A stretch of 39,087 nucleotides of DNA from an uncultured Gemmiger sp. (GTDB lineage Bacteria > Bacillota > Clostridia > Oscillospirales > Ruminococcaceae): assembly GCA_944382835.1 (NCBI GenBank), contig CALWNP010000023.1, positions 1 to 39,087 on the forward strand. The letters run 5' to 3'. Below are positions 1 through 39,087 of the stretch, piece by piece. The stretch's first letter is position 1. Every line of letters starts with the position of its first letter. Under the pieces are notes generated by a model. The model searched no databases and was not told the origin of the DNA. It saw only the letters and a list, made by a program, of their open reading frames with translations. The position numbers were made by a program, and so were the translations under genes.

Positions 1-192
1 GCGGGGAACATCGTCAGCTGCTACGGCCTGGCCGACGCCGGCCTGACCCCCACCGCCCAGGACCTGGAAGCCATCGGGACCGGCACCGTCCCGCCCCAGT
101 GCACCCTGGACGGCATCCACTACACCACCGCTACCCAGACGGTGATCGGCAGGCTGATCTACAACTACTGCCGGGAGCTGAACCTCTTTTGA
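1..192 (+). CDS. SGNH/GDSL-type hydrolase, C-terminal fragment (phage-associated)
   Basis: The window opens inside this gene, so only the last 63 codons (frame 1, stop at 190-192) are visible. The tail contains Leu-Asp-Gly-Ile-His-Tyr, which fits the Asp-x-x-His block V that supplies the catalytic Asp and His of SGNH/GDSL esterases, followed by a helix (TVIGRLIYNYCREL) typical of the end of that fold. Such domains are common in phage tail and baseplate proteins, and the next two genes are lysis genes. The catalytic Ser block lies outside the window, so the family call rests on the tail motif only. Confidence 0.55.
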   Translation, partial: AGNIVSCYGLADAGLTPTAQDLEAIGTGTVPPQCTLDGIHYTTATQTVIGRLIYNYCRELNLF

Positions 193-213
193 GGATGAAA
201 AGGAGAACAGATT

Positions 214-1044
214 ATGAGACTGAAAAACGGGGAAGTGCTGCTGCGCTGGCCGCTGGCACAGCATGTGATCACGGCGGGCTTTTTCTATAATGACGGCAGC
301 GCCCACAATGCCATCGACCTGCGCACCAACCAGGGCGGCGACACCAAAAAGCCGGTCTACGCTGCCGAGGACGGCACCGTGGACCAGACCCAGACCTGGG
401 ACGGCCACACCACCAGCGGGATGCAGAGCTACGGCACCATGCTGCGGCTGCGTCACGACGACTACGCCGGCTGCACCCTCCAGACCCGGTATGCCCACCT
501 GAGCGAGCTCTGTGTCAGCTACGGCCAGCAGGTCAAGGAGGGCGACCTGATCGGCTACACCGGCGCCACCGGCAACGTGGACGGTGCCCACCTCCACTTC
601 GAGGTAATCTGGAACGGCACCCGCCGCAACCCGCTGGTCTGGCTGGACGATAACTTCACCACCGCCAGCGACCAGGTCTACACCTACGGGGCAGGGGAGC
701 ATGCGGTGGAGATCGCCGCCGAGATCCCGCCCGAGGACGTGACCGATGTGACCAGCCAGACCGGCAGCATCGAGATCGACGCCAGTACCGGTGCCAGCCT
801 GGAGCTGGCCGCAGGCAAGCTCCAGGCCATCGTCCTGGCGCCCCTTACCGCCGACCAGGCCTCTGCCTGCGACGCCATCGCCCGCCGCCTGAGCCTGGGG
901 GCGGACCGCTATGTCACCCTGACCGTGGACGCCGCCCACGTCGCCAAGGCCATCTGCGTGACCAACGGGGATGCTCTGGTCTTCTTCAACTGGGCGAGGT
1001 CGTCCGGCCTGGGGGACAAGTACAAATCCATGTATGTGGGGTGA
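214..1044 (+). CDS. M23 family peptidoglycan endopeptidase, probable phage endolysin
   Basis: This 276-residue protein has the full LytM/M23 zinc site near its N-terminus: His31 and Asp35 (HNAID), His95 (YAHL) and the His126-Leu-His128 pair in GAHLHFE. M23 enzymes cleave peptide cross-bridges in peptidoglycan. There is no signal peptide, which fits release through a holin. Residues ~150-276 form a second domain I do not recognise, possibly for wall binding. The ATG is preceded by AGGAG at a normal distance. It lies between a tail-type SGNH hydrolase and a holin, with the downstream gene starting just after its stop, so a phage lysis role is more likely than a housekeeping one. Confidence 0.8.
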   Translation: MRLKNGEVLLRWPLAQHVITAGFFYNDGSAHNAIDLRTNQGGDTKKPVYAAEDGTVDQTQTWDGHTTSGMQSYGTMLRLRHDDYAGCTLQTRYAHLSELCVSYGQQVKEGDLIGYTGATGNVDGAHLHFEVIWNGTRRNPLVWLDDNFTTASDQVYTYGAGEHAVEIAAEIPPEDVTDVTSQTGSIEIDASTGASLELAAGKLQAIVLAPLTADQASACDAIARRLSLGADRYVTLTVDAAHVAKAICVTNGDALVFFNWARSSGLGDKYKSMYVG

Positions 1045-1049
1045 TGAGG

Positions 1050-1535
1050 ATGGAGCACAACAATATTTTCCTGGCGGCCAAGACCGTGATTGTGGCAGTC
1101 TGCGGTGCCTATACCGCAGCGTTTGGTTGGCTGGGCTGGCTAATCCTGGCCTGGGTGGTCTGCATGGTGGTGGACTGGATCAGCGGCAGCGCCGAGGCCG
1201 CCGCCCAGGGCGAATGGTCCAGCGCCGCGGCCAGGGCCGGCATCTGGCATAAAGCCGGCATGATCCTGGTGGTGATCGTGGCCGCCGTGGCCGATTGTGT
1301 TCTGGCCCTGGCGCTGCAGAACATCCCGGCCCTGACCGCCGCCGGCTTTGAATACACCACTCTGATCCTCCCGATGGTCCTGGTGTGGTACATCTTCACC
1401 GAGCTGGGCAGCATTGCCGAAAACGCCACCGGCATGGGTGCCCCGGTTCCGTCCTGGTTGACCAGGCTGCTGGCCGCCGGAAAGAGGGCGGCAGAAAAGA
1501 TCGACCTGCCCGACGATGACGACAATACCTTATAA
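1050..1535 (+). CDS. phage holin family protein (toxin secretion/phage lysis type)
   Basis: A 161-residue, strongly hydrophobic protein with about three to four membrane segments (near residues 10-45, 70-95 and 105-125) and a charged C-terminal tail ending in an Asp run. The pattern of an early WLGWLILAWVVCMVVDW segment and a late LPMVLVWYIFTELGSIAEN segment matches the Phage_holin_4 family, which forms membrane lesions that let endolysin reach the wall. ATG 1050 is chosen because GGGG lies 8 bases upstream; ATG 1044 or GTG 1041 is possible. It follows the M23 gene without a gap, giving an endolysin-then-holin cassette. Confidence 0.8.
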   Translation: MEHNNIFLAAKTVIVAVCGAYTAAFGWLGWLILAWVVCMVVDWISGSAEAAAQGEWSSAAARAGIWHKAGMILVVIVAAVADCVLALALQNIPALTAAGFEYTTLILPMVLVWYIFTELGSIAENATGMGAPVPSWLTRLLAAGKRAAEKIDLPDDDDNTL

Positions 1536-1545
1536 ATAAAGCACA

Positions 1546-1589
1546 ATCCCCCGGCCTGGAAGCGCAACCTTCCGGCCGGGGGATTTTTG
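1546..1589 (+). terminator. intrinsic terminator after the phage lysis genes
   Basis: Bases 1546-1556 pair with 1574-1584 (11 bp, ATCCCCCGGCC type) and the stem continues with GGAAG/CTTCC (1558-1562 with 1569-1573) around a small loop; TTTTT follows directly. It ends the lysis cassette transcript. Confidence 0.85.
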
Positions 1590-1599
1590 CTTACAGAAA

Positions 1600-1628
1600 A
1601 AGAAAAAGACCTGCGATTTTCTCGCAGG
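1600..1628 (-). terminator. intrinsic terminator of the tRNA-Trp transcript
   Basis: On the minus strand CCTGCGA (1628-1622) is followed by a short A-rich loop and TCGCAGG (1616-1610), then TCTTTTTCTTTTT. It lies ~80 bases past the tRNA 3' end and makes the tRNA gene a single-gene unit. Confidence 0.8.
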
Positions 1629-1707
1629 CTTTCTCTTACCGCCGAAACATCATGAACTCCGCCAGCACGATTCCGTGAGGCAAAATCACGACATTTCCGG
1701 ATATGGA

Positions 1708-1783
1708 TGGCAGGGGTAGAAGGATTCGAACCCTCGGCACGCGGTTTTGGAGACCGCTGCTCTACCAACTGAGCTATGCCCCT
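1708..1783 (-). tRNA. tRNA-Trp (anticodon CCA)
   Basis: A complete 76-nt cloverleaf reads on the minus strand from 1783: acceptor AGGGGCA, D arm GCTC/GAGC, anticodon stem GCGGT/ACCGC with loop CTCCAAA (anticodon CCA), a five-base variable loop, T arm GAGGG-TTCGAAT-CCTTC, acceptor return TACCCCT, discriminator G and an encoded CCA end. The acceptor has one C-A mismatch at pair 6-67, where a G67 would be expected. A consensus promoter and its own terminator flank it. The prophage-type genes end ~170 bases beyond its 3' end, and tRNA 3' ends are frequent integration targets. Confidence 0.95.
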
Positions 1784-1827
1784 ATCTTGCTCCGGGCCGC
1801 CGGGCGGCTGACCGGATAACATAGCTG

Positions 1828-1856
1828 ATTATAGCCTACTTTTGGACAGGTGTCAA
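1828..1856 (-). promoter_or_regulatory. consensus sigma-A promoter for tRNA-Trp
   Basis: On the minus strand TTGACA (1856-1851) and TATAAT (1833-1828) are separated by exactly 17 bases, a perfect match to the vegetative consensus. The predicted start is ~38 bases before the mature tRNA. Confidence 0.9.
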
Positions 1857-1891
1857 GGCCCGGAATGAAAAAAATGCCACAACCGGGGCAT

Positions 1892-1926
1892 TTGACAAAA
1901 TACTTCTGGAAGAATAACCTTAATAG
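1892..1926 (+). promoter_or_regulatory. possible promoter for the Sel1-repeat gene
   Basis: A consensus TTGACA sits at 1892-1897, but the -10 at the right distance is weak (TAACCT at 1915-1920, with TTAATA a few bases on). It is the only promoter-like element in the short AT-richer gap before the Sel1 gene. Confidence 0.4.
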
Positions 1927-1989
1927 AGAAGAAGCACAAAACAACCAATCCGGCGCAGCATCTGCCGGGGGAAAGGAGCTGATCTCAGG

Positions 1990-3834
1990 ATGGCGGAATC
2001 CGAAAACCAAACCGGACGTCTGCCCCAGGAAGGCGAGATGACCGTCTGCATCGACCCCGGTGTGGTGGGGCTTTTGGGCAAAGAGGCCCGGCGCCGCCGG
2101 GATCAGTTTGCCCAGCTGCTGGAGGCGGCCCGGGACGGAGACCTGGACGCCGCCTACCGGGTGGGGATGCGGTATCTCCAGGGCAGCCAGGGGGCACCGC
2201 GGGACGGCCGGGCTGCCCGCCGCTGGCTGGAACAGGCCGCCCAGGGTGAGCATCTGGCGGCGGTCCATGCTCTGGGCGTCTGCTGCCTGCGGGGCATCGG
2301 GGGCCCTGCCGACCCCAAGCGGGCGGTGGCTCTGCTCCGGGAGGCGGCGGACCAAGAGTTTCCGCCCGCCCTCTGTGACCTGGCCCTCTGCTGCGAGCTG
2401 GGACGCGGGCTGCCCCGGGACCGCACCCGGGCGGCCGAGCTTTACCGCCAGGCGGCCGAGCTGGGGTACCCGCCGGCCCAGTGTGCCCTGGGTTTTTTGT
2501 ACTACCACGGCAACGCCCTGCCCGAGGATGCGGATGCAGCGGTGCGGTGGTTCACCCGGTCGGCCCGACAGGGATATGCCCGGGCGCTGTTTTTGCTGGG
2601 AGAGTGCTATGAGGCCGGATACGGCCTGAAAAAAGAGCTGCCCAAGGCGGTGACCCTCTACCGGATGGCCCGGGAGAAAGGCAGCATCGAGGGGGCCTAT
2701 GCCCTGGGGCGGTGCAGCCTGTACGGCATCGGGATGGAGCGCAACCCCGGCCAGGCTGCCGAGCTCTTTGCCATCGCCCACCGAGAAGGCTTTCCGGCGG
2801 GCAGCTGCGCCCTGGGACTTTGCTACGAGCAGGGCATCGGGGTGCGGCGGGACCCTGAACACGCTGCCGCGCTCTACCGAATCGCCGCCGAAAAGGGGCA
2901 TCTGCCGGCCCAGTGCAACCTGGGCAACTGCTATTACCGGGGCATCGGGGTGGCCGAGGACAACGTCCAGGCGGTGCACTGGTTCCGGATGGCGGCGCTG
3001 CGAGGGGATGCTCGGGCCCAGTTCCTGCTGGGGGAGTGCTATGACTATGGCTACGGGCTGCCCCGCAACCGCACCCGGGCGGCGCGGCTCTATGCCCTGT
3101 CCTGGAAACAGGGCTTTGTGGCCGCAGCCTGCTCTTTGGGGCTGTGCTACGAGACCGGTGAAGGGGTACAAAAGGATCCCGCCCGGGCGGTGAGCCTCTA
3201 CCGCGCCGCCGCCGAGCGGGAGGATGCCCGGGCCCAGTGCAACCTGGGCTTTTGCCTGCTCCACGGCATCGGCACCCCGGTAGATGAGCAGGAGGCGGCG
3301 CTCTGGCTGGCCCGCAGTGCCGGCCATGACTATGCAAGAGGACAGTTTTTGCTGGGGCAGTGCTATGCCGACGGCACCGGGCTGCCCCGGGATGACGTCC
3401 GGGCGGTGGGGCTATTCGAGGCGGCCCACCACCGTCACTACGCGCCGGCCAGCTACCTGCTGGGGCTTTGCTGCGAGGCTGGCCGGGGGACGGCCCGGGA
3501 CCCGGTGCGGGCTGCGGCGCTCTACCGGGCGGCGGCCCAGCAGGGAGATGCCCGGGCGCAGTGCAGCCTGGGAGATTGCTATCGGCTGGGCATCGGGGTG
3601 GCCCCCGACCCCGACCGGGCCATGGAATGGTACGCCCGTGCCGCCGCCCAGGGCCATGCCCGTGCCCAGTACCGGCTTGGCCAGTGCTACGAGGCGGGGT
3701 CCGGGGTGGACCGGGACCTGACCCGGGCCCGGGAGCTGTACCGCGCCGCAGCCGCCAAGGGGCTGGCCGAAGCCGAGGCGTCGCTGCACCGGCTGGACCA
3801 CCCGCCCCGCAAGCGGTTTTTGGGATTGTTTTAA
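1990..3834 (+). CDS. Sel1-repeat (SLR/TPR-like) protein with fifteen 36-residue repeats
   Basis: This 614-residue protein has a 49-residue N-terminal lead without signal peptide or membrane helix. It then carries fifteen uninterrupted Sel1 repeats of exactly 36 residues (residues 50-589), each of the form A-x2-x-LG-x-CY-x-x-G-x-G-x4-D-x2-RA-x2-LY-x-x-AA, and a 25-residue basic tail. Sel1 repeats fold as an alpha-alpha solenoid used as an interaction scaffold. Most repeats carry Cys in the LGxCY position. Repeats 7-15 also show a three-unit pattern (see findings). The ATG at 1990 follows AAAGGAG; no partner gene is co-transcribed. The binding partner is unknown. The absence of an export signal suggests a cytoplasmic role, unlike many Sel1 proteins. 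Confidence 0.9.
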   Translation: MAESENQTGRLPQEGEMTVCIDPGVVGLLGKEARRRRDQFAQLLEAARDGDLDAAYRVGMRYLQGSQGAPRDGRAARRWLEQAAQGEHLAAVHALGVCCLRGIGGPADPKRAVALLREAADQEFPPALCDLALCCELGRGLPRDRTRAAELYRQAAELGYPPAQCALGFLYYHGNALPEDADAAVRWFTRSARQGYARALFLLGECYEAGYGLKKELPKAVTLYRMAREKGSIEGAYALGRCSLYGIGMERNPGQAAELFAIAHREGFPAGSCALGLCYEQGIGVRRDPEHAAALYRIAAEKGHLPAQCNLGNCYYRGIGVAEDNVQAVHWFRMAALRGDARAQFLLGECYDYGYGLPRNRTRAARLYALSWKQGFVAAACSLGLCYETGEGVQKDPARAVSLYRAAAEREDARAQCNLGFCLLHGIGTPVDEQEAALWLARSAGHDYARGQFLLGQCYADGTGLPRDDVRAVGLFEAAHHRHYAPASYLLGLCCEAGRGTARDPVRAAALYRAAAQQGDARAQCSLGDCYRLGIGVAPDPDRAMEWYARAAAQGHARAQYRLGQCYEAGSGVDRDLTRARELYRAAAAKGLAEAEASLHRLDHPPRKRFLGLF

Positions 3835-3894
3835 GGCAAACTTTTTACAGAAATATTTCCGGTAAAAATCTCGAAAAATTTCCCGCCTACCCGC

Positions 3895-3922
3895 TTGATT
3901 TTCCCCAACGGTATAGTATAAT
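3895..3922 (+). promoter_or_regulatory. promoter of the MATE gene
   Basis: TTGATT (3895-3900) and TATAAT (3917-3922) are spaced by 16 bases. The predicted start site, ~3929, coincides with the base of the hairpin at 3928-3956. Confidence 0.75.
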
Positions 3923-3927
3923 TATCA

Positions 3928-3966
3928 CCGCGCTGACACCTAAGGGTGCAGCGCGGTAGATTTTTT
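3928..3966 (+). promoter_or_regulatory. terminator-like hairpin in the MATE 5' leader
   Basis: CCGCGCTG (3928-3935) pairs with CAGCGCGG (3949-3956), and inside it CACC (3937-3940) pairs with GGTG (3945-3948) around a TAAG loop. TAGATTTTTT follows and runs into the first possible start codon at 3967. It has the form of an intrinsic terminator but lies between promoter and gene, so it may be an attenuator, a 5'-end stabiliser or a translation control. Confidence 0.65.
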
Positions 3967-3984
3967 ATGGGGACGGGAAACAAG

Positions 3985-5352
3985 ATGACAAAGGATTTGA
4001 CCAGTGGATCGCCGATGAAGGTCATCGCGCTGTTCACACTGCCGCTGGTTCTGGGCAACCTCTTCCAGCAGTTTTATTCGTTGGCCGATACCATTATTGT
4101 GGGACGGTTTGTGGGGGTCAACGCCCTGGCGGCGGTGGGCTCCACAGGCTCGGTGAACTATCTGATTCTGGGGTTTGTGATCGGGGTCTGCAACGGGTTT
4201 GCCATCCCCATCGCCCAGCGCTTCGGCGCCCGGGACTTCCCCGACATGCGTCGCCACATCGCCAACGCGGCCTGGCTGTGCATCGGCTCGTCGGTGGTGC
4301 TCACGGTGGCCACCGTGCTGCTCACCCGGCCCATCCTGCAGATCATGATGACCCCTGCCGACATCATCGACGATGCGGCCATCTACATCGGCTGGATCTT
4401 TGCCGGTATCCCCTTCGTCTTTTTGTATAACATGGTGGCCAGCATCATGCGGGCGCTGGGGGACAGCAAAACCCCGCTGTACTTCCTGGTCATGACCAGC
4501 GTGCTCAACATCGGGCTGGACCTGTTCTTCATCCTCTACTTCAAGATGGGAGTGCTGGGGGCGGCGGTAGCCACCGACCTGTCCCAGGCCATCTCGGGCA
4601 TTGTCAGCTTTGTCTGGCTGCTGCGCCGGTTCCATGTGATGAAGATGCAGCCCGGCGAGGGCCGGCTGGACAGCGGCATCTGTCTGCGGCTGTGCGGGGT
4701 GGGCGTGCCCATGGGATTGCAGTGCAGCATCACTGCCATCGGCAGCGTCATTCTGCAGAGCGCGGTGAATGTGCTGGGCAGTACGGCGGTGGCGGCGGTC
4801 ACCGCAGCGGGCAAGACCCAGAATCTGATCACCGTCCCGCTGGAAAGCATCGGCACCGCCATGGCCACCTACGCCGGCCAGAACCTGGGAGCCCGGCGGA
4901 TGGACCGGGTGCGCAACGGCACCCTCAGCGCCCATTTCATCAGCATTATCTACTCGGTGGCGGCCTTTGGAATCATCCACTTCTTTGATGTGGTTATCAT
5001 CTCCCTCTTCCTGGACACCACCACCGAGGTGGAGATCGTGGCCATGGCCCGGGAATACATGTTCTGGAACAGCCTGTTCTACATCCCGCTGGGGGCGCTG
5101 ATTGTCTGGCGCTACACCATCCAGGGGCTGGGCTATTCCACCGTGGCCATGATGGCCGGTGTGGCCGAGATGGTGGCCCGCACCGTGGTAGCCTTCACCC
5201 TGCTGCCGGTGCTGGGCTTCTTTGGCGCCGAGCTGGCCAACCCCGCGGCCTGGGTGGCGGCCTGCATCTTCCTGTACCCGGCCTACCGCTGGACGGTGCG
5301 GCATCTGGTCAACCGGATGCACGGCGAACAGCTGGCCCGTCCCAAGGCGTAA
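3985..5352 (+). CDS. MATE family multidrug/Na+ (H+) efflux transporter
   Basis: A 455-residue protein with about twelve membrane helices and the Clostridia-type MATE start MTKDLTSGSP, followed by LPLVLGNLFQQFYSLADTII. MATE pumps use a Na+ or H+ gradient to export cationic drugs or metabolites. The two-lobed repeat is visible: the second half begins near GVGVPMGLQCSITAIGS. ATG 3985 is chosen because family members begin at MTKDL and GGGGACGGG lies upstream; ATG 3967 in frame adds six residues but would overlap the leader T-run. It is a single-gene unit with its own promoter, leader hairpin and terminator. The substrate cannot be told from sequence. Confidence 0.9.
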   Translation: MTKDLTSGSPMKVIALFTLPLVLGNLFQQFYSLADTIIVGRFVGVNALAAVGSTGSVNYLILGFVIGVCNGFAIPIAQRFGARDFPDMRRHIANAAWLCIGSSVVLTVATVLLTRPILQIMMTPADIIDDAAIYIGWIFAGIPFVFLYNMVASIMRALGDSKTPLYFLVMTSVLNIGLDLFFILYFKMGVLGAAVATDLSQAISGIVSFVWLLRRFHVMKMQPGEGRLDSGICLRLCGVGVPMGLQCSITAIGSVILQSAVNVLGSTAVAAVTAAGKTQNLITVPLESIGTAMATYAGQNLGARRMDRVRNGTLSAHFISIIYSVAAFGIIHFFDVVIISLFLDTTTEVEIVAMAREYMFWNSLFYIPLGALIVWRYTIQGLGYSTVAMMAGVAEMVARTVVAFTLLPVLGFFGAELANPAAWVAACIFLYPAYRWTVRHLVNRMHGEQLARPKA

Positions 5353-5365
5353 AGACAACCAAGCC

Positions 5366-5421
5366 TGCGGCACTCCGCCGGCCTTGCCATGGGCAAGCCG
5401 GGGCAGGGGGCCGCATTTTTT
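5366..5421 (+). terminator. terminator after the MATE gene
   Basis: TGCGGC (5366-5371) pairs with GCCGCA (5410-5415) around an inner stem of CCGG-CTTGCC with GGCAAG-CCGG; TTTTTT follows at 5416-5421. Confidence 0.75.
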
Positions 5422-5513
5422 GTGCCGGAAACAGAGAAGGGCAGGACACTGCCGAAAATTCGCCACGGCATGCAGAAATTCCGGTGAAAAATGAATGAAA
5501 ATACACAAAACCC

Positions 5514-5542
5514 TTGCCCGGGCAGGGGACAGGCGGTATAAT
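5514..5542 (+). promoter_or_regulatory. promoter of lysA
   Basis: TTGCCC (5514-5519) and a perfect TATAAT (5537-5542) are 17 bases apart, giving a leader of about 60 bases. Confidence 0.75.
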
Positions 5543-5609
5543 AAAGCATGCCGTATCCGTCCCGGGGCGGACGGCGTATTGGGAAGTATTGTGTGGAAGG
5601 AAGATTCAA

Positions 5610-6881
5610 ATGTCAGAGAAAAAGCCATTTATCACCCTGGAGCAGGCCCGGCAGATCATTGCGGACGTGCCCACTCCGTTCCATCTCTACGATGAAGCCG
5701 GCATCCGTGCCAACGCCCGCCGCCTGAAACAGGCTTTTGCCTGGAACAAAGGCTTCCGGGAGTATTTCGCTGTCAAGGCCACTCCCAACCCCTACATCAT
5801 GCAGATCCTCCAGGAGGAGGGCTGCGGGGTGGACTGCTCCAGCTACACTGAACTGCTGCTCAGCGAAGCCTGCGGCTTTTCGGGCAGTGACATCATGTTC
5901 TCCTCCAATGAAACCCCGGTCCAGGATATGCGCAAGGCCTATGACCTGGGCGCCTACATCAACCTGGACGACCTGACCCATGTGGATTTCCTGGAGCAGG
6001 TGGCCGGCATCCCCGAGACCATCTGCTGCCGGTACAATCCCGGCGGGGTCTTTGCGCTGGGCAACAGCATCATGGACAACCCCGGCGATTCCAAGTACGG
6101 CATGACCGAGGAGCAGATGGTGGAGGCCTACACCCGGCTGATGGCCAAGGGCGCCAAGGAGTTCGGCATCCATGCCTTCCTGGCCAGCAACACCATCAGC
6201 GATGACTATTACCCCGAGCTGGCCGGCATCCTCTTCCGGCTGGCGGTCCGGCTGCACAACCGCACCGGCGCCAAGATCAAGTTCATCAACCTGTCGGGCG
6301 GCGTGGGCGTCGCCTACAAGCCGGAGGACCGGGACAACGACATCCTGGCCATCGGAGAAGGGGTGCGCAAGAAGTTCGAGGAGATCCTGGTACCCGCCGG
6401 CCTGGGGGATGTGGCTATCTTCACCGAGCTGGGCCGGTTCATGCTGGCGCCCTATGGCTGCCTGGTGACCACCGCCATCCACGAAAAGCATATCTATAAG
6501 GAGTACATCGGGGTGGACGCCTGCGCTGCCAACCTGATGCGCCCGGCTATGTATGGGGCCTATCACCACATCACGGTGCTGGGCAAAGAAAATGCCCCCT
6601 GCGACCACAAGTATGACGTGGTGGGCGGTCTGTGCGAGAACAACGACAAGTTTGCCATCGACCGGATGCTGCCCCGGATTGATCGGGGGGATGTGCTGGT
6701 TATCCACGACACCGGCGCTCATGGCTTCTCCATGGGGTACAACTACAACGGCAAGCTGCGCAGCGCCGAGGTGCTGTACAAGGCCGACGGCAGCCACATG
6801 CTGATCCGCCGCGCCGAGACCCCGGCGGACTACTTTGCCACCCTGGACTGCACCCCTTTTTACAGCAAGCTGAAGCTGTGA
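5610..6881 (+). CDS. lysA: diaminopimelate decarboxylase (PLP-dependent, fold III)
   Basis: A 423-residue fold-III decarboxylase that converts meso-diaminopimelate to L-lysine, the last step of lysine synthesis. Visible motifs are FHLYDEAGI at the N-terminus, Lys56 in FAVKATPNP (the PLP Schiff-base lysine), CGVDCSSYTEL, the FINLSGGVGV glycine loop that binds phosphate, an FTELGRFMLAPYG block carrying the substrate Glu, and the CENNDKFA block near residue 345 that supplies the active-site Cys. The ATG at 5610 follows GGAAGG; upstream in-frame codons lie before the promoter start. It stands alone with no other lysine genes nearby. A related amino acid decarboxylase specificity cannot be fully excluded. 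Confidence 0.85.
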   Translation: MSEKKPFITLEQARQIIADVPTPFHLYDEAGIRANARRLKQAFAWNKGFREYFAVKATPNPYIMQILQEEGCGVDCSSYTELLLSEACGFSGSDIMFSSNETPVQDMRKAYDLGAYINLDDLTHVDFLEQVAGIPETICCRYNPGGVFALGNSIMDNPGDSKYGMTEEQMVEAYTRLMAKGAKEFGIHAFLASNTISDDYYPELAGILFRLAVRLHNRTGAKIKFINLSGGVGVAYKPEDRDNDILAIGEGVRKKFEEILVPAGLGDVAIFTELGRFMLAPYGCLVTTAIHEKHIYKEYIGVDACAANLMRPAMYGAYHHITVLGKENAPCDHKYDVVGGLCENNDKFAIDRMLPRIDRGDVLVIHDTGAHGFSMGYNYNGKLRSAEVLYKADGSHMLIRRAETPADYFATLDCTPFYSKLKL

Positions 6882-6919
6882 TGCCGGGCGGCCCAGCCGA
6901 TGGCAACACAAACGAATAG

Positions 6920-6970
6920 AACGAACAGGGCGCTGCCATCCTGCAACGGGATGGCAGCGCCCTGTTCGTT
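6920..6970. terminator. 22-bp perfect inverted repeat between convergent lysA and mnmA
   Basis: Bases 6920-6941 pair without mismatch with 6949-6970 around a 7-base loop (TGCAACG). It lies between two convergent genes and is probably a bidirectional terminator, though neither side has a T-run. Confidence 0.75.
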
Positions 6971-6991
6971 GTATCCAGAAAAGACCGGGGA

Positions 6992-8044
6992 TCAGTCGGC
7001 GGCGTCGATGAAACCGCCGCCCATCACAAAGCCGCCGCGGTAGAACACCGCACTCTGGCCGGGGGCGGGGGCCCGCACCGGCTCGGGGAAGGTGGCGGTA
7101 TCGGTGCCGTCAAAGTGGCAGGGGACCGCCTTGGCCGCGGAACGGATCTTGACCCGGTAGTCCCCGGCGGGCAGCGGCTTGCCGTCGGGGGTGACGATGC
7201 CGGTCAGACGGATGCTGTTGTTGTACTCCTGCCCGGACTCGGCCAGCTGGATGTCCCCGTTGGACAGGATGGCCTTGACAAAGAGGGGGCGCCCCGCCGC
7301 GATGCCCAGCCCCTTGCGCTGGCCCACTGTGAAGTGATCCACCCCGGCATGGGGGCCCAGATCCTCACCGTCGGGGCCGATGAAGCGGCCGGTGAGAGGC
7401 TTGCCGCCCCGGGCCCGGATGTAGCCGGTGTAGTCTCCGTCGGGGATGAAGCAGATCTCCATGGAATCGGGGGCGTCGGCACAGGCCAGCTCCATATCCC
7501 GGGCAATCTCCCGCACATCCTCCTTCTCGAACTCGCCCAAAGGCAGCACCAGCCGGGACAGAATCTCCTGGGGCAGACGGTAGAGCATATAGGTCTGGTC
7601 CCGGGGCAGGCTTTCGGCCAGGCTCAGCCGGCAGATGCCGTCGGGGCAGAGGCTGACCCGGGCATAGTGGCCGGTGGCGATGTAGCGGAAGCCCAGCTCG
7701 TCGGCCTTCTGGGCCAGCAGCCGGAACTTCACCGCCGGGTTGCAGAGGATGCAGGGGTTGGGGGTGCGCCCGGCACAGTACCCGCTGCAGAAGGGCTCCA
7801 CCACCTCCTCCTCAAAGGCCTGGGCGGCGTCGATGACATGCAGGCGAATCAGCAGCTTGTCGGCGGTTTCCTGGGCCTGGGCCACCGCCTTTTCGTGGGC
7901 GGCGGAAAAGCGGATCACCGCCCCCTCCACATAAAAGCCCTGCTCCTGCAGGATGCGGACGGTGACGCTGGAATCCACGCCGCCGCTCATGCCCACCAGA
8001 ACCTTGTCCTGGGTTTCAAATGTGTTAAATCCAAGGCTGTCCAT
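6992..8044 (-). CDS. mnmA: tRNA 2-thiouridine(34) synthase
   Basis: A 350-residue enzyme that puts sulfur on the wobble uridine of Lys, Glu and Gln tRNAs. The PP-loop GMSGGVDSS ends at residue 26; the nucleophile Cys101 lies in NPCILCNPAVKF and the persulfide Cys198 in EICFI. DQTYMLY, TGHYARV and VGQRKGLGI are also characteristic. The region after the PP-loop is short and carries additional Cys (FCSGYC). ATG 8044 follows GGAG. It is the second gene of a minus-strand operon, 18 bases after rnhA. The sulfur donor is normally a cysteine desulfurase, which is not in the window. Confidence 0.92.
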   Translation of the reverse strand: MDSLGFNTFETQDKVLVGMSGGVDSSVTVRILQEQGFYVEGAVIRFSAAHEKAVAQAQETADKLLIRLHVIDAAQAFEEEVVEPFCSGYCAGRTPNPCILCNPAVKFRLLAQKADELGFRYIATGHYARVSLCPDGICRLSLAESLPRDQTYMLYRLPQEILSRLVLPLGEFEKEDVREIARDMELACADAPDSMEICFIPDGDYTGYIRARGGKPLTGRFIGPDGEDLGPHAGVDHFTVGQRKGLGIAAGRPLFVKAILSNGDIQLAESGQEYNNSIRLTGIVTPDGKPLPAGDYRVKIRSAAKAVPCHFDGTDTATFPEPVRAPAPGQSAVFYRGGFVMGGGFIDAAD

Positions 8045-8062
8045 CGTTGTATACTCCTTTTG

Positions 8063-8524
8063 TCAGGCCTGGCGGCCGCCGTATTTCTTGCTCTGTTCCA
8101 CCGCCAGCCGGTCACAGCGCTCGTTTTCGGGGTGCCCGGCATGGCCCTTGAGCCAGTGGTAGTGGATGACGTGCTTTTCGCTCTCCTCCAGAAGAGGGGC
8201 CCACAGATCGGGGTTGAGAGCGGGGGATTTATCGGCTTTTTTCCAGCCCCGTTTGCGCCATCCCTTGGCCCAGCCCTTTTCCAGCCCGTTGATCACATAC
8301 TGGCTGTCGCTGTACAGGTCGATGTCGCAGGGCTCTTTGAGCTGGCGCAGTGCCTGCAAAAGGCCGGTCAGCTCCATGCGGTTGTTGGTGGTGGACGCCT
8401 CACCCCCCGAGATCTCCTTCTCAAAGACCTTTTCGGCGGTGCGGAACCGCAGGATGGCTCCCCAGCCTCCCGGGCCGGGATTGCCGCTGCAGGCGCCGTC
8501 GGTGTAAATTTCAATATGCTTCAT
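8063..8524 (-). CDS. rnhA: ribonuclease HI
   Basis: A 153-residue RNase HI that cuts the RNA strand of RNA-DNA hybrids such as R-loops and Okazaki primers. The four acidic residues are visible: Asp in [17 protein letters not shown], Glu in NNRMEL, Asp in LYSDSQYV and Asp in NERCDRLA, with the flexible-loop His in [11 protein letters not shown]. The basic handle [15 protein letters not shown] typical of the E. coli-type enzyme is present. It is first in the rnhA-mnmA operon with a promoter ~55 bases upstream. Confidence 0.95.
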
Positions 8525-8578
8525 GGTTTGTCTGTTATCCCTTCATAGATCTGACAATACTGATGATAGTTAATTTGT

Positions 8579-8607
8579 ATTATACCTGTTTTGCAGGGCG
8601 CTGGCAA
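8579..8607 (-). promoter_or_regulatory. promoter of rnhA-mnmA
   Basis: On the minus strand TTGCCA (8607-8602) and TATAAT (8584-8579) are 17 bases apart. The -10 lies in ACAGGTATAATACA, a 14-mer also found at the GntR operon promoter (20260-20273). Confidence 0.75.
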
Positions 8608-8652
8608 CCGGTGTTTTGGCGGTCGAAGCGCCACGGCATCGACGGTTTGAAT

Positions 8653-8681
8653 TTGACAATGCAAAAGTTGGGATTTATAAT
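8653..8681 (+). promoter_or_regulatory. perfect consensus promoter upstream of rnjA
   Basis: TTGACA (8653-8658) and TATAAT (8676-8681) are 17 bases apart with AT-rich flanks, a perfect vegetative promoter. It is divergent from the rnhA promoter and is the likely start of the rnjA housekeeping operon. Confidence 0.85.
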
Positions 8682-8687
8682 AATATC

Positions 8688-8996
8688 AACTGCAATGTCG
8701 TGTTTTCGATCATGGCGGATCAAGGCGCTGCGCGGTGCCGGCAGGACACGGAGTTTCTGTATGCCGGCTTTTCGCTGAATTCCCGGCCCGGCTGCCGGGG
8801 TTACAGCCGCCCTTTGATCCGAAACCGGGCCCGGCCGCGCCTGTTCAGGCGGACTTTTCGCGCCCAACTTTTCCCGGCCCCTGTGATGGCTGATCCAAAC
8901 GGGTAAGACCTGTTGCGAAATACATACAAAGCAAATTCAGGTGCAAGGTACGGAGCGTGCCGCGTGTGCACGCTTCAGCTTTGCCGAAATTTTGAT
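8688..8996 (+). other. long structured 5' leader before rnjA, no recognised RNA family
   Basis: The 482 bases between rnhA and rnjA hold two divergent promoters and then ~310 bases without a convincing gene. Inside, CGGATCAAGGCG (8715-8726) can pair with CGCCctTTGATCCG (8811-8824, two-base bulge), enclosing GCCGGCA/TGCCGGC and CCCGGC/GCCGGG hairpins, which would form a three-way junction. I checked for 6S RNA, RNase P, tmRNA, SRP RNA and common riboswitch cores and recognised none. Short open frames here have no good start or family features. Confidence 0.45.
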
Positions 8997-9006
8997 GGAG
9001 GACAGA

Positions 9007-11010
9007 ATGGAAGATTTCAACAACCAGAACACACCCAAACGCCCGGCCCAGAAACGGCAGCGCCAGCAAGGCGATAACCAGCAAAGCGGCACCCAGAATG
9101 CCAAACCCCGTGCCCCCCGCCGCCGCGCTCCCCGTGCCCAGAATGCCCAGGGCGGCCAGAACACCGCAGCTCCGGCCGAAAAGGCAGCCCCCGCCAAAAC
9201 CGCCCGTGCCCCCCGCCGCCAGGGCCAGAACCGCCGTGCCGCCGAGGGCCAGGCCCCGGCTGCCCGTGCCCCCCGCACCCAGGCGCCCCGCGGCAATGGC
9301 CGCCAGAGCCAGCGCCGGCATCCCTCCTATGATGCCAGCAGCCCCGCCATCCCCATGCACATCTGCCCGCTGGGCGGCCTGGGCGAGGTGGGCAAGAACA
9401 TCACCCTCTACGAGTGCCAGGGGGATATGATCCTCATCGACTGCGGCCTGGTCTTCCCCGATTCCGAGATGTTCGGCATTGACCTGGTCATCCCCGACTT
9501 CACCTATGTGCTGGAGAACAAGGACCGGATCAAGGGGCTGTTCATCACCCACGGCCACGAGGACCATATCGGCGCCCTGCCGTATCTCTTGAAAAAATTC
9601 AATGTGCCGATCTATGCCGCCAAGCTGACCATCGGCCTGATCAAAAACAAACTGGAAGAGCACGGCTTGGCCTCCAGCGCCATCTTCCACGAAATCCGTC
9701 CCCGCCAGAAGGTCCGGCTTGGCTGCTTCACGGTGGAACCCATCCATGTGAACCACTCCATCCCCGACGCTCTGGCCTATGCCATCGAGTGCCCGGCGGG
9801 CATCGTCATCCACACCGGCGACTTCAAGATTGACTACACCCCGCTGTCCGGCGATGCGGTCACCGACCTGTCCACCATTGCCGAGTACGGCCGCCGTGGT
9901 GTGCTGGCTCTGCTGGCGGATTCCACCAACGCCGAGCGCCCCGGCTTTACCGCCACCGAGCAGACGGTGGCCGAAGGGGTGCGGGGGCTGTTTGCCCGGG
10001 CCCGCAAGAAGCGGATCATTGTGGCCACCTTTGCCTCCAACATCTACCGCATCCAGCAGATCATCGATCTGGCCATCGAGAGCGGACGCAAGGTGGCGGT
10101 CAATGGCCGCAGCATGGTCTCCAACACCGAGATGGCCCGGGAACTGGGCTACCTCCATGCCCCGGACAACGTCCTCATCGACATTGAGGAGGTCAACAAG
10201 TACCCGCCGGAAAAGGTGGTGCTGATCACCACCGGCAGCCAGGGCGAGCCGCTCTCGGCCCTCTCCCGGATGGCCCAGGCCAGCCACCGCACCGTCAAGG
10301 TGGGACCCAATGATTTCATCATCATCTCGGCCCGGCCCATCCCCGGCAACGAAAAGACGGTCACCAAGGTGGTCAACGGCCTGCTGGCCCTGGGCGCCGA
10401 GGTCATCTACGAGAATATGTACGACACCCATGTGTCGGGCCATGCCTGCCAGGAGGAGCAGAAGCTGATGCTCACCCTGGCCCATCCCCAGTATTTCCTG
10501 CCGGTGCACGGCGAGTTCAAGCAGCTCAAGCGCCACGCCGAAACCGCCAAGCACCTGGGCTATATCCCGGCACAGAACATCTATATCGCCGAAAACGGCC
10601 AGAACCTGCGGCTGTCGGTGGATTCCCTGACGCTGGAGAGCACCGTCCCGGCCGGGGCCGTCATGGTGGACGGCTACGGCGTGGGCGACGTGGGCAATGT
10701 GGTGTTGCGGGACCGCCATCACCTGTCGGAGGACGGCATCATCATCGTTACCGTGGTGGTGGACAACCGCACCGGCAAGGTGGTCTCCGGGCCCGACCTG
10801 GTCTCCCGCGGCTTTGTCTATGTGCGGGAGAGCGAGGAGCTGATGGACGGCGCCAAGACCCAGGTGGAGATGGCCCTGGACCGCAGCCTGTCCGACAATC
10901 TTCACGATTGGGCCAGCGTCAAGAGCCGGGTGCGGGAGGCTTTGTCCAGCTATATCTATCGCAAGACCAAGCGCAGCCCCATGATCCTGCCGATCCTGAT
11001 GGAAGTCTAA
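9007..11010 (+). CDS. rnj: ribonuclease J with a long basic N-terminal extension
   Basis: A 667-residue metallo-beta-lactamase/beta-CASP RNase, the main 5'-3' exonuclease and endonuclease of mRNA decay in Firmicutes. The catalytic core starts near residue 117 (MHICPLGGLGEVGKN); HGHEDH at 182-187 binds the metals; HTGDFKID, ADSTNAERPGFT, FASNIYRIQQ and VHGEFKQL follow, and the protein ends with the usual MILPILMEV. Unusually, residues ~1-115 are a low-complexity stretch rich in Arg, Ala, Pro and Gln, much longer than in B. subtilis RNase J1. GGAGG lies five bases before the ATG at 9007. It heads the housekeeping operon. J1 or J2 type cannot be assigned. Confidence 0.93.
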   Translation: MEDFNNQNTPKRPAQKRQRQQGDNQQSGTQNAKPRAPRRRAPRAQNAQGGQNTAAPAEKAAPAKTARAPRRQGQNRRAAEGQAPAARAPRTQAPRGNGRQSQRRHPSYDASSPAIPMHICPLGGLGEVGKNITLYECQGDMILIDCGLVFPDSEMFGIDLVIPDFTYVLENKDRIKGLFITHGHEDHIGALPYLLKKFNVPIYAAKLTIGLIKNKLEEHGLASSAIFHEIRPRQKVRLGCFTVEPIHVNHSIPDALAYAIECPAGIVIHTGDFKIDYTPLSGDAVTDLSTIAEYGRRGVLALLADSTNAERPGFTATEQTVAEGVRGLFARARKKRIIVATFASNIYRIQQIIDLAIESGRKVAVNGRSMVSNTEMARELGYLHAPDNVLIDIEEVNKYPPEKVVLITTGSQGEPLSALSRMAQASHRTVKVGPNDFIIISARPIPGNEKTVTKVVNGLLALGAEVIYENMYDTHVSGHACQEEQKLMLTLAHPQYFLPVHGEFKQLKRHAETAKHLGYIPAQNIYIAENGQNLRLSVDSLTLESTVPAGAVMVDGYGVGDVGNVVLRDRHHLSEDGIIIVTVVVDNRTGKVVSGPDLVSRGFVYVRESEELMDGAKTQVEMALDRSLSDNLHDWASVKSRVREALSSYIYRKTKRSPMILPILMEV

Positions 11011-11060
11011 CAGTCTGACGGCGTTTCGGCGGCTTCGGCCAGCCGGGAAGTGAGGAAGTT

Positions 11061-13070
11061 ATGAAGCGACAAGGCGGTTTTGACATCGCAGTGGTGATCT
11101 TTCTGTTGGCGCTGGCCTGCCTGGCGCTGGCGGTGCCGGTGGCCATCATGGCACCCATCTGGCTGGCGGCACCGGCGCTGCTGGTGGTCATGGCCCTCAT
11201 CCTCATTCTGCTGTTCCGCCGCCGTCTGCGCGCCACCATCTACAACAATCTCTGCGGCGTCACCTTCCAGGGCAGCAAGCTCCAGGCCACCCTGGCCGAG
11301 CTGCCGCTGCCGGTGCTGCTGGTCTCGGGCAAGAGCATCCTGTGGTACAACGCTCTGTTCAAGGAAAAACTGCTGGACGGCGCCGATGCGGTGCTGGGCT
11401 CCACCGACCGGGTGCTGCCCGGGCTGGACCTGTCGGTCTGCACCCGTCCCCACGGGCAGGACCTCACCGCCTGCGGCATCCGGTTTACCGCCTATGCCAG
11501 CCCGGCCAAAGGGGAACGAGGGGCCAGCATCGTCTACCTGGTGGACGATACCTTCTATAAGGACACCCTGGACGAGTACGCCGCCAGCCGCCCCGTCTAC
11601 CTCTTCATCGAGATTGACAGCTACGACGAGCTTTTCAACGATATGAAGGACTCGGAGCAGGCCCACGAGCTGGAAACCATCAACCGCCTGTTGGAAGCCT
11701 ACATCGACCGCACCACCGGCTTTCTGCGCCGGGTGTCCAACAGCCGCTTCATCGCGGTGGTGGAGGAGCGGGATGTCCAGTGGATGATCCAGGAAAAATT
11801 CAGCATTCTGGACCAGGTACGGGCGCTGCACCAGAGCGGGATGCTCACCCTCTCCATCGGGGTGGGCCACGGCGGCAAGACACTGCATGAATGCCAGGAG
11901 ATGGCCCGGGAGAGCATCGAGATCGCCCTGGGCCGTGGCGGCGACCAGGCCGCGGTCAAGACAGCCGACGGCTTTGAGTTTTACGGCGGCATCTCCCATG
12001 GGGTGGAAAAGCGCAGTCATGTGCGCTGCCGCATTCTGGCCAACGCTCTGGCCGACCTGATCCGCAACAGCGACAGCGTCATCATCATGGGTCACCGCCA
12101 GAGCGATCTGGATGCCATCGGCTCGGCCATCGGCGTGCTGCGCATCTGCAAGATGTGCGATGTGCCGGCGGTCATTGCGGTACATACCGACACCACCCTG
12201 GCAGGTCCGCTGATCGAGACCTTCCTGCAGGCGGGGGAGAGCCACAACTTTATCGAGCCGGATGAGACATTGGATCTCATCACCCCCCAGACCCTGCTCA
12301 TCGTGGTGGATACCTACCAGAAAAACCTGCTGGAAAGCCAGCAGATCTACGAAAAATGCCAGCGGGTGGTGGTCATTGACCATCACCGGATGGCGGTGGG
12401 CCACATCGACAACGCCCAGCTGCTCTACCACGAGCCCTACGCCTCCAGCACCAGCGAGCTGGTCTGTGAGATGCTGCAGTTCATGCCCACCGAGGGCAAC
12501 ATCACCCCGCTGGAGGCCCAGGCCCTGCTGGCCGGCATCATGCTGGACACCCAGAGCTTTGCCCTCCATGTGGGGGTGCGCACCTTTGAGGCTGCCGCCT
12601 GGCTGCGCAGCCGCGGCGCCCAGACCACCGAGACCAAGGTCCTGTTCAACATCTCCAAGGAGGAGTACGAGGCCCGGGCCGCCATCGTGGAGAGCGCCTA
12701 CATCTACAAGGGCTGTGCCATCGCGGTTTCGGACGAGCTGGACCCCGGCATGGCGGTGGTGCTGCCCATGGCGGCCAACGACCTGCTGACCATCACCGGG
12801 GTGGACGCCGGCTTTGTGGCGGTGGTCAAGAACGGCGGGGTCAACATCTCGGCCCGCAGCATGGGGGCCCTCAACGTCCAGGTGATTCTGGAACCGCTGG
12901 GGGGCGGCGGCCATTTGACCATGGCCGGTGCCCAGCTGAAAAACTGCACCAAGGAGGAGGCCGAGCGCCGCATCAAGGAGCAGATTGACGCCTACCGCGC
13001 TGCCCAGAGCGCCAACCGCACCCCCATCCGCAAACAACGCAAACCCGAGCTGCCGGACAAACGCCGCTGA
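11061..13070 (+). CDS. gdpP: cyclic-di-AMP phosphodiesterase, GdpP-like (DHH/DHHA1)
   Basis: A 669-residue membrane protein with GdpP architecture: two N-terminal membrane helices (about residues 8-52), a PAS-like segment, a degenerate GGDEF domain (~170-300), a DHH domain with GHRQSDLDAIGSAIG from ~344 and VIDHHR near 440, and DHHA1 with GGGGHLTMAGA near 614. GdpP hydrolyses c-di-AMP and so affects potassium balance, osmotic control and beta-lactam tolerance. The GGDEF site lacks a good GGDEF motif, as is usual for GdpP. ATG 11061 follows GGGAAGTGAGGAAG. The order gdpP-rplI-dnaB is conserved in many Firmicutes and supports the call. Confidence 0.92.
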   Translation: MKRQGGFDIAVVIFLLALACLALAVPVAIMAPIWLAAPALLVVMALILILLFRRRLRATIYNNLCGVTFQGSKLQATLAELPLPVLLVSGKSILWYNALFKEKLLDGADAVLGSTDRVLPGLDLSVCTRPHGQDLTACGIRFTAYASPAKGERGASIVYLVDDTFYKDTLDEYAASRPVYLFIEIDSYDELFNDMKDSEQAHELETINRLLEAYIDRTTGFLRRVSNSRFIAVVEERDVQWMIQEKFSILDQVRALHQSGMLTLSIGVGHGGKTLHECQEMARESIEIALGRGGDQAAVKTADGFEFYGGISHGVEKRSHVRCRILANALADLIRNSDSVIIMGHRQSDLDAIGSAIGVLRICKMCDVPAVIAVHTDTTLAGPLIETFLQAGESHNFIEPDETLDLITPQTLLIVVDTYQKNLLESQQIYEKCQRVVVIDHHRMAVGHIDNAQLLYHEPYASSTSELVCEMLQFMPTEGNITPLEAQALLAGIMLDTQSFALHVGVRTFEAAAWLRSRGAQTTETKVLFNISKEEYEARAAIVESAYIYKGCAIAVSDELDPGMAVVLPMAANDLLTITGVDAGFVAVVKNGGVNISARSMGALNVQVILEPLGGGGHLTMAGAQLKNCTKEEAERRIKEQIDAYRAAQSANRTPIRKQRKPELPDKRR

Positions 13071-13126
13071 GCGGCAGACCGGCCGACTTTTGATAAGAAC
13101 CATACCAATACAGGGAGGGAAACCAA

Positions 13127-13573
13127 ATGAAGGTTATTCTGAAACAGGATGTGAAGAGCATCGGCAAAAAGGACGAGATCCATGAGGTCTCGGACGGGTA
13201 CGCCCGCAACTATCTGCTGCCCCGCGGCCTGGCTGCCGCGGCGGACGCCAACGCCCTGAACACCGCCCGCACCAAGAGCGAGGCCAAGGCCCACCACGAA
13301 GCCGAAGCCCGCGCCGCCGCCGAGGCCCTGGCTGCCAAGATCCAGGGCAAGATTGTGGCGGTCAAGGTCAAGGGCGGCGCCTCGGGCAAGCTCTACGGCA
13401 AGGTCACCGGCAAGGATGTGGCCGAGGCCCTGTCCACCTTGGTGGGCACCGAGATCGACAAGAAAAAGGTGGATCTGCCCTCCACCATCCGGGAGTTTGG
13501 CAGCTATGATGCTTCGGTCAAGCTCTACGCTGGGGTGTCTGCCGGCTTCAAAGTCAAGGTGGAAGAACTGTAA
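13127..13573 (+). CDS. rplI: 50S ribosomal protein bL9
   Basis: A 148-residue bL9 protein: N-terminal domain [18 protein letters not shown] with the NYLLPRGLA block that binds 23S rRNA, a long connecting helix (roughly residues 45-80, Ala/Glu/Lys rich) and the C-terminal domain ending VKVKVEEL. L9 influences reading-frame maintenance and translocation. A strong AGGGAGGG precedes the ATG. It sits between gdpP and dnaB, its usual place. Confidence 0.97.
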
Positions 13574-13614
13574 AGCAAGATGACTTTACACCTGCGCCAA
13601 ACAAAAATTTGGCG
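13570..13614 (+). other. two tandem hairpins between rplI and dnaB
   Basis: GTAAAG (13570-13575) pairs with CTTTAC (13584-13589), and CGCCAAA (13595-13601) with TTTGGCG (13608-13614), the second ending at the dnaB ribosome binding site. Neither is followed by a T-run, so they look like mRNA stability or processing elements. Confidence 0.5.
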
Positions 13615-13631
13615 GGAAAGGAGGATGCCCT

Positions 13632-15032
13632 GTGGCAAAAGATGACGGCCTGCTGAGCCTGGCCAACCTGGGCATCCAGATGCCCTACAACATGCAGGCG
13701 GAGCAGAGTGTGCTGGGTGCCGCGCTGATGGACGAGAACGTCCTCAACCGGCTGATGACCGAGCTGGACCCCAGCATGTTCTACTCCGACCAGAACCGTG
13801 CTGTCTTCGAGCAGATGCGGGCGCTTTTCACCGACAGCGAGGCGGTGGATGTCATCACCCTGGTGGACGCCCTGGCCCACAGCGGCGCCTTCAAGAGCGC
13901 CGACGATGCCAAGGTCTACATCGCCCGCATTGCCGAGACGGTGCCCGCCATCTCCAATGTAGATTCCTACATCAAGATTGTGCGGGAAAAGGCCCAGACC
14001 CGCCGCCTCATCGAGGCGGCCCGGGCCATCCTCAGCGAGACTGCGGAGGAGAGCGACGCCAACCTGCTGCTGGAAAGTGCCGAGCAGAAACTCTACGAGA
14101 TCCGCAACGGCCAGGACAAGTCCGGCGTCAAGACCATCCGGGAATCCATCCTGGAGGTTATCGACACCATGCAGAAGCTCAGCGGTGCCGACCGGGACAA
14201 GTTCGCCGGCATTCCCACCGGGTTTACCTACCTGGACACCATCCTCACCGGCCTGGGCCGCTCCGACCTGATCATTCTGGCCGCCCGCCCCGGCATGGGC
14301 AAAACCAGCTTTGCGCTGAACATTGCCACCAACGTGGCCCGGCAGCAGAAGATCCCCACCATCATCTTCAGCCTGGAAATGACCTGCGAGCAGCTGACTG
14401 ACCGCATCCTCTCCAGTACCGCTGGCATCGACAGCCAGGCATTCCGCACCGGCCGTCTCAACAGCTCGGACTGGAGCGATTTTGCCTCCGCCACCTCGCT
14501 GCTCTACAATGTGCCCATCTACATGGACGATTCCTCCGGCATCTCGGTGCCCGAGATCAAGGCCAAGATCCGCCAGATCAACCAGGACCCCAAAAAGGAA
14601 AAGATCGGCCTGGTGGTCATCGACTACCTTCAGCTGATGCAGTCCGCCAAGCGCACCGAGAGCCGGGTGCAGGAAATCAGTGACATCACCCGGAACCTCA
14701 AGATCATGGCCAAGGAACTCAATGTTCCGGTCATTGCCCTGTCCCAGCTTTCTCGTGCGGCGGAAAAAACCTCCGGCCGTTCGGATCATCGCCCGCAGTT
14801 GTCCGACCTGCGTGACTCCGGCTCCATCGAGCAGGACGCCGACGTGGTGCTCTTCCTCTACCGTGCAGCCTACTACAACAGCCAGAACGGGGAGGATGCC
14901 CAGGCCAACGAAAACGAGGCCGAGTGCATCGTGGCCAAAAACCGCCACGGCGAGACCAGCGTGGTCCGCCTGGGCTGGGACGGCGCGCACACCCGGTTCA
15001 GCAATTTGGATGAGATTCATGAACAGTACTGA
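13632..15032 (+). CDS. dnaB: replicative DNA helicase (hexameric 5'-3')
   Basis: A 466-residue DnaB-type helicase. The N-terminal domain (MPYNMQAEQSVLGAALMDENV to about residue 160) is the hexamer and primase-contacting part; the RecA-like domain has Walker A in RPGMGKTSFAL at ~218-228, IIFSLEM, Walker B-like LVVIDYLQLM, LSQLSRAAE and LRDSGSIEQDADVV. It unwinds DNA at the replication fork. The start is a GTG at 13632 with a strong GGAAAGGAGG; no better ATG exists upstream. It overlaps tilS. No intein is seen at the usual P-loop insertion site. Confidence 0.96.
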   Translation: MAKDDGLLSLANLGIQMPYNMQAEQSVLGAALMDENVLNRLMTELDPSMFYSDQNRAVFEQMRALFTDSEAVDVITLVDALAHSGAFKSADDAKVYIARIAETVPAISNVDSYIKIVREKAQTRRLIEAARAILSETAEESDANLLLESAEQKLYEIRNGQDKSGVKTIRESILEVIDTMQKLSGADRDKFAGIPTGFTYLDTILTGLGRSDLIILAARPGMGKTSFALNIATNVARQQKIPTIIFSLEMTCEQLTDRILSSTAGIDSQAFRTGRLNSSDWSDFASATSLLYNVPIYMDDSSGISVPEIKAKIRQINQDPKKEKIGLVVIDYLQLMQSAKRTESRVQEISDITRNLKIMAKELNVPVIALSQLSRAAEKTSGRSDHRPQLSDLRDSGSIEQDADVVLFLYRAAYYNSQNGEDAQANENEAECIVAKNRHGETSVVRLGWDGAHTRFSNLDEIHEQY

Positions 15033-16413
15033 AGCGGAAAAAACCATCCAGACCACCGAGGAAACCCTGCTTGCCTTTGTGCGGCAGCATTACCTCTTCA
15101 AATCAGGCGATCGGGTCATTGTGGCCTGCTCCGGCGGGGCAGACTCTATGGCCCTTTTGCTCTTTTTGCTCCGCCGCCGCCGGGATCTGGCCATTGAGGT
15201 GCTGGCCACCCATGTGAACCACGGCATCCGGGGGGCGGCGGCCCAGGCCGATGCCAACTTTGTCACCGCCTTCTGCCGCCGCAACGGGGTGGAGCTTTTC
15301 CTCTACGATGCCCCCACTGAGGGAGTGGAGATTCCCCTCCATCCCAGCGAGGAATGGGCCCGCAACCTGCGCTACGGCTGGTTTGACCGGCTCAGCGCCA
15401 AGGAAGAGGCCAAGATCGCCACCGCCCACACCATGTCCGACCAGGCCGAGACGGTGCTGTTCCGGCTGGCCCGGGGTACTGGCGTACACGGGCTGGGGGG
15501 CATCACGCCCAGCCGCGGGGTGTATGTGCGGCCGTTTCTCTGCCTGACCCGGGAGGAAACGGTGGCATACTGCGAGGCCCTTGGGCAAAGCTATGTACAG
15601 GACGAATCCAACGACAGCGACACCTATGTGCGCAACCGGCTGCGCCACGACGCCATCCCGGCGCTGCAATACGCCAACCCCGCTGCGGTGCGCTGCATCG
15701 GGCGGCTGTGCCGGCAGATGCAGGAGCTGGACGCCTGGTTTGCCGCCGAGGCGGCCGCGCTGCTGCAATCGGCGGCCACCCCCCGGGGCTATGACATCCA
15801 GGTGCTGCGCCGCGCCGATGGCCCGGTGCTCAAGGCTGCGCTGCACAGCCTGGTGGCTCCGGTGCGGGACGCCGAGGAAAAGTACGTCAGCCTGCTGCGT
15901 TTTCTGATCCTGCGGGGGGAGGGTGCCTTGCAGCTGACCCCCCAGGTGACCTACAAGGTGCAGCGCGGCGAGCTGATCCGGATGGGGGAGCAGGGGGCAA
16001 CCCTGGCGCCTGCCCCGCCTCAGCCCGCTTTGCCGGGCATTTACCGGCTTCCGGGCGGCTATCTGATGCAGCTTTCGCTGGAAAAGTATGAAGATTTTCT
16101 AAAAAATGCACCAATTTTCAAAAAAGACTTAAACTGTTGCGCAGATTATGCTAAAATACAGAAGAATGTTCTGCTGCGCACCCGCCGGCCCGGGGATGAC
16201 TTCCGCCCCGCCGGCCGCCATGTACGCAAAACACTCAAGAAGTATTACAACGAGATCGCCGTCCCCCAGCAGGAACGGCCGCTGCTGCCGCTGATTGCCA
16301 GCGGCAGCGAGGTCATCTGGCTGTGGGGGTCCGGGTTTGCCGAGGGCTATGCCCCCGACGATTACACCCGGGAAGTTCTGGTGATCCGCACCGAAAAAAC
16401 AGATGGGGAATAA
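15019..16413 (+). CDS. tilS: tRNA(Ile)-lysidine synthase
   Basis: A 464-residue ATP-dependent ligase that converts C34 of tRNA-Ile(CAU) to lysidine, so that it reads AUA. The PP-loop is VACSGGADSMAL, followed by HVNHGIRG, ATAHTMSDQAETVLFRLARG and RNRLRHDAIPAL; the C-terminal TilS domain carries LLRTRRPGDDF and KKYYNE. ATG 15019 is chosen (GGATGAG just upstream); ATG 15010 in frame is also possible. The start lies inside the end of dnaB, so the two are translationally coupled. Near 16085-16165 the gene turns sharply AT-rich, where an internal promoter may sit. Confidence 0.93.
   Translation: MNSTEAEKTIQTTEETLLAFVRQHYLFKSGDRVIVACSGGADSMALLLFLLRRRRDLAIEVLATHVNHGIRGAAAQADANFVTAFCRRNGVELFLYDAPTEGVEIPLHPSEEWARNLRYGWFDRLSAKEEAKIATAHTMSDQAETVLFRLARGTGVHGLGGITPSRGVYVRPFLCLTREETVAYCEALGQSYVQDESNDSDTYVRNRLRHDAIPALQYANPAAVRCIGRLCRQMQELDAWFAAEAAALLQSAATPRGYDIQVLRRADGPVLKAALHSLVAPVRDAEEKYVSLLRFLILRGEGALQLTPQVTYKVQRGELIRMGEQGATLAPAPPQPALPGIYRLPGGYLMQLSLEKYEDFLKNAPIFKKDLNCCADYAKIQKNVLLRTRRPGDDFRPAGRHVRKTLKKYYNEIAVPQQERPLLPLIASGSEVIWLWGSGFAEGYAPDDYTREVLVIRTEKTDGE
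16129..16157 (+). promoter_or_regulatory. possible internal promoter for hpt-ftsH within tilS
   Basis: TTAAAC (16129-16134) and TAAAAT (16152-16157) are 17 bases apart in an AT-rich island inside the GC-rich tilS gene, about 260 bases before hpt. Confidence 0.45.
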
Positions 16414-16417
16414 CCTT

Positions 16418-16969
16418 ATGAACATGATGAACCAGGATATTGACCACGTCCTCGTCAGCGAGGAACAGCTCCAGGCCAAGGTGGCCGAATTGGGCGTTGC
16501 CATCAGCCGGGACTATGCGGGCAAGGACCTTTTGCTGGTGTCCATCCTCAAGGGGTCGGTTGTCTTTATGGCTGACCTGATGCGCGCCATCACCATCCCC
16601 TGCGCCATTGATTTCATGGTGGTTTCCAGCTACGGCGGGGCCAACACCTCCTCCACCGGTCTGGTCAAGATCATCAAGGACCTGGACCAGGACCTCTCTG
16701 GCAAGGATGTCCTCATCGTCGAGGACATTCTGGACACCGGCATCACCCTGTCTCATCTGGTGCCCATGCTGGAGATGCGCCGGCCCAACAGCGTGCGGCT
16801 GTGCACCATCCTCAGCAAGCCCTCCCGCCGCAAGGCCGACATCGAGCCGGATTACCTCGGCTTTGAGGTGCCGGACGAGTTCGTGGTGGGCTACGGTCTG
16901 GACTACGACGAAAAATACCGCAACCTTCCCTATGTCGGGGTTCTCAAGCCTGACGTTTATGCAAAATAA
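16418..16969 (+). CDS. hpt: hypoxanthine(-guanine) phosphoribosyltransferase
   Basis: A 183-residue purine salvage enzyme that joins hypoxanthine or guanine to PRPP, giving IMP or GMP. Motifs: [16 protein letters not shown], the flexible-loop SSYGG, the PRPP-binding [14 protein letters not shown], and the C-terminal base-binding region with [28 protein letters not shown] 16418 is chosen because GGGG lies 9 bases upstream; ATG 16403, inside the end of tilS, lacks a binding site. The tilS-hpt-ftsH order is conserved in Firmicutes. Confidence 0.95.
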
Positions 16970-17004
16970 CACGGCCCCCTTCCGGGGCAATAGGAGTTGA
17001 TTTC

Positions 17005-19065
17005 TTGCAGCACAAACCACGTTTCAGCGGCGTGATCGTCGCCGCAGTCCTTTTGGTGCTGGCGTTGGTGGTCACCACAACGGTGGCCTCCATGTCGGGC
17101 AGCTCCGGCAGCACCATGAAACTGTCCGAGGTCATGGGCTATTTCGAGGCCAACCAGGTGACCTACTTCAACCTGGACCTGAACACCGGCGTCATTGACC
17201 TCAGTCTCAAGGAGGGCAAGTATCCGCTGCCCGAAAATGCCCAGCAGCAGGCCAGCACTGCCAACAGCGCCGCCGGCGCCAGCGGCGGACTCCTGGCCGA
17301 GCTGGCCGGTTCGGAGAATTACGGTCCCCAGAACGGCGGGGTGGTGGAGGTCACCTACAAGCTGCCCTACACCGCCTACTTCCTGGAATACCTCAACGGC
17401 TATATCCAGCAGTACAACGAGGCCAACCCCGACGCCCCCATGCAGTATGACATGGTGGAGATCAAAAGCAGCATTCCCTGGGTGGAGATCGTCTTCTACC
17501 TGATCATGATCGCCAGCGTGGCCATGCTGTTCATGTCGATGTACCGCGGCGGCGCGGGCGGCGGCATCATGAATGTGGGCCGCGCCAAGGTCAAGGATCA
17601 GCAGGAGGGCCAGCGCAAGGCCACCTTTGCCGATGTGGCCGGCGCCGACGAGGAGAAAGAGGAACTCAAGGAAGTTGTGGAGTTCCTCAAGGCCCCCAAC
17701 AAGTTCAACAGCCTGGGCGCCCGGATTCCCCACGGTGTTCTGCTGGTGGGCCCTCCGGGTACCGGTAAAACCCTGCTGGCCCGCGCCTGTGCCGGTGAGG
17801 CGGGGGTGCCCTTCTACGCCATTTCCGGTTCGGATTTCGTCGAGATGTACGTCGGCGTGGGCGCCTCCCGTGTGCGTGACCTCTTTGAAAAGGCCAAAAA
17901 GACCATGCCCTCCATCATCTTCATCGATGAGATTGATGCGGTGGGCCGCCAGCGCGGTGCCGGTCTGGGCGGCGGTCACGACGAGCGGGAACAGACCCTG
18001 AACCAGTTGCTGGTGGAGATGGACGGCTTCGACGCCAACGACGGCGTCATTGTCATGGCTGCCACCAACCGTGCCGACATTCTGGACAAGGCGCTGCTGC
18101 GCCCCGGCCGGTTTGACCGCCAGGTCTATGTGGGCCTGCCCGACGTGAAGGGCCGCGAGGAGATCCTCAAGGTCCATACCAAGAACAAACCCCTGGGCCC
18201 CGACGTGAGCCTCAAGACCATCGCCAAGTCCACCGCCGGTTTCTCCGGCGCCGACCTGGAAAACCTGGTCAACGAGGCTGCCCTGCTGGCTGCCCGCAAG
18301 GGCAAGAAGGCCATCACCGAGCCTGAGATCGAGGAAGCCTCCATCAAGGTGGTGGCTGGCCCCGAAAAGAAGAGCCGTGTGGTCACCGAAAAGGAAAAGC
18401 GGCTGACCGCCTACCACGAAACCGGCCATGCCATCACCGGCTACTTCTGCAAGACCCATGATCCGGTGCATCAGATCAGCATTATCCCGCGCGGTGCGGC
18501 GGGCGGGTATACCATGTATCTGCCGGAGAAAGATCCCAGCTATGTGACCAAGACCGCCATGAGCGAGAGCATTGTCAGCCTGCTGGGCGGCCGTGTGGCC
18601 GAACAGCTGGTGCTGGATGATATCTCCACCGGCGCTTCCAACGACCTGCAGCGGGCCACCGATACCGCCCGCGCCATGGTCACCCGCTACGGCTTCTCGG
18701 AGCGGCTGGGCCCGGTGGTCTACGGCACCGACCCCGGCGAGACCTTCCTGGGCCGTGACTTCGGCCAGGGCAAGGGCTACTCCGAGACGGTGGCTGCCGA
18801 GATCGACAGCGAGATCCGCGACATCGTGGAGGAAGGATACGAGACGGCCCGCCGTATCCTCAGCGAGCATATGGCCGAACTGCATAAGGTGGCTGCGGTC
18901 CTGATGGAGCGCGAAAAGATCTCTGGCGAAGAGTTCGAAACCCTCATGAAGGGCGGAACCCTCTCACCCTTTGACCTCAACGACAAAACGCCCACGGCAA
19001 CCCCTGCGGCACAGCCGGATCAGGTTCCCACCGATGGCATGACTGACAAAGAGCAAGGTGAATGA
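17005..19065 (+). CDS. ftsH: ATP-dependent membrane zinc metalloprotease FtsH
   Basis: A 686-residue AAA+ protease of the cytoplasmic membrane that removes misassembled membrane proteins and short-lived regulators. An N-terminal membrane helix (residues ~8-30), an extracytoplasmic domain of ~130 residues with a Gln/Ala/Ser/Gly-rich insert (about 78-105), a second helix (~163-180), Walker A GPPGTGKT (249-256), Walker [11 protein letters not shown], the second region of homology ending RPGRFDRQ and the zinc site HETGH (471-475) are all visible. The start is a TTG at 17005 with AGGAG at the right distance; the first ATG in frame would cut off the membrane helix. Confidence 0.96.
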
Positions 19066-19066
19066 G

Positions 19067-20149
19067 ATGGATCAGAATTTTTCCCTGATGGCACAATCCC
19101 GCGCCAACTATTACACTGCCGGCAGCCCGGTGCAGTTCGTCCGTGTCGAGCTGCTCAAGGGGGATGTCACCGGTGAGGTGGCCGTCTGCCTGACCTTCAA
19201 GAATGTGGGCACCGAGCCGCTGACCGGCCTGGTGATTCACTTCAAGTGCAAGGATGCCGCCGGCCAGGTCCTCTGCGAGGACGACTTCTACTACGAGCAG
19301 CTGGACGCCCAGCCCGGCGACTTGTTCGGCAGTGATGACGCGGTGTTTGTCAGCGATACCCCGGTCTCCAGCGTGGAGATCGAGCAGGACCGTGCCTTCC
19401 TCAATGGCCATGGGGTGGACCTGCGGGGCTACAAGCGGGTGCGGCTGCAAAACCCCCGCGTGCTGCCCGGCTCCATCGCCAAGACCCTGCAGGCCCGCAC
19501 CGGCAACAGCCAGTTGGTCTGTGTCCCCCAGGACACCGAGTATGGCTGGTTCTGCGCCTGCGGCGCCTTCCATCCCAATGAGGAAGCGGCCCAGGTCTGC
19601 AGCGAGTGCGGGGGAGACCGCGCCTACATCAAGGCCGCGCTGACCACCATCCTGGAAGAAGCCCGCCGCGCTGCCGAGGAGCAGCAGCGGGAGATCAACG
19701 CCGTCAGCAACCATGTGGCGGCACCTGCCCAACCCGAACCCCAGCAGCCCGACCAACCGGACCCGGCTGCCACCGCGGCTGCCGCCCAGGCCGCCATCAA
19801 CGAGCAGGAGGGCGGCACCACCGCCCAGTTTGCTCCGCCGGTTGCCGATGAGCCCACCAACGCCGAGATGGCCCGGGTGCAACGCTATGCCCCCAACGGC
19901 CGCCTCTTTGAGGATGACCCCGAGGAGGAGGACGACGAGGTGGACGGCACCCGGATGTACGACACCGACGAGGTGGACGGCGACTATGACGAGGAGGAAG
20001 AGCCTCGCGGCCGGTATGTCGATGACGAGGAGGAGAGTGAGGACGATGTGATGGCCGAGCGGATCATCCATTGGGCCCCGCCCATCACCGCCATCATCTG
20101 CGCGCTGATCATTGCGGTTACCCTGATCTATTACTTTGTGCTGGCCTGA
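19067..20149 (+). CDS. zinc-ribbon, tail-anchored membrane protein of unknown function
   Basis: A 360-residue protein I cannot assign to a named family. From the N-terminus: a beta-rich domain (~1-155, with VEVAV- and LVIHFKCK-like strands); a zinc ribbon with Cys163-x-Cys165 and Cys178-x2-Cys181; a short charged helix; a Pro/Gln/Ala-rich linker (~210-250); a very acidic stretch (~275-330); and one C-terminal membrane helix ending LIYYFVLA. There is no signal peptide, so it should be a cytoplasmic protein anchored by its tail. ATG 19067 is preferred over GTG 19058 because AAGGTG lies upstream; it begins one base after the ftsH stop, so it is very probably co-translated with ftsH. A link to FtsH function is inference from position only. 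Confidence 0.75.
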   Translation: MDQNFSLMAQSRANYYTAGSPVQFVRVELLKGDVTGEVAVCLTFKNVGTEPLTGLVIHFKCKDAAGQVLCEDDFYYEQLDAQPGDLFGSDDAVFVSDTPVSSVEIEQDRAFLNGHGVDLRGYKRVRLQNPRVLPGSIAKTLQARTGNSQLVCVPQDTEYGWFCACGAFHPNEEAAQVCSECGGDRAYIKAALTTILEEARRAAEEQQREINAVSNHVAAPAQPEPQQPDQPDPAATAAAAQAAINEQEGGTTAQFAPPVADEPTNAEMARVQRYAPNGRLFEDDPEEEDDEVDGTRMYDTDEVDGDYDEEEEPRGRYVDDEEESEDDVMAERIIHWAPPITAIICALIIAVTLIYYFVLA

Positions 20150-20169
20150 AGGCCCGTCTCTTGATTTCC

Positions 20170-20204
20170 AACCCCTGCCCAACCTGGGCGGGGGTTTGTG
20201 TTGT
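20170..20204 (+). terminator. terminator of the rnj-ftsH operon
   Basis: AACCCCTGCCC (20170-20180) pairs with GGGCGGGGGTT (20186-20196, one G-T pair), followed by TTTGTGTTG. It separates the housekeeping operon from the GntR operon. Confidence 0.8.
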
Positions 20205-20241
20205 GCACAAAAACTGTTACATCTTTTGGACAAAAGAACAC

Positions 20242-20272
20242 TTGCTTTTCAGGCGTATTACAGGTATAATAC
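20242..20272 (+). promoter_or_regulatory. promoter and candidate operator of the GntR-ABC operon
   Basis: TTGCTT (20242-20247) and TATAAT (20265-20270) are 17 bases apart. GTATTA (20255-20260) and TAATAC (20267-20272) form an inverted repeat with a 6-base spacer across the -10, a fitting place for autorepression by the GntR protein encoded just downstream. Confidence 0.65.
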
Positions 20273-20337
20273 AGCTAAACCAAGAGGCGTATGAACGCCA
20301 TAGCACACACCCGTACCTTGGAAGGGGGGAGAACACC

Positions 20338-20715
20338 ATGGTCAGTTTTGCCGGGCTGCGGTTTGACGACCGCACGCCGGTCTATCAGCAGATTGCCGAA
20401 CACCTCAAACGGCAGATCCTTCTGGGCACCGTCCAGGATGGGGAGCCGATGCCCAGCCGCCGGGAACTGGCAGCTCAGACTGGCATCAATCCCAACACCG
20501 CTCAAAAGGCTTATCGCCTGATGGCCGAGGAGGGATATGTCCGCACCGACGGCAACAACGGCAGCACAGTCTGCCTGACGCCGGCGCTGCGCACCGCCAT
20601 CGAGGAGGAGCTCACCCGCGGGCTGGTGGAGCAATTTGTCCGGGACGCCCGGGCCAACCGGTTGTCCTACAAAAAGGTCATCAGCCTGATCAGTGAGCTG
20701 TGGGGCGAGGAATGA
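20338..20715 (+). CDS. GntR family transcriptional regulator, YtrA-like
   Basis: A 125-residue regulator with an N-terminal GntR winged helix (PVYQQIAEHLKRQILLG at 14-30, MPSRRELAAQTGINPNTAQKAYRLMAEEG at 38-66 with the recognition helix at its end) and a short ~45-residue helical tail with no large ligand domain. That size and tail are typical of the YtrA subfamily, whose members usually repress adjacent ABC transporter operons. GGGGGGAG precedes the ATG. It is the first gene of a seven-gene operon; the palindrome over the -10 is the likely operator. The effector is unknown. Confidence 0.88.
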   Translation: MVSFAGLRFDDRTPVYQQIAEHLKRQILLGTVQDGEPMPSRRELAAQTGINPNTAQKAYRLMAEEGYVRTDGNNGSTVCLTPALRTAIEEELTRGLVEQFVRDARANRLSYKKVISLISELWGEE

Positions 20716-20765
20716 TTTTTCTTTGCCCACAGTGTACTAACCAAATCATACAGGGAGGAACCTCT

Positions 20766-21539
20766 ATGAAATCGATGCTTCCCTTGACGGGATGGAATTT
20801 CTATATGGTCCGCCGCCCGCTGGGAACGGTGCTGGCAGTGATGCTGCTGGCCGAAACGGCGCTGGCGCTGTTCTGTGCCACCCGGCCGGCCCTGTGCACC
20901 CTCGGCCAAAGTGCCCTTTACGGCAATCTGGGCGGACCGTTGCTCTTTCTGGCGGCCTACCTGGGGGCCCTCTGGGCCAGCCTGCGCCCTCTGGCTATGA
21001 CCGGGGGCCGCAGCCGGGCGGGGTGCACCTTGCTCACCCTGCCCATGCCCCGCTGGCAGATTCTGCTGGCCCAGGTCCTGTCCAGCGTGCTGTCACTGGC
21101 AGCGGTCATCGCCTGTCAGCTGCTCTGGATGGTGGTGATCTACTGGCCCACCACCGCCATCCAGGCTGCGGTGGCCAACGCCCACAACCTGGGCGATCTG
21201 GTGGAACAGCGCTCGCTGTGGTGGGAGCTGGCCGCCAACCCCATTTTCAACCTGCTGCTGCCCTGGCAGGGCGGGGCGGTCTGGCGGCTGCCGCTTTTCC
21301 TGCTGGCGCCTGCTCTCATCGCCCCGGGAGTTTTGCTGCAGCGTGGCAAGGCACGGTTCGGGGCGGTCTGCCTGACGGTGGCGGGGGCGCTGCTCTGCCT
21401 GGCCCTGGCCGCCGTCTATGCCGCCAAACAGGGATATGACAGCGGGGATCTCTGGATGGCGGGGGCGGTCTGCCTGCTCTGCCTGATCTCCTGGTTCTGG
21501 TCGCTGCGCGCACTGCGCCGGGCCGTACCCATCCAATAA
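20766..21539 (+). CDS. ABC transporter permease-like membrane protein, copy 1
   Basis: A 257-residue protein with about six membrane helices. It resembles ABC-2 type permeases in size and topology but I recognise no named family. It is a clear paralogue of the gene at 23020: shared features are a start of MK-x-L-x-W-x3-MVRR, a cytoplasmic GR(S/A)RAG-x-TLLTLP loop, NP(I/L)F(N/H)LLLP after the third or fourth helix and a C-terminal LRALRRA. The conserved basic loop is a plausible contact with the ATPase encoded at 25231. ATG 20766 follows AGGGAGGAAC; the next gene starts 13 bases after the stop. Confidence 0.75.
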   Translation: MKSMLPLTGWNFYMVRRPLGTVLAVMLLAETALALFCATRPALCTLGQSALYGNLGGPLLFLAAYLGALWASLRPLAMTGGRSRAGCTLLTLPMPRWQILLAQVLSSVLSLAAVIACQLLWMVVIYWPTTAIQAAVANAHNLGDLVEQRSLWWELAANPIFNLLLPWQGGAVWRLPLFLLAPALIAPGVLLQRGKARFGAVCLTVAGALLCLALAAVYAAKQGYDSGDLWMAGAVCLLCLISWFWSLRALRRAVPIQ

Positions 21540-21552
21540 GGAGGGATCACCG

Positions 21553-23001
21553 ATGAAACAGAACTTTTGCCACCCCGGCCGGCTGACGCTGGGAGCGCTG
21601 GCCGTCTGTCTGGCGGTGGTGCTGGCCCTGGCCCTGACAATGCGGCTGTGCTGGCCGCGGGATGCCTTTTCCCTCACCGATCTGGAAGGGGACACCGCCG
21701 CCCTGGAAGGCTTTGCCCTGGGCGGCGGGCTGGAAATCGACACCAATGGCCACCAGCTGGGCGTCCGGTTCACCATGCAGGACGGTCAGCTGACCAACAC
21801 CCTGACCACCGGCCGCAGCAGTGCCCTCCAAAACGCCTGGATCGGTTTTTCCACCGCACTGCCTGCGGCACAGCGGGAGGCGCTGGACGCCCAGGCAGCC
21901 GAGGGAAAATACAGCGAGTGGAACAGCGCCTTGATGGGTCTGGCCCAGACCAGCAGCTCGGGCATCCAGCGCAGCGTCTCCACCGACCAGGTGGAGATCA
22001 TGCTCACGGTGGATTATGATGCTCCCGACGGTGTGGTCCGCAGCGTGCGGTTCCCCTGCGGGCAGCTCACCCTGAGCCAGCCCCTCACCTTTGCAGCCGA
22101 GATTGGTTACCGCGATGGGGAACCCTATGTGCGGCAGGATTACACCGCCAACGCCAGCGAACAGTGGAACGAGATTTCCCAGACCTGGGAAAGCCGGACC
22201 GCAGTCTTGGCGGATGGAGCGGTGGTGGCGCTGAATAACACCGGCGATGTGCCGGGCACCCAAAGCGGTCTGTACCTGGTGGGGGACGGGCTAACCCAGT
22301 CGGAAATTCTCGCCCTGCCCGCCGATGCCACAGTGGGGGATTGCCCGGTGCAGTCCAGAACCCTGGCCTACGGCACGGTCCATCCGGTCTGGACCATGCC
22401 CCAGGGAGGCAAGCTGGTGGACCTGGTGACCACCGGAGATTCCATCGCCCTCTTTTATCTGGATGACAGCGGCTGCCATCTGCTGACCATGGATCAGCAG
22501 GGGGGCAACCAGCAGATTCTGGACCTGACCGATGCCCTGCCCGACGGAAACTTCCGCGGGTTGGAAACCCTCCGCCCTGATGAGGTGGCCTGCGCCACCG
22601 AAGAGGCGCAGCCGGACGGCGGCCGGGTGGACCGGGTGCAGGTGTTCCGGCTGGCGGCGGGAAGGATCACTGCCCAGGGCAGCTGCCTGCCCGATCAGAT
22701 TCCCACCTATGACACCGCCGTGGCCATGAGCGAGGACGGCAGCCGGCTGCTGACGGTTTCCTCAGTCAGTGACCTGGTAGATCTGCCGGATTCCTCGGGG
22801 GGACAGCTGATCTGGAAAAAAGGCTGTACCCTGGAAGTCTGGCAGCAGGGGACCGGCACCGCCCTGTGCACCGCACAGCTGAAATCCCAGCGGAATGTGG
22901 CCAAGGGCTGGTCCTATGGCCGTTGGAATGAGCTCTGGCCCATGGGTCGGCTGCTGACCCGGGATCTGAGCCTGACGCTGGATGGCATCAACACCTTCTG
23001 A
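21553..23001 (+). CDS. membrane-anchored extracytoplasmic protein, copy 1
   Basis: A 482-residue protein of no recognised family with one N-terminal membrane helix (about residues 11-33) and no lipobox or obvious cleavage site, leaving a ~445-residue domain outside the cell. It is a paralogue of the gene at 23816: both begin the exported part with L-x-D-x-x-GD-x-x-AL-x-GF and share a block of the form G-x-Y-x-x-x-DGLTQ-x-E-x-x-A-x-PA. The C-terminal half has repeating beta patterns such as EDGSRLLTVSS and LEVWQQGTG that recall beta-propeller blades; this is an impression, not a demonstrated fold. It is encoded between the two permease copies. RBS AGGAGGG. Confidence 0.7.
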   Translation: MKQNFCHPGRLTLGALAVCLAVVLALALTMRLCWPRDAFSLTDLEGDTAALEGFALGGGLEIDTNGHQLGVRFTMQDGQLTNTLTTGRSSALQNAWIGFSTALPAAQREALDAQAAEGKYSEWNSALMGLAQTSSSGIQRSVSTDQVEIMLTVDYDAPDGVVRSVRFPCGQLTLSQPLTFAAEIGYRDGEPYVRQDYTANASEQWNEISQTWESRTAVLADGAVVALNNTGDVPGTQSGLYLVGDGLTQSEILALPADATVGDCPVQSRTLAYGTVHPVWTMPQGGKLVDLVTTGDSIALFYLDDSGCHLLTMDQQGGNQQILDLTDALPDGNFRGLETLRPDEVACATEEAQPDGGRVDRVQVFRLAAGRITAQGSCLPDQIPTYDTAVAMSEDGSRLLTVSSVSDLVDLPDSSGGQLIWKKGCTLEVWQQGTGTALCTAQLKSQRNVAKGWSYGRWNELWPMGRLLTRDLSLTLDGINTF

Positions 23002-23019
23002 GGAAAGGGAGGCAACCCA

Positions 23020-23802
23020 ATGAAACCGATCCTGAATCTTGCAGCCTGGGGCTGGGCGATGGTACGCCGCTCCTATGGGCTGCTCTGTGCCCTGTTTGCC
23101 GCCCAGCAGCTGGTCATCCTGCTGCTGTTGGCGGCCCGGCGGAGCAACGTGGGCGGGTGGTACACCTGGTACTATCTCCATGGCATGCAGGCCCCGCTGC
23201 TGGTGGTGGCCTGGCTGGCCGCCGGTGTCCTGTCGGCCCGGATACTCTGGCAGGCCAACGGTCGGGCCAGGGCGGGCTACACCCTGCTCACCCTGCCCCA
23301 GTCCCGCGGCTCGTTGCTGGCAGCGCAGGTCCTGCTCTGCGGCGGCATGCAGCTGGGGATCCTGGCCTGGCAGCTGGTGCTATACGCCCTGTTCCGCTGG
23401 CCGGTGATGGCGGTGGCCAACCGGGTGGCGGCCGGGGCACTGTCCCAGCCCATACATCCTTCTTCCCTCTATGAACAGCTCTTCATCAATCCGCTCTTCC
23501 ACCTGCTGCTGCCCGCCCGGCCGGTGGCGGCCCTCTGGCTGTGGGGCTGGTGGCTGGCTTCGGCGGTGGTGCTGCCCTGCATCTTTGTGCACAGGGTGGC
23601 GGGACGGCTGGTCCAGGGGATTCTGGCCGCTGTGGTCCTGGTTCTGGGTGGGGCCCAGAATCTGATGGAATACTACCGCTGGCAGGGCAGCCTGGACCCC
23701 GTCCGCGGCCAGATGCTGATTTTGCCGGCCCTGGTGCTGGTGCTCACCGGCGTCAGCCTGGCCTGGGCCCTGCGGGCGCTGCGGCGCGCGGAATTTGTCT
23801 GA
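23020..23802 (+). CDS. ABC transporter permease-like membrane protein, copy 2
   Basis: A 260-residue protein with about six membrane helices, paralogous to the protein at 20766 (see the shared MVRR start, GRARAG-YTLLTLP loop, NPLFHLLLP and C-terminal LRALRRA). Divergence outside those blocks is large, so the duplication is not recent. Together the two could form a heterodimeric channel for the single ATPase encoded downstream. It starts 18 bases after the preceding stop with GGAAAGGGAGG as binding site and is followed 13 bases later by its own exported partner. Confidence 0.75.
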   Translation: MKPILNLAAWGWAMVRRSYGLLCALFAAQQLVILLLLAARRSNVGGWYTWYYLHGMQAPLLVVAWLAAGVLSARILWQANGRARAGYTLLTLPQSRGSLLAAQVLLCGGMQLGILAWQLVLYALFRWPVMAVANRVAAGALSQPIHPSSLYEQLFINPLFHLLLPARPVAALWLWGWWLASAVVLPCIFVHRVAGRLVQGILAAVVLVLGGAQNLMEYYRWQGSLDPVRGQMLILPALVLVLTGVSLAWALRALRRAEFV

Positions 23803-23815
23803 GGAGGTGGCCGCA

Positions 23816-25231
23816 ATGAAGAAAAGCAACCCCATCCGGGGTCTGGCCCTGTTGCTGGTCCTGGCCCTGGCGGTGTATCTGGCGGCAATGACCTGGCAGT
23901 GGCTGGGCCGGAGCGGCTGGAAGGTAACCTTGCAGGATGTGAACGGCGATGCCGGTGCCCTGCGGGGGTTCGTGGTCTCGGGCCGGGTGGACAACGCCTA
24001 CACCGCCGTGGACTTTGTGCTGCGGGACGGCTATCTGGAAACCCATGCCCGGCCGGACGGCGCCACGCCCCCCGAAAACCCCGCCTGGTACAGCAGCTTT
24101 GTGGAAGTGCCGGCCCCCGAGGACCGGGCCACCCTGGAAGCGGCTGCCTCCGTCCAGGAAACTACCTGGGGAACCGATTATGAGAGCCAGGCGGAACATT
24201 TCTGGCAGATGCAGGAGCTTCGGCTGGCCGACGGCACCGCCGTCCGGGTCAAGACGGGGGAGTACACCCGCCCCGATTCCCTGGTCACCGCCCGGAAGAA
24301 CCCCGACGGCACCACCTATGATTGGAGCCGCAACTACCGCGAGGGTGAGATGTCCGAGATGCCGGTGCGGTTCGGCGGAGTGCTGGAGAACGCCGGCAGC
24401 CAATGCCTGGTCATTGCCGACGGCAACGAGCTCTGGCCCGCCGGGGTCTACAAGGCGACGGATGGCCTGACCCAGGAGGAGGTGGATGCCTTTCCCGCCA
24501 ACGGCACCCTGATGGGGGACCCGGTGGTGCTGAGCACCACCCAGTTCGGCACCCTGGAGCCGCTGTACTGCCCGCCGGACGGGGTACAGTGCTACCAGTG
24601 CCTGCCCATGACCGGCCAGACCATGCTGCTGCTCTACCGCAACACCCAGAACCAGCTGCTGGCGGTGCTGCTGGACCAGACCGGCAAACAGCTGGACCAG
24701 CGTCTGCTCATGCAGTGTGAGGACGGCGGCGAGGAAGCCCCGGTGTATGTCTATTTTCTGGGCCGGGAAACCCAGAGTGAGGCCGCCTTCTTCTACCAGG
24801 CGGGCCAACAGGCCGACGGCAGCGTCAGCGGCGTCACGGTGGCGGCATTGCGCACCGATGGGGTCAGCTTCACCGCCTTCCAGCAGGTGGAAGGGGTACG
24901 CAGTGATCCGCGGTTGGACAACTGTTTCTACGCCGCCCTCAACCGGGCGGGGGACGGGATGATCCTCTTCTCCAACCGGGTGGAAAGCCTGACCAGCACC
25001 GCCCAGGGCTTCTCCTCCGAGGAACGCTACACCGACGGCGCCTGGGTGGCGGTCTATGACCAGGGAAATCCCGACCCGGTCTACCTGGGCTGGCTGGACA
25101 GCGGGGAAGGCCGGACCGTGGGCGGACAGCTGCTTTCGGGCGGATTTTCGGTGCTGGGGCTGGGGCCCTACAACGATTGGTACATCGACATTGATTTTCC
25201 CACCCTGGATTGTGACAAGGGGGTTCTGTGA
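23816..25231 (+). CDS. membrane-anchored extracytoplasmic protein, copy 2
   Basis: A 471-residue paralogue of the protein at 21553, with an N-terminal membrane helix (about residues 8-27), no lipobox, and a large exported domain starting LQDVNGDAGALRGF. The central block AGVYKATDGLTQEEVDAFPA aligns with its partner. The second half is rich in short beta-strands and Gly-Asp turns that could form propeller blades. I recognise no enzyme motif. ATG 23816 is chosen because GAGGAGG lies upstream at a normal distance. Its stop overlaps the ATPase start by one base, so the two are translationally coupled, which supports a role as a transporter subunit or sensor. Confidence 0.7.
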   Translation: MKKSNPIRGLALLLVLALAVYLAAMTWQWLGRSGWKVTLQDVNGDAGALRGFVVSGRVDNAYTAVDFVLRDGYLETHARPDGATPPENPAWYSSFVEVPAPEDRATLEAAASVQETTWGTDYESQAEHFWQMQELRLADGTAVRVKTGEYTRPDSLVTARKNPDGTTYDWSRNYREGEMSEMPVRFGGVLENAGSQCLVIADGNELWPAGVYKATDGLTQEEVDAFPANGTLMGDPVVLSTTQFGTLEPLYCPPDGVQCYQCLPMTGQTMLLLYRNTQNQLLAVLLDQTGKQLDQRLLMQCEDGGEEAPVYVYFLGRETQSEAAFFYQAGQQADGSVSGVTVAALRTDGVSFTAFQQVEGVRSDPRLDNCFYAALNRAGDGMILFSNRVESLTSTAQGFSSEERYTDGAWVAVYDQGNPDPVYLGWLDSGEGRTVGGQLLSGGFSVLGLGPYNDWYIDIDFPTLDCDKGVL

Positions 25232-25974
25232 TGATTGAAGTAAAAGGCTTGCGCAAAGTGTATCGAAAGCACCACCGGGAGGTGGGGCTGCTGGGGGCGG
25301 ATTTCGCCATCCCCGACGGCCAGATCGTGGGCATTTTGGGGGAGAATGGCGCCGGCAAGACCACCCTGCTGCGGGCCATGGCCGGGCTGCTGCCGGCCCA
25401 GGCCGGCCAAGCTCTCTTTGACCAGAAGCCCGCCGCCGCCCAGTATGAGCGGATCAGCTACATCACCGGGGAAGGCAGCTACTTTCCCTGCCTGACAGTG
25501 GGGGAGTACGGCCAGTTCCTGGACCAGATGCACCCGGCCTTTGACCCTGCCCGCTACCGGGAGTTTCTCGCCTTCTTTGCCCTGGACCCGGCCGACCGCA
25601 TCGACCGGCTGTCCACCGGCCAGCGGGCCCGGGTGGAGCTGGCCGCCGGCTTTGCCAAGCGGGTGGACTATTATCTGATGGATGAGCCCTTCCTGGGCAA
25701 GGATGCCTTCACCCGCAAGGACTTCATCAAGCTGATGAGTGGCACCCTCCACGGGCAGGAAACCATCCTCCTCTCCACCCATTATCTGGACGATGTGGAG
25801 CATTTTCTGGACCGGGCCATCATCCTGCACCAGGGCCGGGTGGCCGAGGACGTGATGATGGACTCTTTGCACGAGACCGGCGAAACCCTGCTGGACCGGA
25901 TGAGCAAGGCCTGCGGCTGGGACCCCGGCCACTATCTGACCTTTGAGGATGACGAGGGGGCGGACCGGACATGA
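25231..25974 (+). CDS. ABC transporter ATP-binding protein (YtrB-like)
   Basis: A 247-residue ABC ATPase with Walker A GENGAGKT (37-44), signature LSTGQ (127-131), Walker B YLMDEP (ending 153) and the switch His184 in STHYLDD. The segment where a Q-loop is expected (YITGEGSYFPCLTV) has no Gln, and the D-loop is LGKD, both seen in the YtrB/EcsA-type branch that pairs with ABC-2 style permeases. It is the only ATPase for the two permease copies upstream, so a homodimer under a permease heterodimer is the simplest model. The start ATG overlaps the previous stop; the end overlaps the winged-helix gene by 4 bp. Confidence 0.9.
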   Translation: MIEVKGLRKVYRKHHREVGLLGADFAIPDGQIVGILGENGAGKTTLLRAMAGLLPAQAGQALFDQKPAAAQYERISYITGEGSYFPCLTVGEYGQFLDQMHPAFDPARYREFLAFFALDPADRIDRLSTGQRARVELAAGFAKRVDYYLMDEPFLGKDAFTRKDFIKLMSGTLHGQETILLSTHYLDDVEHFLDRAIILHQGRVAEDVMMDSLHETGETLLDRMSKACGWDPGHYLTFEDDEGADRT

Positions 25975-26207
25975 CGCGGGACGGCTTTACTCCGCAGGAG
26001 TGGGCGCTGCTCCAGCTGCTGCGGCGCAACCGGGGCAAGGTGATGCCCCGGGGCATCCTGCTGTCCCAGGCCTGGGGGTATCCCGCCGACGCCGCCACCC
26101 GCACCCTGGATGTGCACATCCAGCGGCTGCGCAAAAAGCTGGCCCGGCAGGGACAGAAGGAACAGATCCAGACCATTTTCCGGGTGGGATACCGCCTGGC
26201 GGGATGA
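25971..26207 (+). CDS. stand-alone OmpR/PhoB-type winged-helix DNA-binding protein
   Basis: At 78 residues this is just the effector domain of an OmpR-family response regulator: LTPQEWALLQLL-like first helices, the transactivation loop region, the recognition helix around RTLDVHIQRLRKKL (44-57) and the wing IQTIFRVGYRL (66-76). The usual ~120-residue receiver is missing, and the sequence upstream codes for the ATPase in another frame, so it is not a frameshifted regulator. Its ATG overlaps the ATPase stop (ATGA), meaning tight coupling. It may bind the operon promoter or a distant target; no histidine kinase is nearby. It closes the seven-gene operon. Confidence 0.85.
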   Translation: MTRDGFTPQEWALLQLLRRNRGKVMPRGILLSQAWGYPADAATRTLDVHIQRLRKKLARQGQKEQIQTIFRVGYRLAG

Positions 26208-26212
26208 TGCAA

Positions 26213-26262
26213 AAGGAGCCCGGCGCCTGCCGTAATGGCGGTGCGCCGGGCTCCTTCTTTGC
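26213..26262. terminator. bidirectional terminator after the GntR-ABC operon
   Basis: AAGGAGCCCGGCGC (26213-26226) pairs with GCGCCGGGCTCCTT (26243-26256), with an inner CTGCC/GGCGG stem. TCTTT follows on the plus strand. Confidence 0.8.
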
Positions 26263-26273
26263 CCCGAGGGCAG

Positions 26274-26305
26274 AAAAATACCCCCGCGGACAGGGACCGC
26301 AGGGG
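26274..26305 (-). terminator. terminator of xpt
   Basis: On the minus strand CCCCTGCGG (26305-26297) pairs with CCGCGGGGG (26289-26281) around a 7-base loop, followed by TATTTTTC. Confidence 0.8.
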
Positions 26306-26328
26306 CAGATGTACAAGATCAGTTCGGA

Positions 26329-26907
26329 TCAATCCTGGGGACGGAACTGGAGAACCCCGTTCTCCATGCTGTCCACAATGGCCAGGCTGGCCAGCTTGTA
26401 GCCGGCTTTGCGCAGATCGGCGCCGCCGGGCTGGAAGCCCTTCTCGATGCAGATGCCGATGCCGGCCACCGTGGCGCCGGCCTGCTGGCAGACATCCAGC
26501 AAGCCCCGCATCGCCTTGCCGTTGGCCAGAAAATCATCCACAATCAGCACACGGTCGGCGGGGGAAAGGAACTTCTTGGCCAGGGTGATGTCGTAGTCCC
26601 GGCCGTAGGTATAGGAGTGAACCTTGGAGGTGAAGACATCGCCGTCAATGTTTTTGCTCTGGGCCTTCTTGGCAAAGACCACCGGCACCTCAAAATGCCG
26701 GGCGGTCATGCAGGCGATGGCAATGCCCGAAGCCTCGATGGTCAGGATCTTGTTGATGTTTTCGTCCTTGAAAATGCGGTGAAATTCGGCGCCGATCTCA
26801 TCCAGCAGCGCCACATCGATCTGGTGGTTCAGAAAGCAGTCCACCTTCAGCACATCGCCCGGGCGCACCTGGCCCAGTTCCCGGATCTTATCTTCCAACA
26901 GTTTCAT
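26329..26907 (-). CDS. xpt: xanthine phosphoribosyltransferase
   Basis: A 192-residue salvage enzyme that converts xanthine and PRPP to XMP. Family features: N-terminal MKLLEDKIRELG, VLKVDCFLNHQID, ILTIEASGIA, the FAKKAQSKN block and the PRPP motif VLIVDDFLANGKA, with EKGFQPGG near the end. ATG 26907 has GGAGG seven bases upstream on its strand. It is a single-gene unit. Many Firmicutes xpt genes are under a purine riboswitch; here the leader is only ~25 bases, so there is no room for one. Confidence 0.95.
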   Translation of the reverse strand: MKLLEDKIRELGQVRPGDVLKVDCFLNHQIDVALLDEIGAEFHRIFKDENINKILTIEASGIAIACMTARHFEVPVVFAKKAQSKNIDGDVFTSKVHSYTYGRDYDITLAKKFLSPADRVLIVDDFLANGKAMRGLLDVCQQAGATVAGIGICIEKGFQPGGADLRKAGYKLASLAIVDSMENGVLQFRPQD

Positions 26908-26939
26908 CACATATCCTCCGTTCTCTGCTACTTCCTTCT

Positions 26940-26968
26940 ATTATGACGGGTTACAAGCGGTTTTGCAA
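26940..26968 (-). promoter_or_regulatory. promoter of xpt
   Basis: On the minus strand TTGCAA (26968-26963) and CATAAT (26945-26940) are 17 bases apart, with the predicted start about 25 bases before the ATG. Confidence 0.7.
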
Positions 26969-27096
26969 TCCTTTGACAGCCTTTTTTGTGCGGATTTTGT
27001 CGCCCCTGTCATTGTGATAACATTTTGTAACCAAATTTCATGCAATCTGACCACAAATATGAATAAATCAAAAACAAACTATGTCAATTTAACACA

Positions 27097-27125
27097 TTGA
27101 ACAATTTGAAAATTGAGACTATAAT
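27097..27125 (+). promoter_or_regulatory. promoter of livJ
   Basis: TTGAAC (27097-27102) and a perfect TATAAT (27120-27125) are 17 bases apart at the end of an AT-rich stretch (27000-27130). The ~315-base gap between xpt and livJ holds this promoter, the divergent xpt promoter and the leader at 27139-27203. Confidence 0.8.
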
Positions 27126-27138
27126 CATTCACATATTA

Positions 27139-27203
27139 GGGGCGCAGACTCTGTGCAACCCACTGCCGGACTTATCTGGTCCGTGGGAGGGCGTTCGCCC
27201 CGA
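27139..27203 (+). promoter_or_regulatory. structured leader upstream of livJ
   Basis: CCCAC (27160-27164) pairs with GTGGG (27183-27187) around an inner GGAC/GTCC stem, and a GGGC-GTTC-GCCC tetraloop hairpin follows. The outer GGGGCG near 27139 could instead pair with CGCCCC near 27196-27201, giving alternative folds. No known riboswitch core is recognised. Confidence 0.4.
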
Positions 27204-27224
27204 AATATCAGGAGGGAAAACATT

Positions 27225-28454
27225 ATGAAAAAGTTCGTCAGTGCAATGCTGGCAGCTACCATGGCTCTGAGCCTGGCTGCCTGCGGCTCCACCGCTGATA
27301 CCTCTTCCGAGGCCAGCGAGAGCACTTCCACCGCTGCTTCCACCGACAGCACTGCCGCCGAGAGCGGCGCCACCGGTGAGGCTGCTTCCGGCACCCCGAT
27401 CAAGCTGGGCGGCATCGGCCCCATCACCGGCGCCACCGCCGTTTACGGCACCGCTGTGAAGAACGGCGAGGAGCTGGCTGTCAACGAAATCAACGCCGCT
27501 GCCGGCTACACCGTCTTCGACTGGAAGTTCGAGGATGACGAGGGCGACGCCGAGAAGGCTCTGAACGCCTACAACACCCTGAAGGACTGGGATATGCAGG
27601 TTCTGGTCGGACCCGTCACTTCCACCCCCAGCCTCTCGGTCGGCGCTGAGACCGTCAACGACAACATGTTCATGCTGACCCCGTCCGCCTCTGCCGAGGA
27701 CGTGGCCAACTGCGGTGACAACGTCTTCCAGATGTGCTTCACCGACCCCAACCAGGGCAAAGTTTCCGCCGACTACATTGCCGACAACGCCCTGGGCACC
27801 AAGATCGGCGTCATCTACGACTCTTCCGATGCCTACTCCACCGGCATCTACGATGCCTTCACCACCGAGGCTGAGGCCAAGGGTCTGGAGATTGTGACCG
27901 CCGAGGCCTTCAACTCCGACAACAAGAGCGACCTGTCCACCCAGTTGGCCAAGTGCAGCGATGCCGGTGCTGATCTGGTCTTCCTGCCCATCTACTACAC
28001 CGAGGCTTCTCAGATCCTGGTTGCTGCCAACAAGAGCGGCTATGAGCCCACCTTCTTCGGCTGCGACGGCATGGACGGCATCCTGGCTGTGGAAGGCTTC
28101 GACACCTCCCTGGCCGAGAACCTGATGATGCTGTGCCCCTTCTCCGCCTACGGCGAGGATGAGACCACCAAGACCTTCGTCTCTGCCTACGAGGAAGCCT
28201 ACGGCTCCACCCCGAACCAGTTCGCTGCGGATGCCTATGACTGCGTCTACGCCATTTACCAGTGCGTGCAGGCCGGCAAGATCAACGGCGACATGAGCGC
28301 CAGCGAGATTTGCGACGCCCTCAAGACCGAGTTCACCACCATGAGCTTCGGCGGCACCACCGGTGAGAACCAGACCTGGGATGCCTCCGGCATGATCTCC
28401 AAGGCCCCGAAGGTCTACGTCATCAAGAACGGCGCCTACGAGCTGGCTGCCTAA
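27225..28454 (+). CDS. livJ: branched-chain amino acid ABC transporter, substrate-binding lipoprotein
   Basis: A 409-residue lipoprotein: signal peptide MKKFVSAMLAATMALSLAAC with the lipobox LAAC (Cys20), a Ser/Thr/Ala linker (about 21-58) and a type I periplasmic-binding fold starting IKLGGIGPITGATAVYG. GPVTSTPSLSV and IGVIYDSSDAYSTGIYDAF are typical of the Leu/Ile/Val family. It captures the substrate outside the membrane for LivHMGF. The strong GGAGGG and highly biased codons suggest high expression; a terminator follows, so binding protein should be made in excess over the permease. Exact ligand among branched-chain amino acids is not certain. Confidence 0.92.
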   Translation: MKKFVSAMLAATMALSLAACGSTADTSSEASESTSTAASTDSTAAESGATGEAASGTPIKLGGIGPITGATAVYGTAVKNGEELAVNEINAAAGYTVFDWKFEDDEGDAEKALNAYNTLKDWDMQVLVGPVTSTPSLSVGAETVNDNMFMLTPSASAEDVANCGDNVFQMCFTDPNQGKVSADYIADNALGTKIGVIYDSSDAYSTGIYDAFTTEAEAKGLEIVTAEAFNSDNKSDLSTQLAKCSDAGADLVFLPIYYTEASQILVAANKSGYEPTFFGCDGMDGILAVEGFDTSLAENLMMLCPFSAYGEDETTKTFVSAYEEAYGSTPNQFAADAYDCVYAIYQCVQAGKINGDMSASEICDALKTEFTTMSFGGTTGENQTWDASGMISKAPKVYVIKNGAYELAA

Positions 28455-28490
28455 GAGACGGCATTAGTATTCTGTTACATGTTAAGCCAA

Positions 28491-28538
28491 GGGGGGCTGA
28501 CCGAAAGCAGTTTCGGCAGCCCCTCTTTGCTGTTTTGG
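28491..28538 (+). terminator. terminator between livJ and livH
   Basis: GGGGCTG-A-CCGAAA (28493-28506) pairs with TTTCGG-CAGCCCC (28511-28523) around GCAG, then TCTTTGCTGTTTT. It probably lets only part of the transcripts continue into livHMGF. Confidence 0.8.
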
Positions 28539-28595
28539 GTGCGAAATTTGTCGGTACGGGGGTGCGCCCGGGTCCGGCGCCTGCAGGATCGCAGA

Positions 28596-28624
28596 TTGTT
28601 TTATGCCAGGGCATGTGATAGAAT
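28596..28624 (+). promoter_or_regulatory. probable promoter of livHMGF
   Basis: TTGTTT (28596-28601) and TAGAAT (28619-28624) are 17 bases apart, about 50 bases before livH. The spacer contains the small inverted repeat ATGCC-AGG-GCAT. Confidence 0.55.
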
Positions 28625-28678
28625 AAACCATACACTCGTTTGTGCGGGGATTGTAGATTTTGTGAGGTGTTTTACGCG

Positions 28679-29560
28679 ATGCAGTTTTTGTCCTATCTGA
28701 TCAACGGCATCAGCCTGGGCAGCGTCTATGCGCTGATCGCCCTGGGCTATACCATGGTCTACGGCATTGCCAAGATGTTGAACTTTGCCCACGGCGACGT
28801 CATCATGATCGGCAGCTATGTGATCTTTTTTGCCTTCGGGTCCTTTGGGCTCAACCCCATCCTCTCCATTGTCCTGTCCATGGTGGTCTGCACCATCCTG
28901 GGCGTCACCCTGGAGAGGGTGGCCTACCGGCCTCTGCGCGAGGCGCCCTCCCTGGCGGTGCTGATCACCGCCATCGGCGTCAGCTACCTGCTGCAGCAGG
29001 TGGCCCAGCTGTTGTGGACTTCCAGCCCCAAGAGCTTCCAGTCTGTGGTGGGCCTGGCTCCCATCTCCCTCTTTAACGGGGAGCTGACTATCTCGGGCGA
29101 GACCATCGTCACCATCGTGGCCTGCGTGGTCATCATGGTGGGGCTGATCTGGTTTGTCAACCACACCCCGGCCGGCCATGCCATGCTGGCCGTCTCGGAG
29201 GACCGCGGCGCCGCCCAGCTCATGGGCGTCAACGTCAACGCCACCATCTCGCTGACCTTCGCCATCGGCTCGGCCCTGGCGGCGGTGGCCGGCGCGCTGC
29301 TGTGCTCCTCCTATCCCACCCTGCAGCCCACCACCGGCGCCATGCCCGGTATCAAAGCCTTTGTGGCGGCGGTGTTCGGCGGCATCGGCTCCATCCCGGG
29401 TGCCTTCCTGGGCGGCATCTTGCTGGGCATCATCGAAAACCTCAGCAAGGCGTACATCTCCACCCAGCTTTCGGATGCCATCGTCTTCCTGGTGCTGATC
29501 ATCGTCCTGCTGGTCAAGCCCACCGGTCTGCTTGGCAAAAAAGTCAATGTGAAAGTGTGA
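28679..29560 (+). CDS. livH: branched-chain amino acid ABC transporter permease LivH
   Basis: A 293-residue permease with about eight membrane helices. The LivH start FLSYLINGISLGSVYALIALG, the GIAKMLNFAHGDVIM block, the cytoplasmic coupling loop with AVSEDRGAAQLMGVNV and a C-terminal KPTGLLGKK are all characteristic. It forms the membrane channel with LivM. ATG 28679 has GAGG about ten bases upstream. It is the first gene of the HMGF group and is followed after 11 bases by livM. Confidence 0.93.
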   Translation: MQFLSYLINGISLGSVYALIALGYTMVYGIAKMLNFAHGDVIMIGSYVIFFAFGSFGLNPILSIVLSMVVCTILGVTLERVAYRPLREAPSLAVLITAIGVSYLLQQVAQLLWTSSPKSFQSVVGLAPISLFNGELTISGETIVTIVACVVIMVGLIWFVNHTPAGHAMLAVSEDRGAAQLMGVNVNATISLTFAIGSALAAVAGALLCSSYPTLQPTTGAMPGIKAFVAAVFGGIGSIPGAFLGGILLGIIENLSKAYISTQLSDAIVFLVLIIVLLVKPTGLLGKKVNVKV

Positions 29561-29571
29561 GGTGGACGGCT

Positions 29572-30651
29572 GTGACGAAATTGAAAAACCTCAAAAAGAG
29601 TACCAAGAGCAATCTGATCACCTTTGGCATTGTGATCCTCTTTTACATCGTTGTGCAGATTCTGTCGGGGGCTGACCTGCTCACCAGTTCCTTCTCCGGT
29701 CAGCTGGTGCCCATCTGTGCCTATGTGGTGCTGGCGGTGTCGCTGAACCTGACCGTCGGTATCCTGGGCGAGCTGAGCCTGGGTCATGCCGGCTTTATGA
29801 GCGTGGGCGCCTTTGCCGGCACCCTGGTCTGGGTGCTGCTCTGCGAAACCGCACCCGCCTGGCTGGCCCTGATCCTGGCCTTTGTGGTGGGCGGTATTGC
29901 CGCCGGCCTCTTCGGTGTGGTGGTCGGCGTGCCGGTGCTGCGCCTGTCCGGCGACTATCTGGCCATCGTCACTCTGGCTTTCGGCGAGATTGTCAAGAAC
30001 TTCATGAACGCCTGCTATCTGGGCTATGACTCCACCGGCATCCACTTCTCGCTGAAGGATTCCGCCTCCATGGGTCTGGCCGATGACGGCGTGGTGCTGA
30101 TCAACGGCGCCATGGGCATCACCGGCGTGACCAAGGCATCCAACTTCACCATCGGCATCGTGCTGGTGCTCATCACCCTGATTGTGGTGCTCAACCTGAT
30201 CCATTCCCGCGCCGGCCGTGCCATCACCGCCATCCGGGACAACGAGATCGCGGCCCAGAGCATCGGCATCCAGATCACCCGCTACAAGCTGATGGCCTTC
30301 ATCACCTCGGCGGTCTTCGCGGGTCTTGCCGGCGTGCTCTACTCGCTGAACTTCTCCACCCTGGTTGCCAAAAAGTTTGACTACAACACCTCCATCCTGA
30401 TTCTGGTCTTTGTGGTTCTGGGCGGCATCGGCAACATCCGCGGCTCTGTCATCGCGGCTGCCATCCTCACCGTTCTGCCCGAACTGCTGCGCAGCATGAA
30501 CGACTACCGCATGCTGATCTACGCCATCGTGCTGATTGTCATGATGATCTTCAACCAGAGCCCCCAGATGATCGCCTGGCGCAAACGCATCGCCGAGCGG
30601 TTTGCGGCGCGCCGCGCCAAGGGCAAACATCCGACCAAGGAGGTGGGCTAA
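29572..30651 (+). CDS. livM: branched-chain amino acid ABC transporter permease LivM
   Basis: A 359-residue permease with ~10 helices. LVPICAYVVLAVSLNLTVGILGELSLGHAGFMSVGAF is the LivM signature region, split here as SLNLTVG and SLGHAGFM; the coupling loop is AIRDNEIAAQSIGI. The start is a GTG at 29572 with GAGGTGG seven bases upstream; the next ATG would be far inside the protein. A basic cytoplasmic tail (FAARRAKGKHPTKEVG) ends the protein directly before livG. Confidence 0.93.
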   Translation: MTKLKNLKKSTKSNLITFGIVILFYIVVQILSGADLLTSSFSGQLVPICAYVVLAVSLNLTVGILGELSLGHAGFMSVGAFAGTLVWVLLCETAPAWLALILAFVVGGIAAGLFGVVVGVPVLRLSGDYLAIVTLAFGEIVKNFMNACYLGYDSTGIHFSLKDSASMGLADDGVVLINGAMGITGVTKASNFTIGIVLVLITLIVVLNLIHSRAGRAITAIRDNEIAAQSIGIQITRYKLMAFITSAVFAGLAGVLYSLNFSTLVAKKFDYNTSILILVFVVLGGIGNIRGSVIAAAILTVLPELLRSMNDYRMLIYAIVLIVMMIFNQSPQMIAWRKRIAERFAARRAKGKHPTKEVG

Positions 30652-31413
30652 ATGGCACTGTTGGAAGTGAGCAATCTGGGCATTGCCTTCGGCGGCCTGC
30701 AGGCCGTCTCCAAGGTGGACCTTTCCATCGAGAAGGGCCATCTCTACGGTCTGATCGGCCCCAACGGCGCCGGCAAGACCACTGTCTTCAATATGCTGAC
30801 CGGCGTCTACAAGCCCACTGAGGGCAACATCGTGCTGGACGGGGTGGACATCACCGGCAAAAGCCCCGAATTCATCAGCAAGGCCGGTGTGGCCCGTACC
30901 TTCCAGAACATCCGCCTCTTCAATGAGATGTCGGTGCTGGACAACGTCAAGGTGGGTCTGCACAACCAGATCAAGTACAGCATGTGGACCGGCATCCTGC
31001 GCCTGCCTGCCTTCCGGGATCGGGAGCATCAGATGAACCGCCAGGCCATGAAGCTGCTGAAGATCTTTGACCTGGACGGCGAGGCGGGGCTCAAAGCCTC
31101 TCAGCTGCCCTACGGCAAACAGCGCAAGCTGGAGATCGCCCGTGCCCTGGCCACCAACCCGAAACTGCTGCTGCTGGACGAGCCGGCCGCCGGCATGAAC
31201 CCCAATGAGACCGAGGAACTGATGCAGACGGTGCGCAGCGTCCGGGATCAGTTCGGCATTGCCGTCCTGCTGATCGAGCACGACATGAACTTTGTCATGG
31301 GCATCTGTGAGGAGATCACGGTGCTGGACTACGGCCGGGTCATCGCCCGGGGCGACGGCAAGGACATCCGCAACAACCCCAAGGTTATTGCGGCTTATCT
31401 GGGAGGTGACTGA
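30652..31413 (+). CDS. livG: branched-chain amino acid ABC transporter ATPase LivG
   Basis: A 253-residue ATPase with Walker A GPNGAGKTT, the LivG-type signature LPYGKQRKLEIARAL, Walker B LLLLDEPAAGMNPNET and the switch region LIEHDMNFVM. LivG and LivF form a heterodimer that drives LivHM. Its ATG follows the livM stop directly, with AGGAGG inside the end of livM. Confidence 0.95.
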   Translation: MALLEVSNLGIAFGGLQAVSKVDLSIEKGHLYGLIGPNGAGKTTVFNMLTGVYKPTEGNIVLDGVDITGKSPEFISKAGVARTFQNIRLFNEMSVLDNVKVGLHNQIKYSMWTGILRLPAFRDREHQMNRQAMKLLKIFDLDGEAGLKASQLPYGKQRKLEIARALATNPKLLLLDEPAAGMNPNETEELMQTVRSVRDQFGIAVLLIEHDMNFVMGICEEITVLDYGRVIARGDGKDIRNNPKVIAAYLGGD

Positions 31414-31415
31414 TC

Positions 31416-32132
31416 ATGGGAGAGATGCTTTCGGTCAAGAACATCAACGTCTACTACGGTTCCATCCACGCCATCAAGGATGTTTCCTTCCATGTGGATG
31501 AGGGGGAGATCGTCACCCTGATCGGTGCCAACGGCGCCGGCAAGACCACCACCATGCACGCGATTTCCGGCCTGCTCAAGCTCAAGAGCGGCGAGATCGA
31601 CTACTGCGGCCAGATCATCAGCAAGATGGAGGCCCACAAGATTATCCGGCTGGGCCTGGCCCAGGTGCCGGAAGGCCGCCGGGTCTTCAGCGGCCTGACG
31701 GTGCAGCAGAACCTGCAGATGGGCGCCTACACCCGCCGGGACGGCAAGGAGGCCATCGCCAACGACTTTGACATGGTCTACGAGCTGCTGCCTCGCCTGA
31801 AGGAACGCCGCAGCCAGCCCGCCGGCACCCTGTCCGGCGGCGAACAGCAGATGCTGGCCATCGGCCGCGCCCTGATGTGCAAACCCAAGATGCTGCTGCT
31901 GGACGAGCCCTCCATGGGTCTGTCTCCGCTGCTGGTCAAGGAGATCTTCAAGATCATCCGGGATGTCAACCGCAACGGGGTGACGGTGCTGCTGGTGGAA
32001 CAGAACGCCAAGATGGCGCTGGACATCGCCAACCGTGCCTACGTGCTGGAAACCGGCACCATCAAGATGGAAGGGGAGGCCACCGAGCTGGCCAACAACA
32101 TCGAGGTCCGCAAAGCCTATCTGGGCTGCTGA
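31416..32132 (+). CDS. livF: branched-chain amino acid ABC transporter ATPase LivF
   Basis: A 238-residue ATPase with MLSVKNINVYYGSIHAIKDV at the start, Walker A GANGAGKTTT, QVPEGRRVFSGLTVQQNL, signature LSGGEQQMLAIGRAL, Walker B LLLDEPSMGLSP and VLLVEQNAKMAL, the LivF pattern. It begins two bases after livG, with GGGAGG at the end of livG as binding site, and closes the liv operon. Confidence 0.95.
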   Translation: MGEMLSVKNINVYYGSIHAIKDVSFHVDEGEIVTLIGANGAGKTTTMHAISGLLKLKSGEIDYCGQIISKMEAHKIIRLGLAQVPEGRRVFSGLTVQQNLQMGAYTRRDGKEAIANDFDMVYELLPRLKERRSQPAGTLSGGEQQMLAIGRALMCKPKMLLLDEPSMGLSPLLVKEIFKIIRDVNRNGVTVLLVEQNAKMALDIANRAYVLETGTIKMEGEATELANNIEVRKAYLGC

Positions 32133-32154
32133 TCCCCGGCTTTTCCAAATAATC

Positions 32155-32199
32155 AAGCGACCCGGAACCTGCCGAAAAGGCGGTTCCGGGTCGCTTTTT
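32155..32199. terminator. bidirectional terminator between livF and the DUF4364 gene
   Basis: AAGCGACCCGGAACC (32155-32169) pairs perfectly with GGTTCCGGGTCGCTT (32182-32196), with an inner TGCC/GGCG part; TTTTT follows on the plus strand. Confidence 0.85.
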
Positions 32200-32220
32200 G
32201 TCTGTATGGGGTGGGGATGC

Positions 32221-32793
32221 TCAGAACATGGCATCCGGTGGGCGTTTGTCGTCCGAAAGGGGCTTGGTCAGGGTGGTGAGCAGCGAAGCGTAGATCTCGC
32301 TGCCCTGGGCGATGAAGCGGTTCTTGACCACCTCGGCGGTCATGGCGTCGGGCATCATCAGCTTTAACTGAAAGACATCCTCACCCATCTCCCCGATGGT
32401 GCAGGTGATCAGATAGCCGTTGTCGCTGCGGCGGACGGTGGCCCGGTTCTGGGCCGCCTTGTGCAGCCAGCCCTGAATCCGGATCAGGGCGCGGATGGCG
32501 CTTTCCCGCACGCTGCGGGGCAGATCCTCGGCCAGGGTGTTGGCCACCACCATCCCCTTGTCGGTGATGCGGTATCCCTCCTGATTTTGGGTGGCCAGGC
32601 CCTGGGCCTCCAGCTCGTTGAGGGCGTTGACAAACTCAAAATAATTGACCAGCTGTTCCTGCAAGATTGCGGTCTGCAGTGCGTCCCGGGTTACCGGGCC
32701 GGTGCTCTTGATCAGATAGCACAGCAAAATGCGGATCTCGGTATCGCTGGTAAGGCCCCCCGGCTTGACACCGGCGGTAAAGGCTTCCGCCAT
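32221..32793 (-). CDS. DUF4364 family protein
   Basis: A 190-residue protein that matches the DUF4364 pattern known in Clostridia: GLTSDTEIRILLCYLIKSTGPVTRDALQ near the start, then a winged-helix-like part (FVNALNELEAQGLATQNQEGYRITDKG) and a C-terminal beta-rich domain (LITCTIGEMGEDVFQLKLMMP). The N-terminal half looks like a DNA-binding fold but no target is known. ATG 32793 follows AGGAAG. It has its own promoter at the end of the S1 gene upstream. Confidence 0.8.
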   Translation of the reverse strand: MAEAFTAGVKPGGLTSDTEIRILLCYLIKSTGPVTRDALQTAILQEQLVNYFEFVNALNELEAQGLATQNQEGYRITDKGMVVANTLAEDLPRSVRESAIRALIRIQGWLHKAAQNRATVRRSDNGYLITCTIGEMGEDVFQLKLMMPDAMTAEVVKNRFIAQGSEIYASLLTTLTKPLSDDKRPPDAMF

Positions 32794-32825
32794 GGCAAAT
32801 CACTTCCTGCAATGGATTTGCCTTT

Positions 32826-32854
32826 ATTATACAGGACCCGGGCTCAACTTACAA
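32826..32854 (-). promoter_or_regulatory. promoter of the DUF4364 gene
   Basis: On the minus strand TTGTAA (32854-32849) and TATAAT (32831-32826) are 17 bases apart. It starts just after the stop codon of the S1-domain gene. Confidence 0.75.
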
Positions 32855-32858
32855 GCGC

Positions 32859-33767
32859 TCAAAAGACGGTTTCGATCTGTTTGCGGCTTTGCGGGGTGGA
32901 GTAGATCCACCGCCGGATGCGCCCCTTGGTCACAAAGTAGTGGGGCTCAAACCGCAGGGGCTGGTTGAGGCTCTTGTTCACCACCACCAGCTTGATCTTC
33001 ATCTTGTCGGGCAGAATGTTCTTGATGTACACGCTCACCGCCTGCCCCGGATGCAGCGAGGCGTCCGGCTCGGCCAGACCGGCCAGGTTGGGGGCAATCT
33101 CGATGAAGACCCCGTAATCCTCCACGCTGCGCACAATGCCCACCACCGTCTCGCCGGCGGCAAAGCAGGCGGCGTTTTCACTCCAGGTGCCCAGCAGTTC
33201 CCGCAGCGTCAGCACGATGCGGCCCTGGGCGTCCCGGTTTTTGATGGCGCAGAGCAGCTGCTGGCCCACCTGAACCCGGTCGGCGGGGGAGGAAATCCGG
33301 GATACCGAGAGGCAGTCGATGGGCAGCAGCGCCGAGATGCCGCAGCCGATGTCACAGAAGGCCCCGAAGTTTTCGATGTGGGTCACGGTGCAGGGAATGA
33401 CGCTGCCGGCCTCCAGGGTGTCCAGATATTGGGTGTGGCAGGCACGCTGGGCGGCGGCACGGGACAGCCGGAACAACTCCTGCCCGTTTTCCTCCCGTTC
33501 CACCCCCAGGATCACAAAGCAGGTGGGGCGGCCCACACGGGTCAGCACCGCAATGTCCTTGATGGTTTCCCCCTGGGGCACATCCAGGCATTCCTCAAAG
33601 GGCATATAAGCCCGGCATCCGCACAGCTCAAAGCGCAGGCGGCGGTTGGTGTCAAAGGCAAGCGCAGTGCTTTGCAGCACCTCGGCGGTGGCGATACAAT
33701 GGTCCAGCTCCTCACGGGTCAGACGGTTGGCGTTTCGGCAAAGCCCTTCGGCACGGTATTCCAACAT
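32859..33767 (-). CDS. S1 RNA-binding domain protein (ribosomal S1-like)
   Basis: A 302-residue protein with two clear S1 OB-fold domains: residues ~120-190 (GSVIPCTVTHIENFGAFCDI) and ~205-265 (GETVVGIVRSVEDYGVFIEI). Residues ~40-115 look like a degenerate third copy (FELCGCRAYMPFEEC). It is shorter than true ribosomal protein S1 and resembles the S1-like proteins of Clostridia, probably binding mRNA or ribosomes. The start ATG at 33767 follows GAGGAAG; longer in-frame extensions read into the divergent gene and lack a binding site. A CCGCAA-CA-TTGCGG palindrome (33795-33808) lies in its leader. Confidence 0.8.
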   Translation of the reverse strand: MLEYRAEGLCRNANRLTREELDHCIATAEVLQSTALAFDTNRRLRFELCGCRAYMPFEECLDVPQGETIKDIAVLTRVGRPTCFVILGVEREENGQELFRLSRAAAQRACHTQYLDTLEAGSVIPCTVTHIENFGAFCDIGCGISALLPIDCLSVSRISSPADRVQVGQQLLCAIKNRDAQGRIVLTLRELLGTWSENAACFAAGETVVGIVRSVEDYGVFIEIAPNLAGLAEPDASLHPGQAVSVYIKNILPDKMKIKLVVVNKSLNQPLRFEPHYFVTKGRIRRWIYSTPQSRKQIETVF

Positions 33768-33841
33768 TTGCGTTCTTCCTCTTTTCTTTGGTTTCCGCAA
33801 CATTGCGGTGGTAAATCTGTATGCAGGGCGGCGGGCGGATA

Positions 33842-33870
33842 TTTGCAAAACGCCCGGGATGGTATATAAT
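33842..33870 (+). promoter_or_regulatory. promoter of the DUF951-prfA transcript
   Basis: A perfect TATAAT (33865-33870) follows TTTGCA/TTGCAA (33842-33848) by 16-17 bases. It is divergent from the S1-like gene. Confidence 0.7.
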
Positions 33871-33903
33871 AGAGCTGTATTTTTGTAAAGGCGGTGAAAC
33901 CAG

Positions 33904-34092
33904 ATGGATGTACAGGTGGGCGACGTGCTGCAGACCAAAAAAGCACACCCCTGCGGGTCCAATCGCTTTGATGTCCTTCGGGTGGGGATGGATTTCAAGA
34001 TCCGCTGCCAGGGCTGCGGGCACGAGATCATGTTGCCCCGGGTCAAGATCGAAAAGAACATCAAAAAGATCATCCGCGGCGGTGAACAGTAG
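33904..34092 (+). CDS. DUF951 family small zinc-binding protein
   Basis: A 62-residue protein with the DUF951 pattern: VGDVLQTKKAHPCGSNRF, then FKIRCQGCGHEIMLPR and a basic Lys-rich end. His15, Cys17, Cys35 and Cys38 could hold a zinc ion. The basic, metal-bound fold suggests nucleic acid or ribosome contact but the function is unknown. ATG 33904 has GGCGG upstream. It precedes prfA by about 36 bases in the same transcript. Confidence 0.85.
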   Translation: MDVQVGDVLQTKKAHPCGSNRFDVLRVGMDFKIRCQGCGHEIMLPRVKIEKNIKKIIRGGEQ

Positions 34093-34128
34093 CCAGGACA
34101 TTTTCACAATCCAGACAAAAGGAGCTTG

Positions 34129-35220
34129 ATGAAAATGTTTGAACAGCTGCGCGATGTGGAGCGCCGGTACGAGGAGCTGGGGCATCGGATGTCCACGCCG
34201 GAGGCGATGCAGGACGCCGCGGCCTATGGCAAGATGACCCGCGATTACAAAGAACTCACCCCGCTGGTGGAGGCCTACCGCCAGTACCGGGCCCTGGAAC
34301 AGGAGATCCAGGAGGAGCAGGCGCTGGTGCACCAGCCCACCGAGGATCCTGAGTTCAACGCTATGGTACAACAGGAGCTGCGCGAAAACAGGAAAAATAT
34401 GGAAGAGCTGGAAGAGAAAATCCGGCTTCTGCTTCTGCCCAAGGATGCCGACGACGACAAAAGCATCATCATGGAGATCCGGGCCGGGGCCGGCGGCGAG
34501 GAAGCTGCCCTCTTTGCCCACAGCCTGTGGCGGATGTATTCCATGTACGCCTCACGCCGGGGATGGCGCTGCGAAACCGTCAGCCTCAATGAGACCGAGC
34601 TGGGCGGGGTGAAGGAGATTGTCTTTTCCATTGAAGGGGAGGGCGCTTACAGCCGCCTCAAGTTCGAGAGCGGGGTGCACCGGGTACAGCGGGTGCCTGA
34701 AACCGAGACCCAGGGCCGGGTGCACACCTCCACTGTGACGGTGGCGGTCATGCCCGAAGCCGAGGAGGTGGAGCTGGAACTGGACCCCAAGGATCTGCGC
34801 ATCGATACCTTCCGCTCCTCCGGCGCCGGCGGCCAGCACATCAACAAGACCTCCAGCGCCATCCGGGTCACCCATCTGCCCACCGGTATGGTGGTGGAGT
34901 GCCAGGACCAGCGCAGCCAGCGGGAAAACAAGGAGCGGGCCCTCAAGGTGCTGCGCAGCCGGCTGCTGCAACAAAAGCAGGAGGCCTACGACCAGGCCTA
35001 CAACGCCCGGCGGCACAGCCAGGTGGGCACCGGGGACCGCAGCGAGCGGATCCGCACCTACAATTTCCCCCAGGGCCGGGTCACCGACCACCGCATCGGG
35101 CTGACGCTGTACAAGATTGACGAGGTACTCGACGGCAATCTGGATCTTCTGGCCGAGCCGCTGATCCTGGCCGACCGGGAGGAAAAACTGAAACAACTGG
35201 ACACCGAGGCCGGGGTTTGA
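34129..35220 (+). CDS. prfA: peptide chain release factor 1
   Basis: A 363-residue class I release factor that reads UAA and UAG. The GGQ hydrolysis motif is at 234-236 ([15 protein letters not shown]) and the stop-codon recognition motif at 190-192 is Pro-Glu-Thr ([14 protein letters not shown]), the PxT form of RF1 rather than the SPF of RF2. Start choice: ATG 34129 has GGAG four bases upstream; ATG 34135 (MFEQL) fits family starts and has the same GGAG ten bases away. The usual partner prmC, which methylates the GGQ glutamine, does not follow. Confidence 0.95.
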
Positions 35221-35262
35221 AGCCCGGCCCGGCGGTTCTGACGGATAAGGGGGAAGAAAACG

Positions 35263-36282
35263 ATGGAAACAAAGGTTTTGCCCATCAATGAAGAGAGCAT
35301 TGCCCTGGCAGCCCGCCTGCTGCGGGAAGGGGAGCTGGTGGCGCTGCCCACCGAAACGGTCTACGGCATTGCCGCCGACGCCCGCAACGGCGAAGCGGTG
35401 AAAAAGATCTTTCTGGCCAAGGGACGTCCCCAGGACAACCCCCTGATCGTCCACATCTGCGGCATGGAGATGCTCCACGGCATTGTGGCCGAGGTGCCCG
35501 AACGGGCCAAAAAGCTGGCGGCCGCCTACTGGCCCGGCCCGCTGACCATGGTGCTGCCCAAGGGACCGGAGGTCTCTCCGGTCACCTGCGCCGGGCTGGA
35601 CACGGTGGGGGTGCGCATGCCCTCCCATCCGGTGGTCCAGCAGGTGATCCGGGCGTCGGGGGTGGCCTTTGCGGCCCCCTCGGCCAACCTGTCGGGCAAG
35701 CCCAGCCCCACCAACGCCCCCGACACCCTGGCCGACATGGACGGCCGTCTGCCCCTGATTCTGGACGGCGGCGAGTGCGCCGTGGGGGTGGAGTCCACCG
35801 TGGTCTCGCTGGTGGGGGAGCATCCCACCCTGCTGCGGCCGGGATACATCACCCTGGAACAGCTGGAAGCTGCACTGGGGGAGCCGGTGGAGGTCAGCCA
35901 CGCCATCCTGGAAAAGCTCCGGGAGGGCGAGGTGGCACGCTCGCCGGGAATGAAGTACAAACACTACGCCCCCAAGGCGGCGGTGACCATCTTGAAAGGG
36001 GACTTCGCCGCCTACCGGGCCTTTTTGCAGGACCATGCCCAGCCCGGCACCTGGGCCCTCTGCTTTGACGGCGAGGGTGCCCAGCTGCCGGTGCCGGCCA
36101 TCGAGTACGGCGCCGAGAATGACGGCGCCTCCCAGGCCCACCGCCTCTTCACCGCCCTGCGGGAGCTGGACAAACACGGCGCCCAGGTGGTCTACGCCCG
36201 CTGCCCCCGCAGTGATGGGGTTTCCATGGCGGTGTACAACCGGCTGATCCGGGCGGCGGCTTTCCGGGTGGTGACGCTATGA
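35263..36282 (+). CDS. tsaC: L-threonylcarbamoyladenylate synthase (Sua5 type)
   Basis: A 339-residue protein with the N-terminal YrdC/TsaC domain (LREGELVALPTETVYGIAADA, IFLAKGRPQDNPLIVHI, SANLSGKPSPT, STVVSL) and a C-terminal Sua5 domain (from about residue 240), so it is the long Sua5 form. It makes threonylcarbamoyl-AMP for the t6A37 modification of ANN-reading tRNAs. The linker has the YKHYAPKA motif typical of Sua5. GGGGGAAG precedes the ATG. It overlaps coaE by 4 bp. Confidence 0.93.
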   Translation: METKVLPINEESIALAARLLREGELVALPTETVYGIAADARNGEAVKKIFLAKGRPQDNPLIVHICGMEMLHGIVAEVPERAKKLAAAYWPGPLTMVLPKGPEVSPVTCAGLDTVGVRMPSHPVVQQVIRASGVAFAAPSANLSGKPSPTNAPDTLADMDGRLPLILDGGECAVGVESTVVSLVGEHPTLLRPGYITLEQLEAALGEPVEVSHAILEKLREGEVARSPGMKYKHYAPKAAVTILKGDFAAYRAFLQDHAQPGTWALCFDGEGAQLPVPAIEYGAENDGASQAHRLFTALRELDKHGAQVVYARCPRSDGVSMAVYNRLIRAAAFRVVTL

Positions 36283-36884
36283 AGGTCATCGGCATCACCG
36301 GGCGCTCGGGATGCGGCAAATCCACCGTCACCAATTACCTGCGGGAACTGGGTCTGCCGGGCATCGACGCCGACCAGGTTTCCCGGGAGGTTCTTTTGCC
36401 CGGTTCTCCCTGCCTGGAACAGTTGAAAAATTCCTTCGGTTCTGATATTGTGGATGAGCAGGGAGTGCTCAATCGCCGGCTGCTGGCCGACCGCGCCTTT
36501 GCCACCCCCGAGGGCACGAGGCGTCTGACCCAGATCACCCACCCCGAAATCCTGCGCCGCATCCACCAGGCGGTGGACGATGCCCGGCGGGCAGGGGAGG
36601 CGTTCTTCTTTGTGGACGGGGCCGTCATCGTCGGCACCCCGTTCCAGGCCTGCTGTGACCGCCTCATCGTGGTCACCGCCCCCTATGAGGAGAGTGTGGC
36701 CCGGATCTGTGCCCGGGACGGCATCGCCCCCGAGATGGCGCGCCGCCGGCTGGACGCTCAGATGCCCGAGGAGCAGCTGTTGGCGGCGGCCGACTACCGG
36801 CTGGTGAATGACAGCACCCCCCAAGCTCTTCAGAAACAGTGCGGGGCCATCCTGGATGCCCTGCGAAAGGAGGAAAATGGCTAA
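36279..36884 (+). CDS. coaE: dephospho-CoA kinase
   Basis: A 201-residue kinase for the last step of coenzyme A synthesis. The P-loop is GITGRSGCGKST, followed by GIDADQVSREVL (substrate-binding Asp), LNRRLLADRAFA, LTQITHPEILRRI and ARDGIAPEMARRRLDAQMP in the lid region. The ATG overlaps the tsaC stop (ATGA) and the gene's end overlaps the next gene by 8 bp, so the three are translationally coupled. Confidence 0.92.
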   Translation: MKVIGITGRSGCGKSTVTNYLRELGLPGIDADQVSREVLLPGSPCLEQLKNSFGSDIVDEQGVLNRRLLADRAFATPEGTRRLTQITHPEILRRIHQAVDDARRAGEAFFFVDGAVIVGTPFQACCDRLIVVTAPYEESVARICARDGIAPEMARRRLDAQMPEEQLLAAADYRLVNDSTPQALQKQCGAILDALRKEENG

Positions 36885-37488
36885 GACAAAAAACAGGATC
36901 AAACACAGTCTCAGCTGGCCGCGGCGGATGATGGTCAACCTGGCCATTGTGCTGCTCTGCCTGGTGGTGCTGGGATGCCTGGTGTTCAGTACCGGGCATG
37001 ACCGCATTGTCCAGCTGGACTACCCCCAAAAATACCAGGAATATGTGGAGTATTACGCCGGCAAATATGACATCGACCCGCTGCTGCTCTATGCGGTAAT
37101 CCGCACCGAGAGCAACTTCAACCCCGATGCCCATTCCGATGCCGGGGCCCGGGGGCTGATGCAGATCACCGAGGTGACTTTCGACTGGATCAAATCCAAG
37201 ATTGCTCCCACCGAGGACCTGACCTTCGACAGCCTCTATGACCCCGAAACCAACATCCGATTCGGCACCTACTTCCTCAGCTACTGCATGCTGCGCTACG
37301 AGGACGATGTGGCCACCGCGGCGGCGGCCTATCACAGCGGCTGGGGCACGGTGGATGAATTGCTGGCCAACCCCGATTACTCTCAAAATGGCGTTACGCT
37401 GGATGATTTCCCCTATACTCAGATGCGGCTCTACGTGAAAAAGGTCACTGGCAGCTACGAGCGGTACCGGGAAATCTATGCGGCATGA
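36877..37488 (+). CDS. membrane-anchored lytic transglycosylase (SLT domain)
   Basis: A 203-residue protein with a basic N-terminus, one membrane helix (about residues 23-43) and an SLT lysozyme-like domain: LLYAVIRTESNFNPDAHSD with the catalytic Glu in RTESNF, AGARGLMQI, NIRFGTYFLSY and AAAAYHSGWGTV. It cleaves the glycan strand of peptidoglycan from outside the cell. ATG 36877 has AAAGGAGG upstream, within the end of coaE. The association with coaE is common in this group of Clostridia. Confidence 0.9.
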   Translation: MAKTKNRIKHSLSWPRRMMVNLAIVLLCLVVLGCLVFSTGHDRIVQLDYPQKYQEYVEYYAGKYDIDPLLLYAVIRTESNFNPDAHSDAGARGLMQITEVTFDWIKSKIAPTEDLTFDSLYDPETNIRFGTYFLSYCMLRYEDDVATAAAAYHSGWGTVDELLANPDYSQNGVTLDDFPYTQMRLYVKKVTGSYERYREIYAA

Positions 37489-37519
37489 TGATAGAAAACA
37501 AATCAAAGGAAGAACCAAA

Positions 37520-38917
37520 ATGGAACAGAGAAACGCAAAGAATCCCGAAACCCTTCTTTACAAGAACAAGTCGGTGGCCGACCTGGCCCCCGATGCACTG
37601 GAGGCAGCCGAAGCCTTCTGCGAGGGCTACAAGGCCTTTTTGAACAACGGCAAAACCGAGCGAGAGGCCGCCCGTTACAGCGAAACCCTGCTGAAAGAGG
37701 CGGGTTACCGTCCCTTTGTGCCGGGCATGGAACTCAAAGCCGGGGATAAGGTCTACAAGATCAACCGGTCCAAGTGCGTGCTGGCCGCCACCATCGGCCA
37801 GAAATCCATGGCCGAAGGCTTCCACCTGAACATTGCCCACATCGACTCGCCCCGGCTGGACCTGCGCCCGGTGCCGCTGTATGAAAAGAGTGATCTGGCC
37901 TATCTGCGCACTCACTATTACGGCGGCGTGCGCAAGTACCAGTGGCCCACCATTCCGCTGGCACTGCACGGGGTAATCTACCGTGCCGACGGCAGCTGCG
38001 CCGAAATCAGCATCGGGGAAAAGGAGAGCGATCCGGTCTTCTGCATCACCGACCTGCTGCCCCATCTGGGCGCCAAGCAGAACGAGAAAAAGCTGCCCGA
38101 CGGCATCACCGGCGAGAATCTCAATGTCCTGATGGGTTCGCTGCCCATTCAGGACAAGGAGGCCGAGGACCGGGTCAAGCTGAACATCCTCTGCCTGCTG
38201 AACGAGGCTTACGGCATCACCGAGGCCGACTTCACCCGGGCCGAGGTGGAGGTTGTGCCCGCTTTTAAAGCCCGGGACGTGGGTCTGGACCGCTCGCTGA
38301 TCGGCAGCTACGGCCATGATGACCGGGTGGACGCCTATCCCGCCCTGATGGCCGAGATGGAGACCAAGAACCCCGCCTACACCACCGTCTGCGTCCTCAC
38401 CGACAAGGAGGAGACCGGCTCCGACGGCGTCACCGGCCTCAACAGCATGTACACCTTCCACTTCCTGCAGCAGCTCTGCGAGACCCAGGGAGTGAACCCC
38501 ATCATCGCCTTCCAGGCCTCCAAGTGCCTGTCCGCCGACGTGACGGCGGGCTATGACCCCAGCTTTGCCGACGCCTTTGAACCCAGCAACGGTACTTATG
38601 CCGGCCGCGGCATTGCCATCTACAAGTACACCGGTGCCCGGGGCAAGTCCTCCACCAACGACGCCTCGGCTGAGCTGGTCAGCTACCTGACCTCCCTGCT
38701 GGAGGACAACGGCATCGTCTGGCAGATCGGCGAGATGGGCAAGATCGACCTGGGCGGCGGCGGCACTGTGGCCAAGTATGTGGCCAACCAGGACATCGAT
38801 ACCATCGACATCGGGGTGCCGGTGCTCTCGATGCACTCTCCCTTCGAGGTGGTGGCCAAGGTGGATGTCTACATGGCATACCGCACCTTCAAGGCCTTCT
38901 GCGAGGATGCCCGCTGA
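37520..38917 (+). CDS. M18 family aminopeptidase
   Basis: A 465-residue metallo-aminopeptidase of the M18 family (bacterial apeA-like form), cytoplasmic, which removes acidic or neutral N-terminal residues. Metal-site motifs are visible in order: NIAHIDSPRLDLRP (first His), GSYGHDDRVDAYP (bridging Asp), TDKEETGSDGV (Glu pair), and VLSMHSPFEV near the end (last His). ATG 37520 has AAAGGAAG upstream; an in-frame ATG at 37478 overlaps the previous gene and is less likely. It is the last gene before a terminator. Confidence 0.93.
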   Translation: MEQRNAKNPETLLYKNKSVADLAPDALEAAEAFCEGYKAFLNNGKTEREAARYSETLLKEAGYRPFVPGMELKAGDKVYKINRSKCVLAATIGQKSMAEGFHLNIAHIDSPRLDLRPVPLYEKSDLAYLRTHYYGGVRKYQWPTIPLALHGVIYRADGSCAEISIGEKESDPVFCITDLLPHLGAKQNEKKLPDGITGENLNVLMGSLPIQDKEAEDRVKLNILCLLNEAYGITEADFTRAEVEVVPAFKARDVGLDRSLIGSYGHDDRVDAYPALMAEMETKNPAYTTVCVLTDKEETGSDGVTGLNSMYTFHFLQQLCETQGVNPIIAFQASKCLSADVTAGYDPSFADAFEPSNGTYAGRGIAIYKYTGARGKSSTNDASAELVSYLTSLLEDNGIVWQIGEMGKIDLGGGGTVAKYVANQDIDTIDIGVPVLSMHSPFEVVAKVDVYMAYRTFKAFCEDAR

Positions 38918-39015
38918 TTGCAGCTTGACAAATCCTTGAACTCAGAACAAAACGGCAGCGCACGAACTGAACTGCACCCCGTCAAGAGGACAGTGAAAAA
39001 ATATAAAGTTTTCCC

Positions 39016-39048
39016 GGCCGGCAGCTTCAGTGCTGCCGGCCGCTTTTT
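39016..39048 (+). terminator. terminator after the M18 aminopeptidase
   Basis: GGCCGGCAGC (39016-39025) pairs with GCTGCCGGCC (39032-39041), then GCTTTTT. The bases from 38918 to 39015 hold no gene I can support. Confidence 0.85.
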
Positions 39049-39058
39049 GTGTTCCGAA

Positions 39059-39081
39059 AACCACTCGCTAGGCGAGTGGTT
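39059..39081. repeat. short perfect hairpin, IS200/REP-like, at the window edge
   Basis: AACCACTCGC (39059-39068) and GCGAGTGGTT (39072-39081) form a 10-bp perfect stem with a TAG loop. It follows the terminator and is not needed for it. Such hairpins occur at the ends of IS200/IS605 elements and as REP sequences; the window ends six bases later, so neither can be confirmed. Confidence 0.4.
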
Positions 39082-39087
39082 CGAAAA

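Follow-up and report, generated by a model that had tools for sequence, protein, structure and literature searches.

What kind of machine is encoded when an ABC operon headed by a YtrA-type repressor contains two permeases, each followed by a large exported protein? The question is raised by a locus of an uncultured Gemmiger sp., analyzed here within a contig stretch of 39,087 nucleotides (the window). Seven genes on the plus strand occupy positions 20338-26207 in the order YtrA-like repressor of the GntR family (125 aa, 20338..20715), ABC-2-like permease 1 (257 aa, 20766..21539), exported protein 1 with an N-terminal anchor (482 aa, 21553..23001), ABC-2-like permease 2 (260 aa, 23020..23802), exported protein 2 (471 aa, from the ATG at 23816, 23816..25231), ABC ATPase (248 aa, 25228..25974), and an OmpR/PhoB-type winged helix without a receiver (78 aa, 25971..26207). 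Gaps between the genes are 50 bases or fewer, and the last two junctions are 4-base overlaps. The coordinates, order, and small gaps given in a first-pass annotation were correct on re-reading, as were its classes for the regulator (GntR; PF00392, E 1.5e-13) and the ATPase (ABC_tran; PF00005, E 3.9e-22), and the protein it had described as small and DNA-binding was refined to an OmpR/PhoB effector domain lacking the receiver (PF00486, E 2.7e-22). A probable terminator hairpin (26215..26254, plus strand; 12-bp perfect stem, 16-nt loop, TTCTTT tail) was identified by eye 3' of the last gene, which fits an operon end; the loop is longer than the computed scan allows.

The two permeases are 33% identical over almost their full length (E 4e-21); for the pair of exported proteins, identity is 25% over about 283 alignment columns (E 2e-16). 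The blocks previously noticed within each pair therefore reflect homology and not chance. The exported proteins matched no described sequence family, Pfam and NCBIfam included, and among the proteins tested no Pfam or NCBIfam family covered the permease (permease 1 scored 12.9 bits against ABC2_membrane_2, below the cut-off of 27.2), so that the operon defines an unnamed family. Profile A2 comprised 76 of 89 listed exported proteins and profile A3 comprised 54 of 81 listed permeases, each with the two window proteins added; loci L092 and L066, minus-strand matches, exported proteins shorter than 300 aa, and permeases shorter than 200 aa were left out. Exported protein 1 matched A2 (E 7.3e-72) and permease 1 matched A3 (E 3.5e-63), each profile containing the protein concerned. 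Searches of genome contigs with a peptide pattern of exported protein 1 and of viral contigs with a pattern of permease 2 returned no relative, probably because genes that evolve so fast escape patterns this exact.

Relatives were gathered by alignment of the conserved regulator, and the best 80 of 142 loci were kept. One permease and one exported protein were present in 58 of these 80; eight had one permease with two exported proteins, one had one with three, and five had two of each together with the winged helix. The remaining eight included one with another gene order (L081), two cut by contig ends (L048, L056), two that were broken (L066, L092), and three in which the profiles failed to chain the permease or the exported protein (L099, L107, L108). 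One exported protein per permease, the pairing that the first-pass annotation had taken as the rule, is therefore not general, since a single permease may be accompanied by one, two, or three. The genes stay together in the relatives, and a four-gene set of repressor, ATPase, permease, and exported protein is conserved from Paenibacillus and Bacillus to Clostridia. Within this set, the permease and the exported protein change quickly and in concert, co-varying beyond the ATPase and regulator in a test restricted to loci with a complete operon and no more than one exported protein. In the trees, exported protein 2 of the window, L061, and L069_6921 form long branches, and the placement of permease 1 of the window is unsupported. 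A phylum survey with the exported-protein profile, whose first look passes few candidates and which may miss divergent members, found the family in 2 of 398 genomes, including the one that carries the window, and this was read as a sparse distribution.

The AlphaFold model of the permease is ABC-2-like (pLDDT 92.3), with NosY of NosDFY as best structural match and PmtCD next; the top matches were NosFY, PmtCD, CcmABCD, and ABCA4, the search tool advising caution on helical matches. The predicted NosY-like fold is assigned to permease 2. An ABC-2-like permease fold, as modeled, is thus combined with a separate ATPase, as in NosFY-like systems. For exported protein 2, an anchor helix (residues 6-33) followed by an all-beta, propeller-like domain is predicted, and the model matches propellers, a fold made of radial blades of four-stranded sheets. 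No MacB or FtsX domain was found among the Pfam matches of the seven operon proteins. PADLOC called no system for the operon; the ATPase gave 24 matches (best mad3, 77.5 bits), the regulator matched Csa3 (17.4 bits), and the other five proteins had no match.

About an even chance is given to an ABC-2/NosFY-like envelope machine in which ATP cycling is passed to two tethered propellers under the control of a repressor and a recruited activator. The homodimer of the single ATPase would drive the permease pair, permeases 1 and 2, as diverged paralogs, would probably form a heterodimer, and ATP cycling would be passed through them to two membrane-tethered extracytoplasmic beta-propellers. We infer this composition of the complex, the force or gating passed to the propellers, and a ligand bound at or outside the membrane, for which an amphipathic peptide or a lipid-linked wall precursor is a first guess. 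Of the heteromeric transporter or mechanosensory machine proposed in the first-pass annotation, the ABC-2-type system with its own external partners stands: that the anchored exported proteins belong to it is indicated by their retention beside the permease in relatives and by the co-variation of the two, and the predicted permease fold is nearest to that of NosFY, which works with an outside partner. The heteromeric part is kept as probable, and the mechanosensory part has no support of its own.

Members of the YtrA subfamily, roughly 120-130 aa in total length, pair an N-terminal GntR winged helix with a short C-terminal region. The window repressor has this size and architecture: PF00392 spans residues 16-78 of its 125 in the Pfam search, and it matches the solved relatives Lin1836 (3neu, E 3.5e-19) and 6sbs (E 4e-12), the latter presumably being YtrASa, with near full-length matches to 3neu (125 aa) and 4r1h (128 aa). 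A promoter (-35 TTGCTT, 17 bp, -10 TATAAT; 20242..20270, plus strand) was read from the sequence, and was not reported by the consensus promoter scan. Overlapping its -10 box is the palindrome CGTATTACAGGTATAATACA (20254..20273, plus strand), a predicted operator with one mismatch to TGTAYTA-N6-TARTACA. Allowing up to two mismatches, this palindrome occurs in 80 of 81 upstream regions versus 0.31% of single-base shuffles; a pattern beginning with GTR missed the window promoter because GC stands there. In several relatives, among them L052, L067, and L073, the 20-bp core forms part of a longer inverted repeat. Long palindromic operators, typically of 24 bp with distant half sites, are described for the YtrA subfamily in the part of the source covered (PMC6746942), and at the sequence level the predicted operator agrees with this description. 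The ABC operon is apparently under its own YtrA-type repressor, which would act by covering the -10 box.

The winged-helix gene was seen to follow the ATPase gene only in two-module Gemmiger operons. PF00486 covers residues 6-76 of the product, the other Pfam match being a sub-threshold MarR_2; it shares the Trans_reg_C winged helix with OmpR/PhoB-family response regulators and differs from them in lacking a receiver and in being encoded inside an ABC operon. The box TTACATCT (20217..20224, plus strand) is found in 8/8 two-module Gemmiger promoters, upstream of a weakened -35, versus 0/10 promoters of one-permease Gemmiger operons, which also lack the winged-helix gene. The operon is perhaps also under its own activator, the recruited receiver-less PhoB-type protein, which would activate two-module Gemmiger operons from this putative site and so make up for the weak -35. 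There is, however, an appreciable though less than even chance that the box is not the site of the winged helix, and is either a relic of shared descent or the target of some other regulator, for instance a related response regulator of full length. All carriers belong to one genus and one operon type, and open frames of response-regulator length with DNA-binding domains 50-60% identical to the winged helix occur in the same genomes (one such frame was read out in G000; of the response regulators listed from the same genome, the nearest shares 59% identity). Moreover, the window promoter retains just 9 of 13 bases conserved elsewhere. Against this, the eight box bases are constant across the 8 promoters while most of the neighboring sequence varies, the distance to the -10 box takes two values about one helical turn apart, and the 13-mer ATCTTTACATCTG has a single occurrence, at the operon promoter, in each of 5 of the 6 genomes searched; it is not found in G000, where 9/13 bases are kept in a by-eye comparison. 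The 10-mer TTTACATCTG alone was rejected as a marker: it is common (34/35 genomes), and the information lies solely in the longer box and where it stands.

A broader reading is offered tentatively and is, on balance, doubtful: a sparse Bacillota family of ABC machines that would perform no transport and would drive tethered outer propellers, with outer halves repeatedly duplicated and diversified; in Gemmiger, the effector domain of a response regulator would have been recruited to this family as a private activator acting at a promoter box of its own. Since the ABC engine evolves here in tandem with an outside partner that is a separate protein, the family can be used to test how ATP cycling is relayed to such a partner, and the arrangements with one, two, and three partners serve as natural variants. 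The promoter with its repressor and putative captured activator offers a clean and testable example of how a fragment of a response regulator may turn into an independent activator along with its site.

Among the literature matches listed, no description of this system was found. In YtrGABCDEF of Bacillus subtilis, a YtrA-type repressor likewise controls an ABC operon with two permeases; the passages covered on this system (PMC12772383 in part) state that ytr responds to lipid II cycle inhibitors and that its expression stimulates wall synthesis, and describe no propeller partner. A YtrBCDEF-like system that modulates the lipid II cycle or wall synthesis and responds to envelope stress is nonetheless improbable here, as ytr encodes two ATPases plus YtrF where this operon has one ATPase and propeller-like partners, and the presence of a YtrA-type regulator is by itself not enough to fix function. 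PmtABCD, the phenol-soluble modulin exporter of Staphylococcus, shares a GntR-type repressor and, as modeled, a similar permease fold, and PmtA is the closest curated (NCBIfam) model of the ATPase. These likenesses would suit a peptide exporter or immunity pump that moves amphipathic peptides outwards, with the repressor sensing the peptide directly and the propellers acting as receptors or exit guides. That reading is unlikely: the scores fall far below the Pmt cut-offs (102.7 bits versus 350 for PmtA; 200 for PmtR), Pmt comprises two ATPases and two permeases with, to our knowledge, no external propeller partner, and no peptide gene was recognized within the operon. The proposed envelope machine driving tethered propellers has a close counterpart in NosDFY(L), the ABC system that delivers copper to nitrous oxide reductase, with which it shares an ABC-2-like permease fold (as modeled), a separate ATPase, and a separate extracytoplasmic partner. 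NosD has another fold, a right-handed beta-helix, whereas the partners here are self-anchored and duplicated, and none of the operon genes was recognized as a nos gene. NosD in complex with NosFY, and the beta-propeller lipoproteins of LpqB-MtrAB and AOT13_14265 beside two-component systems, are described in the part of PMC13068155 covered; in the latter an extracytoplasmic propeller is likewise accessory to a membrane system, its partner being a histidine kinase there, where it would be an ABC permease here.

The operon occupies 20338-26207 on contig C23 of a 2.5 Mb assembly in 83 contigs, and consists of seven plus-strand genes separated by intergenic gaps of 50 bases or fewer. Pfam assigned the repressor to GntR, the ATPase to ABC_tran, and the last small protein to Trans_reg_C, an OmpR/PhoB winged helix without a receiver. 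At E 1, no Pfam match was obtained for permease 2 or either exported protein, the ABC-2 matches of permease 1 were all sub-threshold, and no NCBIfam family exceeded its cut-off for any permease or exported protein. Ten permeases and exported proteins from relatives in other genera likewise had no Pfam family, with one sub-threshold match. The expectation of the first-pass annotation that the exported proteins belong to no described family was borne out in Pfam and NCBIfam, and the operon it had described is real and well conserved. The operon was placed with ABC-2/NosFY-like machines; a repressor operator, a putative activator box, and a wide four-gene family are features beyond that annotation. 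A protein encoded at 19058-20149, overlapping the end of ftsH, carries paired cysteines that look zinc-ribbon-like by eye, together with an acidic stretch and a hydrophobic segment at its C terminus, and adjoins ftsH also in relatives L037-L040 and L043.

An alignment search with the repressor yielded 142 relatives, and the best 80 loci among them were retained. The closest named relatives at these loci were Gemmiger records with repressors 74-86% identical, which places the window in a Gemmiger-type genome. Gene arrangements were assigned by chaining profile matches outward from the repressor. The order repressor-ATPase-permease-exported was found at 43 of the 80 loci (Paenibacillus, Bacillus, Peribacillus and kin), repressor-permease-exported-ATPase at 15, repressor-permease-exported-exported-ATPase at eight, and the two-module form with the winged helix at five, and a single Anaerotignum locus (L069) had three exported proteins between permease and ATPase. 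The other eight comprised one repressor-permease-ATPase-exported operon (L081), two cut by contig ends, two broken, and three with an unchained part. One exported protein per permease, as first proposed, thus fails as a general rule, since relatives combine one permease with two or three exported proteins. Iterated profile searches, which grew from 33 Gemmiger sequences to 95 matches, connected the exported proteins with one another; at the loci listed (L061-L125), the matches fall within the operon. A repressor ortholog (at least 74% identity) was present in 18 of 35 Gemmiger genomes, and the exported protein in the same 18; a search of 120 genomes, the window's included, gave none outside the genus. 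In an even draw across the phylum, two of 398 genomes scored with the exported-protein profile, one being the window's own. At L092 (Clostridia bacterium UC5.1-1D10, 8001-12979), the operon looks degraded, with a full-length ATPase frame but permease and exported-protein genes split into several pieces. Of two Ruminiclostridium cellobioparum records compared at 8383-11382, L067 is complete and L066 has permease pieces, an ATPase remnant, and no exported-protein match, as might be seen after an internal deletion.

The duplication of the permease and exported protein is, on alignment, real: the permeases share 33% identity almost end to end (E 4e-21) and the exported proteins 25% over about 283 columns (E 2e-16). 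Trees of both protein types agree on two lineages. The two-module exported proteins 1, including the window's, form one supported clade (96/95); a grouping of one-permease exported proteins, except that of G029, with exported proteins 2 is moderately supported (81/76 and 88/88), and permeases from nine of ten one-permease operons join permease 2 (90/92). The position of the window's permease 1 was without support. In one-permease, two-partner operons, the two exported proteins fall in two neighbouring groups within lineage 2, and thus stem from a separate duplication.

Judged from protein distances, permease and exported protein evolve fast and in step. Among the two-module genomes G010, G009, and G033, identities were 94-97% for FtsH, 94% for the repressor, 87-89% for the ATPase, and 82-88% for the winged helix, and just 47-63% for the permeases and exported proteins. 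Among the closer, one-permease genomes G001, G004, and G019, they were 94-97% (repressor), 93-94% (ATPase), 84-90% (permease), and 71-86% (exported proteins). At single-module loci, with distances regressed on those of the ATPase and regulator, permease and exported-protein distances gave partial correlations of 0.48 (43 loci) and 0.72 (15 loci), each with a Mantel p of 0.001, which supports a physical partnership, short of proof.

The palindrome TGTAYTA-N6-TARTACA lies upstream of the repressor gene and overlaps the -10 box. In 81 upstream regions (80 loci and the window), it was exact in 67, had one mismatch in 12, two in one, and five in one (L077); 0.31% of single-base shuffles reached two mismatches and none fewer. 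Counted as the exact pattern only, which leaves room for further repressor targets, GTGTAYTA-N6-TAATACA occurred once per genome in eight of 11 Gemmiger genomes and was absent from G000 (the window's genome), G027, and G033. Seven of these eight sites lie upstream of the repressor, and the repressor therefore probably controls its own operon. The eighth, in G015 (L039, ~3523-3543), stands between the repressor gene and that of permease 1, and suggests that the operon is also controlled at a second point within it. Upstream of the repressor in Bacilli (L078-L101), a second palindrome, GTGTATGAAC...TAGTACATACAC, was often seen by eye just downstream of the first operator.

A box, TTACATCT, mostly as ATCTTTACATCTG, was found in all eight two-module Gemmiger promoters (G000, G003, G007, G009, G010, G015, G023, and G033) and in none of ten one-permease Gemmiger promoters. 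It starts 37-38 bases before the -10 in three promoters and 47-48 in five, distances that differ by about one DNA turn. The -35 is TTGACA in eight of the ten one-permease promoters (TTGACG and TTGCAT in the remaining two; spacer 18 by eye in L055) and in none of the eight two-module promoters. The box 13-mer occurred exactly once, at the operon promoter, in five of six genomes searched; the window's genome lacks it, keeping nine of 13 bases. The two-module operon is divided over contigs in G007 and G023, and the winged-helix gene was seen in seven of the eight box-carrying operons, none being seen in the split operon of G023. On the simplest reading, this box is where the receiver-less winged helix would act to activate its own operon. 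The main confounder is that the two-module operons share descent, and the presence/absence split therefore does not represent 18 independent observations. The nearest same-genome relative of the 78-aa protein among the matches listed is an OmpR/PhoB-type response regulator (G000:C2:88700-89467), 59% identical in its DNA-binding domain and a possible source of the protein.

In NosDFY, ATP cycling moves the permease and this motion acts on an outer partner. By analogy, ATP cycling in the ATPase dimer would most likely move the permeases, and the motion would be put to use on the outer partners, which in the window operon, in comparison with NosDFY, are tethered. Since the window operon has two different partners and two different permeases, a permease heterodimer with two outer domains would be the natural arrangement. 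Alternatively, the system may export peptides, with substrate releasing the GntR repressor, as described for Pmt in PMC5080381, or may modulate the lipid II cycle, as described for Ytr in PMC12772383. A variable external ligand would fit the rapid evolution of the outer parts, which is compatible with the proposed NosDFY-like mechanism and with the Pmt- and Ytr-like readings alike.
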